Below, in pieces: positions 1-64,000 of a DNA stretch of 64,000 nucleotides. A program made the position numbers and the translations under genes. Origin of the DNA: Amphiura filiformis (Eukaryota; Echinodermata; Ophiuroidea; Amphilepidida; Amphiuridae); the NCBI RefSeq assembly GCF_039555335.1, contig NW_027305508.1:434001-498000 (forward strand). The letters are read 5' to 3'. The first letter of the stretch is position 1. Every line of letters begins with the position of its first letter. The notes beneath the pieces are model-generated. The model had not been told where the DNA came from and searched no databases. It saw only the letters and a program-made list of their open reading frames with translations.

Positions 1-488
1 TTGATATTTTTCAAATTTTTGATATATAACAGTCCTCGAAGTAAATTATATAAATCTAATGAGATGTTCTTAAAGTGTATGTAGCAGGGACGAAAAGCCG
101 ATGGTCAATTGAAAATTTTGACCTTTCATATTGAAGATATGGATTTTTTTCCCAAAAAGACCTATTTTTTTTTGGTGTTTTGGGAAAAAAAATCCATATC
201 TTCAATACGAAAGGTCAAAATTTTCAATTGATCGTCGACTTTTCATCCCACCTACATACACTTTAAGTATAAATCATCAGATTTATAAAGTTTACTTCAA
301 GTACTGTTAAATATCAAAAATATCAATTTTAATGATTTGCCATAAAATGTGTATTAAATTGCGAATTTCAAAAATGTAAATTATTTGATATCAGAAGGAC
401 ATTCTTCGTATTCAGAATGCAATTCGATATGTCTGATGTGCTCCAATGTCCCACAATAAATACTGTCCAAACGTTCATACCCCAGCCC
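1..488. repeat. TTAA-flanked foldback element, truncated by the window start
   Basis: The sequence is near-palindromic around about position 170: the arms reading GACCTTTC...GATATGGA and TCCATATCTTCAATACG face each other. It ends at a TTAA (489-492) with terminal bases CCAGCCC. A complete copy in the opposite orientation lies at 59107-59760, which defines the family and shows that the start of this copy is missing. TTAA flanks are typical of piggyBac-type insertion; assignment to that group is an inference from the flanks only. Confidence 0.8.
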
Positions 489-492
489 TTAA

Positions 493-1283
493 GCCATATT
501 GTGTTTTATAATTTTACAAGCATCATGCAGGCTCCACACTTTAAAAAGATTTTATTCCACCATGTTCCCTGTGTGTGCAATCTTGCAGTATAGATAAATT
601 GCATACTGGCCCAGGTCAGTGGATATTAGGGCTTATTGGGTCATTCTGTATCATCCAATGGGTTACACATGATACCACCACCCCCTTCAAATTGGCTCAA
701 ATTTGAATTTAGCCTGCAAAAGCTAAAAAGATATTACAGCCCATACTAAAGCTGATAGGCATGGAAGATTGAAATTGAAATTTGAAGTCACTGGCCCCAT
801 TCAAGGAGCATTATGTTGATAAACCATATTTGTGTACATCCATATATCAAAATGATGCACTTGTCGGCTGCTACATGTGTCTCATTTCACATAATAGCTA
901 AGAATGAATACCAAACCCATCTCCGAAGTGGAGGTCACAGCCGACAAGTGCATCGTTTTGATGGATGTACACATTTGTGCAAAAATGGAGGATTCTCAAG
1001 TCACTGTATTATTTATTTTATCAAGTTATATGAAACCAACAGCTTTGTAATTTAAATCACAGTACTTACATGTTCTGCCAGCTTTTTTCAAATCCCTGCT
1101 TTGTTGTGATGTACAAGATCTCTTTCTCAACAGCCCAAGTTTCCTACATGTATAAATTTTAAAACAACATTTATAAGATCTGAGACATTAAAAAATTCAC
1201 ACATTCATCAGTCAAAATACATGTGCACAGCTTTTTTTTAGAAAAGTGGGAGATGATGCTGTGGATCATTTATGCAGGTTTTA
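493..1283. other. Non-coding stretch with a small inverted repeat
   Basis: I see no gene. An inverted repeat at about 828-978 has roughly 40-bp arms that share TGTGTACATCCAT and GCACTTGTCGGCTG and their complements. A short fragment (1239-1268) matches the end of the foldback family whose full copy is at 4025-4873. Confidence 0.6.
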
Positions 1284-1291
1284 TTTCAAAC

Positions 1292-3685
1292 CGGGGTACT
1301 CAAGTTTGGTTTTGGTAGGGACGTGCCGCTGAGAATTTGAAAGTGGACCCATAAATATACCAATTTTTCAAGAAATTTGGACCCATTGATATACCAAAAG
1401 TCAAAATTTCCGGCCGAATTTAACCCAAATTGTCCTAGTTTTTACAAATTTTGGGAAAATTTTGAAAATTTTAGCTAAATTAACGAAAAATTGGGCTATT
1501 TTCCGAAAAAATTGAGAAAATTTTGAAAAAAGGACCCATTCATATATGGCCCATTTCACGGTTAGGCGCCACTTTTGGTGAAAAAAACTTGAAATTTTCA
1601 AAATGGATTAAATTTCATTTAATTGGGGTTTTCTTTTCCACATAAGACCAGATTTTCATAAAAATATCATTTCCCAGCTTAAATCTCTCTACTTCTTGAA
1701 GAAAATTATAATTTATTATCACATGTTATGTAATTTTTTAACAAATTTGATAAATATTGAGTAGTGAATATTTATACTTTTACTGTCCAATACAATATAT
1801 AATAGATATTTAAAATAAACAAGGATGTCATAGGCTCTCTTCTGACCAAATTTGGGCAAATTTTGTTGTGTAATGACAAATTTATGGCCACTTACATGTA
1901 ATTTTTGTGGTAAAAAGGGAAATTGACATGAAAAGGTTTACTCAACAATTTTAATAATCAATGAATGACTCTGATATTTCACAGCTTTGATGGTCATAAT
2001 ATGGGTAATGTTCACAAATAATATCAGCCAGTTTGAAAGCACAGGTCAAATTCAAGATTCTTATGTTTGTGCAATTTTGGATGTGACTGATGTCAATGTG
2101 AACGGAAACCACACACTGTAAAGTAGAGTATGTTTTAGAAAATAATGATTCAAAGAGTTTTCACACACTCAGTAAATTAAATGGGATATATTGAAACATA
2201 TCAACCTGTGTTAGTGTTCATTTTAAAACATTGTTTACAATTTATAGAGGTGGATGTGACATTTTTAATTGTGAACAGAATATTTCATTATTATAAACAG
2301 TTTGCTTGTCAAAATATAAGCTTTAAAGCACTTCTAACACATATATTTTGATAGATTCTATTGAATTGAGCAATGCTAAAATGTTTTTCCTGACCCTTTA
2401 TATTTTTGCCAAGCAAAATGTTTATAATACTGAAATATTCCGTTCACAATTGAAAATGTCACATCCGCTTCTGTAAATTGTATACAAAACTGTCCCCTAA
2501 AAGACAACAACAAAGCCATGAAATAATCATATGTGACATGTATGAAATAATAAACCTATTTTAGAAAGTCAAATATCATGTTGTTTAAGTATTTTGGCCT
2601 AAAAACTACTAATTTTGAGGATGTGACATGTGAACGGAAATTGAAGCTTTTTGAATCTCCTGTCACAATTTAAGAAGGCATACTGAATTAAAAACTTATT
2701 GTGCCTTTTGATCCCCCACAAACCTGTAATGAAATAACTTCAAACTGGCATCCTAGTCCCATTCCTGTCTTAGTTCTTTGAAGAAACTATTTTGGATGTG
2801 ACAGGTACCATGGATGTGACACATGTGAGCGGAAACTTTGAAATGACATCTGCAAGCTAAGTTGATGAAGGAGTTTTCATTAAATGGTGTCATTAGATAG
2901 CTCATAGCAGGAGATTTTTAAAAATCAAGGAGAACAAATTCTGCCACTTATTTGTTAATAAATTATACTATTTGGAAAATTAATCGGATGTGACAAAATT
3001 GTGAGCGGAATTTGTTGGCAAAAATTCAAAATATCGCTGTATCTACGTATTAAGAGCAACAAGTGTAATTTGTTCAACAAATAGTAACAAGACTCTGAAC
3101 TTTACTAAAACACACTAGTTTGCCATTCATGTAAAGTATTAGTCGATCTATTCCACATTGAATAAGGTACATAGATGTGAACGGAAAATGTCACATCCGA
3201 ATTCAGAAATTTAAATGGTTCTCATGCTAGTTTAACTGACAACTACTACTTTGTTGATGTATGGCTGTATAGTGCAACTTGTTCATTACATAAAAACAAC
3301 AAAAGCAGCTGGTAGGCTCAACATAGTTAAAAGTGGCAGCATTGGAAAATAAATGTCTGTTTTCAGGTTGCTAGTAAAATGTGGTTTTTGACCACTTCTG
3401 ACCCCTGTGCGCCCTGAAAGATAAAAGCAGAAAGGCCGATTAAGCTAGTGGAGGTAGGCTATACAGAGACAATGAAAAATCACCAACAGTCAATTCTGTA
3501 ACCCCATTATTTTTTTACACACCAGGCCAGATACGTTGAAAATCAAAAAGTGGCGCCTAACCGTGAAATGGGCCACATACCAAAATAGGCTTTGAAAAAG
3601 GGGTCATTGATATACCAAGAGGCTGAAAATGCTACCCATATTTGCGGCACGTCCCCGTATGGTCATTTGTACTGAGAACCCCCGG
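1292..3685. mobile_element. Foldback DNA element A, 2.4 kb, with 8-bp target duplication and internal motif array
   Basis: The element is flanked by direct 8-bp copies of TTTCAAAC (1284-1291 and 3686-3693). Its ends are inverted: CGGGGTACTC at the left and GAGAACCCCCGG at the right. The arms share GGACGTGCCGC / GCGGCACGTCCCC and GGCGCCACTTTT / AAAAGTGGCGCC. The roughly 1.9-kb interior has no long open frame, but repeats a two-part motif (GGATGTGACA, then TGTGARCGGAA) at 2079, 2250, 2439 (inverted), 2617, 2791, 2983 and 3172. An 8-bp target duplication is usual for hAT or P-type transposons, but the terminal bases are not the usual hAT ones, so the superfamily is left open. Confidence 0.8.
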
Positions 3686-4024
3686 TTTCAAACTCAAATA
3701 GTGACCAGCAGGTCAAATTGTTAGAATTTATATTATCACACCTTTGAAACAGACATAATGCAATTTGTAGGCAGCAGTTTAAATCAGCTCGCCAATATTG
3801 CAACATTGAAACAAAAAACTTCAAACATTCCAACCCCACCCATCCCCCCGTCGGCAATGAGGATAAAGTGTCTTGCCAAGGACACAACATGTTGACAAGT
3901 GCTATATAATGGATTATGAGTCAGGCGCCTTATCCACTCCAAGGACAAACCTAGCTTATTGAAGGAGTGAATGAACTCAAGACTCAAGACTCAGCCACAC
4001 TGCCCACGCATGCTCCTCAACAAA

Positions 4025-4873
4025 GGGCATTTCATGATCCACAGCATCATCCCCCCACTTTTCTCAAAAAAAAGGTTGAGATTTTTGTATCACAAACCCC
4101 CGGCTACATAATGTTTATACATATGTACAAAACAAAAATTCTTGCAGATTAATTTGTATAGCCAAAATATTGTGAAATTACGTTCTGGTCCCGGTTCTGG
4201 TACACCAGAACGAAATTACAATGTTTCACATATCTATTTAAGACTGGCCCACTTTTAGACGTAACAAGCTTGTAGTTGGTGTAATACACAGTCATAATGC
4301 ATAAATTTACTCACAAACACAAAATTGGAATCAACTGTTTTTTTTTGGGAATATCAGCTTTTTTGTGGATATCTACCTGCCAGTCATAAAAAGAGGATGC
4401 TAATAATTATATTTTGCAGTACCGTAAAGCTTTAACGAGCGCATATTTTATGTGTACATCGCCTCCTTGTCATGCAGCACCCTGTGCTGTGTTGGACATC
4501 CTATTGAAGATTACACAGTCACAGTATAATGCCAGGTGAATTCAAATTTGCCATCAAACTGCATCATTTTATATATCAAATTAAAGCCCTTGAGTAAAGA
4601 AAGCCAAAACTAAAAACCTTTTTGTCATAGCACTTTCCGTAGCAAAGTTACATCTTGTCAAAGATTGACTTTCATCAAAAAGATTGAGTCAGTCGTGAGC
4701 ACGGTCGCTAATGAGCTCAATTTCACGATATCTTTGCAAAACGAATTAATCTGCAAGAAATATTTTGTACATAAACATTATGTATAGCCAGAGGTTTCCA
4801 GTGATCAATATAAAAATCTCAACTTTTTTTTGAGAAAAGTGGGGGGATGAGGCTGTGGATCACGAAATGCCCC
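4025..4873. mobile_element. Foldback MITE-like element B
   Basis: The terminal inverted repeats are long: GGGCATTTCATGATCCACAG at the left and CTGTGGATCACGAAATGCCC at the right, continuing into the complementary AAAAGTGGGGGGATGA tract. A central palindrome contains CTGGT(A/C)CACCAGAACGAAATT. Partial copies occur at 24660-24856 and 48212-48525, and short end fragments at 1239, 20107 and about 44380. No coding capacity is visible. Confidence 0.8.
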
Positions 4874-5059
4874 TTAATAATATATAGCAAATGTGTTTTT
4901 AAACTAAGTTCTAAGCTAAAGTTTGCCTGGCATATATAACACAGTTAGCTAACGTCAACGAGTCCGCTAATACTTAATAAACGCACTTCTCAAGTTCTGA
5001 TTTAATGACTGGCTGCTGAGCCTGAGGTGACCTGCTGTTGCCGAATTGGTGAGTGGAAA

Positions 5060-5212
5060 TTTTAAGCTGGTTTCATACTACCCTGCCGCTTGCCGCTGAG
5101 CGGTGTGACGCACACGCATTGCATGCAGACAAATGGACACAATTATAATAAAAAGGCTTGTCATTGGTTGAAACGCCCTGCCGCTTGCCGCAGCGGCAAG
5201 CGGCAGGAAAGT
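5060..5212. repeat. Short foldback repeat rich in CTGCCGCTTGCCGC
   Basis: The left arm reads GCTGGTTTCATACTACCCTG followed by CCGCTTGCCGC. The right arm is its complement and ends GGCAAGCGGCAGGAAAGTATG. A second copy with better ends lies at 53322-53608. The repeat is GC-rich against its AT-rich surroundings. Confidence 0.7.
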
Positions 5213-5467
5213 ATGACATAGTCACTAACTATAGAAGCCATTTTCCGAGGGGGAAAAGACACAAAATATGTGTCGTATGACCTATGACCCTGATAAACAA
5301 CACGAATTACTCCATGTGGAAGTTGTTGAGATTGCTTGTGAGTTTTGTTAATGAAATTCCTATTTTGTAACAACATGTAACACACCAAAACATAAAGATC
5401 GACTATCTAATGACTTCATATTCTACAATGATCCTAAATTTACCATTATCTGCGGAATCCTTTCTGT

Positions 5468-5833
5468 TCAAAGATCAATTTGTAGTTTCATATTTTTGCC
5501 GTGATCGCACTGTTCGGTGAAGCTGCCAAATAATTCAACACTGATGGTCATGTGATGACCTTCTTCAATCCGGTCTCTGTGGACCCTACCACTTCTTAAT
5601 AGGTATGCTACATGCTTTTGCGGCAATGGGGGCTGGCTGCGATTTTCTAACAGATCTTTTATGTCACCTTTGATTGAGTTATTTTCCAGGGTACTGAAAT
5701 TTAAAACGAAATGGGCCTGGGGTACCGAGGAACTATTAAACTTACATGTTGGCCTATTATAGGGGTATATAAGGGCCGCAAGTAGGGCATCCGTGGTAAA
5801 TTCTGAATTGGTGCTACCAAGGGCACTATACAC
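5468..5833 (-). CDS. Possible coding fragment, unrecognised (121 codons)
   Basis: An uninterrupted minus-strand frame of 121 codons with mixed, non-repetitive composition, including a SRVHRDRIEEGHH-like charged stretch in its second half. I recognise no family. It lies between transposable elements, with no adjoining exon that I can identify. It could be a terminal exon, an old transposon-encoded fragment, or chance. It is listed because it is the least repetitive long frame in the first 15 kb. Confidence 0.2.
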   Translation of the reverse strand: MYSALGSTNSEFTTDALLAALIYPYNRPTCKFNSSSVPQAHFVLNFSTLENNSIKGDIKDLLENRSQPPLPQKHVAYLLRSGRVHRDRIEEGHHMTISVELFGSFTEQCDHGKNMKLQIDL

Positions 5834-6299
5834 AAAATAATGATGGTCCTACCTTCAAACATCCCTTTTTTACAACTCGATGCACTGACAGTCTTGAACG
5901 TTACCGAGCGCTGAGTGCCATTGTGGGGTTCATTTTAATAATTTCAGCCCTAACTTGCTTATAGGCCTACTTCACATTTCTGGGTTTTTTTCTTTTTTTT
6001 TTTGAAGGGATTTAAATGAAAAATAACAAAACTGAACAAGTTTATTTCGCTGCTCTGAAACCTTTATTCCGTATTTCCGTACGTCATTTGAGCAGCTGCA
6101 GGCTTTGCCGTTTGGGGAAAGCGATTGCTGGCCAATACTAAAAGCTGAGGAGAGATATTTATTGGTGGTCTACCTTAATTGGTGTAACAATAATTACAAC
6201 ATTAGAGTACAGTAAAAGTACTCTCCTAGTGCTCCGCCCGGGGTGCTCCGCTCCTGTAGCACTCAAGGAGACCGATTAAAAGGTCACTGTAAATTTCAA

Positions 6300-6437
6300 A
6301 CGGCAACAGTTCGGACCCATTTATACCAAAATAGGCTTTGAAAAAGGGGTCATTGATATACCAAAAGGCTGAAAATGCTACCCATATTTGCGCCACGTCC
6401 CCGTATGGCATTTGTACTGAGAACCCCCGGTGTCAAA
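6300..6437. repeat. Truncated right end of foldback element A
   Basis: The segment closely repeats 3579-3685. It shares AAATAGGCTTTGAAAAAGGG, the GATATACCAA and CACGTCCCCGTATGG blocks, and the end GAGAACCCCCGG. Only the right end is present. Confidence 0.75.
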
Positions 6438-7795
6438 TATTTCGGATCCCAATTTGCAAACCTGACAATATTCTAGATATTTATATAGCCTACATCTTGC
6501 GAGCAGGAAAATCTGTATAAATTGGGATCACCCTACGCCGCTGGGTGATTTGTCAATCAAGTAATTAACTCCCCTACAGACGAGTGGAAGTGTAATATCA
6601 TGAATCGGCGTATGATTATACAGAAAAGGTGTGACCTCGCCCTCCATTGCGCGATAAACATGGGCGACTGCATGAGTGAACAATTCAAGGCGTGCTCACC
6701 GATTTCATACCTAAAATGTGTAAGAAATAATCATCTGATTTCAATATGGAATCAACAAGAAGAAACCGTAATCACCTCATATACGACTAGAGACAATTTC
6801 AGTACAATAGTAAGTGTGCGTAATTGCTAACGAAGATGAATTAAAAACCGGTAACCAACACGTTAAGGATGCACCTCCGTGTACATTACATAACCACTCA
6901 GTCTCTCCTGATAGTCATATAACGACCAAATGATAAATGACGACTATCATGGAAGACTGAGTTCCGCAGTCTAAGTATGACAGGCGCTTAAGCCATACAC
7001 ATTGTTAGCTCTGACTTTGCAACTGCACAGTAGTACACACTACTGCAAAATAAATATAATCATATAAATATTATACTCAATATAGATCACGAACATGGCG
7101 AAAAGTTAAGCTTACCTGGCAAGCTCTTTTGTTGATTTCATTGCTGCCATTTAATGATGATATCTAATATCATATCATATAACACTAATAAGCTGTTAGT
7201 TTTATAATTATTTTTTTCTATACAGGAGAACACTCTTATCGTGTTTCATTTGTCAAGCTTCGATTTTGTTAAGCTTAATTTTTTTTTAAAACGACCGGTG
7301 ATTTTCAATCTAGAAACCCAATGTTTTTTCGAATCGACTAATTAATATTCAATTTGGATTTTTGTTACTGTATTTTTGATGCATATCGATGCCTTTATCT
7401 ACTTTAATAATTAATTGTGGCAATATAGTTTTTTTTAAATGATAATTTTAATGAAAAGAACACAAAATATTACAATAATTTTTGTTCCAAGTTAGAAACA
7501 CCACTCGGGTCAAAGGTCGCATTAAACTTCTCGGATGCAGCATGGAAGCTTAAAATTTCTACACATCGTCATCGTGTTTCTTTACATTGTAAGTTTAAGC
7601 TGAGACTAGTCTCAGGTTTAAGTACATGAAGTACAGGAATCAATACGTCGATTTTTTATATGGGTGGATAAAATTCAACTCGACAAAAAATTCTAGGCAT
7701 AACTTAAACTTGTCTATCTAGTCTAAATCATAGTAAATAATGATGACTGATGTAAATGTTTTTAAAGTTGTTTTCTTTAAACTTCCGTGGTCGTT
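6438..7795. other. Non-coding stretch
   Basis: I see no supported gene. The frame at 6600-6830 is short and unrecognised. The sequence AAAGTTGTTTTCTTTAAACT near 7765 reappears inverted near 10885-10912. This suggests that an outer inverted repeat once enclosed element C and the CpG-rich segment next to it. Confidence 0.5.
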
Positions 7796-8226
7796 AGGGT
7801 GCATCTCTTGCCCCTCATGTTACCCAAATTTCTTGTCCCTAGTCTCAAAATGTTCCATTGGTCAAAATATTACCCCATACCAAATTTAAAATTATTCCGA
7901 AGTCGTTTAGGGGGGCCGCCGTGACGTTGAAATTGTTGGTCAATGGCCATACCATATGCATAAAGCAGCTATTTTGTTTTGCATGGTTAACATTAGAAAT
8001 TACTGCTGCCTTATGTATTTTGTTCATGTAGTCAGGACTATTAATGAATCAAGATGTTAAAATAGTCCAACTCAAAAAAATAAATCATAAGGGAGCTATC
8101 TACAGAGGTCAAGTTTATGTAAACATAAATGGCTGCCCTTTGCTGTATTTACTGTGTAATTGTGAATTTGCTTCGATATACATATCTTTACTGTTTTCGT
8201 GCCAACTTTGACCTATTAGGCTGATA

Positions 8227-8901
8227 CTACTACAGAAGAGTGATCGCACACTTGCAAGTTGTACAATTTCTAGACCTTGCTCAATTTGATGAGACAGTAC
8301 AGCATCATGTTAAATCTGTTTAAAAAAAGAATGGAAGGCTAAGGTCCTTCAAATCTTCAGACCGCAGCTCTCAGCAGAGATGATTTTCTTGAAGTTGTGA
8401 ATTGCATTAGTGAGCAAACTCAGAAGTTAAGTTTAAGATTCCAGAGCATTGTAGATGCTAGGCCAGATGAATGGCAAAACTTTTGTTCCCAAAATCTGCT
8501 TGAACTTGAATTGAGGTTCCAATCCAAGAACTACATGTACCTCATGGAAATATTCATAGGCCTATACAAAGGTTAGTATGTGAATCATATAATTTCAAAA
8601 AGTGCCAGTTAAATCATATTACATAAAAGAAAGTTCCAATGTAAAACCAAACAAAATGGTAGGCCTACACTTTGCAGTTGCATTCTCCAGTGACATTTGA
8701 CTAAGTACCAACACAGGAGAAGCACTAGCTTAAACGGCAACAACAAAGACAATGTATAAAGCTGAATAAGGTAAATGATCATGCCAGTACCAGTCGGAGA
8801 TACCCAAATCAAGATTTGAAGAACCTCAGTCCTGTGTGTGTTGTCTCATCAAATTCAGCAAGGTCTAGATGCAAGTGTGTGATCACTATAGTCTGTAGTA
8901 G
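8227..8901. mobile_element. TA-flanked 675-bp element D nested in element C
   Basis: It sits between TA dinucleotides (8225-8226 and 8902-8903). The terminal inverted repeats begin CTACTACAGA and share GATCRCACACTTGCA and TAGACCTTGCT(C/G)AATTTGATGAG. The precise interruption of element C's left arm shows that it inserted later. TA duplication is typical of Tc1/mariner-like transposons. It encloses an exon-like open frame (8343-8573). Confidence 0.75.
8343..8573 (+). CDS. Exon-like open frame inside element D, unrecognised
   Basis: The frame is open from just after a TAA at 8340 to a TAG at 8574. It lacks an early ATG but looks coding. The residues are mixed and include SRDDFLEVVNCISEQTQKLS, then FQSIVDARPDEWQNFC, and end in MEIFIGLYK. 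A plausible acceptor (ATCTTCAG, ending at 8360) and donor (AAAG then GTTAGT, at 8572) would make a 211-base exon, 8361-8571. I do not recognise the protein. It may be a remnant of the element's own gene or a captured host exon; neither is shown. Confidence 0.35.
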
Positions 8902-10700
8902 TAACTGGCTCATTCTTGTATTATGGGGTCCAATGGTGTCCGGTTATGACCGACACATAATTAGCCCTGAATTTTGAAAACTGTAACAGGTATTTGGCCT
9001 ATTTGTAATTTTTTATACAAAACAAGTGGGGTATTACTAAAAACTTTCAAAAAAGAAATTGTTAACAGCTATTTTTAATTTTTATTACATGTAAGGTCTT
9101 GAAAATCATGGACACCACTTGTGACAAAAAAGATCATCTACATCTGGTTGCCTGTTAGTTTCATTTATATATGACCATTGCTTATTTTTTTTGGTCTTAT
9201 TGAGTGAATAGGATGTATACTAAAATTGTATTATGAAAGAAATGTTAGCGACAAAACATCTGTTAACAAAGACAGCGCTTACATAAAAGTACATATTTTG
9301 GTGTCCGCGTTATGCTTGCGACGTTATGACCGACATGTAAAAATGCAAAATGTGCTATATTTTTTGAAAATGGGGTAATTTGTAAACAACAAATACTTCA
9401 AATGATATATTATGACATGTTTAAATATATGACTGACAAATGGAAATTGCAAAATAAGTTGAATTAAAGTTAAAGCTGGATATTGTACGACAAACTGGAC
9501 ACGAGTTATGACCGACACATGAAAATGAATAATATGTCATAATTTTTAAAAATTGGGTATCTGATAAACAATGAATACTTAAAACAACAGTGTGATATGT
9601 TTAGATAAATTTGCAGGTCAAATACACTTTTCAAAGTATGACATAATTACAGATAGCTTGTTATTGTCAGTCATAACTGGACACCAAATATTTTGGTGTC
9701 CAGTTATGCTCGACACCACTGGGCACCTTAAATTCTCTCATGTGCACAAAATTGATGTTATAGAAAGTCATCCACTTATCTATTATGCCACACTTGTGCT
9801 GGCCCCACATAAAAATGGCAACTTTTAATCTAAACTGACAGAAATTGTACAAAACAGGCCCAATAATTAACTTTTGGGTCAATTTTTGACCATGTATTTT
9901 GACCAAAATGCAAATATGCTGTTTTGAAGGTTACAGCAACTTCTTATAATGTTATTTTATTTTTACATTATAAAAGCTCCTAAACCACATTTAACTTGCA
10001 ACTTTTTAGCCATTTTGGCATTTATATTTTTTGTTTAGCAGGGGTTAAAACATGTTTGGTGTCCGGTTATGCGCGACATTTTAGAGTGATTTCTCCACAG
10101 TTATGTGCTTCATTACAGATTTCTGGGCAATCATCGCTGAAAATATTTTGCAGATTTTGAAAGAGTATATAATTCCACTCAATTTAAGCTAACTTTTGAC
10201 ATTAATATTCAATTTTGAAAATTTGACTGTATGTCACACCATTGGACCCCATAATACAAGAATGAGCCAACTATCAGCATAACGGTTCAAAGTTGGCATG
10301 GAAACAGGAAAGTTATGAATATTTAAATAATTTCACAATTACACAGTAAAGACAGCAAAGGGCAGCCATTTATGTTTACATAAACTTGGTCCTTGTAGAT
10401 AGCTCCCTTTTGTTAAATTTTGGGACATGAGCTTTTTTAACATCTTGAATCATAATAGTCCTAACTACATGGGCAAAATACATAAGGCAGCAGTAATTTC
10501 TAATGTTAATCATGCAAAACAAAATAGCTGCCTTATGCATATGGTATAGCAATTGACCAACAATTTCAACGTCACGGAGGCCCCCCTAAACGAATTCGGA
10601 ATAATTTTAAATTTGGTATGGGGTAATATTTTGACCAATGGAACATTTTGAGACTAGGGACAAGAAATTTGTGTAACATGAGGGGCAAGAGATGCACCCT

Positions 10701-11300
10701 AGTGGTCGTGCCTGTGCGTATCGCGTACACGAGCGTAAACACAAAAGCAATAAACAATCACGCTGATTGGCTGATCAATGCACTTGACAACAAGCCGGCT
10801 GACCCATTGGTCTTCGGCGCGGCGCGTAGTAGGCGACCTTGTCACTTCTATGCGATCGCAATTCACCAGCGCGTACCCGGACCACGGAAGTTTAAAGAAA
10901 ACAACTTTAATGTAATGTAAGCTTTAGCCTTACTCACTCACGTCACAAGACATGACATGCTCACAGTCACAATACATGCTCATGCAGTCACACGTACTGT
11001 ACCGTACTAAGAAGTATAATCAAATGCAGTTATGCAGGAAACCTTTGACGAGCGCGACTACCGCGATGTTGCAAACTCAGACTAGAGCTAAACAACGCGT
11101 ACGGCGCACAGTTCATTCATAAATTTCCACTCTGACTCGGCAACAGCAGATTGCCTCAGCATTCTCTGACTTGGTTGGGCTGACGTCACAAAGGGGAAAC
11201 AGCCTTGTAACACCAGTGTGCGCATGTGAAGTTCCCCTTTCTCGAGCTGGTTACTATGTGTGTGCTTGTGCTAAAAGCCAAAGGGGACAATGTTCCCGGA
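10701..11300. promoter_or_regulatory. CpG-rich segment, possible promoter or regulatory region
   Basis: CpG dinucleotides are much denser here than in the flanking AT-rich DNA (10705-10890 and 11045-11110). A perfect cAMP-response-type octamer TGACGTCA lies at 11181-11188. Part of the segment (about 11125-11165) is an inverted copy of sequence near 5015-5055, so some of it is repeat-derived. No transcript start can be assigned from sequence alone. Confidence 0.3.
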
Positions 11301-11535
11301 TGTCCGACCGAGTGAATATTAGGGCTGGTATCGGCAAGCATTTTCATTGTCGACATTCGATAAAAATTTAAAAGCCGACGTCGACAATTGTTGACAATCA
11401 GGCCTAATTAATGTTTCAAAAAATCGCCCCATGGCAAATTGCAACGATCAAGGTTCAAAATTCGGCAACCTACTACAGAGTACACATCTACAGTCAACAC
11501 GCTGCAGCCTGCAGGGACTATGAAAACGATACATG

Positions 11536-12909
11536 TATAGAGGAATCCGAAATCACATATTCTTACACCCGACTAGCAGCCTTTAGTTGGGTAGCCGTCA
11601 GCTACAATGCACTCAAAATGTGAAATGATTAGGCCTTGGTGGAAATTTTAAACTGCATTCCATCACCCGTTTTACACCTTCCACGAAAACACAGGTAGAC
11701 AAAGAATAACACAATACAGTTCCCTTCGACAAAACACACAGCATGGTCTATTGGCTGTTGAAGTGACATAATAATCGGATTAAGTACACACGGTATCTAT
11801 TGTACAATTTGCGAACAAAAGGACTATGTATGAATAGATGCGACGGGATTACCTGCGGAATTATCCCGGGGATCACTCCCATTGTGGCCTGTACACCATC
11901 CATGATAATCAACTTTTGAAAAGCACCCTAAATAAGGATTTAACCCTTGGCTAAAACAATACCCTAAACCCCGGTGTTATCACTAAACATTGACTATGTG
12001 TACGCATGATCGTTCCCAATTTCAAAAAAAAAGGGGTTATGTTTAAACTATGTTCGCGAACATAAAATGTTCGCGATATTTAAAAAATAGGGTTGTTTTT
12101 GACGACGGTGTACTCGAAATTAAAAAATAGGGTAAGGTATATTTTGTGAATCCTGATGCTGAAATCATTATACCATTTCTTGCTCAATTTACTCCCGGAT
12201 TTCACTTTTGTGAAACTTTTGTTCATTCCAAGTAATATCACTTCCCAGTTTGGCCGCTGTGTTCTTTGGTATGTGTTCTAGAAATGTTAAAAAAGGGGTG
12301 CTTTTGTAAAAGTGTACTTGAAATGCAAAAAATAGGGGTAATTTTTAAGGCTAATTTGTACCCGTTTTTGTGTAAAATAGGGGTAACAAATGCTGAAAAT
12401 GTTCTTGAAACCGCGCAAAATAGGGGGGTATTTTTGACTTTGGGAACGATCATGCGTTACGCCTTTGAATAGGAAGTGACAACACCGGGCCCTAAACAGG
12501 TGTTTTCACACACTAAACAGGAATTTTATTCCTTGCATCAAATTTCATACCCTAAATTTTATTTCCGCGTATTAGCAATTGCAATTTTACTACCCTTTTT
12601 TTCCAATATTTCATGTTTTTGACACCCTAAACGCGTTACGCGCGTATCGTGCTTTATCCACGAAAAACTACCCTTTTTACGTGTTTTCATTATCGCGGAT
12701 GGTGTACAGGCCATAATGGGAGTGACCCCGAATTATCTTCATTATATACTATTATTCTATTAACCCTCCTCGTCCTTGCATCTTCTCTAGGTGTTAGGCG
12801 GCTTTTATTTGCACAATTGGACGCTCAAAACACCAGGTTGGTGCTAGCAGCTACCCAAAGATGTCTGACCAAATCCTGACCATGACTTGGCTCCTTGGAT
12901 TCGTCTATA
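11536..12909. mobile_element. Foldback element E, copy 1, split by a nested element
   Basis: The ends are inverted: TATAGAGGAATCCGAA at the left and TTGGATTCGTCTATA at the right. Its halves match the intact copy at 26891-27412 (shared GACTAGCAGCCTTTAGTTGG and AGGTGTTAGGCGGC). The halves are separated by the 864-bp insert at 11866-12729. A third, diverged copy lies at 54743-55030. Confidence 0.8.
11866..12729. mobile_element. 864-bp element nested in E, with 8-bp target duplication
   Basis: Direct copies of GAATTATC flank it (11858-11865 and 12730-12737). The terminal inverted repeats read CCGGGGATCACTCCCATT and AATGGGAGTGACCCC and continue through GGCCTGTACACCATCC. The interior repeats runs such as AAATAGGGGTAA and ACCCTAAA in both orientations, with no coding frame. 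The CCGGGG tips and 8-bp duplication resemble element A, so the two may share a transposase type (inference). Confidence 0.8.
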
Positions 12910-14185
12910 CTGGCAACGCTATAGTCATGGTGTAGTTGCTTATTTTATTTGCATGTGGGGTGAGAGGAACTTATGTCTGGTTAGCAGGTACGAATAATTC
13001 CGCGCAAATTGAGACGTCGGAGCAGGTCAAACACTGAGGACTAGCCTACATCCCGTATCCTACTATCACTCAAACAAGCAAATCTCTTCACGAATTCACT
13101 CACCTTGCAATCCAAGTTTCCAAAACAACTTTGTCATTCCTCAAAACTACAAGTAACTTCATTTAAAATAAAAAAATTGAAATCCTACTATTACTTGTTA
13201 TTGAAAATTTTTTTCGATTTATGTCAACCAAAAGAATGCACAAGTCGAGTTCAGTTGACCAAAATGGTATCTCCTGCCTCCTGGTCACCTCAGATATGAG
13301 TGCATATGACGTCAGTATCAAGCTGCTTATTAAATATTCATGAAACCAACCACGTGGTCACAATCGGTGGATCGGGTTGGTTGAAATCAACGCCACATTT
13401 TTGACGTTACAGAGGTCAGTGATATGCATTCATGTATGAAAACAGCGATGCGGATACAGTAACATCACTGGGACTGAGAAATGCGACATTTTCGATGTTT
13501 GTACCGGGGAATTTCAGACACAGAGACTCCGCGGAGATTTATACAAATTCGTCCAAAGGTAACCAAAGGGTTGGGGATCGCATTTTTAACTATCACTAAA
13601 TGTTTCGGAATTGAGGTCGGCTAAAAAGTAGACAGTTTCGGGGACTGTAATTGGTGTAGATGTCACATTTTGAACAGTGAGCGATAAGTGACCATGCAAT
13701 TTGATGTTCAGCACAAGTGTTTATCCTTACTCAGGGTGAGAGGAACTAAGAAAATAAAGCATATTTTTCACGTAAAAAAACATAAATAAACAATTACTCA
13801 ACCAAGTAAACACACAAAATAAATTTCATCATCCCAAGTGTGCACACGGCACACTAAGAACGACCTTCACATTTGGCCAATCAATGATCGTTATTCAGCC
13901 AAGCCCCCCTGATGTCACATGGCGGCCGTTCTAAAAATAAACCAAGATGGCTGAAGCCAAATCAACATCAACGAAAATGGGATAGCATGGAAAGGGGTCA
14001 CAATTTTGCTGGATTCGACCATTTTGGATGCCATATTATGAACTATCCTTTGATATTTAGATAAAAAAGATTCATAACTTTCTTGTCGCATGAGATCTTT
14101 TGGGTTGCTGGTAAAAAAGAAGGAAATTAGCAAAGTTTCTGCCAATCAATTTTTCAATTATGATCGCAAAATTTCTGATATTTTT
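12910..14185. other. Non-coding stretch upstream of the REXO5-like gene
   Basis: No gene is supported. CRE-like and YY1-like words (GATGTCACATGGCGGCC, then AAGATGGCTG) occur at 13911-13953 and could mark a promoter. A possible splice donor (CCAAAG then GTAACC) lies near 13558. Neither can be tied to a transcript here. Confidence 0.35.
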
Positions 14186-14195
14186 TGTCGATACA

Positions 14196-14712
14196 TGCAA
14201 AGCTCTTGTCGCCAATCGGCAAAAGTGCTCTTGTCGACAATTTTGTCGATACCAACACTAGTGAATATACATATAACATCCCTTTGGCAATGAACCAAAG
14301 ATTTTGTGCACATAATTTTAGGCCTATATCAAAATGTATATTTTGGACGATTGTACAGAGATCGTTTCTACCCTATGACGTATGAAAGCAACCGCGTTCA
14401 TTGATTGGCTTCACGATCGCGATAAATGGTTTTATACAACCAATGAAACCAATCACAAAATGGGTTATGGCGCCCGTTAGAAATTTTGCACATGGCACGT
14501 CCTGGTGCAAAGCTCTTGTCGCCAATCAGCAAAAGTGCTCTTGTCAACAATTTTGTTGACAACGCATTGTCGATACCAACACTAGTGAATATACGTATAA
14601 CATCCCTTTGGCAATGAACCAAAGATTTTGTGCACATAATTTTAGGCCTATATCAAAATGTATATTTTGGACGATTGTACAGAGATCGTTTCTACCCTAT
14701 GACGTATGAAAG
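14196..14712 (+). repeat. Direct duplication, about 200 bp repeated at 312-bp spacing
   Basis: Sequence at 14196-14388 is repeated at 14507-14712. Shared blocks include GCAAAGCTCTTGTCGCCAAT, GATACCAACACTAGTGAATA and GATCGTTTCTACCCTATGAC. The copies are nearly identical, which points to a recent duplication. The second copy contains a short extra segment (GTTGACAACGCATT). Confidence 0.8.
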
Positions 14713-14842
14713 TATCTTGTTATCAAATTGTCAGCAAGTAAGTTATTCTGCAGGATCGGTAAAAATTAATTTATATGTTTTATGTTATGTTCTCAGGAAG
14801 CTAAAAAGTGACAGGCCGTCCTCGAAGTACTTCGACTGCATA

Positions 14843-15098
14843 ATGTGACCCCTCGGCACAACTGAGCCCTGAAGTCGCCAATCATCATTTTTGAGATATT
14901 CAACCAAAATATTCTGCTTGAAATTAGCTTTAAAATGATGTATATCATGTCAAAAGTACTTGACATTTAAGTAGTGAAAAATCAATAAAACAGTCAATAA
15001 ATCCTTTGTTTCCTATTGTTTATTGTTAAGTTCGATGGAGCATATCTCAATAGTGGCACTGGCGACATCCAGGCTCAGTTGTGCCGAGGGGTCACATA
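14843..15098. repeat. Small foldback repeat (ATGTGACCCCTCGGCACAAC ends)
   Basis: The left end ATGTGACCCCTCGGCACAAC and the right end GTTGTGCCGAGGGGTCACAT are exact complements over at least 20 bp, continuing into TGAGCC/GGCTCA. The interior does not code. Confidence 0.75.
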
Positions 15099-15123
15099 TC
15101 GGAGTTTGGCGAATAGCAGGACA

Positions 15124-15149
15124 GGACACATCACACACGTGTGATGTGT
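15124..15149. repeat. Perfect short hairpin
   Basis: A 26-base perfect palindrome centred on CACACGTGTG, with arms ending GACACATC and GATGTGTC. It includes an E-box CACGTG. It is probably a remnant of a mobile-element tip; no function is shown. Confidence 0.6.
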
Positions 15150-15692
15150 CCAGACAGGATATAGCCTCATCAACAGCCAATGTGCATCCAATGCAGGAAA
15201 TACGTGATGCGGTGTTAGTCCGAATAATCAGTCCCAGAACAAATTATTTAAAATTACTGACATGATCGTGTTCTGGGTCTGAACTGATACCATATGAAAT
15301 CTTGATGGCAAATTGGACAAAAGAAGCACATGGTTCTACTTGACAGCTTTTTAATCCCTATTTTTTGGTTCACCTCAAGTTTGGTAGTGACATCAATTAT
15401 GCTCTTTCACTGTTGCGCCATAGCGTGCTGACAAACCGCCTTTATGCGCGCGTGTACACTCAGGGTGTTTAACTTTACGCGCACGCGATTCGATACTACT
15501 TCGAAATTTGAAGCCATTTAGAACTAGAAATTTGATAATTAGTGGGTTTTTAGCGGGTTCGCCGTCGGACAAGTTTAGAACTGTCAAGCTTTCGTCAGGA
15601 GTAGCTCTGACTTCTTCAGGACAAAGTACCTAAGATTGAGACATGTAGACCGCCCCTTGTCTACTGATGACTCTAAAAAGAGTCGTTCACTG

Positions 15693-16020
15693 CAAGGTAT
15701 AGAGCAGTTGTGGTGAGCAATACATAGGCCAAACAAAACGACCACTAAAGGTCAGAATATCTGAACACCGAAGAGCCACAAGACAAAAGAAAGAAGAAGG
15801 CTCGGCATTAGCTGAACATGCTTGCAAAGAAGGTCATGAACCTCTGTGGGACAAAACAACAAAACTGGCACAAGTTTCTCACTTGGGGATGAGGTTGACC
15901 CGTGAAGCGTTGGAAATCAGAGTTAATGAAACTTCTACTATCAATAGAAATGACGGCAAAGACATCAGTTGTATGTGGCGCTCTCTATTTTCAAACAACC
16001 AATCACAGAGCCGCTAATCT
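15693..16020 (+). pseudogene. GIY-YIG endonuclease remnant of PLE 2
   Basis: The plus-strand frame reads a cysteine pair, then CGEQYIGQTKRPLKVRISEH, then a basic stretch RRATRQKKEE, AEHACKEGHE and LTREALEIRVNETSTINRND. This matches the YIG-QT-R-L-R--EH core of GIY-YIG domains in Penelope-like elements. At least one in-frame stop (TAG, 15710-15712) precedes the core and the RT part is absent, so the copy is dead. The frame closes within the 60-bp duplication. Confidence 0.7.
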
Positions 16021-16090
16021 TTATCACATCGTATATGGCGTTCTCTATTTTCAAACAACCAATCACAGAGCCGCTAATCTGTACCACGTC
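15971..16090 (+). repeat. 60-bp tandem duplication inside PLE 2
   Basis: Two adjacent 60-bp units share CTCTATTTTCAAACAACCAA and TCACAGAGCCGCTAATCT, differing at only a few bases. The first unit overlaps the end of the GIY-YIG frame. Confidence 0.9.
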
Positions 16091-16204
16091 CGCAATTAAG
16101 TGATATATACGCTCATCGTGCATACAATCAATCAATCGGTCCATGAGTGGCCAAACGGTTCCTGGTAAGCCGTATACTTCTACTACAGTATATGCAGTCT
16201 ACTA

Positions 16205-16720
16205 GTTCTCTGTTGACAAGGGGCAGTCTTCATTGAACAGCTCTTTCTCAGAGCCAACAAACCTTTAATTTAGCAGATAGGCGAGGTCTGCTTGTTTTCT
16301 GTAGACAAGGGGCAGTCTTCAGTGAACGGCTCTTTTCAGAGCCACCAAAACTTACAAAATCAGCAGATAGGCGAGATCTGCTTGTTTCTGTTGACAAGGG
16401 GCAGTCTTCAGCAAACAGCTCTTTTCAGAGCCACCAAAACTTACAAAATCAGCAGATGGGCGAGACCGGCTTGTCTCTGTTGACAAGGGGCAGTCTTCAG
16501 CAAACGGCTCTTTTCAGAGCCACCAAAACTTAAAAATCAGCACATAGATTTAGATCTGCTTGTTTCTGTAGACAAGGGGGCAGTCTTCAGCAAACGGCTC
16601 TTTTCAGAGTTCCACCAAAACCTTTATATTAGCAGATAGGCGAGATCTGCTTGTTCTCTGTTGACAAGGAGCAGTCTTCAGTGAACGACTCTTTTCAGAG
16701 TCATCAGTAGACAAGGGGCA
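16205..16720 (+). repeat. ~89-bp tandem array, each unit with a histone-mRNA-type 3' stem-loop
   Basis: There are about 5.5 units with stem-loops starting at 16239, 16329, 16417, 16506, 16596 and 16687 (spacing 88-91). Each unit runs GACAAGGGGCAGTCTTCAG, stem-loop, ACTTACAAAATC, GCAGAT...ATCTGC. The units at 16329 and 16506 contain GGCTCTTTTCAGAGCCACCA preceded by AAC. That matches the 6-bp stem, 4-base loop and flanks of metazoan replication-dependent histone mRNA ends as I know them. The unit at 16687 changes two bases on each side of the stem and keeps pairing (GACTC...GAGTC). A further copy sits inverted in the left arm at 15669-15684. I do not see the purine-rich CAAGAAAGA element that normally follows. 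Confidence 0.75.
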
Positions 16721-16750
16721 GTCTACATGTCTCAATCTTAGGTACTTTGT

Positions 16751-16790
16751 CCTGAAGAAGTCAGAGCTACTCCTGACAAAAGCTTGACAG
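16751..16790 (+). ncRNA. Possible degenerate hammerhead ribozyme motif in PLE 2 right arm
   Basis: CTGAAGA is followed by one extra A, a stem GTCAG...CTGAC, then ACAAAAGCTTGACAG. The inverted copy in the left arm (15581-15620, minus strand) keeps GAAA at this point. The layout CTGANGA, stem II, GAAA, short palindrome, cleavage site is that of type I hammerheads known from Penelope-like elements. The extra A and weak stem I make activity doubtful. Confidence 0.3.
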
Positions 16791-16834
16791 TTCTAAACTT
16801 GTCCGACGGCGAACCCGCTAAAAACCCACTAATT

Positions 16835-17249
16835 GTTATGAATTCCCGTCGTAAAAGCCTATCCCACAATTTAGAAATTCGATTTTCGAGGTTTCTGTGG
16901 CGCTGTTTCGGCTCCCACCCAAAGGTTCCATTTAAAAGAAGGTCATGTTCTCACCCAATGACCCCATATTTTTTACATTTTGCTATCACCGAATGCCCTT
17001 TACTGCAAAAGTGCCAGCCCTACACCTAGATCCATTTCATATTGAAGCCCCCCCCGGAGTGCCACTGGTCTTGGTATAAAGTATGAATGGTTCTATGAGT
17101 TCTAGCTAGCGCTGACAGAGAAATTACTCAAAAACTCAAAGACCACATTACGGCCTGAAGAAAAGTAACAAATTTAATTTTTGAAGGAACCATGAACTTT
17201 AAGTATTAAAAGTTCCAATTAATAGTGCTTTCTCCATTTTTTCTTTCAG
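16835..17249. other. Sequence between PLE 2 and the first coding exon
   Basis: No coding exon is seen. The segment includes repeat-like text (CTCACCCAATGACCCC) related to the element at 57360-57790. The acceptor CTTTCAG ends at 17249, so the coding exon is preceded by an intron and at least one 5' UTR exon further upstream. Confidence 0.5.
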
Positions 17250-17277
17250 GTACAAGTGTTGACAAGAACATATAGCC

Positions 17278-17346
17278 ATGCCTCGTTCTAACAGGAAAAA
17301 GAAGAGGGCCATAACGTTTGACAATGTCTTGGATGTCAAAGAAGAG
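17278..17346 (+). CDS. REXO5: REXO5-like coding exon 1
   Basis: It encodes residues 1-23, beginning MPRSNRKKKR. The exon starts at 17250 after CTTTCAG, leaving 28 bases of 5' UTR, and ends at donor GTACTT in phase 0. Confidence 0.85.
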
Positions 17347-20300
17347 GTACTTAAAGTTTTAAGATTTGAATTTACCCAATAACTCTTTTTTCTTATCTAA
17401 TACGCCAGTATTATGCAGTCAAGTTAACTCTTATAAAAAGCTCTAGATGCTCGTTCATGATGGTGCAAGTTCAAACCTTCTGCAGTTTCAAATTATGTTC
17501 TCATGAAAAATTGAGCTGACTTGAAATTCCCCTGGACAAGGAACTAATTCCTGCTAATTGAACTCTCTACATTGTACCTGTACAGATATTTATACATACA
17601 TGTATTATGTAGGCTGATTAGGGCTTGAGTTAATCTTGAGTTGGGCATCTTTGAAAGGGTTTATGGATGATTTGGGCCACTGTGATGATCAATTACTTCC
17701 TGTAAAGTGTGCAACCCAGCTCGACCATAGGGTTGGTGGTGCACTATAAATAAAATTTACATAATTATACAATGTATGCAAAGTCCAAAAACAACTCAAG
17801 AAAGACCATTGCCCAGAGGTTGGGTCACATTCAGAATTTCTACACCAAACCATTTGAAATATTACTTACAATAAAATGCACCATAAACCAATGTAGTTGT
17901 GCTGATCACTTGTTTGCACTACATGTATCATATGGTTACTTAATAACAATTTTTGTGATACAATTGCACTCAAAATGGGTGCTTAGTTACACAGAAGTTG
18001 GGAAAGTTTGCAGGGATGCTTAATTAAAGTAGGGGTATTAATTTAATTAGGTTAAAATAGTTTTTTAATTTGAAATAGTGGGCCTACGTAACTGCCTATA
18101 ATTATCGTAATAGGTTTTAGAAGAAGTTCTGCAGAACTTTGTTATATTTGTATGTATTTTAGACTGATTGCACTGTTAGTCTCATACCTGTAAGACACAT
18201 AGAGGTATATCAAGCATTGGGTCATTCGTTGTTATTATTATGTAGAATATAATATGACTACATGTACAACAAGAGGATTTAATGCTTATCAACAAAATTT
18301 ATTTTCTTCATTCAATGTTTCCCAAATTAGGTTTCCTCATTTCTTAAGAGGGCATCAGATGATTGTCCCATACCATCAAAGAGGCAGCGGAATGCAGGTC
18401 CACCGCCAGATTGGATCAAGAATCAAACTGATGAAGAAAGGTTGAAAGCCAAACAAGGCTGCATAACTAGGAAGAAAAGGGTCATGGTAAGCCTGTCACT
18501 TAATACTCTGCATGCTAGCGATAGGCTTCAACATAAAACATTTTGAAATGTTTTCTCAAAATATCAACAGCTATCTTAAGAACCACTGAACAAATACCAG
18601 GCTTGTTTGTACTCCTTTTAATGCATTTTTCATGCTGATTCCAAATATGGTCATGCAAATTTACAATTCTGATGTTGAATTTTAAAAAAATTGAAACTTT
18701 GAGAGTTAAGGCCCCACGCAACTAATACATTACCCTATATGTTGCTGTGTAAAATGGCAGCCATTCAGAAGCAATTTTCTCAGCTATAAAATGACTGGTT
18801 GCCTCAAATATACATACATACCAAGATGCAAGATCAAAATAAAAGATAAACAAAAGTGTATGATGAAGGCTAAGATTTTGAGTTACAACCTGTCAAATGG
18901 GATCAATATTTTGCTAAATCGCCCCGACTTCGTTTGTACGCTTGCAGCATAACCATGTTTAAGCACTAACACCGCTACCAAGCTTGATGTGAAAAGAAGT
19001 TGACAATAAAATCATTCCTGTTTTAATATCATTTTATTTCCATTATCCATTTTAAGGAATATCCCAAATTGTTTTTGGAAAACGCTTATAAGAAGAAGAA
19101 TAATGAGAAAAAGAGTGCGAAACCACTGAGTGTTGAAGATGTGCAGTCACTAGCTGTGCATGGATTGGCAGGACAGCATGATACAACACCAAGGTAAGAC
19201 TGGCAGTATTTAAGGTGGTTTTAATAGGAAATGATAGTTGTGTAGGGGTTTGAACTTGCTACTTCTTGATTTTAGTCCAAGGTGATACTGATGATGTGGT
19301 GGTGTTTTTTTTGTATTCTTTGATGTATGATGTATGATTGTACATCAACACTATACCAAATCTAATATGGAAGTACACCACGCACAAAAAGAAACTTGTC
19401 AGTTAAAGGGGGGTAACCCTATTGGTTTTGGATATGGATTGTCTTTAAAATTACATAATAATATCAAATATCTCCCCCTTTATGCTGCTTTGTGAAAAAA
19501 CGAGAGCATTTTCAGCGTAAATGTGAATAAATAGCCAAATTTGCAATCCAATACCTTGTATACGTGAATTGCATTCTGGGTAGGCATGCAACAACAACAA
19601 TTCCCGTCAGATGATTTAATGCTGACATGCTGCAATGCCCGGCCCGTATTGAACGGAAAATATTTGTTTTTTTGGTTTTTTTTTTTTTTTCGTACCGTTT
19701 CAGAAAAAAAGGAAACAAAATATATTTCCCCTTGCGATATGTACATTTCAAATGAATATAAAAAGTTTGGGTTAAAAATGGAGATGAAAAACCTTCCGAT
19801 ACCGGTTTTGAACCGGTACCTCATGGGTAAAAGAACGGCGCGCTAGCCAATTGAGCTATTTCACCAACTGAAATAATCAAGGAATTGTTTTAATTATATA
19901 CGGCGGACCGTCTCCTCAGCACATAGAAAAAATCGCTTTTTCTCTTCCCATGATCCGAAGTAATTTTTATTGTTTACAAACTGGTAACCTGTAAAAACCG
20001 CTGTGATTCATGATTTCTCCGGAAATACATCGACTTGGAGCGTCAAATTTCAGGATAGTAATGAGAAAAATAGTATCTATGATGTGATACCAAAACCTCA
20101 TCAACAATGAAAAAAATCGGGGGGATGATGCTGTCGATCGGGTTACGGACCTTTAAATTCATCCTTGCTGTTCAATAACTTGATAATTTTGGATTATTCT
20201 GAAATATACATTTTATTAATTGGTCTTTTCTTTCTCATTTGACACCCTGTTCATGAAAAACGAACAAGAATTGACCAAGATATGCGCCTCCAAAGCATCA

Positions 20301-23300
20301 AACCCCAAAATCAAAAGTTGCATTTTCAACGATTTTCAATGGGAAGGCATCGTTGTATTGCACACAAGTACCACGGGCCAATCAATAAAGCACACAGTGT
20401 ACAGGCACAATTGAATCGTTAAAATTGCAACTTTTCATTTTGGGGTTTGAGAGTTTGAAGGCGCATATCTTGGTCAATTCTTGCTCAATGTTCACGAACA
20501 GGGTGTCAAATGAGAAAGAAAAGTCCAATTAACAAAATGTCTTGCTACTTGTGGATTATTAGAATAATCCACAATTATCAAGGTTTTGAACAGCAAGGAT
20601 GAATATAACTGACGACTTTCTTTTTGTGCCTGGTGTAAGTTTATTTATTTGATTTTCCTAAAACATCTAGTTTTAGCACACATTAGTACTTTTGTGTGTA
20701 AATTCATACATTGTAGATTCATAGGCCTTTCCAATCTGCAGATATGTTATGTTAAGGTTATACGGCACTTTGTTTACAAATTTACTCGGGAAAATGGTGG
20801 CGGTGCACTTTCATCATCTTAATATCAATCCGAAGCTTTGGTTCTCCAGTTTTCTATTGCAAACCTCTGATAAAACTGTTTTGACAAGGATTGTATAAGA
20901 TCTACAAAGTAATTCTCAACAAAATATACATTATGTATATAATGAGCCCCCTTTTCAAGTCCTCTATATTTGCAAATCTCTTGAGAGCACAGAGGGATTT
21001 TCAAAGATAAAGTAATCTGGAGCAATCCATAAAGGTTACAACGGTAAATCTGCAATTCTGTACGAGCCAATACAGCTTGTCTTTCAATTAGTTTGCGCTG
21101 TTTTAGGTCAGGCCAAATTATGGGAATTGTTTTGGTGAATTCAGCTGATGGTGTGATGTATAAATATCTATCTCATCCACCCTCACGGTTGCCAAACCCG
21201 CAATTTGGTAGCCCAATTGGGCGACTTTTGAACATTTTCCCTGCCACTTATGACAATTTCCTGTCCCCTAGAAACCAATGGTTAAAAAAAAATGGGCGAT
21301 TTTTCAACATTGGCTCCTCATGACTTCGATATTTTCCTGCCCCATAGAAACCAATGGTAAAGAGAAAAATTGGGTGACTTTTCGATTATTTGACCCGTGA
21401 TTCGGGCTGAAATCTTTCGGCAACCCGGTCCACCCTTAGAACTCACTCGTCCAAAGGGTGCTTCCCTATGCTTGAGCCAGGCCCCTAACCATCCCATTGA
21501 TATTTTGTCTGGTATTTTTTACAACAGGTGGTGTCAGTTAATACGAATGAATAAAGTAGCCAAAGTTGTGGTGCTGATATTACATGGGGTATCAAGTAAA
21601 TGCTACAAGAGGAATTATAAATGCTTCCCTCACATCCGGGAGCATTATGACGTGGTAAGTAGAACAGGTGTACATCAGTCCTTTATTTTTGAGGAGCGCG
21701 GCTACGCAGGCGCTCCTACCGCGCACCTCAAAGCATAATCGGGAGTGTTATTAACAGCGCTCCTTATTTGGAATTACGATCATTTCAAACAAAATGTCAA
21801 AAATAAATTACTCCCAGAACTGTATCACATCAATCACTCTGAATAACGATCTGTTGAAACAATGTGCTAGTAAAGGCTCTGCGAACAAAAAAGCGCTACA
21901 ATCGACTTGAGAAACACTAACAAATCATGTCAGGTCATTGGGTCATCTCTTCGTTCCGAAACTACAAGTGCAAAGTTTGTTTCTCCACAAGAACGATAGG
22001 CAGCGCTCAGAAGCATGGTTCAGGGATCGCACATACGACCATTTTGTATTCAATTTGCGTGCATGTTTTGAACATTGGTCGATGTAATAATGGCTAAGCA
22101 GAGATGTCGCCGTGGAAATTCTGAATTGCACAGTTAACATTGTTAAAACAAGTGAGATTTAAACTTCAAGGACAGGTTGTTGCCCTTTTTGGTGATAATG
22201 TCTGAAAAAGAAATCGCAAGGCAATTAGGAATATCTGAATGAGCAGTATATTCAACTTGCAGATGTTTGCAGATGTTAAAAGCCACCGACATGACCGACG
22301 CGGTATATAACATTATCACCTGTAGGATTCCAAATCGAGCTCCTCAACAAAACCAGGAGTGTGATTGATGGAGCTCCACCAAATTCTAAACGTGAAGGCC
22401 TGGTACATTTGCACAGTGGGTTTATAAAATGTCTTTCTGTTGCTCTTGAATCCTTTCCCAAAACTCAAGGATTGTTTATAATATATTAAAGTATGTCATT
22501 GGCAATATATTCATTTACCAACTACAATGTTGCCATTTTATGTTCTAGAATGCGAAGATTGAACTGAAGGAAAACCAAAGTTTTGTGGAGGAACTTTTAT
22601 ACAGGCCTATGAGTAGCAGGACATACAAAAACAGCAAATATGGTAAGTTATTCACCCTGTCCTTGCACTATAGGGTCCACAACTTATAAGTTCCCCCTAA
22701 ATACTTTTTAAAATAAATCGAAAAATATTTAACAAAATGCAAACGTGTAAAAAGGTATAGGTAGCCGTATTTGTTTTACACATGTGGACCAAATTATAGC
22801 GTCACACATCATTGCGTTCAGTCACAATGGTTCATTATGTCAAAAAAGAGACCGTTTTAAACAGTGTTAAAAGTTGCACCTAAGTCCATAGGAGTCAGCT
22901 CTCAAACAATACAGTGGGCCAGATCTATTCATGTGTTTGTTAAAGAAAACCTGACTGCTATGGACTCAGGTGCCACTTTTAAAATGGCCTCTTTTCTTAC
23001 ACAATTAACAATTGTGACTAAACGCAATGACGTGTAACGCTATAAATTGGTTCACATGTGTAAAACAAATAGGGCTATACATATCGTTTTACATTTTTAC
23101 ATTTCGTAAAATATTTTTTGACTTATTCTAAAAAGTATTAGGGGGGAAGTTGTGGACCGTATATAATAAAAGTAACACTCACCATGGCCTGTGATTGATT
23201 TAATAGTAAAAGGGATGTTGATTCATGTGGTGCCTTCATCAGAGAAAAGGAATCGCAGAAAATAACAGATGATGTCAGTATTTTTGTCTTGCCTGATAAG

Positions 23301-26300
23301 GCAGGAGACTATGTAATCACTTTTCTGTATGTCAGGCTATCTGTCCATATGTATGTGTGTATGTGACAAATTTGGTTAAAAGTTTTGATTAAATGTACAG
23401 TTCAAATCATATTGCAAGCATTATTATGTTTTGATGGATCCAAGTGTGTGAAAATATTGGATCCAACACATAATAATGATAAAATTGGATGCTTTACGCC
23501 CAATATTTATTGGTCTCGCTATGAGTTATAAAATATTGGACTCGACTACGTCTCATCCAATATTTTAAAACTCATAGCTCGACCAATAAATATGAGCTCA
23601 ATCCAATTTTATTTCAAACTTGAGCCATAGGTGAAGTAAACTGTTCTTTATGTTATGGTGATGTGTCATATAATTTCAAGGTTACCATAGATCATCTGAG
23701 GTCAAATTTGTTCTTGAAATTTGGATAAAGTTGCTCTCGGCTTATGCATTTCACCATGCTTTGATGTACCAAGCTGCAATTTTGAACGGTGATAGGCGCA
23801 AGTGCGTCGAGTTGCTAGGGCAGTCACACCTGTAGGACAGGTCACCTGATAGATCTGTACATGTATATGATTAGCATAAATTGTTTTGTTTTTATTTCGA
23901 CAGGTGTTGAACAACACGAAACAGAAAAGAATGGCAATAGTAAAAATGCAGCTGAAGTATCCAAACAAGTTGATACCAACTCCTTAATTGGAAACACTAA
24001 TAATGATCATCTAAATCATAAACTTGATGGGCCTGATAATGACCATGTTAATAATAATCTTGTTGGAAGAACTTGCTATTTATTAGCGGATCATGAACTC
24101 CTCAGACGGAAATTTCCAAAGGCAAATGAGAGGGGTATCCAGTCCACAAATCATAGCGCAGAAGTGAACAATTCCAGTCCTATGATTGGCGTAGATTGTG
24201 AAATGGTAAGATATTTATTAAATGAAGGAATCGGTAGATTATAGATAGTCTTTAATGATCTTAAGTGTCTCATGTAAAAAAGGTTTTTTTAAGTTACTAT
24301 ATATTTAATTTTTAGTTTTTTTAAGTTTTTTATTTTTATTTTTTTTTTTTTTTTTTTTTTTTTTATTTTTTTTTATTTTTATTTTTTTTTTAATGTTAGG
24401 TTTTTTTAATTTTTTTTTTAAATTTTAATTTTTTAATTTTTTTTAATTTTAGTTTTTTTTTAATTTGTTAGTTTTTTCTATTTTTTAGTTACTATAATTA
24501 AATTTTTTTTTAAAGTTACTATATTTAATTCTCGGATAAAACTGTATGTGCCGAGTGTTGTGTCAAATGCGTGTGCATACTTTGCAGAAGCTCTGACCTT
24601 AGCGACTGGCTGCTTGGTAACAACATGACGTAGCATGATTGTTTCTTTTTCTTCAAGAGAAATTTGAATTTCGTTCTGGTATACCAGAACGAAATTACAA
24701 CGCATTGTCTATGGAGCAGTATAATACACATAATCATGCATAACTCGCAAACGCAAAATTGGACTCAACTGAAATTTTGGGAATGGGGTTTTTTTTGTGG
24801 ATATCTACCGAAAAATGTCATAAAAAGAGGATGCTAGGATCACGAAATACTCCTTTAACCAATTTCATATTGTAAGATAGTACATTATGGCTCATTGAAT
24901 GCTAAACACCTGTTATCTCATGTCTTTATATATGCAGTGTACAACAGCCAGAGGTAGTGAGCTGACAAGAGTGTCATTGGTTGATGAAGATGGAAAAACA
25001 TTATACAATAGCCTAGTGAAACCAGACTCGCCCATCGTGGACTATGTTACAAAGTATGGCAGTGCTCCCATATTATATTATGGTGGGATCAAGCAAAATT
25101 AGTCTGAAGTCTGACATATTCAATTTTTTGTAAGATTATAAACAGGATTTGCAAAGCTACATTTTGCAGAAAACCCCAATGAATTTGATAACCAGTTCAA
25201 AATATGTGAGCAGTTATATCTCAAAATCAATTTTTCCGACTTCCAACTGATTTTGTTTGATCACATCACATATCGTGATAATAAAATTGATTAAACTTAA
25301 AGGAGGATGGTCTGCTTAACAAACTCGTCCTCTCTTAATCTCCATCTAATTTGAGATTTGGGTGCATTTTCAGCCATTTAGTTTTGACTCAGGGTGGATT
25401 TTCAGCCATTTTGTTTTATTGATGGCCCTCAATTTCATGAATTTGGTTTAAGAAAGGGTGTATTTTCTCAAAAAAGTGCCAATTATTCATTGTTTTTGAG
25501 CAAAATTTGCCAAAAAAATTGGTTTGATTTTTAGGTTTTTTTTGGTCTGTTTTTTGTCAAATTTAGTTTAAAGTCAGGTAGTTTTCAGAGTTTCAGCCAC
25601 ACATTCCCACCCAAACCAAAGTTGACACCCTATCCCCTGATGTGCTCTGTTCATTGAGATACTTTTGTCACTATCAACCCATGTTGCACTAGATAGCAAA
25701 TCAGTAGAGAAAATTGAAATAGAAGAAATGCATTGTGGGAAGTGTAAGATATCTGCTCTAATACTTGACACTATTTGTTTATTTTGATAACAGGTACAGT
25801 GGTATAACCAAAGAGATGTTAGATCCAGTCACAACAAGATTAAAAGATGTACAGAAAGACATCATAGCTTTACTGCCAGAAGAAGCTATATTAGTGGGTC
25901 AATCCATGGAAAATGACCTCATAGCACTCAAGGTATGTCAGATCTAGACCAGATATCCCCTTAAAATAAATTAAAGTGCTGGAGAAATAAAAGGAGTAGC
26001 TACAATCTAGGACAAATGTGTTTTTGAAGTGTTTTTGAAGCTTCAAATAGCAGCGTTTGCATTCACATGCTGCGACTGCTAGTATGTTATTTTGAAAGTT
26101 CTACAAAAGAGCTCTACAGGAGAATACTTTATACTATTTAAGAATCAAGTTAATTTCTTATCGACTACTGCATACTGAAAATTTAGCCTAAACACCAGTG
26201 AAAATTAAAACTGTGACTACGCAAACAATCATATACAGTTTGTAGGTGACCTTGGTATGCTTGCTCACACCATTCACCAGCTACGAAGAGAAGAAAGAAA

Positions 26301-29300
26301 ATTATAGCTGCATGTATGTTTTGTCAATTGAAATATAAGCCCCCTCTTAAGGTAAACTTTTAAAGGTTCTCTTAATATTCAGTTATAAAATTGTTGTTGC
26401 TTTCAGCTTTATCATCCTCATATCATCGACACAAGTAGGATGTTCACCAAAGGCCCGGTAGCTCTTAGGAAACTTGCAAAGTTTTATTTAAAGTGAGTAC
26501 ATTTGCTTATTTATATGTTCTGAAAATTGTGGTTTTGCTTGGGCATATTGTGGTTCTGCTTGGGCATATTGTAGTTGAAGGGCATATTGTGGTTGAAGGG
26601 CATATTGTGGTTGAAGACCATTGGGTTATTCCATTTGAAATCCATACACCCCCTATGGAAGACATAACCTTAATCTTCCACACAGGGAGTGTGAATATCA
26701 AATGGGGTAAACTGAATGGGTGACTCCATTTGAAATCTACATCCCCTGTGTGGGATATTAATAAGGTCTTCCATATGACATGTATGGATTTCAAGTTATC
26801 TAGCCTATTGTGTACTGGTATTGTTCAAGAGATGTTTTGCAGATACAACATGCATGCATACTTTTGTAAATTGATAAAAAAGAGGAATGATATAGACGAA
26901 TCCAAATACACGCATTCCTACACCTGACTAGCAGCCTTTAGTTGGGTCCCCGTCGGCTACAATACATCCAAAATGTGAAATGATTCGGCCTTGGCGGAAA
27001 TTTTAAACTGCATTCCATCACCTGTTTTACACCTTCCGCGAAAACACAGGTAGACAAAAGAATGCACACACAATACAGTTCTAACAGTTGTGCAAATAAA
27101 AGCCGCCTTACACCTAGAGAAGGTCGAGGAGGGTTAATAGAATAATACAATAGAGATAATTCCGCAGGTAACCCCGTCGCATCTATTCATAGATGTACAA
27201 GTGGATGAACAAAAGGACTATGTATGAATAGATGCAACAGGATTACCTCTAATGTATATATTATTCTATTAACCCTCTTTGCATCTTCTCTAGGTGTTAG
27301 GCGGCATTTATTTGCACAATCGGGCGCTCAAAACCCCAGGTTGGTGCTAGCGGGAAACCAAAGATGGCCAACCAAATCCTGACCATGACTTGGCTCGTTG
27401 GATTCGTCTATAGGAGATTCAATCCATAGAAATTAGACTAGGATATTGCAAACTCTTCCCATGTTATATCAATCATGGAAGGGAAAATAAGCGAGGGAGC
27501 AGGACAATGTCACTACTGCCAAACGCTGGTAAAACTTGGTCAGGTGCCATTGAAAATAAGCTGCTTATTTGTAAACAACTTGCGCGTATAAGGATTGCAC
27601 ACAGCGCACTGGATTGCGCTTCATATCAATGCAAAACATCAGTGGGCATATACCTCTATATTAATTGATCACCATGACAAGGTTTAGCTAACATTGAATA
27701 CTTGTGTAATTCATTGGGCTGAATAACTAAGCACAAGATTTGTAAATCTTTACTTCAACGCAACAATTCAATGTTAGCACTTGCCAAAAATGGCACGAGG
27801 TACACTATTTGGGGGCCAATATGAAAATGCAGTATGGCAGATTGCCCATGGCATGAGGTCGATTGAGTCCACACTCTACATATTTTGATCAGTACCAAAT
27901 AGGCGAGAACAGTTGATTAATTGATTTCTGGAAGCTGGGGTGAAAGAAGATAAAATTTAGGAGAAAATGCACAATACAGAATGTTTTATCACATTTGCAT
28001 GCAACCCAGGAATACATCACATGTGTTGTTTGTTGACTTCTGGACCCAGTATTAACTAAGTGACATCACAGAAAAATGGTCTCTACATGGATGTACATGC
28101 TACATGTCTGTATACATATACATGTACTTACCTACTGTATTACTAAAATGTAAATTTTATATTATTTTCCTTTTCTTCAGTCGTGTCATACAGGACAGCT
28201 CCTCAGGTCACGACTCAGTGGAAGATGCACTTGCCGCGCTGGATCTCGCTAAACTCAAAATTGCAAAAGGCAATAACTTGAGACCATTCATGAGTGTCAG
28301 GGGTAATGAGAAGAACTTTCCAGTAGAAAGGTGAGTCAGGGTAATAAGTAACTATAGTATTTTTACTCTCAGCAAGTCGGTGACATCAGTGTGCATTTCA
28401 TGCGCTGTTTTCAAATTGCGCTGGCATACATGAGCTGTGCTCGTCATTAGCGCCAATTTGGCTTGAAATGTGGGGGACAATCGGCCTGAATTGTCAAAAA
28501 GTGGCTGAAAAGAACAAACAAGGCGGTTCTCGAACCACGAGTCTCGCCTGCTTTTGTGACCGCCTGCTTTTGCGATAACTGTTGGTAGAGAGGTAAATGA
28601 ATTTGGCAGTTATCGGCTGGGCACGATTATCTGGCTGATGGTAACTGTACTGTACCCACCAAGTTTCATGCCCATGCAACAGTTTTTACTAATATGACCT
28701 CAGATGACCCCTGGTGGCCCTGAAATGACCTAAAATTTTGGCTCTAAATGTTGACTGTACCCCTCGTGCTAAGTTTCATGCCCATACGACAGTTTTACTA
28801 ATTTGACCTCAGATGACCCTGGTGGCCTCGAAATGACCTTCCAAAAATTTGGCTTTAAATGTTGACTGTACCCATCAAGTTTCATGCCCATACGACAGTT
28901 TTTACTAATTTGACCTCAGTTGACCCCTGGTGACTCCGAAATTACCTTCCAAATATTTGGTTTTAAATGTTGACTGTACCCATCAAGTTTCATGCCCATA
29001 CGACAGTTTTTAATAACTTGACCTCAGATGACCCCTGAGTGACCTCGGATGACCCCATAATGACCTTCCAAAAATTTGGCAAAACCAAAGAACTATTTCA
29101 TCAAAGTAATAAATCAAAACAGAAAGATGTTTCCTTTACGAGTTATCACTCATTGAAAGTGCTACTTTGCTATACTTTACATGCAAAGCGACTATCTTAA
29201 AGTCGTCATATTTCATTAATTACATGACCGATCAAGCTGTTATTTGGATATGTGATGCACAGTTGAAAATTAATTATTAAAAGATTTTGTGACCTCCTTT

Positions 29301-32300
29301 GACCTTGTATGTGACCTTTGACCTCACAAAATTGGATAAAGTATGTTGCGCTGAAAAATCAAATTTGGCAATACCAAAGAACTATTTCATCAAATAAATC
29401 AAAACAGGAAGATGCTTCCTTTACGAGTTATCACTCATTGAAAGTGCTACTTTGCTATACTTTACATGGAAAGCGACTATCTTAAAGTCGTCATATTTCC
29501 TTAATTACATGACCGATCAAGCTGTTATTTGGATATGTGATGCACAGTTGAAAATTAATTATTAAAAGATTTGGTGACCTCAGTTGACCTTTGACCTTGT
29601 ATGTGACCTTTGACCTTTGAATTCGATAAAGTATGTTGCACTGAAAATCTAATCAGGTCAAGTACCTCTGGCCACGCAACTCCCCACCAAGTTACGTCAC
29701 TGTACCCCATACAGATCTCCAGATAATCTGTTCACAAGGTATTTTGCTTATTACGCATATATTATGCAAATTAGGTACGGTACTTAATTACCATATTTTA
29801 CGCTCAAAATCTAATCAGGTCGAGAACCTCTGGCCCCACTACTCCTCACCAAGTTACGTCACTGTACCCCATACGGATCTCCATATAAGCTGTTCACAAG
29901 GGTTTTTTGCTTGATACGCATCAAATACGCATAAATTATGCAAATTAGGTACTTAATTACCATATTTTGCGCTGAAAATCGAATCGGGTTGAGATCCTCT
30001 GGTCATACTACCCCTACCACTTTATGTTGACCGTACCCACCAAGTTTCGTGCCCATACGACAGTTTTTAGTCATTTGACCTCAGATGACCCCTGGATGAC
30101 CTCGGGTGACCTTGACGCACTAACCAATACAAACTTGTTCTGTCTGGGGTGAAGATGCACCCACCCACCAAGTTTGAAGAACGTGCGACCCCAAGTCTCC
30201 GAGAAAATGGGTTTTTGCATTTTATGCATAAATTATGCAAATTAGGTACTTAATTACCATATTTTGCGCTGAAAATCGAATCGGGTTGAGATCCTCTGGT
30301 CATACTACCCCCTACCACGTTTCATCATAGGGCTTAGGATCTTACGGATCCCCCAGATACAGCTCCATAAGATGATTTCTTCAGATTTCCAACCATATTT
30401 GTAGAATCGTTCCGCATAAATTATGCAAATTAACAACTAAATGCGCATACTTTTCGCCGAAAAACTAATCAGGTGATCAGCAGGTGTGTATCATTCCTGT
30501 CACCAGGTTTAGTTACCATGCGCCCGACGGATCTTGAGATAGTCTGTCCACAAACTCTGCTATCAATTTGCTCTGATTTTCGCATAAATTATGCAAATTA
30601 GCTATGTTAATTTGCATATTTTTCACCGAAAACATACGGTTATGGAGCAAACTTGGATACCCTTCCTCCCACCAAGTAGCGTCGCCGTAGGTCTTACGGT
30701 TCCCCAGATACAGCTCCGGACGGACATACATCCACACACACATCCACCCCCACACCCCCACCCCCCCACACCCACACCCCCACATACGCACGGACAGACA
30801 GAAATAGTGACTACTAAGTCCCATCCTGAACAAAGTTCAGGCGAGACAAAAATGGGTCATTTTGTCGAAAGGTGGGGGGGCACGTCCCCTCTGTCCCCCA
30901 GCGTACAGACCCAGGCGTTTAAAGAATCTACTTAGGTATACATTATGTGAAACCGCTGCATGTGCATGTTGATGTATCTGATTAGCTGATTAGAGTAAAA
31001 GTACTATACACAGTACCATGGAGGATTAAGGAACATTGCATAGACATATGTACACAGTTGTAAATGTTGTAACCTTCACATATTTGATGCCTTATATGGG
31101 ACCCAATCAATTTGCTCGTTAGATGAAACACACATGGTAAAGAGAAACACATGGCAAAGAGAAATTTGAATTGGATTCTCTGACAAACAGAGCCAGTAGA
31201 GGTATTTAAGTATTAGAGTTATGTGATCGTATTTCTATGTTTTAGTTGAGTAACCTACAGCAGCATTTTAGAAGCGTTTCAGGTTATTAAGTTGGTGGTC
31301 TGTGATACCGTTCAGTAGCGAAATGCCAATGTCAAGACGAATGACATATATCGGTAATCGCAGATTGAGATGGGGTGCTTCGCAGCATAACATGCAATAA
31401 AACAGAGGGGAAACTCTCACATATAAGTAGACAGATAAAGAAAATAAAATATGTTAAGAAAGCCGAGAGAACTTGGGAGAGGGAAGGAAGGAATGTGGCT
31501 GTAAAGAAATGGCATGAAACAGAAAATGTCAGGTTCCCTTCTTATTCTTTTTTCTATAAACATGCTTACCTTAAATTGAGGATTACACACAGGTTTTATG
31601 TGCACAGTGAATACTATATGCACAATTCTGGAACATAGGATTTGAGCGTTGTGCTGATAACACAAGCCCAACAGCTTAAATTGACTTCTGAACCATGTGG
31701 GGCTACATGCTTGCTTCAATCAATATGGTTCTGAAGGACACACGGGGAGAGGCTTCTGAAAATCTGAATTATGTCTCAATTTAATCAATAAACATAATAT
31801 ACTTTGATTTTTCACCTTGAAATTCCTGAGCAATTTTTGTGGAAGTTTGCCACAGTGTGAGCTCGAACCCACAAACCTTGTTTTGACACTTATCTTCTTT
31901 GACAGAGCAGTGAAAGAGTACAGCGCCACCTTACCACATATTAGTGGTATGTATCTTCTTACTATAATTCACCAGATCTGTCCATCTGTCCATCTGTTTG
32001 TTTGTCTGTCCGCCTCTTTTCTTGGAGACCGGGGGTCGCGCGTTCCTCAAACTTGGTGGGTGGGTGCAGCTTGGTATGAGGAAGAACGAGTTTATATTTT
32101 TAAGGTCAAAGGTCAAGGCCGGGGTCAAGTTCAATTGAAGTCTAATTTCAAACACTTTAAATGGCAAATCTAGCCATGCCAATGTGTTGACCTTGGACTC
32201 TCAAACAAAAGTTTCCACGGTGACCTTTTCATCAGGGGGTCAAGTTCAATTGAAGTCTAATTTCAAACACTTTAAATGGCAAATCTAGCCATGCCAATGT

Positions 32301-35300
32301 GTTGACCTTGGACTCTCAAACAAAAGTTTCCACGGTGACCTTTTCATCAGACCTACGGTTAAGAAGTCAAAGGTCAAGTAAGGTAAAATTTCAAATTGCC
32401 CTATAGAGCTCAAACATGGTGGGTGGGTGGACCTTGGACAAACAAAGAAAAGTTACCATGGTGACCTTTTCGTCAGAACTACTGTTAAGAGGTCATAGGT
32501 CAAAAAAGGTAACAATTTCAAATTGCCCCTATGAGGCTCAAACTTGGTGGGTGGGTGGACCTTGCACTAACAAATAAAAGTTTCCATGGTGACCTTTTCA
32601 TCAGACCTACGGTTAAGAGGTCATAGGTCAAGAAAGGTAAAAACTTCAAATTGCCCCTATAGAGCTCAAACTTGGTGGGTGGGTGGACCTTGGACTAACA
32701 AACAACAGTTTCCACGGTGACCTTTTGTCAGACCCACGGTGAAGAGGTCATAGGTCAGAAAGAGCGAAAGTCAGGTCAAATTGCAAAAAGCTGCAATTGA
32801 CCTCATCTGTGAGGACAGTGATCCCAGCCAAAGGACACACCCTGATTTTGAATTCTGCAAAAGCCAATAACCATGACAGCCGAGAACCGCGAAATACGGG
32901 TAACCGCCTAGTACAGAGAATTAGAGAAAGAGAACCGGGACTCCCTATACCGGCACATACAATGGTGCCGTCAGCTATAGGGAGAAAATTGGGGGTGTTC
33001 GGGTCCTTGCCGACGGTGCGCGAAGACGAACAAAAACAACTCTGCGTCTCATCTGAAGCGTCTTGGTACTCACATGCAGGTCGCATCAACAGTGTCTCTC
33101 AAATGCACCCATCATCCATGTCGCGCTTACATGACAACGAATGCCTCGATCGCATTCCGAGGGATACCGAATACCCCCAATTTTTGCTCCATGCCTTTAT
33201 CAAGATGGAATTGAGTCCCGGTTGTCCTTCTCTAATTCTGTGGTGGTATATCATGATTATGGAATAATATAATTCATTGCTATCCATTATACACTGTATG
33301 GTTATACATTCAATGTGTTTTTGTGTGAAATTATGTGATATGTTTAGAGAAATGGTGAATAAAGAAGTCAAAATATCAATTGAATTTGTTTGTACGTTTT
33401 TATCATTTCAGCATTTTCTTGAAGAGTGGGTCAGACAGTGTGTCCATGATGGTGGATTCTGAGTCTGTGTTAAGGCGGATGTACAAAGAACCAGTTGGAT
33501 GCATATCTACCAGTAATGACACAGAAGTAAGTACTACAATAAATGACAAATATAAAAACTAGTTAGCTATGGTCCGTATGCTTTCCTCAAGGCAGTAATT
33601 TATATATTGTTTTTTACTGTATTTCTGAACATAATGATAATAGGTATATAAAAGTATACATTTTCAGAAAGGAAATGACGCAGGGAGTCAAATTAAAATA
33701 AAAAGAATGAGATATTTTGTCACAAGAATGATGGGCGTAGTGGTATGGCAAAGCACTCGACGGGAGTGTTGTTTCTGGATGCCGGACCACAATGCAATTC
33801 ATGCTTACCAACGTATTGGCTTGCTAATTGTGCTAATTATTCACTTTTACGCTGAAAATGTTCTCGTTTTCTCACATAGATTCATAAAGGGGACAATATT
33901 TGAAATTGAATGTAAGTTTGAAGACAATCCATATCCTAAACTGATAGGGTTACCCCCCTTTAAACCAGTTTTGAGTGGTATTTGATAGCATTATCCCATT
34001 GTTCTTATTTCAGACTCAGAAGAAAGCTGTGAAGGCAATTGAATCCAGCAAGTTTTTGTGGGCGCAGTTTCATTCCTACCGAATATACCTCGATGGAACA
34101 ACCAAAGATGAAGATGAACAAAAGGTAGGGTCATAAGAGAGGTTAGACTTAAAGAATCTCTGAATTGCCCCTGTGTAATGCTATGATAAATCTGCCATAT
34201 TGGATTATCATGCATGGACACCAAAATTATGTAACTCCTGCATCTGTGGCAAAAGCCTGATGTTGAACTAAGCGTTGATTACCGTCCCAACGCATTGCGC
34301 ACAAACAAGCATGCAATACAAATCAAAGTTTAATGGGAGCTTGTTGAAATTATGTGGAGGTACACTATTTGCGCAACATGCAGACATCTTGTTGGGATGT
34401 CTGTATGTCTAATGTCTACACAATGTTTCAGTCAGGAATTGGATGTAAATTTTCAGACATATTTGAAACAAAATTTGTTCATACATACGCGCTATATAAC
34501 AGCATGCATGATTTAGAGAATAAGCGATAGGAATTTTATTTTGCCTATCCTCTACCGTGTGATAGGCGACAGGCAGGTCCAATATTTTGAGTAGTGGATG
34601 CCGGCAGCCGGTATCCACTACGATAAAAATATTGGACCTGCCTGTCGCCTATCATAGGTAGAGGATAGGCAAAAATAAAAATTCCTATCGCTTATTCTCA
34701 TTCTTAGTCAGTTAAATATTATTTTAATAACTGTAAACAATTTTTTAAAGCAAAAACTAAGTTACCGTCATAAAAACTCCCCTCATTATAAAATGAACGA
34801 AACTTGTTTACAACTTCACGTATTCTGTTTCACAGACTGCTAGCGCGTCGCGTATTCCGCACTAGTCTCACGCATTACAGCGCAATACATACGCCGCACC
34901 TCTACAAGCGTGTAAGGCATTATCAAGACGCTTGATGACGTGGGGTCGCTCTCACGGCCTGATAAACGGCACCGAAATCTTGCGATTGTCCAATCACAAA
35001 TGTGTCTACGAACTAAACCACTCCCACTGACTAAGAATGGTCGATAGGCGTTGTTTATGTCCGGCTTTCCAGTCGTAAACAAGCCGGGCTAGAACCGATG
35101 GACGCTCGAGAGTACGATATATGCGCCTATGCTCACGAGCTGGTTAAGCAAAGCGCGAGTGATGTACGCGATGTTCGCACACAACCAAACAATGGGCAGA
35201 GCAAGTAAACGTTTTCTCACAATTAGCGATGGAAACCTTTTAAAAGGATTAGGAACTGGTAGTTTTATACTAAAATGATGGTATTTTAAGATGTGGAGAA

Positions 35301-35797
35301 AAATCACAGCACACAGAATGTAGCATATGTATATAGGGGTTCATTCATATATTTTCATGACTAAACGATACCCGAGAGCATAAACAACGTTTAGTCATGA
35401 AAATATATGAATGAACCCCTAAATAATGTTCAGTAGTATCAGTTTTCAAATCTGCACTGTTCATTAAAATACATGAAATAGTAGGTTACTTGTAATTAGC
35501 CAGTAGCATACAATCAGAAATAGGCAACTTTTGTTTGTCTTATAAAAATGCAAGATTGGTAGGCAGGGTGAGAAAAATCCATGGAGTCAACTCAGCTAAT
35601 TGTCACATGGTTTAATTTTTCAGATGCTACTCACAAAACTTGATGGGAGAGTGAAGAAGATCTACAAAGCGCTTCCAGAAAAAAGCTTAGTGCTAACAAT
35701 AATGCTTGAAAACACAAGAGGAGATGATGGATGTGCTCATAAGGGTCGTGTGTTTGCTGGTATCAAAATGTCTCCAGTCACTGATGATTCGTCATAA
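17278..35797 (+). CDS. REXO5: REXO5-like DEDDh RNA exonuclease, 13 coding exons, 591 residues
   Basis: The product is a predicted 3'-5' RNA exonuclease of the REXO/NEF-sp family, which trims small and ribosomal RNA precursors in the nucleus or nucleolus. I joined 13 GT-AG exons; every phase fits and the total is 1,776 bases including the stop. The N-terminus is basic (RKKKR, residues 6-10), as for a nuclear signal. VVVLILHGVS (134-143) precedes the catalytic domain, as is usual in NEF-sp proteins. Exo I is IGVDCEM (289-295; D292, E294), Exo II is GQSMENDLIALK (369-380; D375), and Exo III is GHDSVEDALAALDLAKLK (H419, D424). All DEDDh residues are present, so it should be active. Vertebrate REXO5 is longer (about 770 residues) with two RNA-recognition motifs; I see no clear RRM here. 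The start ATG is the first in its exon, just after a UTR acceptor. Confidence 0.92.
18331..18486 (+). CDS. REXO5: REXO5-like coding exon 2
   Basis: It encodes residues 24-75, basic and proline-rich, including KRQRNAGPPPDWIK. The acceptor is CAAATTAG and the donor GTAAGC, phase 0 at both ends. Confidence 0.85.
19057..19193 (+). CDS. REXO5: REXO5-like coding exon 3
   Basis: It encodes residues 76 to about 120, with a lysine-rich run KKKNNEKK. The acceptor is CATTTTAAG and the donor GTAAGA; it ends in phase 2. Confidence 0.85.
19404..19865 (-). mobile_element. tRNA-derived SINE in intron 3
   Basis: On the minus strand, 19865-19795 begins GGTGAAATAGCTCAATTGGC (A-box-like) and contains a T-arm ACCGG-TTCAAAA-CCGGT (B box). 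Its acceptor and anticodon arms do not pair, so it is tRNA-derived rather than a tRNA gene. The body ends at AGGGTTACCCCCCTTT (complement at 19404-19420). A headless copy lies at 33756-33964 on the plus strand. Confidence 0.65.
20158..20604. repeat. Palindromic MITE-like element in intron 3
   Basis: The ends ATTCATCCTTGCTGTTCAA and TTGAACAGCAAGGATGAAT are inverted. The arms continue with complementary TTTCTTTCTCATTTGACACC, TTGACCAAGATATGCGCC and CAAAACCCCAAAAT-type blocks. Confidence 0.8.
21528..21654 (+). CDS. REXO5: REXO5-like coding exon 4
   Basis: It encodes residues 121-163, including VVVLILHGVS. The acceptor is TACAACAG and the donor GTAAGT; it ends in phase 0. Confidence 0.9.
22549..22642 (+). 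CDS. REXO5: REXO5-like coding exon 5
   Basis: It encodes residues 164 to about 194 (FVEELLYRPMSSRTYKNSKY). The acceptor is TGTTCTAG and the donor GTAAGT; it ends in phase 1. Confidence 0.88.
22673..23159. repeat. Palindromic MITE-like element in intron 5
   Basis: The arms begin GGGTCCACAACTT and end AAGTTGTGGACCG, sharing TTTTACACATGTG and CATTGCGTTCAGTCACAA-like blocks. A related fragment lies at 41846-42050. Confidence 0.75.
23480..23611. repeat. Inverted repeat in intron 5
   Basis: The arms TAAAATTGGATGCTTTACGC and the complementary right arm ending ATCCAATTTTA meet near 23545. They share CAATATTTATTGGTC / GACCAATAAATATGAG. Confidence 0.75.
23904..24205 (+). CDS. REXO5: REXO5-like coding exon 6 (Exo I motif)
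   Basis: This is the largest internal exon. An Asn/Asp-rich linker leads into LADHELLRRKFPKA and ends exactly at IGVDCEM with D292 and E294. The acceptor is TTTCGACAG and the donor GTAAGA, phase 0. Confidence 0.92.
24270..24530. repeat. T-rich low-complexity tract in intron 6
   Basis: About 260 bases of nearly pure T with scattered A, between exons 6 and 7. Confidence 0.9.
24660..24856. repeat. Partial copy of foldback element B
   Basis: It contains the palindromic core CGTTCTGGTATACCAGAACG and the end GGATGCTAGGATCACGAAAT, matching 4025-4873 and 48212-48525. Confidence 0.75.
24938..25053 (+). CDS. REXO5: REXO5-like coding exon 7
   Basis: It encodes the beta strands after Exo I (ELTRVSLVDEDGKTLYNSLV, KPDSPIVDYVTK). 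The acceptor is ATATGCAG and the donor GTATGG; it ends in phase 2. Confidence 0.92.
25083..25285. repeat. Palindromic repeat, copy 1 (GATCAAGCAAAAT family)
   Basis: The ends GGGATCAAGCAAAATTAGTC and GATTTTGTTTGATCACATCACA are inverted. Copy 2, with an internal difference, is at 36825-37072. Confidence 0.65.
25794..25932 (+). CDS. REXO5: REXO5-like coding exon 8 (Exo II motif)
   Basis: It begins YSGITKEML, the conserved segment after Exo I, and ends at GQSMENDLIALK with catalytic D375. The acceptor is GATAACAG and the donor GTATGT, phase 0. Confidence 0.93.
26407..26492 (+). CDS. REXO5: REXO5-like coding exon 9
   Basis: It encodes LYHPHIIDTSRMF...LRKLAKFYL, the conserved HPxxIDTS region between Exo II and III. 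The acceptor is CTTTCAG and the donor GTGAGT; it ends in phase 2. Confidence 0.92.
26530..26613 (+). repeat. Minisatellite in intron 9
   Basis: Four imperfect ~18-24-bp units, GGGCATATTGTGGTT(GAA or CTGCTT), directly after exon 9 and abutting a family-M MITE. Confidence 0.85.
26622..26808. repeat. Family-M MITE, copy 1
   Basis: Near-palindromic ~190-bp element with terminal inverted repeats of the type GGGCTATTCCAGTTGAAATC and a GGAAGACATGACCTTAATC sub-terminal block. Other copies: 39624-40650 (split), 43323-43795 (split), 46324-46565, 48529-48665 (half), 48977-49155, 50545-50736, 51165-51305 and 54228-54402. Confidence 0.85.
26891..27412. mobile_element. Foldback element E, intact copy 2
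   Basis: Ends in inverted TATAGACGAATCCA / TTGGATTCGTCTATA. The halves are complementary, with AAATAAAAGCCGCCTTACAC and AGGTGTTAGGCGGCATTT near the centre. It shows the uninterrupted form of the element at 11536-12909. Confidence 0.85.
28181..28330 (+). CDS. REXO5: REXO5-like coding exon 10 (Exo III motif)
   Basis: It encodes GHDSVEDALAALDLAKLK with H419 and D424, completing the DEDDh site. The acceptor is TTCTTCAG and the donor GTGAGT; it ends in phase 2. Confidence 0.93.
28640..30930. repeat. Intron 10 repeat tract rich in TGACCT hexamers
   Basis: It is built of repeated blocks: AAGTTTCATGCCCATACGAC recurs at about 28660, 28780, 28880, 28986 and (as GTTTCGTGCCC) 30040, and AATTATGCAAATTAGGTACT recurs at about 29745, 29935, 30230 and 30590. 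Two ~250-bp units (29080-29345 and 29345-29645) are near-identical direct repeats. Perfect DR1 pairs TGACCTTTGACCT occur at 29312, 29585 and 29604. Confidence 0.8.
30735..30795 (+). repeat. CA/C-rich simple repeat
   Basis: CACA and CACCCCC microsatellite-like sequence at the end of the intron 10 repeat tract. Confidence 0.9.
32100..32765 (+). repeat. ~115-130-bp tandem repeat array with AGGTCA direct repeats
   Basis: Five or more units. The first two (32120-32235 and 32236-32350) are nearly identical; later units carry GTTTCCACGGTGACCTTTTC and CAAACTTGGTGGGTGGGTGG. AGGTCANAGGTCA pairs occur at 32103, 32490, 32618 and 32745, with an imperfect one at 32364. Confidence 0.85.
32915..33244. repeat. 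GC-richer foldback repeat in intron 10
   Basis: The ends ACAGAGAATTAGAGAAAGAG and the right end CTTCTCTAATTCTGTGG are inverted and continue through CCGGGACTC / GAGTCCCGG. The centre shares GGGGGTGTTCGG / CCGAATACCCCC. The overlapping 156-codon plus frame lies in this repeat and is not treated as a gene. Confidence 0.75.
33412..33526 (+). CDS. REXO5: REXO5-like coding exon 11
   Basis: It encodes residues 459-497 (IFLKSGSDSVSMMVDSESVL onward), after the catalytic domain. It is preceded by the longest intron, 5.1 kb, filled with repeats. The acceptor is ATTTCAG and the donor GTAAGT. Confidence 0.82.
33756..33964 (+). repeat. Headless copy of the intronic SINE
   Basis: Matches the body of 19404-19865 in opposite orientation (ATGCAATTCA, TTTACGCTGAAAATG, CTCGTTTTCTCAC and the end GGGTTACCCCCCTTT). 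The tRNA-like head is missing or degenerate. Confidence 0.65.
34014..34124 (+). CDS. REXO5: REXO5-like coding exon 12
   Basis: It encodes residues 498-534 (KAVKAIESSKFLWAQFHSYR onward), 37 whole codons. The acceptor is TTATTTCAG and the donor GTAGGG, phase 0. Confidence 0.82.
34511..34706. repeat. Near-perfect ~195-bp palindrome in intron 12
   Basis: Arms of about 95 bp (GAATAAGCGATAGGAATTTT ... GTCCAATATTTT and the complement) meet at GCCGGCAGCCGG near 34605. Only a few mismatches are visible, which suggests a young foldback element. Confidence 0.85.
34840..35215. other. CpG-rich intronic island
   Basis: CpG density is high against an AT-rich background (GCGTCGCGTATTCCGC, GACGCTTGATGACGTGG). 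No exon is needed here by the splice phases. It could be an internal promoter or a transposon end. Confidence 0.35.
35334..35422. repeat. Short palindrome in intron 12
   Basis: GGGGTTCATTCATATATTTT and its complement, about 37-bp arms continuing CATGACTAAACG, around a ~20-base loop. Confidence 0.85.
35624..35797 (+). CDS. REXO5: REXO5-like terminal coding exon 13
   Basis: It encodes residues 535-591 (LLTKLDGRVKKIYKALPEKS, LVLTIMLENTRGDDG, FAGIKMSPVTDDSS) and a TAA stop. The acceptor is TTTTTCAG. Its last ~127 bases are the first unit of a four-unit tandem array that continues to 36281. Confidence 0.82.
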   Translation: MLLTKLDGRVKKIYKALPEKSLVLTIMLENTRGDDGCAHKGRVFAGIKMSPVTDDSS

Positions 35798-36281
35798 TGT
35801 CACCCTTAGGCCAAGCACTTCCAGAGAAAAGCTTAGTGTTAACGATAATGCTTGAAAACACAAGAGGAGATGATGGATGTGCTCATAAGGGTCGTGTGTT
35901 TGCTGGTATCAAAATGTCTCCAGTCACTGATGATTCGTCATAATGTCACCCATAGGCCAAACGCTTCCAGAGAAAAGCTTAGTGATAACAGTAATGCTTG
36001 AAAACACAAGAGGAGATGACGGATGTGCTCATACGGGACGTGTGTTTGCTGGCATAAGGGTCGTGTGTTTGCTGGTATCAAAATGTCTCCAGTCACTGAT
36101 GACTCATCATGATGTCACCCATAGGCCAAGCACTTCCAGAGAAAAGCTTAGTGATAACAATATAAATGCTTGAAAACACAAGAGGAGATGACGGATGTGC
36201 TCATAAGGGTCGTGTGTTTGCTGGCATCAAAATGTCTCCAGTCACTGATGACTCGTCATGATGTCACCCTTAGGCCAAGGA
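35671..36281 (+). repeat. Four-unit tandem array of the REXO5-like terminal exon end
   Basis: The shared CTTCCAG recurs with TTCC at 35673, 35819, 35965 and 36134 (146, 146 and 169 bases apart). Each unit encodes the C-terminal segment (PEKSLV, MLENTRGDDG, FAGI(K/R)) and stops at the same place: TAA in units 1-2, TGA in units 3-4. It is followed by TGTCACCCWTAGGCCAA. The third unit has an extra ~26-base internal duplication. Only unit 1 is joined to the gene; units 2-4 lack an in-phase acceptor. Confidence 0.9.
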
Positions 36282-36522
36282 AAAAAGGTTGCTTGTTTGT
36301 TTAGGCTACCTGTTCAAGATGGAGGGTCGATCGTGCAGATGTTGTGTGGCTGTGTTGTGTGGTTGTGTCACAGATCATAGCAAAACCTGCATAGCTCATA
36401 ACTTAATTGTGTTATTCGGGTATATTTTCTTACTGTACTTACTTTCTTTTGTGCAGTAAAACGTTTTACCAGATTTTCAAGGTCAGTCGGTCAGGTGTGA
36501 ACAAACAAGCAACTTTTTTGTG
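36279..36522. repeat. Small foldback repeat downstream of REXO5-like
   Basis: The ends AAAAAAGGTTGCTTGTTTG and CAAACAAGCAACTTTTTT are inverted around ~200 bases of AT-rich sequence. Confidence 0.7.
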
Positions 36523-36824
36523 AGCCTAATCACAATGTTTTCATTCAATGGAAAAGTAGGGCACAATGCTACTACTGTAGGGAGAAAGATTTCTTTCAAA
36601 AATTGGCCTGCAGTGTGTATTTTTGTGAGTGAGGTCATGTGGCAATAACTAGATCAGACACAGGTCAGATTACGAGATCTGGTATACGTACCACAGAACC
36701 TGGACAAAGTCACCATGGCTTTATGTGAGATACAGTCCAATAAATGTGACAAAAATTAAGAGAAAACAAAGGAATTTTGAAGCTAATGATGTGTTGTTGA
36801 AAGACAAAGATTGAGTTATCATAA

Positions 36825-37072
36825 TATGTGATCTAATCAAGCAAAATAAGTCGAAAGTCAGAAATATTCATTTTGAGATGTTGCCACACAAAGGAAGTAG
36901 TTCCTTGTTTCCTATTGGTTTAGAAACTGCTCATCCTTTTAACTGACTGTCCAAACTCAATGGGGTTTTTCTGCAAAATGTAACTTCGCAAATGCTGTTT
37001 ACAATCCTGTAAAAAACTTAATATTGAATATGTCCGATTTTGCTTGATCGCACCACATATGTAATACAGTAA
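36825..37072. repeat. Palindromic repeat, copy 2 (GATCAAGCAAAAT family)
   Basis: The ends TGTGATCTAATCAAGCAAAA and TTTTGCTTGATCGCACCACA are inverted. It is related to 25083-25285. Confidence 0.75.
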
Positions 37073-37075
37073 GCC

Positions 37076-37604
37076 AAAAAAATAAGGTACCAGTTATGTT
37101 CACCTCCTGTATATCCTAAACAAAGACAGATATGTCATAATTGGAACCTGCCGCCAATAGCTGCATCTTTTAGCTCGAATTTAAGACCACATTCGCTGAA
37201 ATTGTTCAAGAAATAAAGAAACGGCGATCCCAAAACCCAAGGAAGATACCAATGTAAAAGTTGCAGTTTCCTTCATTGCATGTCATATTGATTTGTACAC
37301 AGAGTGTTCGTGAACAAGAGAACTAGCGCCGCGCTTCCATTGATTAGCACGTTAAAACTACTGTCGTGCTTTCACCATGTTCACTGATTAGAACACAAAA
37401 GTGCAACTTTTGATTTCGTTTCTTCATTATGTTTTAGATCACCGTTTCTGTAATTCTCAACCAGTTTCAACAAATAAGGTCTTAAATCCGAGCTAAAGAG
37501 TACAGGTATTGACTGCTTGTTTTAATTTTGACATATTTGTCTTTTTTTAGGGATATTCAGGGGTGAACACAACTGGTACCTTAATTCTTTGGCTTACTGT
37601 ATAT
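37076..37604. mobile_element. Mariner-like MITE
   Basis: The ends TACAGTAAGCCAAAAAAATA and the right end AATTCTTTGGCTTACTGTA are inverted, continuing into GGTACCAGTT / AACTGGTACC. The TA at each boundary and the CAGTAAGCC tips suggest Tc1/mariner-type mobilisation. No transposase frame is seen. Confidence 0.75.
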
Positions 37605-38059
37605 CAGTTTGAAGCTGACAATCTGAGAATTTTAAATTTCCAAAATCACAATTTCCAGACTTTATGTGGGTTTGTAGGAGCAGGTCGGTCTCACATGATA
37701 TTGTTGTAATGTCCTCATAATACCACGTAACGATAAACTCCCTATAACCTGTAAAGTGCCTTATGTTATACGTGATTTGCCAAGCATAATGGTAAAAATA
37801 GCTTGGCAATGCAAAATGTCTTATGTCGTCACCCTCTACCATTGGGTATAATACAGAGGGACTGTTAGTATGTCTTCACTTTGTTTTTTAAGAATATGTT
37901 GCTTATTTGGGGACCATATATATCATAGTAGGCTCGGGAAGATTTTAACTATTGGGGTTGAAGGTCCCATCTGAGCCATAAAGCACCAAGGGGGTGGGTG
38001 GGGTATCCCCATCCTATACGGAAGCTTTGAAATACACACATTTGGCATGACTGTTAACT
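37605..38059. other. Non-coding stretch
   Basis: No gene or clear repeat structure is seen. The short minus frame here is unrecognised. Confidence 0.4.
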
Positions 38060-38521
38060 TAAAGCCATATTATAATATTTTCAAACAAAATAGATTAGCA
38101 TTTCTTTGCCATAAAATGTTAGCTTTTACTGTCAGATATATCCCCTTTTATTTTTGAGCCGAACAATTACGGCAAAGCAAAGAAAATTGGAATTTACTAC
38201 CAGCGCACATGTCGCCAATACGTCACTCCTTCGGTCATGTTATTGTTGTGTATATCACTGTCCCGCATGCCGTGTACGTACTGTGTGTTATGAACATCGT
38301 GTATGTATGCGTTCGACTAATAATTCCATCGTAATAATAATGCGCCGGTTGCGGCGTTTTATTCAAAATCTCGAATTTTGACAAAACTAAAGCACCTAGA
38401 GTCTTGATTTTTGCAGGCTATATTGGTGAAATAAAGTACAATTTAATTGTGTAAAAAAATTAATTTAAAAAAAATCAGTGAGGGCATCCTCCTCAGCAAA
38501 TGTTATAATATGGCTTTAAGT
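38060..38521. repeat. Foldback repeat (TTAAAGCCATATTATAAT ends)
   Basis: The ends TTAAAGCCATATTATAAT and ATTATAATATGGCTTTAA are inverted. A related, interrupted copy spans about 60350-60965 (shared GTCGCCAATRC, TCGGTC and GGTATCCTCCTCAG). Confidence 0.75.
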
Positions 38522-39180
38522 TATGAATTTTAACTTAAAATGATGAATTTTGCCCTAAATTATTGGGATGCCCTCCCGCCATAATTATTGCAGGTGCCAA
38601 GTACTTTTTGTTCTGAAGCCACTTTAAATATTTCAAATTTTTCAGATTGAGGTCCACCAAGATGGTAGACCTTAATTTTACTGTTTGTTTCAGGGAAGGC
38701 CTCCGATTGGCTTAATGGTTTTCACACAGGTGTTATTTAAATTTAGTAGAAAAATAGAGCAAAGCAAATTCATGCTTTCAGTAATAATTTGATAATAATG
38801 AGCATAATATATTTTACCAGCACATGCGCTGCTCATGCTTTCAAGTTATCAAATTTCATTTCATGCCTGAGGTACATTATTTTGGTCTCCAGTGTGGTAA
38901 TCTGAATTATATGGCAGGTTACCCATAAACATTACCATGGGCTATGCTGTATCTTCCTTGTGATTGATTCTATGTTGAATTATATTTTGAAATAAATTCG
39001 AAATATTATCTTGAAAGTGTTGTCAAGAGCAAGTGATTTGTGTGTGCATGTACAGGATCATGAAAACTTTACAGATAAGGAACTGATAAAAATAGCCAGG
39101 AGTTTATCAGACTAAATCTAAAATTGTCTTAAGTATCAATTGATGAATTGTGAGCAGTGTTTGAATTTAGGAAAAATAAA

Positions 39181-39362
39181 TGGTTGTCCCACGGACAACC
39201 AGATTACAATTTCTGGTTGGCCGTCTAAGTTTTTGCTTGTCCGTAGGCCTACAAATGTGACTTTTGGCTAGATTTATGGTTGTCCGGCGGACAACCGAAT
39301 CAGTATTTTTGGTTGTCCGGCGACTTTTTTAGTTGTCCCGGGCAACCGGACAACCAAAATTT
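39181..39362. repeat. Cluster of GGTTGTCC/GGACAACC motifs
   Basis: GGTTGTCC or its complement occurs about eight times in 180 bases, twice as the inverted pair GGTTGTCC-nnn-GGACAACC. Confidence 0.8.
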
Positions 39363-39982
39363 CGAACGCTGATTGTGAGACTACCATTTATTATCTTCAT
39401 CAAGTAGTTAATTCTAATTGCAACAAATATAAACAGCTCTAAAAGTCCCACACTGAGAGTGGCTCCCCTGGAACTGAGTCTGGCAGCAGGGTCAGTTTAA
39501 ATGGTTATACCAGTTATAAAAGATTCCCCGTATAATATTTGGAGTGTTGGGGGGATGTCAAAGAGCACTGGACCTTGACCATTGTCCAAAGTAGCTAATA
39601 AGGCAAGTTATTGTGTGGAGCCAATGGTCTATTCCAGTTGAAATTCATATACCCTATGAAAGACACAGGGGGTGAAGATTTCAGATTTGCTCATTTAAGT
39701 AACCCCATTTAAAATTCACACTCCCTCTGTGGAAGATTGAGGTATTTTAATACCTCAATCTTCCACAGAAGGGTTTTAAAAATGTCTCCATAAGGTATTA
39801 TTACTAGAGTTCTCATAACAAATCCAGGTACTCACAATTAGTAGTGACGTTTCGCAACCTTACTGGCTGGTTGCTTCTTCTTGACTGAGCTGTATCCAGT
39901 ACTAGCACTTGCTGTCTTAGCTGTAGTGTTGCCAGTTGATTTGTCTTGGATAAGCTGATTGTATGCATGACTGAGAAAATAA

Positions 39983-40417
39983 GCAGAGAAAGTTCAGCGG
40001 ATTCTTAAGAAACACAGTGTCTCTGCAGCAGTGAAGCCACACACCACACTGAAGAACATGTTAGTTCACCCTAAAGATAAAAGGGACATAAGTGAAACAT
40101 CAGGGTGTGTGTATGAAATTCCTTGTCGCAACTGCACCCACACTTATGTTGGGGAAACAGGAAGACAGTTTGGAACAAGAATGAAAGAACATCAGAAAGA
40201 ATCGGATAAAATCAGTCAAAGGACATGTACCAGAGCTGCTCGGTTATCATCGGTTTCAGAACAACACAAGTCTGCCATTTCAGATCACGTCGCAGAGCAC
40301 AACCACATCATAGACTGGGAGGGGGCCAACATTCTACATCGAGAAAGTGATAAGTTCCCAAGATGGATAAGAGTCAATCTGGATCAGGAGGCGCAACGAG
40401 CAAGCTATGAACAATGA
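39983..40417 (+). CDS. GIY-YIG endonuclease domain of PLE 1 (C-terminal fragment)
   Basis: The frame is open from 39983, just after a TAA, to TGA at 40415-40417. It starts AEKVQRILKKHSVS, then LKNMLVHPKDK, the linker usually found between RT and endonuclease in Penelope-like elements. CVYEIPCRNCTHTYVGETGR follows with FGTRMKEHQKE, giving the CxxC pair, the YVG of GIY-YIG and the R...EH residues. SAISDHVAEHNHIIDWEGA matches the conserved A(I/L)-(D/E)H--E--H-I-W block. The domain appears intact and the cysteine pair is present, but without RT and a start codon it is a truncated copy. Confidence 0.85.
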   Translation, partial: AEKVQRILKKHSVSAAVKPHTTLKNMLVHPKDKRDISETSGCVYEIPCRNCTHTYVGETGRQFGTRMKEHQKESDKISQRTCTRAARLSSVSEQHKSAISDHVAEHNHIIDWEGANILHRESDKFPRWIRVNLDQEAQRASYEQ

Positions 40418-40527
40418 GGGGGGGCGCAGCTTATTTTCTCAGTCATGCATACAATCAGCTTATCCAAGAAAAATCAACTGGCAACACTACAGCTAAGACA
40501 GCAAGTGCTAGTACTGGATACAGCTCA

Positions 40528-40568
40528 GTCAAGAAGCAACCAGCCAGTAAGGTTGCGAAACGTCACTA
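40528..40568 (+). ncRNA. Possible degenerate hammerhead motif in PLE 1 right arm
   Basis: TCAAGAA, a stem GCAACC...GGTTGC, then GAAACGTC and ACTACT. The GAAACGTC part is the canonical hammerhead GAAA, ACGU palindrome and cleavage C. The catalytic CTGANGA box is changed, so it is probably inactive. The inverted copy is in the left arm (about 39842-39885). Confidence 0.35.
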
Positions 40569-40650
40569 CTAATTGTGAGTACCTGGATTTGTTATGAGAA
40601 CTCTAGTAATGTTTCCATAAGGGTTGTATGGATTTCAACTGGAATAGCCC

Positions 40651-42399
40651 TATGACCCCCTGAATTGGTAACTCCAAATAATTGTACGATGGATAATGGT
40701 TTATTTAGCCAATTGATGCTGTACAAAATCAAGATATCACCATTACGCAAATAAAGAATTTTAGGTCAAAGTTTATATACATTTGCAGCAATCCAGAGAA
40801 AATTTCGACAATTGGCTAAAAATACCAGGATGTACACTATTTTGTCCCATGCATTATGAGATTCCTAAGGCTTTATACAAAGAACTGTTGTAGGGGTTAC
40901 CAGGCAGGGGTTGCCACCCAAAAGGGAGTCCCATGTTCAATGAGTACAGTTGTGAGATTACCCAAATGCACTACCCAGGAACAATAGAGGGGACACACTC
41001 TCACTATTATTGGGTTGTTGCATTCAATTGCACATCTTAGTTAAACGGGGACGGTCCCCAGTTGCAGTAACATCTGCGGTTGAAATGTAGTTTCATAAAA
41101 ACGTTTGACAGCGATTACATACACATGTACACCCCTATATGCAATCACCTCCAAACATGGACGCTGTTTAGGACTATGCAAATGTGGACGTCCGAATCCG
41201 TACTCAATCGACATACCGAGGACGTTTTCTGCCATTTTGATTTCGCAAATACATTATACATGCATTTGCGGTCGTTTGCAGACCTCCAGAAATCAAGGAG
41301 GGTCCCCCATAGGCGAGTGGTCCAGGATTGGAATGTGAAATGTGTGCGTGTGTCCTCGATTGAAGGATATTGCACACACACCCTCACTGAAAGTTTAGAA
41401 AGATCAATAGCTGATAAGTTTCTGATGCCGGAACTAACAAACACAAGACACAAATTCAATGATACTGTTATCCTTGTTTATATAATTGAACATAATTTTG
41501 TACATATTACACATGAAGTTCTTAGCAGTACAGCATATTTGGAGGTATATACAGTGTATAGATTCAGATTTGTACATGCAGCCATTATAAAACGTAAATA
41601 ATAATAACTATCATGAAATAATAATACAAGGGATAACTCTACGTAAGATGCATAGTGCCATGTATTATGGCATCCCAGAAGGCGACTCAACAAGTGCTTT
41701 GTCTGCATAAAACTGGTAGTGTTGTATACAAAAGTGTTGTCTAGCCACATAGGTTAACTGTGAGACCACATGACTGAAGTCCTCCCCTTCCGAAGACATT
41801 TGATCATAAATTTACAAATATTTTAAAACTAAACAAGAATAGGCGTCATTTAAAACGTCACACGTTGTGTTCAACTGCAATGGCTCATTATGTAAGAAAA
41901 TATGCAGTTTGCAAAAATTGCATTTCGGCCCATTCAAAACTCAAACAATGCAGTAATTTAAACCAACATGCAACTGTATCTTTTTCTTATGAAATGAGCC
42001 ATTATGACTGAACACAATGTGTGGCATTGTACATTGGACCAGGGGTGTAAAATAAAATAGGCTCCATAATTTTTCAATTTATTTCTAGAATTTCTGTCTT
42101 ACAGGGAACTTAGAACTTGTAGGCCCTTTGTTTGGATACATATCTGATTGATATCCTATGATATCAGTATTTATGGCAGTATTTTGTATGTTGTTTATCT
42201 CACACATGGAATCAAAATTCACACTATTTAGGATAGCAGATTCACACATTTCTGCTTTTCCCGTCAGTGCTGATGAGCCCGCTTGGGTAGCGCTTTTTGT
42301 TTTCGGATGTTCTCCACCCTAAAGATAGCAGAAATTTTGGAGAAGAGAATCTATTCATCCTTTCTAACAGCATTCTTTTATCTACTTACATCTACTCAT
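40651..42399. other. Non-coding stretch
   Basis: Several overlapping frames (41041-41750) are open on both strands, but none is recognised. 41846-42050 resembles the MITE at 22673-23159 (AACGTCACACGTTGTGTTCA, ATGAGCCATTATG). No gene is supported. Confidence 0.5.
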
Positions 42400-42622
42400 A
42401 CACTACCAGATTCCTATTGCTGCCAACCCAGAGGTACACTGCTGCCCAGCTACTTTGTGGCTACTCAAAGTACCAGTGCAGCACCAGTACTGGTGTATGT
42501 ACTTTATGTGTGATTCCGGTGTTTGTACTCTAGAATACCCACACATAATCTGAGTACCAATGATGTAACTGCACAGCAGTGTACCTCTGGTGCAACAGCA
42601 ATAAGAATCTAGTAGTGTAAGT
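42400..42622. repeat. Foldback repeat (CTACCAGATTCCTATTGCTG ends)
   Basis: The left CTACCAGATTCCTATTGCTG and right CAGCAATAAGAATCTAGTAG ends are inverted, with complementary CAGAGGTACACTGCTG / CAGCAGTGTACCTCTG. Confidence 0.8.
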
Positions 42623-42821
42623 ACACCATGGGTGTGTTTCACTAATATTTATGACACATCATAAGTCTCAAAATTGATTGGCGTTAAGACAGGTGAAAGT
42701 TAAGTCAAACAAGTGTAAGGTACACAAATCAATCAATAGGTGATGCTGGTCAGGGAATAAGGGTTAGATCAAATAAAATATGGGAAATAAGCAACCATCA
42801 TCTACACTTTCATCACATAAC

Positions 42822-43017
42822 TATAGAAAAATTATTTAATTTGTGTACATCGTGGAACATACTCTTTGCATGGCTGTGCACAGATAACCTCGCAGAGATC
42901 GCCAATATGGACGCGTAGAGTAGCATTGTATGCTTGTGTATTAGCACGATTAGTCGCTGAGTAACAAGCGTAGTTGAATGTTCCACGATGTACAAAAATT
43001 AAATAATTTTTCTATAA
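42822..43017. repeat. Foldback repeat (ATAGAAAAATTATTTAATTT ends)
   Basis: The arms ATAGAAAAATTATTTAATTT + GTACATCGTGGAACAT and their complement flank a CpG-richer centre. Confidence 0.85.
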
Positions 43018-43322
43018 TACAAATTAAGCAACCATCTAGCCTAAATACAAACTATATAGATACTCATGAGGACATTCGTAATTCCCCAATAACACACAGT
43101 TGAAGCAAAGCAAAACATCTAAAATTCAAACAAATAAACATGGAACTGAACACATTGATGTCAGTATCATAACCCCATGTATCTAACTACCAATTCCATA
43201 ATCAACTGTAAGTTATAATTTCATTATTAACATGATATTGACATGGATACAGCTTATCAGCAATACTTTGCTCGGAAATACTGTAAACTTAATGACAACG
43301 TTCTATCCAAATACTGGACAAT

Positions 43323-43795
43323 GGATATTCCAGTTGAAATCCTTACACCCCCATGGAAGACATCACCTTAACCCTAACCCAACTAGGTCTCACTAAAGCT
43401 CACTATTAAAACCACTCTGCATACATGCATTCCACGTGACTTGATGATGCAATCAGCCTAAGTCATAAATAGTAATACCCAGGGAATTGCTGCCCGGGGC
43501 AGCCACCTCGGCAGCTACATGTCGGTGATCGTGTGCGTGGCATGCGAGGGGTCCCGGGGTCGAATCCCGGGGGTACCAAGTGACTTTTTCTTTACCTTCT
43601 CTCCTTTTTCGTTTCTTCTTTCCCTTCCGATAGCAAAAAAATCATGTGTAGGGTTGGGGTTAATCTCCCACGGAGGGGGTGTAGATTTTCAATGGAATCA
43701 CCCATTCAGGTAATCCCATTTAAAATTCACACTCCCTCCGTGGAAGATTAAGGTCATGTCTTCCACAGGGGTGCATGGATTTCAATAAGAATATG
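43323..43795. repeat. Family-M MITE, copy 3, split by a TTAA element
   Basis: The left part ends GACATCACCTTAA (43371) and the right part resumes TTAATCTCCCACGGAGGGGG. The two together make one family-M copy. Confidence 0.8.
43372..43659. mobile_element. 288-bp TTAA-flanked insert with tRNA-like B box
   Basis: It sits exactly between TTAA copies (43368-43371 and 43660-43663) inside a family-M MITE. The short inverted ends CCCTAACCC / GGGTTGGGG suit a piggyBac-like non-autonomous element. The interior has GGGGTCGAATCCCGGGGG (a tRNA B-box-like hairpin, about 43557-43574), then GTACCAAG and a T run (43584-43590), as at a Pol III terminator. A complete tRNA cloverleaf cannot be drawn. Confidence 0.65.
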
Positions 43796-46323
43796 ACACT
43801 TGATTTGATCTCTTGGACCTATAAATGTCACTTATATACTGCAAACTAATTGTGTGGGCTTGATTTTCTAATATTTAACAAATATGCAACTTTTCTTTTT
43901 AAACTAAAAGCACAATTTACATACTGGAACCCTTAGGGAAAACAGTATTGTAGTACATATAGCAAATGATACAAATAATAGTTTAGCAATATATTTGTAT
44001 TATCAATTTAATTAAAAGGCTGGAAATAATATTAAAATACTGCACAGGTAATTATAAATATGGTCCCATGCAGGACTGAAAATAGCAGAAATAATTTGAA
44101 GAAGAAAGAAAATGTTTGCAGGTGAAATATTATTCGTTGGGCATGTTTCCTATTTGGCTCTGTCATTGAGGTATATACATGTATGTGAGAAACAAGATTT
44201 GTACAGGGCTACACAGTTTTCTTTCATTTTTGATAAGTTTTATGGTGAACCCCAATACAATGACTCATTTTGCAGCTTTTGTTAATTTCATGTAAACTTA
44301 AAATAAGATGAAAACTACAGTAGCAAACTTTGAACTCAAAATGGCCAGAACCCACTCAACATTTGCAATTTAAGAACTCCAATTTAAGGTCCTTGACCCA
44401 ATCGACAGCCTCATCCCCCTTTTTCTTCATAGAATCTGAGATTTTGGTATAAGAAGACAAAGTCATTTTCTTCTCATTACTCCAGTAAAACTTATTGCCC
44501 AAGATGTTTCGTTTAGATGGTGTGAACAAAAACATGGTGAATTGTGGTAACCACACCAGAAGTGTATGGGGCATTTTATGTCAAAAGCACTGGTGCAATA
44601 TACCCAAATTTAACAGCATATTGTTTTAATTGTAGACTTCAATGGTAAATAGATAACAGAATATGGAAACCATTGGATCACACCCCTTGAAATAGCGTAC
44701 AAAAGTGTCTGCTTCTTCCAGTCCTGCATGTACCATTACAACTATATTTTGCTGCTGAATTTTCAACAGATAATTGAAATACATCAAAAACATAAGTAAT
44801 AAAAGTAATTTGTAACCATAATCCATCTCATCAATTTACACCTACAGAAATCTTCTATTGAAGGATTATACAGCTTATACTGCTTCATTCCTCAATGGAG
44901 TCTTTGCACTAATCTTAACTCATGAATATCATACATCAAGGACACCCCAAAAGTTGCGAAGGGTGGTTTCATAAAATAACATTATTTTGTTTGTCATCTG
45001 TGACAAAAAATGTGTGTAGGTATGCAAGGCATACATAGGAATGGGTGCAAGCAATATTTAAAAAAAGAAAAAAGATGAAAAAAAATAAATGCCAAAACAA
45101 TCTTTTTGGCATAAAAATGCAAAATGTCAAACACTAACATTTATCCCTAGTAAGTAATATGTATTCAAGAATGACTTGTGTTCACTCAAGGAATACCTTT
45201 TCCCAAATTAAAAAGAAAATCATTGTCATGATAACTTCATAATCATATATAAAGAAACATCTTACAATGTTAAATCATACATAAAAATATGTGCTTATAC
45301 TTAGTAATATAACATAAACCAAAGTAAACAATAACTATAGAACAATGTAAATATAATAACAACTAAGTCAGGGTTAGGATGTACTTAAAACTATGATGCT
45401 ATCTTTGTTATGAAATTTACAATAACTGAAATCCTACTAAATAAAAGAAAAAGTCAAGTTAACTAGTAAAAAGTCTGTCTTTTAAATATAATTTAAGAAA
45501 AAATACAAAAAGGTCAGTTTGAGAAAACATCCTGAATTGATGTGAAATGTTACTGCTAAGTTTTGGATTTTGTATGAAAACTTTCACTAATGAATCCAAG
45601 AAATCCTGATAAACCTTTTCAAAGATTTATACAAACAGGTGACTTGGGCAGAACGAAACAAATTAAAACAATACAAGTAAATAAATGAATGAAATGAACA
45701 GGCTGATACAACTTATCATATCCTGATATTTTCCAATTGTTTTATCTTGCCTGGGAGGAATTGCAAACCACAGGACTTTCATAGTGACCATGGCGTTATA
45801 AAACAAATAATATTCAGTTGAGTTTAGTTCAAGTAACATTCAATCAAAATGCAGCTTGGAAGACCAATACTGCAATGATCAATATACTATGGACCAAAAT
45901 GACCTCATCCAAATACCATAGTTCAAGAACCTCAATTAAACAATCATAGTGCAAAATTCACCTCAAGTTACAGAGTATGAGTTTTTGTACCCAAGTTTTC
46001 AAAGGTCATTCAATGAATTTACTAATGTATTGGGTTACAAGAACTGAGCACTGACAGATGATGAGCATGTTATGGATCCTAGTGACACTTACTGATTATC
46101 CTATCAATACATATCAAATATAATAAATAAATTTTACTTGCAGAAAACTTTAACCAACAAATCTAACCAGAATTTGGCCAGAATTAGGGAATCGATTTAA
46201 ATATGGGCTTGATACAAATCACTGCGCATGCTATGTTCCAACAAATTACGGTTGTATGTATTACTGTATTTCTTACAGTCAGTTTTGAACAAAAGTAGGG
46301 GTTATGACCTCCAGCTGGCCCAA
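43796..46323. other. AT-rich non-coding stretch
   Basis: No gene is seen. It contains an end fragment of element B near 44375-44425 and the first copy of a ~190-bp direct repeat (45885-46085). The small minus frames at 44356-44826 are repeat-associated or unrecognised. It may be 3' UTR or intergenic DNA beyond the minus-strand gene at 55734. Confidence 0.45.
45885..46085 (+). repeat. Dispersed direct repeat, copy 1
   Basis: Shares CATAGTGCAAAATTYACCTC, TTTCAAAGGTCATTCAATGA and GGATCCTAGTG with 49728-49917 in the same orientation. Confidence 0.8.
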
Positions 46324-46565
46324 TGGGCTATTCCATTTAAAATCAACACTACCCCGGGGTCCCCTGTGGAAGATTTTGGAAATATCCTCCACACAGGGAG
46401 TATGAATTTCAAATTGAGATTCAGGTTGAATCTTTCTCAGAGGGTGTATGAAATTCAAATTGGGCTGTCAAATGTGGTCATTCCATTTGAGATATATACT
46501 CCCCCTGTGCAAGATATATCCAAAATCTTCCACAGGGGTAGTGTGGATTTTAAATGGAATAGCCT
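46324..46565. repeat. Family-M MITE, copy 4
   Basis: The ends GGGCTATTCCATTTAAAATC and GATTTTAAATGGAATAGCC are inverted. It is longer than the usual ~190 bp because the middle is partly duplicated. Confidence 0.8.
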
Positions 46566-48211
46566 GATCTGTCCCAGTTCTGTTTGCAGACAAGAGAATG
46601 AATTATCATAAAAAGACCGACAGAGTTTACAAACAGGTTGTATTTTACAACCAATTACATGTGAGAAGTGATCAAATCTCACAACAACATTGCATCATAT
46701 ACAAAGAGATCGAGAGAGACAAGAAAAATAGACCTATGGGAAAACAAACTCCCAAGTACAAAATGCTATTCAGTATTTGGAAGATTACAAAACTTTATAT
46801 GACTATGTATATGACTGTACAGAAAATAAAGCCACTTGTCCATGTTTGAACAAGGATGTATGTGTACTCAGAGCCAATGCACACAGCTTTGTGATGCATC
46901 GTGAGCAGGGTGAATTGCCTTGATTTTGATAGCACAATTACACATGTAGGCAACTTCTTTCACAACTCAAGAAAGGCCACAATAATTTTGCAACTTTTGG
47001 GCAAATTGATTTGAAAAACGTTATTTTTTGGCCTTTTCAGTGACTTTTGCTACAAATACAACAAATCATTAAGTTTTGAGAACATCGAAGTACAATTCTA
47101 AGCAGATTTTTGTCAATTTGTACACTTTCACAAGTGTCACCTTTTCAAATACTTGCATGGTCAGCATTTTAAAACATCTGATCTGAAAAATACACATACT
47201 GTCTACAATTCAATACACAGTTCAAAACTACACAAAGGATGATTTAAGCACTTCCCAACACCCACTGGGTACACTAAATAGCTAGCTCAATGTTATGAGC
47301 AAACTGGCCAAGGTCACCTAGCTGTATAATACCATATACATGATTTGTGTCGGCAAAGTTTGAGTTTTCACTCTTTTAACGGTAATTTTTCTCTGTAAAA
47401 CACCACTCCATTAGGAAATATAATTGATTTATAGAAGGTGTGAAGCAGTTCCCTACCCTCACCCCCACCCCAAACTGTTTTACGTATGCTTCAATGGAAG
47501 ATCTGTATTTTGACCCCATTCCGTCACTGAAAGGTTTGTGAAGTGCTGTTTCTAGTTTACTTTGACTTCTATGTCAACTTCATTCATTAGTCATTCATTG
47601 TAGGGGGTTTCACAGCAGTGCGGTTCAGAATAAATAATTTTCTACATAGCAAAATAATACATTTCGTAAGTAAAACTTTTGCAATGGCTTATGGGAAGTG
47701 CTTTTAAAATCCTCCTCTGCGTACTACACAACATTATGTCAATATATCAACAAGGTATTAGTGCCAGAAGGCCATAACTGCAATAGCTGCCCTATAGACA
47801 TTTGATGATTTCTGCACTATATTGTATGCAATCAAAAAATATGACATCTGGCAGGTATTGCAGATAGGGCCTTCTTGCCTAAACCCTCCAACTTTCAATA
47901 ATTCCAATATAATATGTTCAGTGGCCTATTCCTGATTAGGATGAGAACACTGTCCACAACTATTGCACAAAACTTGTCAATGGCATATCACAGCAAACCC
48001 ACCATTCATGTATATTATACCATACTATGTGCAGCCCTTATTCTTAAAATATGGAATGAAGACCCAGCGATTTACAATAGTTCAGGATGGATAAAACCAC
48101 CTAACTCTATAGCATCTTCCATATTTAGTCCCACAACATTCCTAAAATGAAGTGGAAAAACAAGTTACCAATTATGCTTCATTCATTGTATGGATGACAT
48201 TAACTTGAAGC
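46566..48211. other. AT-rich non-coding stretch
   Basis: No gene is seen. A weak inverted repeat spans about 47760-47885 (GCCAGAAGGCC / GGGCCTTCTTGCC). The frames at 46598 and 47914 are unrecognised. Confidence 0.45.
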
Positions 48212-48525
48212 AGAATTTCGTGATCCTAGCATCCTCTTTTTATGACATTTTTCAGTAGATATCCACAAAAAAAGCTTATTCCCAAAATTTCAGTTGATTC
48301 CGATTTTGCGTTTGAGTGTTATGCATGATTATGTGTATTACACTGCTGAATAGACAATGTGTTGAATTTCGTTCTGGTATACCAGAACAAAATTCAAATA
48401 TATCACAATATCTTTGCTAAACGAATTAATCTGCAAGAAATTTCTTGTACATAAACATTATGTAGCCAGAGGTTTCCAGTGATATAGAAAAGTGGGGGAT
48501 GATGCTGTGGATCATGAAATGCCCT
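48212..48525. repeat. Foldback element B, partial copy abutting a half family-M MITE
   Basis: Contains TTTCGTGATCCTAGCATCCT, the core TTCGTTCTGGTATACCAGAA and the end GATGCTGTGGATCATGAAAT. The right half of a family-M copy (48529-48665) follows directly. Confidence 0.8.
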
Positions 48526-48528
48526 TTT

Positions 48529-48665
48529 AATCTCCAACACAGGGGGTGTAGATTTTAAATGGAGTCACCCATTCAGGTAACCCCATTTGAAGTTCACACG
48601 CTCTGTGTGCAAGATTAAGGTCATGTCTTCCATAGAGAGTATGGTTTATAACTGGAATAGCCCAT
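48529..48665. repeat. Family-M MITE, half copy 5
   Basis: Begins TTAATCTCCAACACAGGGGG and ends ACTGGAATAGCCC. The left half is absent; element B lies in its place. Confidence 0.75.
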
Positions 48666-48976
48666 TGCCAAGACTTCATTTTGTAAGCAGTATAATCCAT
48701 CCTGATGATACTATAGGCTGCTTAAATGAAGGTAATACAGGGCCCTAAAACTGTGTTGATATGCATGTTACTTTCACCTTGAAAGTAATTCATACAATAG
48801 AGTAACATACAGAGACTCAACTTACATGTGCACACCTGGGAGTCTGTAACAAGTTTAATATTTCCTCATTTTCACTATTTTATAAGCAACAGATACTTCT
48901 TGTACACAAAAGTAATACTGTAAAACAAAGAACAGAAAATATACATCATTGATATTGATATCAAGCTAGCAATATT

Positions 48977-49155
48977 GGGCTATTCCAGTTGAAATCCATA
49001 CACCCCATGTAAGATATGACCTTAATCACCCATACAAAAGGTGTAGATTTCAAATGGAGTTACCCATTCAGGTAACAGGTAAACCCATTTGATGCACACT
49101 TCTTGTGTGGAAGATTAAGGCCACATCTTCCATAGGGGGTGTATGAATTTGAACT
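48977..49155. repeat. Family-M MITE, copy 6
   Basis: Begins GGGCTATTCCAGTTGAAATC. Its right end is eroded after TCCATAGGGGGTGTATGAAT. Confidence 0.75.
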
Positions 49156-50544
49156 TTTACTATTTCAGCACTTCTTATTGCTTAATACGATGACAGACAA
49201 AAAATTTAATTTAGCAAATTATAGCACACTATATATGCTTACTGACAGTTTGGGAAAACCTGTGACTATGTGGTCATACCACATACTGAAGTGTAATATT
49301 CCAATCACTGTCCCTTCAATAATTGGTGAAGGGATTTTCAATAAAATCATCTCTTAGGTGTTTGGGCCTAAGATGTTTCCTGTAAACAATGTAACTAACT
49401 ATCAGCATTTGACATATGGTTTCTTAAGATTTAGCTTTGAAAATAGAAGTGAAAATTGGCGAATATTATTGTAGCAGAACATGAGCAATTTGTCAATGTG
49501 TTCCAATTATGCATTACACTTTATACTTGAGGTGTCCTTTACAAAATTGTCACAGGGTTTATGACAATTCTTTTTTGTGTGTTGTTACCTTTAACCTTAC
49601 AAATCGAGTTAAGATGTATAAAATTATAATTTTATCAACTAATGTTGAGAACAATGGATTCAGTTTCCAAGAAGGTATCATTATGTTTCTACCCATTTGA
49701 CTCAATACTACCTGAAATGCATGACAATATGGACCACAATGGCCTCATCCCAATGGCATGTTCAATAACCTCAATTAAACACTCATAGTGCAAAATTTGA
49801 CCTCAAGTTGCAGAGTATGAATTTTTGTACCCAAATTTTCAAAGGTCATTCAATGAATGTACAAATGTATTGGGGTTAAAGAACTGTGCCTTGATTATGT
49901 TGCGGATCCTAGTGTGAAGGGAAACAAGGACATTTGGACCATTAATACAAATTTGTGTATGACAGGTCATTTTTGCAGGGCGTTTTTAACAGCTACATAT
50001 TAAAATCTATGAGTTAGAAAATATTTGTGCGAGATTTTAAATCCAGTTGCCTGTTTAACCAAAAAGGTGAAATTAACCCCCCACGGAAATTTCCTTTTAT
50101 ACAGTATTTGATAATATACATTGTAATAGCTTCAATGGTGGTCCTCTTAAGCTGCAATTCTAAGCATTCAGAGTTAATGGTTTCCATCTAGCTTCTTGTA
50201 ACCTTTGTAAGTCAAAATACAAAATATTTCTTTACAACAAGCTTAGTAATTGCAACCAACACATTACATATGTCATTGCAATGAAGACTACTGACAATAC
50301 AAAATGAGATTCAGAACAGAGAGAGTGTAAATGTTTTGGAGGTTATGTTACAAAAAATATTTCTAGGAATCGAAAACCTACCACTTTGATGTAGCAGCAC
50401 ACATATTCCTTTTTACAAATGACTTTCGACATCTTGTTACAAAACTTTACAGTGTAAATACATAGTTAGATTTTAAGTATAGAAGTGCAATACCTGATGA
50501 TCCCTTTGCTTCATAATATAATGTGACGACGTGATCTACAAATT
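49156..50544. other. AT-rich non-coding stretch with direct repeat copy 2
   Basis: No gene is seen. 49728-49917 is the second copy of the repeat at 45885-46085. Confidence 0.5.
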
Positions 50545-50736
50545 GAGCTATCCCAGTTGAAATCCATAGACAGTCAATGGAAGACATGACCTTAATCTTC
50601 CACACAGGGAGTGTCAGTTTCAAATGGTGTTACCTGAATGAGTGAAGTAGTCCTTCATTTGAAATCTCCACACCCTGTATGGGAGATCAAGGTCATGTCT
50701 TCCGTAGGGGTGTATGGATTTCAACTGGAATAGTCC
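50545..50736. repeat. Family-M MITE, copy 7
   Basis: One of the most complete copies: GAGCTATCCCAGTTGAAATC at the left and GATTTCAACTGGAATAGTCC at the right. Confidence 0.85.
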
Positions 50737-50739
50737 ATT

Positions 50740-50953
50740 AACGTAAAGGTTCGCCTAATGGCGTTATGGGCTCCCTTGACATAACTGGAATTTTAGACAC
50801 AAAATAAAAGTGCCCTCCAATAGAAATCCCACCAGCAAATAAGGGCACAAACCCTTAATTCTTGTTGGGATTTTTAGAGGGAGCTCTCTATTTGAACATG
50901 AAATTAACCCCAAGGTAAAGGAAGGAGCCCAGGTGCGCCATTAGGCGAACATT
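50740..50953. repeat. Foldback repeat directly abutting family-M copy 7
   Basis: GTTCGCCTAATGGCG and CGCCATTAGGCGAAC are inverted ends. The arms share TGGGCTCCCTT / AAGGAAGGAGCCCA and GGATTT-type blocks. Confidence 0.8.
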
Positions 50954-51164
50954 TATGATATGTAATTTGATGAGTGAAACTGGTTATCATTTCCCACTTA
51001 CTTCTCATTTGCTAATTTACAATGAATTTGATTTGTAATTCCTGAGATCTGGCCATTTTATGTTACTAACAAAACATGGAACATAAAATTTTTATTATTT
51101 TTTTTTGTCAATAATTTTTTCACCATATTAGCAACTTTAACCTTAAACTATGAATCTGACTCAA

Positions 51165-51305
51165 TGGGCTATTCCATTTAAAATTCATATACCCCCATAT
51201 GTCAGACATGACCGATAATCTTCCATGCAGGAGGTGTGAATAAGGGCATGTCTTCTTCCACCCGAGATATTCCATGGGGGTGTATGGATTTCAATTAGAA
51301 TAGCC
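51165..51305. repeat. Family-M MITE, copy 8, internally deleted
   Basis: The ends GGGCTATTCCATTTAAAATT and GGATTTCAATTAGAATAGCC. The middle is shortened. Confidence 0.75.
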
Positions 51306-52170
51306 TAACATACCTTCCAAGCACATGGGATATAAACATTATCAGCAAGCACCTTCAGTATATTGTCACAATATAGACTATAAAATTAGGTCATTCTTGG
51401 CCAAACTTGAACACTTGGCATGCTCGCAACTCGGGGTAGACATACATGCGTATAACACAGTCCAGAAGATTGCATGCATGTGCCTTATACTATGTACACA
51501 CTTAGTATGCTACATGGATACAACAGGTACGTATGAGCTTGGCCAAGTATTTACCTATAGGTTGATGACCATATATTTTGCCCTTTTGGAATGTGACATT
51601 CTATTTTTAATTACTTGGCTTATTACACTATTGAAAATGGGTAAAAACAATGTTCCACTCCTGACTACATTGTAAGTGATAAAATTTTCACCAATGAACT
51701 GGGTTCTTCATTCCAAAGCAACAAGAAATAATCCATATCATAAGGTTAAATTCAATCATTCATTGCTAGGACTACATGTACAAATTAAACCACTATTTTC
51801 AAACATTCCTGTGTCCAGTGCCACTTCAGTAGATTCTGATCAGTAACAACAATGTAATCTATAATTTATATGTTGCATAATTTTTGACATAATGATATAT
51901 GATACAGACCGTTATCTCAAGAACAGTTAATATGGTAACAAAATATCAAAAAAAATTCTTCTTCAAATTTCATTGCAAATTCTGCCAATTGTTGAGTATT
52001 CCTCCACCAATTAACATAATGTGAAAGGCAGCTATACCCAGCCAGAGTATTGTGTAAGTACAGGAACATCATACATGCACAGATGTACAATAGCTGCCAC
52101 CTGTATAATAATTATCATTTCTTTTTAATAATATCATACAAATAAGTGTCATTCATAACCCTTCATAAGA
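51306..52170. other. Non-coding stretch
   Basis: No supported gene. The plus frame at 51325-51675 (116 codons) has a hydrophobic end but no recognisable family, and no splice context supports it. Confidence 0.4.
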
Positions 52171-52336
52171 TGCCATTCCAGGGCCTAGATTTCGTCTTGG
52201 TTTGCAAGAATCAAAATCCATCATAGTCACTGCACTTACTGTATGATACAACGAGAGAAGTTGATTCTCGCAACCGAATCTTATGAGAATCATTACGAGA
52301 ATCGGTTCTGTGATTTTTGTCGAAATCTAGGCCCTG
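52171..52336. repeat. Foldback repeat (AGGGCCTAGATTTCG ends)
   Basis: AGGGCCTAGATTTCG and CGAAATCTAGGCCCT are inverted ends. The centre contains complementary GATTCTCGC / GCGAGAATC-type blocks. Confidence 0.85.
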
Positions 52337-52604
52337 CATCCAATAAGATTGTTTGATTGATGATTAACACACATGCTAGCGTGGTCATAGTGAGACACCA
52401 TGACATCTGCATAGGCAACTTGTTTCAAATTACGCACATCGATAACTGGCCTGGTGTTTCTTCCCTCAGTGGTGCGCAGTTACTATTGTCTAAATTGCAT
52501 CTTGATGATGGGATGTTGGTCAGTTGGAACACAACAGAGGAAATCAACAGCTTACAATATATGTTGGCTTGCGCTTCAAGAATGTTTTTGCATGAATCAA
52601 CTAT

Positions 52605-52855
52605 ATGTGACACAATCTGGTCCATGGAGGCCAAAGCAGGCATTTTTGACAATTGATTTACTATAATGTTTACCTTATACAAACATAAAGCTATAATATA
52701 CCAAAAACACCAAAAGTCTAGCATTCTTGGTTCTAAGTTATGAAGATTTGTGATGTCTATTTTCTTATATATTTCATTAAACTCCATATTTTTTCCTTTA
52801 TCTCAATTTCAAATTTGCCTCCTTTGGCCTCCATGGACCAGATTGTGTCACGTAT
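52605..52855. repeat. Inverted repeat (CTGGTCCATGGAGGCCAAAG)
   Basis: ACAATCTGGTCCATGGAGGC at 52611 reappears inverted as GCCTCCATGGACCAGATTGT at 52828. This explains the overlapping open frames here, which I do not call as genes. Confidence 0.75.
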
Positions 52856-53321
52856 TATACCCTATTTCACATATTCTGTTTATGCAGGCACAGCATAGAG
52901 TAAATATACCGTACAGGTCGAGTTTTGAGTACATTATTATCATATTAGTCTCATTCCCACCGGCTTGTACCCCTTTGTCATTAAGCATCCAATGATGAAG
53001 GAGCACAAGCTGACAGGGACCGAGACTATATGTACTGGTGTTTATAGTGAGGAGTTTGCAGACAATTTGTGGCGCATATAATTTATACGCCAAAATACTG
53101 TACATCTGCTTCCACTATAAACATGCTTATAAAGACATGATGGCACAGTCTGTGATACATCTTACTGAATTACTGATTACATATTACTGAAATCTAGCCC
53201 TAGGAAAAGACCTACTGCAAAATCACTTATTAACTACCAACCAAATTCATCTGTCAACTACAACCACGTTAAAAGTCAAAACCAGCAATATTAGTTCCTT
53301 GGGAACTCAACTAGTCACAAG

Positions 53322-53608
53322 TGCTGGTTTCATACTTTCCTGCCGCTTGCCACTTTGCCGCTCTGACAACGATTTTGCTTCGCTGCACAGTCGCACTGAA
53401 TTCAAGTCAACTTGGAGCGGTGCCGCTCTGACGTACATGTATGAGAACAAAATATGATTTTGGAGTGGTGCAGAGTGGCAACATTGACTTTCAGAGTCAC
53501 ACCGCTGCCTCTCAGCGGCATGCCGCTCCATTAGCAGAAAAGTACAAGCGGCATGATGAAGCGTCATGCTGCTCAGCGGCAAGCGGCAGAAAGTATGAAA
53601 CCAGCATA
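53322..53608. repeat. Foldback repeat, CTGCCGCTTGCC family, copy 2
   Basis: TGCTGGTTTCATACTTTCCT at the left and AGAAAGTATGAAACCAGCA at the right, with GCCGCTTGCC / GGCAAGCGGC. The copy at 5060-5212 is shorter. Confidence 0.85.
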
Positions 53609-54227
53609 ACGCTACAGCAAAACTTGTTCTATGACAATGTGCCTCATTATATAACATTGTGTACACCTTCGCAATACAAATGTGGATTGTAAACTCAAGT
53701 GTAAGATTCTTTGTTCTTGTTCCTTCAAAATACTCCTCTCACAATAAGTTTATCAATGAGTTTATAAGACAGGGTTAGTATTTCATGACACAGTGATTGA
53801 ATCTTTATTCTTGCAAATGAGTTTGCAGGAATCATTTGATTCTTGAAAATTACTTACTGTGTATACTCTGAACATGGGATCAACAGAATTATTTTTACAA
53901 GATTCTGACTCAAATTTAACCCTGTCAATAAATTGCAAGTTTGCTACCATTCTACACATGCTATCAGAAAATTTTGGCCCTTTGTTGCCACTTAAACATT
54001 TACATAGCATAAACACAGAAGTGGGCTTCTGATTGGCTGCTTGAATCATGTAATAAAAAGCTACGAACATGGACACTTAGCTCATTCGCTCACCAACCAT
54101 GATTCTTTTTATGTGGTAAATTGGGCACTCATGTCAGCTAGTGGCAAACGTTTCTGGTAGCAATAATTTATTATAGTCGTACCACATTTGATACTGACCT
54201 ACACCAGCGTTAAATTTTAACAGAAAA
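53609..54227. other. Non-coding stretch
   Basis: No gene or repeat structure is recognised. Confidence 0.4.
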
Positions 54228-54402
54228 TGGCTAGTTGAAATCCATACACCCCTAAATGGAAGACCTATAATAATCTTCCACACTGGGAGTGTGAATTTTG
54301 TATGGGGTTATGAGTGACTCCATTTGAAATCTACACCCTCTGTGTGGGAGATAGAGGTCATGTCTTCCATAGGGGGTGTAATGATTTCAACTGGAATAGC
54401 CA
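54228..54402. repeat. Family-M MITE, copy 9
   Basis: The left end is eroded (ATGGCTAGTTGAAATCC). The right end is GATTTCAACTGGAATAGCC. Confidence 0.8.
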
Positions 54403-54742
54403 ACTGTATCAGCAACCCTACACCTGCTGCAAAACTCAAAATTCAATATGGTATATAACAAATTCAAGATGGTTTTAGGAGATCTGAAAGTATAAGGTAT
54501 CTTTGCTCACATACATGAAGATTGGTCTTTGGACCTTGCAACTGGTCATTTAGAGACGTACCTCAGATGTAGTGTTCATAAGCTCATCTACGACCCTTCA
54601 TAATATTTTTTATACACTCATTACCAATCTCTGAATTCATCATCACTTGCTTTGAAGACTGTGCTTGGTTTAGGCACTTCCAATACACTGCACTCTGTCC
54701 TGTTTTCTTCATGCAGCATCAATGGATTACTTCTTGTTTATA

Positions 54743-55030
54743 TACAAATCTGATTCCACGCATTCCTACACCTCAATGGCAGCCGTTGAAAGGGCCATCT
54801 CCCCTGTAATGCGAAATGATGCAGGCTTTGCGGGAATTTTAAACTGTATTCCATCACATGTGTGACAAAAGGATGCTGAAAGTTTACAATGCAATAAAAT
54901 ATAAAATTGATTTTGGAAGTAGCATTTTTCCACCCAATTGGGCAGTTACAACACCAGTTTGGTGCAGATGGCCCTCAGTAATGGCGAAAATAAATTCCGA
55001 TCATCACTTGGCTTGTCGGATTAGTGTACA
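54743..55030. repeat. Foldback element E, diverged copy 3
   Basis: Shares CACGCATTCCTACACCT, TTTTAAACTGTATTCCATCA and the end TTGGCTTGTCGGATTAGTGTA with the copies at 11536 and 26891. It is shorter and more diverged. Confidence 0.65.
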
Positions 55031-55733
55031 CCCACAAGTATCACTCATCACACTAAGCTGGCTTTTCCTAAATCACCAGCAGTGATCAGCTCACTGACAT
55101 ATCATCATGATCACAGCATAGTGACGAATCACACATTACTATAAACCATTCCTTTTGTATTATAATAACTAGAGGGCGACATTATAATTTTTTTGTCATT
55201 GTCTCTGCCCATGCTCGGTGCATCGCATTCATGTAGGATGCTTCACGAGTTAAATAGGGACCGTTTATAGTAATCTGATAATCATCACTATGCAAAAACC
55301 ATGATGTTATGTATCTGGCACAAACACAATCAACTGCAATCACCTTCCACTTCCATCATATAAGCATACACATAATTTCCTGAACTGGCTGGCACATCAA
55401 ATGGCGGAATCCACTGTGAGGAAACATTCCACATCTGGAAATCTTCTTCTGAGATGATGCTACAATTACTTATTGTAGATTACTGCACTTTTTACCGATG
55501 CACTGGCATAGCTTCAAACAATAACATGGCACAACTTGCATTCATGAGCTGTTACATCTTCACTTCCTTACTCAATGTAATCTGTAACTGAGGAATATAA
55601 AAGTTGTCGCATATATTTTGAGTTGTGTAAAAAAAACTTCACCACTGAATCACAGGAATCAAATTTGTGCTCAATCGACAATATCAAGTTGTCAACGAAC
55701 AACAAATTTCTACCTCAGTAAATGGCACTTATT
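55031..55733 (-). other. Probable 3' UTR side of the minus-strand gene
   Basis: The segment lies directly 3' of the minus-strand stop codon. No coding sequence is seen. A polyadenylation site cannot be fixed from sequence alone. Confidence 0.35.
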
Positions 55734-56284
55734 TTATAATGTATGGTCGTCCTCTTGCTCTGATATTGTTGGTATACAGCCCCCATCTTTATAGGACGTT
55801 GTCCCATTACTATAGATAGTTGTCCCATTACTTGGTTCTCTACTATTATCACCGTTGCCATTTTCGCTTCCTTGATGGCCGCGGAAACGAGCCAACAAAT
55901 TCAGGTTCATACTAGGCATACTTGGCAACCAGTTTCTAGGACGACCTGTGCAATACACTTCCGACACTGTGTCCCATGATTCGGCATCGTCCCTACATGG
56001 TATTGCAACTGAGTTTGACGATGCCCCGATATCGTCGTGTTCGTGTTCGTCGTCTCTCTGCTCGGGATCTTCCTCATCACCCGAGCCTTCACTTGAACTT
56101 TGGCCCCTAATGCGTGATAGGATGTTCATATTGACATTGACATTGGGGAGGCTGACACTGGGTAGCCAGTTACGGCGTCCGGCAAATAAGTTCCTGGTGT
56201 GTCTTGCCATTGCTTGGGGTAATGTACATGGCTGTATTCTGGAAATGTAAGAGCCCATGTGCTTCATATAATCTGTGGACATAG
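55734..56284 (-). CDS. Last coding exon of an unrecognised minus-strand gene
   Basis: On the minus strand an acceptor (TTTACCTTAACAG) ends at 56285. The exon starts at 56284 with two bases of a split codon and runs 182 codons from MSTDYMKHMG to a TAA at 55736-55734. The first part is basic and Cys/Pro-containing (RIQPCTLPQAMARHTRNLFA). A motif GRRNWLPSVSLPN...LSRIRG occurs near exon residues 35-60 and again as GRPRNWLPSMPSMN...LARFRG near 113-135. An acidic Ser/Glu/Asp/His-rich spacer lies between them (EGSGDEEDPEQRDDEHEHDD). The tail is polar and ends EQEDDHTL. It looks like the cytosolic tail of a larger protein, but I do not recognise the family and the upstream exon is not visible up to 64 kb. 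Confidence 0.65.
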
Positions 56285-57359
56285 CTGTTAAGGTAAATAA
56301 CAAGATGAAGTATTGAATAGATTCTTAAATTGTAATATGCAATAAAGTTTTTAAGCAAAAATGGAACCAATTTTGCACACTAAAAACCCTCTTCCTTGCC
56401 CCTGGTAATAGACTACTCGGATTAAATTAGTATGATAATTTGATACTATGCTGAAATGAATGAATGCATGAACAAACAGATAAATGGATGGACAAACAAA
56501 TAAATAACAAATACAACACACATCACATGCACACCTGGGCAAATTAAGTTCAAATCAAACTTTGTGTCTTCAATTTTCAGGAAATCATTCCAATATAGAA
56601 TGAACACTTGATTTAACAAGATCTCTCAGGCTATTCAAATAAATGGAAGGGGAAAACCCTTCATTAAGATTTCTGTGAATCCTATAAATAAAGTCTCAAA
56701 TTGAATTTCTTTGTAAAATACTAGCCATACAGCACCTGCGTTTATTCAGAAAATAATTTAACAATTTTGACCAATCTTGTCTTTCGCTTTTTGAAACATA
56801 TCATAAAAAATTAAATTCTTGTCCCCTCCCACTTCAATTTCTGGGATTTATCAGATTTTTCAAAAATTTTAAGAATTGAGAATTCTTTAGGTACTTTTAC
56901 ACAGCTGAATGAATTTATCAGAGAAAAAGGATCACTTCCAAATCTTTTTGTGGTACTCAAGGGGTTTATCCCTCAGAATCTCACATTTGAAAACAAAAAG
57001 AAAAGCACTATTGGAAAAGACCAAAGACTACTAACAATGTTAATTTTACATTGAAGAAAAAAAAACACCCTGCGATCCTCCCATCATCAAGTCATGAAAA
57101 TCCTCTGGACAAGAATAGAAAATGAATTATTATATATTGAACAGAAAATAAAACTGCTTTCAATTTACAGTGTTTTACAGATCAAACTGGACTGCAGTCC
57201 CTGATTCAAGTAAACTATATGCCTTGTTACATGTACTAGCATGTTTGCATTTAGCTCTTTCAATTTCCCCTTTTTTTAACAAGGAGAGCCAGTGTTGCTA
57301 AATAAAAGCATCTTACAGTCTTACGGTCAATTTGCCATAACAGCCTCACTAAAAATGGG
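56285..57359. other. AT-rich stretch, probable intron of the minus-strand gene
   Basis: Lies 5' of the minus-strand exon. No further exon is recognised. Confidence 0.4.
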
Positions 57360-57790
57360 TGGCGAGGATGTGCGGCCACTTTGACTCCTATGTTTTTAAC
57401 TCCCTCTTACCCAATGACCCTTTTTTTGTTTTACTGAACTCCCTCTCACCCAATAACCGCTTTTTTGGTTTTTTGTCACCTAAAATCCCCTCTTTTCAAG
57501 AATTTGAGACAAAATGAAATTTCTCATTGAATGACCCTTTTTTCATTATTTTTGTTTACTTTTTTGTTCAAATTTTGATGACATTTTTCAACAAAAAAAT
57601 TTCAAATGTTGATGAATTTTGTATCAACTTTTATATTTTGACCCAAGATTTTTCCCAGTCTCATGGAAAGGTTTGTCTCACCAAAAGACCCCCTTTTAGG
57701 GCCTTCTCACCAAAAGACCCCCTTTTTATTGTTTAGACTCTCACCAAAAGACCCCTAGTTTTGGACTGCTGTCCTCACATCCCTCCACTT
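57360..57790. repeat. Foldback repeat with CACCAAAAGACCCCC motif array
   Basis: The ends GGCGAGGATGTGCGG and CCTCACATCC are roughly inverted. The interior repeats CTCACCAAAAGACCCCC(TTTT) three times near 57677-57750 and the related CTCACCCAATGACCCTTTTT or variants about five more times from 57408. Confidence 0.7.
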
Positions 57791-59102
57791 CCAAAGTCGT
57801 GCCCCCCCAAAAAAAAATTAAATTCCCAATTAAATTGGACAAAGAAGCATAAAGTTTTGAATTTATTGTGTCATGCCACATCAGTTGTCTTTTGCTACAT
57901 GCTACATGTATTTTCCTTTGTCAGGGCTTATATTACCCCAAATATTTATATTAAAATCATAATTCTGCAATAGAAAAGAGCAATTTATTAGCTTGATCTT
58001 AAGGCCAGAGTAATGGAAGACACATTCGTCCACGACCGAATTTGAGATTTTTTGATATTTATCAACACTAAGATGTATTCTTTCACTTGAAACTGATAAA
58101 ATACAACTTGCTTATATTTATTCGTATTTTTGCTTGATTTATTTCACTCTTTTCAACTCTAAAAAGTCACATGGTTCAAGACAGCTTAGTAAATTGGCGG
58201 GAAATAATGAGTCAGAAATGCGTGAATGCGAAATATTGTGATTCACACATGATTCGCTCGCGTGACGCCAACGCAACTCTGCGCCGTATGTCCAACGTAG
58301 TCAAGGCGCATTCGGTATGTTGTTAACGCCAGCAAATGTGGTGTAAACAAAACAAAAAATTGCAGTCAAAATGCCACTTAGATTTTTTAATTATTTTGAA
58401 TTTTGGCGCACTGAAAGCAGAGATTATAGATTCATTGGTGCAAAAAGATGCATATTTAGACCATGCACCAGATACAGCTTTTACAAGTGTGAAAGTCTTA
58501 CCGCTTTAAAATTTAAGGACGCTTTTGTGCATAATTTTGACATTTTTTTACTAAAACGGCGATTTCTCAGAGTTCACTTTTGACAATATTGCGCGATTTT
58601 TGTGACAAGATAACTCGAAAAATATGCAAGCAAAGGGTAAACTTTTTGCACTATCCTTTAGAGTACATCAAAGTCTAGGGAAGGTTTTTTCATTTTTTTT
58701 AAATATTTGTTTTAAACAAAAATATACACCATTATGTGCAATTTTTAGCTTAATAGAGTGACAAAATGGCTTTTTTCACATGTTTTTTTCAATATTTCAA
58801 AAAAGAGACGAATTTCAAAAAATAAAAAACCTTCCCTAAGTTCATGTCTCTTCTTCATGAAAAGCTAACTGATTTTTTTTTACTCGAACGGATTTTTTTC
58901 TAAGTTGTCACAAAAAAATGAGGTAAAAGTGAATTTTTGTGATTTTTTCAAAAACTTGAGATTTTTGAACAAATCTGACGTCACCATGGGATTCCTTGAC
59001 TCATTTCCTTTCCAAAAATGTATAGTTTTATATACTTTGGACATACAATTCAGAAAATAATGAAGCTTGAAAAGGTCCACGTTCTCTCCCATTACTCTGC
59101 CC
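57791..59102. other. AT-rich non-coding stretch
   Basis: No gene is seen. A weak inverted repeat pairs AGGGAAGGTTTTTTCATTTT (58677) with AAAAAATAAAAAACCTTCCCT (about 58820). Confidence 0.45.
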
Positions 59103-59106
59103 TTAA

Positions 59107-59760
59107 GGGCTGGGGTATGAAACGTTTGGACAGTATTTATTGTGGGACATTAGAGCACATCAGACATATCGATTGCATTCTGAATACGAAGAATGTCATT
59201 CTGATATCAAATAATTTTGATTTTTTGAAATTGCAATTTAATACACATTTTATGGCAAATCATTAAAATTGATATTTTTGATATTTAACAGTACTTGAAG
59301 TAAACTTTATAAATCTGATGATTTATACTTAAAGTGTATGTTGGTGGGATGAAAAGTCGACGATCAATTGAAATTTTGACCTTTCGTATTGAAGATATGG
59401 ATTTTTTTCCCAAAACACCCAAAAAATTAGGTCTTTTTGGGAAAAAATCCATATCTTCAATATGAAAGGTCAAAATTTTCAATTGACCGTCGGCTTTTCC
59501 TCCTGCTACATACACTTTAAGAATATGTCATTAGATTTATATAATTTACTTGAGGACTGTTATATATCAAAATTTGAAAAATATCAAATTTTTATAATTT
59601 GTCATAACATTTGTATTATATTGTGATTTTCAAAAAATGAAAATTATTTGATATCAGAAAGACATGCTTCGTATTCAGAATGCAATTCGATAGGTCTGAG
59701 ATGCTCTCATGTCCCACAAAAAATACTGTCGAAACGCAATAAACGCTCATTTTAGATCCC
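59107..59760. mobile_element. TTAA-flanked foldback element, complete copy
   Basis: Flanked by TTAA at 59103-59106 and 59761-59764. The ends GGG...CCC are followed by inverted GTTTGGACAGTATTTATTG / AAAATACTGTCGAAAC and GTGGGACAT / ATGTCCCAC. A central palindrome GATATGGATTTTTTTCCC is shared with 1-488. Confidence 0.85.
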
Positions 59761-60026
59761 TTAAATAATGCAAAATTCTTTGCTCAAAATCACCCAATTG
59801 GGCACATCAGTGTTGACATTGGCAACACTGTTGTGTAATGCAGTGTCAACACAGGCACGAAGCCAGCACACCATAATACAGGTTATATCCCTGATTGCAT
59901 GTGTGACTGAGTGAGTGTGTACGTGAACCGACTGCCCCTAAGTTCCTGTGGACAAGCAGGTCACATCTTCCATGCTCATCAGCATACAGGTTATTTCAAA
60001 TTCTTAAAACAAACTGGACTTGCAAC

Positions 60027-60190
60027 CAGGGTTAGCGGTGACCAGCTGAGTCCAGGGGTCCAAATTGGCAAATAAAGGGGTCCAGGCATCCAATTCTACA
60101 CAGACGTACAAAATTAAGGGGTCCAAATCACAGGGACCTGCCAAATCAAGGAGTCCTGGACCCCAAGACCCTTTAAAACGCTACCCCTGC
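60027..60190. repeat. Small foldback repeat with GGGGTCCA motif array
   Basis: AGGGTTAGCG and CGCTACCCCT are the inverted ends. GGGGTCC, GGAGTCC or GGACCCC occurs about six times between them. Confidence 0.7.
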
Positions 60191-60349
60191 TTGCAACATT
60201 ATCATGTGGTTGAGATCCACCACACTTTAATAGCTTTTGATGAACAAGCTGCCCTATTAAAAGCAATATTGTAGCATTGTCATAAAATTGTTAGTTGCAC
60301 TATGTCCCTTTTTAATTTTGTGCCGAGCAAATGGGGTAAAACAAAAAAA

Positions 60350-60965
60350 TTGCTATTTCATTGCAGCGCCTACATCGCCAATGCATCGGTCGTTCATGAG
60401 GTCGATGTAATAAATAAGCATTCCATAGATTCATGCATAAACGTCTAAATAAAGAATGGGCATCCATTTATACATCAATGATTTATACAAGACATTCAGC
60501 GATACACAAGTTCAACTAAATCGATCGTATGGATTTAACAACATGTTCCGTCTTATTAAAAATCTCAGGTTTTGTCACAAATAATTGGAGAGCCTTGACA
60601 TTTGCAGAGTATGTTAAGGACCGTTCAATATGGATGCCGGGGTGGGAGTTGAGGTTGTAAGGCGGAAATCCAAATTTTAGGGTCTTGGGAAGAATCTGGT
60701 TTTTTTACTTAAATGAAGAAAACAGGGTAAACAAGGTAGGAATCTAAAATTTTGAGCAGACGCACGGGGGAATGCAGCATTTTTGTCAATTTTTTTTGTC
60801 AAAAATCCCACTCCCCAGGCGTAAACATTGAACAGTCCCTGAAAGTCCCATAAAGTACACATTGTCATGATTGTGTAAATATCAGAATTTTGAAAAAAAA
60901 TTTTTTGAATTTTGAAAAAACTTGAAGGTATCCTCCTCAGGGAATGTTACTATCTTGCTTTAAGC
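60350..60965. repeat. Interrupted copy of the 38060 foldback family
   Basis: Shares CATCGCCAATGCATCGGTCG and the end GGTATCCTCCTCAG...GCTTTAAG with 38060-38521. A nested inverted repeat (GGACCGTTCAATAT at 60620, ATTGAACAGTCCCT at 60827) interrupts it. Confidence 0.65.
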
Positions 60966-62046
60966 GCTTACTTACAAATAGTCTGTGCTACAGACCGTGT
61001 ACCTATATTACTCATAGGGAGATAAACAACTGGGAAACACACACTCTTGAAACCATAGTCGCCGCTTTCGCTATTCGTGGGGCTTTGCGGTTTGTGTCTC
61101 ACGGCTTGTGTCCCCCTAAATCGCGAGTAGTCTTTGACAAAAGGGATAAGTTTTGCATTTCCAAACAAACCTTATTTGCTTTATTATTTGCTGCATTATT
61201 GTGGTAGAGATCTACTCTTTAATAGATTTTGATGAGACCTGGTGCCAAGTTTCTGACTATTCACATTAGTATGTTATCATGGTTATATGGATTGGATTCT
61301 TTCCAATGGGCAAAACAAACAGCTGCATTGTGATAACCCCTGTGTGCCACTAGAACACAATTTACATGTAATTTTCAAGTTTTTGCTCTGTTTACACTGG
61401 GTTGAAGTCGCCATGGAAATCACTTAATAGTCATAATACCGTCATTTCTGTTATCTATGTCAAACATCGGTTGAGTCCTAATTTATTCGTATGAATTTCA
61501 CACTCAATCACTTTGCGCTACTAAGGGATGTATATGTATGATGATGTATTGCACAGTGATAATTTTTTCATAAAAGATGATATAGAGGTTGGGTTCGCAC
61601 AGTTTCCAAAGCAACAGCGACTTTTAATATGATGCTGGGGTGGTTTTTTTCAGACTTGTTACCGAGATATGTCAGTTCGAAATACACACTATTTTTTCGT
61701 CCAAATAATCTTTGATCAACTTTTTTTTTTGCAGTTATCCGGTTAGAGCTCTACAAACTGGGGCATGCATATCATGAGCAAATTGGTAATATTTTTAAAA
61801 TCAGCACCTTACCCGGGGTAGGACCGGCTATCAAAATGACCAGGGGTTGGTGAGAGCCACCATTGGTTTCTACAGTAAAATCCATGATTTTCATTTCACT
61901 CTTGTAAAATTATTCCAAGAGCTACTGAATTTTTACTTGCCTCTTCGTAGACTTTTTACTTGCCTCTTCGTACAATATTATTGTACATAGGCATTTAGGC
62001 ATATTTCACTTTCACACAGCATGTTGTTCCATCAACCTAATACAAC
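60966..62046. other. Non-coding stretch
   Basis: No gene is supported. The plus frame 60944-61207 has no recognised family. Confidence 0.4.
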
Positions 62047-62336
62047 CAGGGTCTTAGCTAGCCACCCATCTGGCCGTCATTTTAGACGCCCAGTTTGCTC
62101 CTGGGACGGGCAAAATTAATGCCTTTGACAGATGCTATATTATAAATTGTATGTTTTGAGAAGCTAATTGACCTTTTTAGTAGACCCAATTTGTAGAACA
62201 AGGCCATATCAGCATACATTTGAACTCTTTGAACCCCCAATGGGCTATAGATGTCTGGTAAATGTTTTAAAGGTCAAATTAGGACAGGCAATTTTATTCA
62301 AATGAAGGGCAACCCTCAATTTCTAGCTAAGACCCT
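62047..62336. repeat. Foldback repeat (CAGGGTCTTAGCTAG ends)
   Basis: CAGGGTCTTAGCTAG and CTAGCTAAGACCCTG are perfect 15-bp inverted ends of a ~290-bp non-coding element. A CT-rich tract follows at 62403-62450. Confidence 0.8.
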
Positions 62337-62945
62337 GTTTACAACTAACTGAACAGACAATAGCTCTGTGCAAAATATTCCATCTCCACAAAATACATTT
62401 AAATATTTTTTCTTTCTTTTTTTTCTTTTTCTTTTTTTTTCTTTTTTGGAATTGGCACTACCAATTCCAATTCATACATTTCAATGTTGGCACTGGTAAT
62501 GGCATGAATTATTTTAGTTTTGCAAACTGATAAATTATGAATTATAAATAAATTTTCAAATAAAAGGTTCAGTCAGATGGTAGTGATTGGTAAATGATCG
62601 ATGCACACAAGGCGCTAATTAGGTTGAAAACCATAGACTAAATATAGAATACAAAAAATGGAAAATGATGAAGCGGGAGAGAAACCCTACATTATTAGCC
62701 GTATTTCTTTGGAACTAATGGGAAGTATAACCCATGTCATTAGCTTGAAAGCAATATTATTATTCATTACTTTACTCATATCCATCTATAGGGATGTAAG
62801 TAGGTAACCATCCTGAACATCAACCCGACCCTTTGAACAGCCATGTGCTTGTCATGGCATTCAGCACTGAATTATTACCCAATTCCAGATTTGTTTCTAA
62901 ATTCCACATTTTTCTTTTATTGCCCCTTTTCTGGAATACTCTAGT

Positions 62946-63104
62946 ATAGGGCCTTTTGACTGTAGTGGTCCATAACCATGCTATATCATAAAACCTGGTT
63001 ATATCCAGAGAACTGCTAAACCCAGACTGCTAATTCCCCAGAATGGAGCGGTTAGTTGGTTTTAGCGGTTCTCGGATATAGTGTGTTTAAAAGGCCCTAT
63101 AGTA
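62946..63104. repeat. Foldback repeat (TATAGGGCCTTTTGAC ends)
   Basis: The left TATAGGGCCTTTT and right AAAAGGCCCTATA ends are inverted. The arms share GGTTATATCC / GGATATAG-type blocks. Confidence 0.75.
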
Positions 63105-63262
63105 GGGCTAGACTTGCATCCACCCATAGATTCCCCAGCTGCAGCTAAGCATTTAAGTGGTTACAAGAAAGGTCAGATCAATGTGACACCTTATTGCATC
63201 CTCTGAACGTGCATACAAATCAAAATATATTTCGATTAGGAAATGATATCCTATAATCAGCT

Positions 63263-64000
63263 TTGATAGTAAGCCACTCTAATATTAAATCATACTTAAA
63301 CAACAGAGAACAAACTGTTAATGTTAACTCAACTCTTTCTGACTTTAGGCCAATTGATATTGGTATTCCTCAGGGCTCAATTTTAGGTCCTTTACTGTTT
63401 ATCATTTTTGTTAACTGTTTACCTAATGCTGTGTCTGAATGTAAAACTGTAATGTATGCTGATGATACCTCTTTAATGTGTAAAGCTAAATGAATCTGAT
63501 CTTAAAATTCAAATGGAGTCATGTCTAAGTAGGGTAGCTGAATGGTTCAAAGTAAACAAACTCACTTTAAATGTTGAAAAGACTAAGTTTATGATCTTTG
63601 GTACAAACAAAATGCTTGAAAAGTTCAACAATGTACATTTATTATATAACAACAATGATATTGAAAGAGTAGATGAGTTTAAATATCTAGGTGTAAAATT
63701 TGATAGCAAGATGTCTTGGTCAGCTCACGTTGATAATGTTAGTAAAACTATTTCCAAAAGAACTGGTATAATAAAACGATAAAATATTTCCTTCCATATA
63801 AAACCACTGTAATGTTATCAAATGCTCTTGTTATTCCCCACTTTGATTATGGCAGCATGGTCTGGTCAAATTTTAGTGTAGAGTACCATAATAGGCTTCA
63901 GGTACTTCATAATAATTTAGCTAGAATAATTCTCTCAGCAGATATAAGGACACCAACTAATGATTTAATGAATACATTGCAGTGGGTTAAACTTGATCAA
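63263..64000 (+). pseudogene. Non-LTR retrotransposon reverse transcriptase fragment, frameshifted, cut by the window end
   Basis: Three consecutive plus-strand frames carry one RT. The first (63263-63493) has SYLNNREQTV, IPQGSILGPLLFIIFVN and the catalytic block YADDTSL. After a one-base shift near 63491, the second (to 63782) has WFKVNKLTLNVEKTKFMIFG and EFKYLGVKFD. After another shift near 63780, the third runs to the window end with FDYGSMVW and NNLARIIL. This order is that of jockey/CR1-type LINEs. Two shifts make it inactive; the 5' part is missing or diverged upstream of 63263. Confidence 0.85.

Follow-up and report, generated by a model that had tools for sequence, protein, structure and literature searches.

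A tandem array of hairpins resembling the 3′ stem-loop of replication-dependent histone messages lies within a decayed retroelement in the window (the whole 64-kb stretch of DNA analysed), and suggests that elements of this kind may make use of the histone message machinery. By its sequence features, the element is Penelope-like and truncated at its 5′ end. We tentatively read the hairpins, at a little under an even chance, as binding sites for the stem-loop-binding protein (SLBP) on the element RNA, either now or in an active parent, with RNA ends that would form independently of U7; active relatives of this copy may carry the array as well. A retroelement with a tandem hairpin beside a self-cleaving ribozyme would offer a test case for the use of SLBP outside histone genes, and would also bear on the role of minimal hammerheads in Penelope-like elements. 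We know of no Penelope-like element with a histone-type hairpin array. A histone-type 3′ stem-loop in any retroelement was not found described among the titles and abstract openings searched, a body of text that leaves most subscription journals uncovered, and the word "histone" is absent from the accessible portions of PMC11167929 and PMC7229834.

The array has a period of 89 bp, with 5.5 copies and 87% matches according to Tandem Repeats Finder, and all six of its hairpins lie on the same strand as the truncated GIY-YIG-like frame (Table 1). The stem-loop is present in seven copies: units 1 to 6 on the plus strand, the last of these inside the right inverted arm, and a seventh copy on the minus strand in the left inverted arm. 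The two arms are 156 nt long and 98% complementary, with one hairpin copy in each, and inverted arms are common in Penelope-like elements. The original prediction had placed about six tandem copies of an ~89-bp unit at this site, with one hairpin copy per inverted arm, in a Penelope-like setting. Copy number, unit length and coordinates agree with our analysis, as do the arm copies, and the setting is borne out by the truncated GIY-YIG-like frame, the inverted arms and the hammerhead core within them.

Like the replication-dependent histone 3′ stem-loop (RF00032), the hairpin has a 6-bp GGCTCT/AGAGCC stem, a TTTC loop, and AAC and ACCA flanks. Unlike the histone hairpins of RF00032, those of the array are arranged in tandem, reside in a retroelement, do not follow a histone gene and lack the consensus U7-pairing element. 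Each full unit also holds a second possible hairpin, GCAGAT-loop-ATCTGC (16273–16291 in unit 1), which by eye is intact in units 2 and 5, contains one G-U pair in unit 1, and is mispaired in units 3 and 4.

Table 1. Features of the Penelope-like element and its stem-loop array, in window coordinates.
Feature	Position	Strand	Details
Left inverted arm, reverse-complement copy of pseudo-LTR end	15537..15692	-	One stem-loop, complete hammerhead core
Left-arm stem-loop	15684 down to 15669	-	Perfect 6-bp stem scan
3′ frame remnant, C-terminal GIY-YIG-like endonuclease fragment	15703..16017	+	104-aa open frame
60-bp repeat, two copies	15971..16090	+	92% identical; NF-Y-type CCAAT box in each (15997, 16057)
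TATA-box-like hexamer	16104..16109	+	Pattern match, downstream of CCAAT boxes
89-bp tandem array	16209..16700	+	One histone-type stem-loop per unit; units aligned
Unit 1 stem-loop	16239..16255	+	A.C closing pair, 1 extra loop base; without Rfam match
Unit 2 stem-loop, perfect	16328..16343	+	Histone3 34.8 bits (match 16323-16368)
Unit 3 stem-loop, A.C closing pair	16417..16432	+	Histone3 28.1 bits, under gathering
Unit 4 stem-loop, perfect	16506..16521	+	Histone3 37.3 bits (match 16501-16545)
Unit 5 stem-loop, 2 bases inserted on 3′ side	16596..16613	+	Histone3 20.3 bits, under gathering
Right inverted arm, pseudo-LTR end	16679..16834	+	Inverted-repeat comparison
Unit 6 stem-loop, second pair G-C to A-U	16687..16702	+	Histone3 17.9 bits, under gathering
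Minimal type I hammerhead-like stretch	16747..16790	+	Stem I 5 bp, stem II 5 bp, 2-nt stem III remnant

The Rfam covariance model Histone3 (RF00032; gathering score 34 bits) scores two of the seven copies above gathering (37.3 and 34.8 bits) and three below it, while unit 1 and the left-arm copy are unlisted at E ≤ 10. The best match covers all 46 model positions, flanks included, with an E-value of 2.7e-07 when all Rfam families are searched over the 64 kb. These values support the assignment as a histone-type stem-loop put forward in the original prediction, and its first refuting condition, a covariance score no better than that of shuffled sequence, is not borne out. A permissive scan of the whole window returned 26 matches over all families at E ≤ 10, and all five to Histone3 fall in this array. 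Because the copies are duplicates of each other, we weigh them as one hairpin with the single E-value of the best match.

The 19-mer GGCTCTTTTCAGAGCCACC, comprising the stem, the loop and the ACC flank, occurs at 16328 and 16506. It is absent from viral_contigs, and in genome_contigs it is found in two stretches, both taken as chance matches since they are located within long bacterial open frames. The search of genome_contigs, which used this 19-mer alone, gave no second copy of the element in a collection with few or no animal genomes. A pattern scan for a perfect 6-bp stem with a TYTH loop returned nine sites in the window. The element accounts for four: three on the plus strand (16328, 16506, 16687) and one on the minus strand (15684). 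A signature looser than the 19-mer (RG stem start, TYTH loop, six pairs and AM after the stem) matches twice in the window, both times in the array; 100 shuffles average 0.31 matches and never exceed 2. Since shuffles reach two matches, the hairpin shape alone is unremarkable, and it is the sequence together with the flanks that makes the case: the covariance E-value and the rarity of the 19-mer render a chance hairpin unlikely. Membership in another RNA family was also considered and rejected, as only Histone3 matches in 15000–17500 at E ≤ 1, and no other family matches inside the element at E ≤ 10.

Across the seven copies, 95.2% of the 42 stem cells are paired, and four of the six stem pairs are invariant. 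Units 1 and 3 no longer form the closing pair. Unit 5 retains all six, two of them as G-U in the predicted fold, or alternatively with a 2-base bulge by pair count. One pair is changed on both sides, from G-C to A-U, in unit 6 and in the left-arm copy. The paired change that the original prediction had reported at 16687 is real, but it counts as a single event, because the two copies that share it belong to the opposite arms of the same inverted repeat; the alignment of copies that it had proposed as a check for compensatory changes yields this one event across all seven. Of 500 shuffles, 17 reach the observed values of three pairing measures, including the covariation score, and 266 reach the observed count of two-sided pairs. 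One two-sided pair also appears when the partners are shifted by +3 columns, with a covariation score of 0.127 vs. 0.159 for the true pairing. In the histone stem-loop, a G-C at the second pair is important for SLBP binding; if this requirement holds here, the arm copies, in which the stem is kept and this G-C is lost, would bind SLBP poorly.

It is quite possible, if on balance improbable, that the hairpin has no role at all, and that a histone 3′ end captured once, or a chance hairpin, was carried along as the 89-bp unit was amplified by unequal crossing-over. One origin followed by duplication would account for all copies, several of which are damaged, and the consensus U7 site is missing. 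The hairpin is also not clearly better conserved than the remainder of the unit, so that its conservation provides no proof of constraint: in units 1–5 (unit 6 and the left-arm copy being dropped as partial), the change rate is 4/80 in the hairpin vs. 39/360 in the rest of the unit (Fisher p = 0.14). Comparison with the 3′ part alone (32/240) gives p = 0.04, as one of two tests and uncorrected. However, outright chance is unlikely for a match of 37.3 bits that spans both flanks (E = 2.7e-07), and the four inner pairs are intact in 7/7 copies.

An unlikely explanation is that the array serves the element in some other role as a structured repeat of RNA or DNA, such as binding of its own reverse transcriptase, packaging or an enhancer-like function beside the promoter, to which the histone likeness is secondary. 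The predicted fold of the array RNA is more stable than expected from shuffled sequence (z = –2.49, equalled by 1 of 100 shuffles), and forms three of the six hairpins (units 2, 4 and 6) at minimum energy. Placement of the array after the CCAAT and TATA boxes and the second possible hairpin in each full unit point the same way. However, by eye units 3 and 4 carry mispaired versions of this additional hairpin, and a different role would leave the close match to the histone model, flanks included, without a reason.

The remainder of the element is consistent with a Penelope-like pseudo-LTR attached to the end of a coding frame. No reverse transcriptase is present in this truncated copy, and the C-terminal endonuclease-like part alone is left. 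The 104-aa frame matches Pfam PF01541 below threshold (E = 0.034, 14.9 bits, cut-off 22.6), its assignment as GIY-YIG-like being otherwise made by eye. The frame end is followed in order by two CCAAT-bearing 60-bp repeats, a TATA hexamer at 16104, the array and the hammerhead. The CCAAT boxes at 15997 and 16057 are two of seven matches to the consensus in the window, counting both strands, and the TATA hexamer is weak alone, because the plus strand of the window has 91 such hexamers. In the element of PMC11167929, the hammerhead is located where the pseudo-LTR meets the reading frame, and the pseudo-LTR itself likely contains a promoter. The order of CCAAT boxes, TATA box, array and hammerhead fits this layout, and would constitute a set of pseudo-LTR features running in the sense of the endonuclease frame.

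No histone coding sequence was found upstream of the stem-loops, the sole frame of at least 100 aa in the element being the GIY-YIG-like remnant. Capture of a whole histone gene was considered and set aside: CCAAT, TATA and ATG follow one another in a suggestive order at 15997–16145, but by eye the short frame downstream of this ATG has no histone likeness. Inspection of the element's flanks by eye showed no convincing target-site duplication. Three exact patterns gave no relative in viral_contigs, an absence that is weak in a collection with few or no animal genomes; a protein search of the same collection returned 18 stretches by pattern, 0 of which were confirmed as relatives. A blastn search with 15400–16900 gave no match among phages and plasmids, where animal genomes are likewise scarce or absent.

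Minimal type I hammerheads within the pseudo-LTRs of Penelope-like elements were reportedly described by Cervera and de la Pena in 2014. The accessible parts of later sources place minimal hammerheads in the pseudo-LTRs of such elements (PMC7761336, PMC11167929), and those of PMC7761336 describe them as type I hammerheads without helix III, whose role is called still a mystery. Like these elements, the element here has a GIY-YIG-like frame end, inverted partial copies and a core near the pseudo-LTR end; unlike them, it has an array of histone-type hairpins.

A scan for a full hammerhead core with a stem II of at least 4 pairs and a stem I of at least 3 found one site in the 64 kb, on the minus strand in the left arm. 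This core is complete (15619 on the minus strand), with a predicted cut after 15586. A stricter scan (stem II of 5 pairs, stem I of at least 4), with limits set after the match had been seen, gave one site in the window and 0 in 300 shuffles. In the right arm, one core position is changed; the predicted cut lies between 16785 and 16786, 83 nt beyond the last hairpin, and the motif is in sense with the reading frame. At the motif level, the pseudo-LTR thus contains a Penelope-type minimal hammerhead, with a complete core on the left and one change on the right. At E ≤ 10, the Rfam hammerhead models report neither copy of the motif. Folding of the left-arm stretch predicts a structure other than a hammerhead, with a stability equalled by 109 of 200 shuffles (z = 0.22), and the predicted fold of the right arm together with unit 6 (16660–16834) is without a hammerhead (z = –1.14).

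According to PMC7026596, processing of histone messages involves pairing between an element downstream of the hairpin and the 5′ end of U7. The original prediction had noted that the U7-pairing CAAGAAAGA is not seen, and indeed this form, AAGAAAGA, AAAGAG and AAGAGC are all absent from the plus strand of 16200–16900; the host U7 may differ. Given the lack of consensus U7 sites, the histone U7 complex would probably not cut the 3′ end here.

Our proposal is that the element captured, or converged on, a histone 3′ end that was then multiplied by tandem duplication, and that the stem-loops are putative binding sites for host SLBP on the element RNA. The 3′ end may arise from cleavage by the hammerhead, whose predicted cut lies 83 nt past the last hairpin, or from read-through, and the transcript could then be trimmed back toward an SLBP-covered hairpin. 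Among the routes that would give a histone-like end, we prefer a cut after 16785 followed by trimming to the SLBP-covered hairpin. Alternatively, SLBP may merely stabilise the RNA and aid its translation, without defining the end. If the element were arranged in tandem like that of PMC11167929, the array would be found in the transcript leader and again in the tail, at the point where transcription runs into the next pseudo-LTR.

A partial precedent is provided by the histone 3′ ends of C. elegans, for which PMC1924863 does not exclude trimming back to the hairpin. As described there, these messages also end in a hairpin, and the search for the U7 RNA of this animal was at that time still under way. 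They differ in coming from genuine histone genes, which have an AATAAA signal as well as a candidate downstream element that is conserved.

In its full form, the proposal posits a Penelope-like family with histone-type, poly(A)-free ends made without U7, in which the hammerhead frees the 3′ end and SLBP bound to the stem-loops of the array provides for protection, export and translation of the RNA. We regard this as very doubtful. If true, the SLBP-hammerhead route would tie the element to replicating cells and early embryos. The original prediction had likewise raised SLBP-dependent processing or stability, S-phase expression and an end without poly(A), all of which are hypothetical for this element. 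Two results for a lizard element, reported in the accessible part of PMC11167929, count against the hammerhead step: hammerhead cleavage was unnecessary for insertion in vitro, and public reads neither start nor stop at the predicted hammerhead cut.

It is highly improbable that the array instead serves the hammerhead, with the GACAAGG at each unit head acting as an alternative stem I substrate strand, each unit as a potential self-cleavage target, and one RNA end arising 7 nt after the unit 6 hairpin: GACAAGG, present at seven sites at 16215–16710 and preceded by UA or UU, can form seven pairs with the stem I strand CUUUGUC, but an equally long complement occurs in 182 of 5000 shuffles of unit 2, stem III would not form by eye, and the two strands are not paired with each other in the predicted fold of 16660–16834. 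Separately, derivation of the stem-loop from the antisense of a decayed hammerhead (CTGATGA on the minus strand of the left arm) was rejected, since by eye no GAAA follows the stem and since the core scan placed the hammerhead elsewhere in the arm.

A second 5′-truncated Penelope-like remnant is present at 39788–40622, with a GIY-YIG frame at 39983–40417 (Pfam E = 8.9e-05) and inverted arms at 39788–39984 and 40429–40622 that are 95–99% complementary. It shows no DNA likeness to the array element, no tandem array and no Histone3 match. As a member of another family, it is weak evidence against a general role of the hairpin.

Downstream of the array element, exon-like stretches were read by eye on the plus strand at 17278–17346 (MPRSNRKKKRAITFDNVLDVKEE) and 23819–24244 (...MIGVDCEMV...). 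The latter presumably resembles an RNA exonuclease of the REXO/ISG20-like kind, and Pfam assigned it to no family. If the two stretches belong to one gene, the element lies directly upstream of its first coding exon, in sense. Matches to microRNA models, all under gathering, occur at 94–242 and 59353–59497 (MIR7504 and MIR1319, with MIR7504 matching both strands at 100–236), and probably represent an inverted-repeat transposon present in several copies. Other tandem arrays, their units 108–146 bp long, are found at 28649–29044, 32121–32761 and 35667–36052, one of which holds two identical 115-bp copies.
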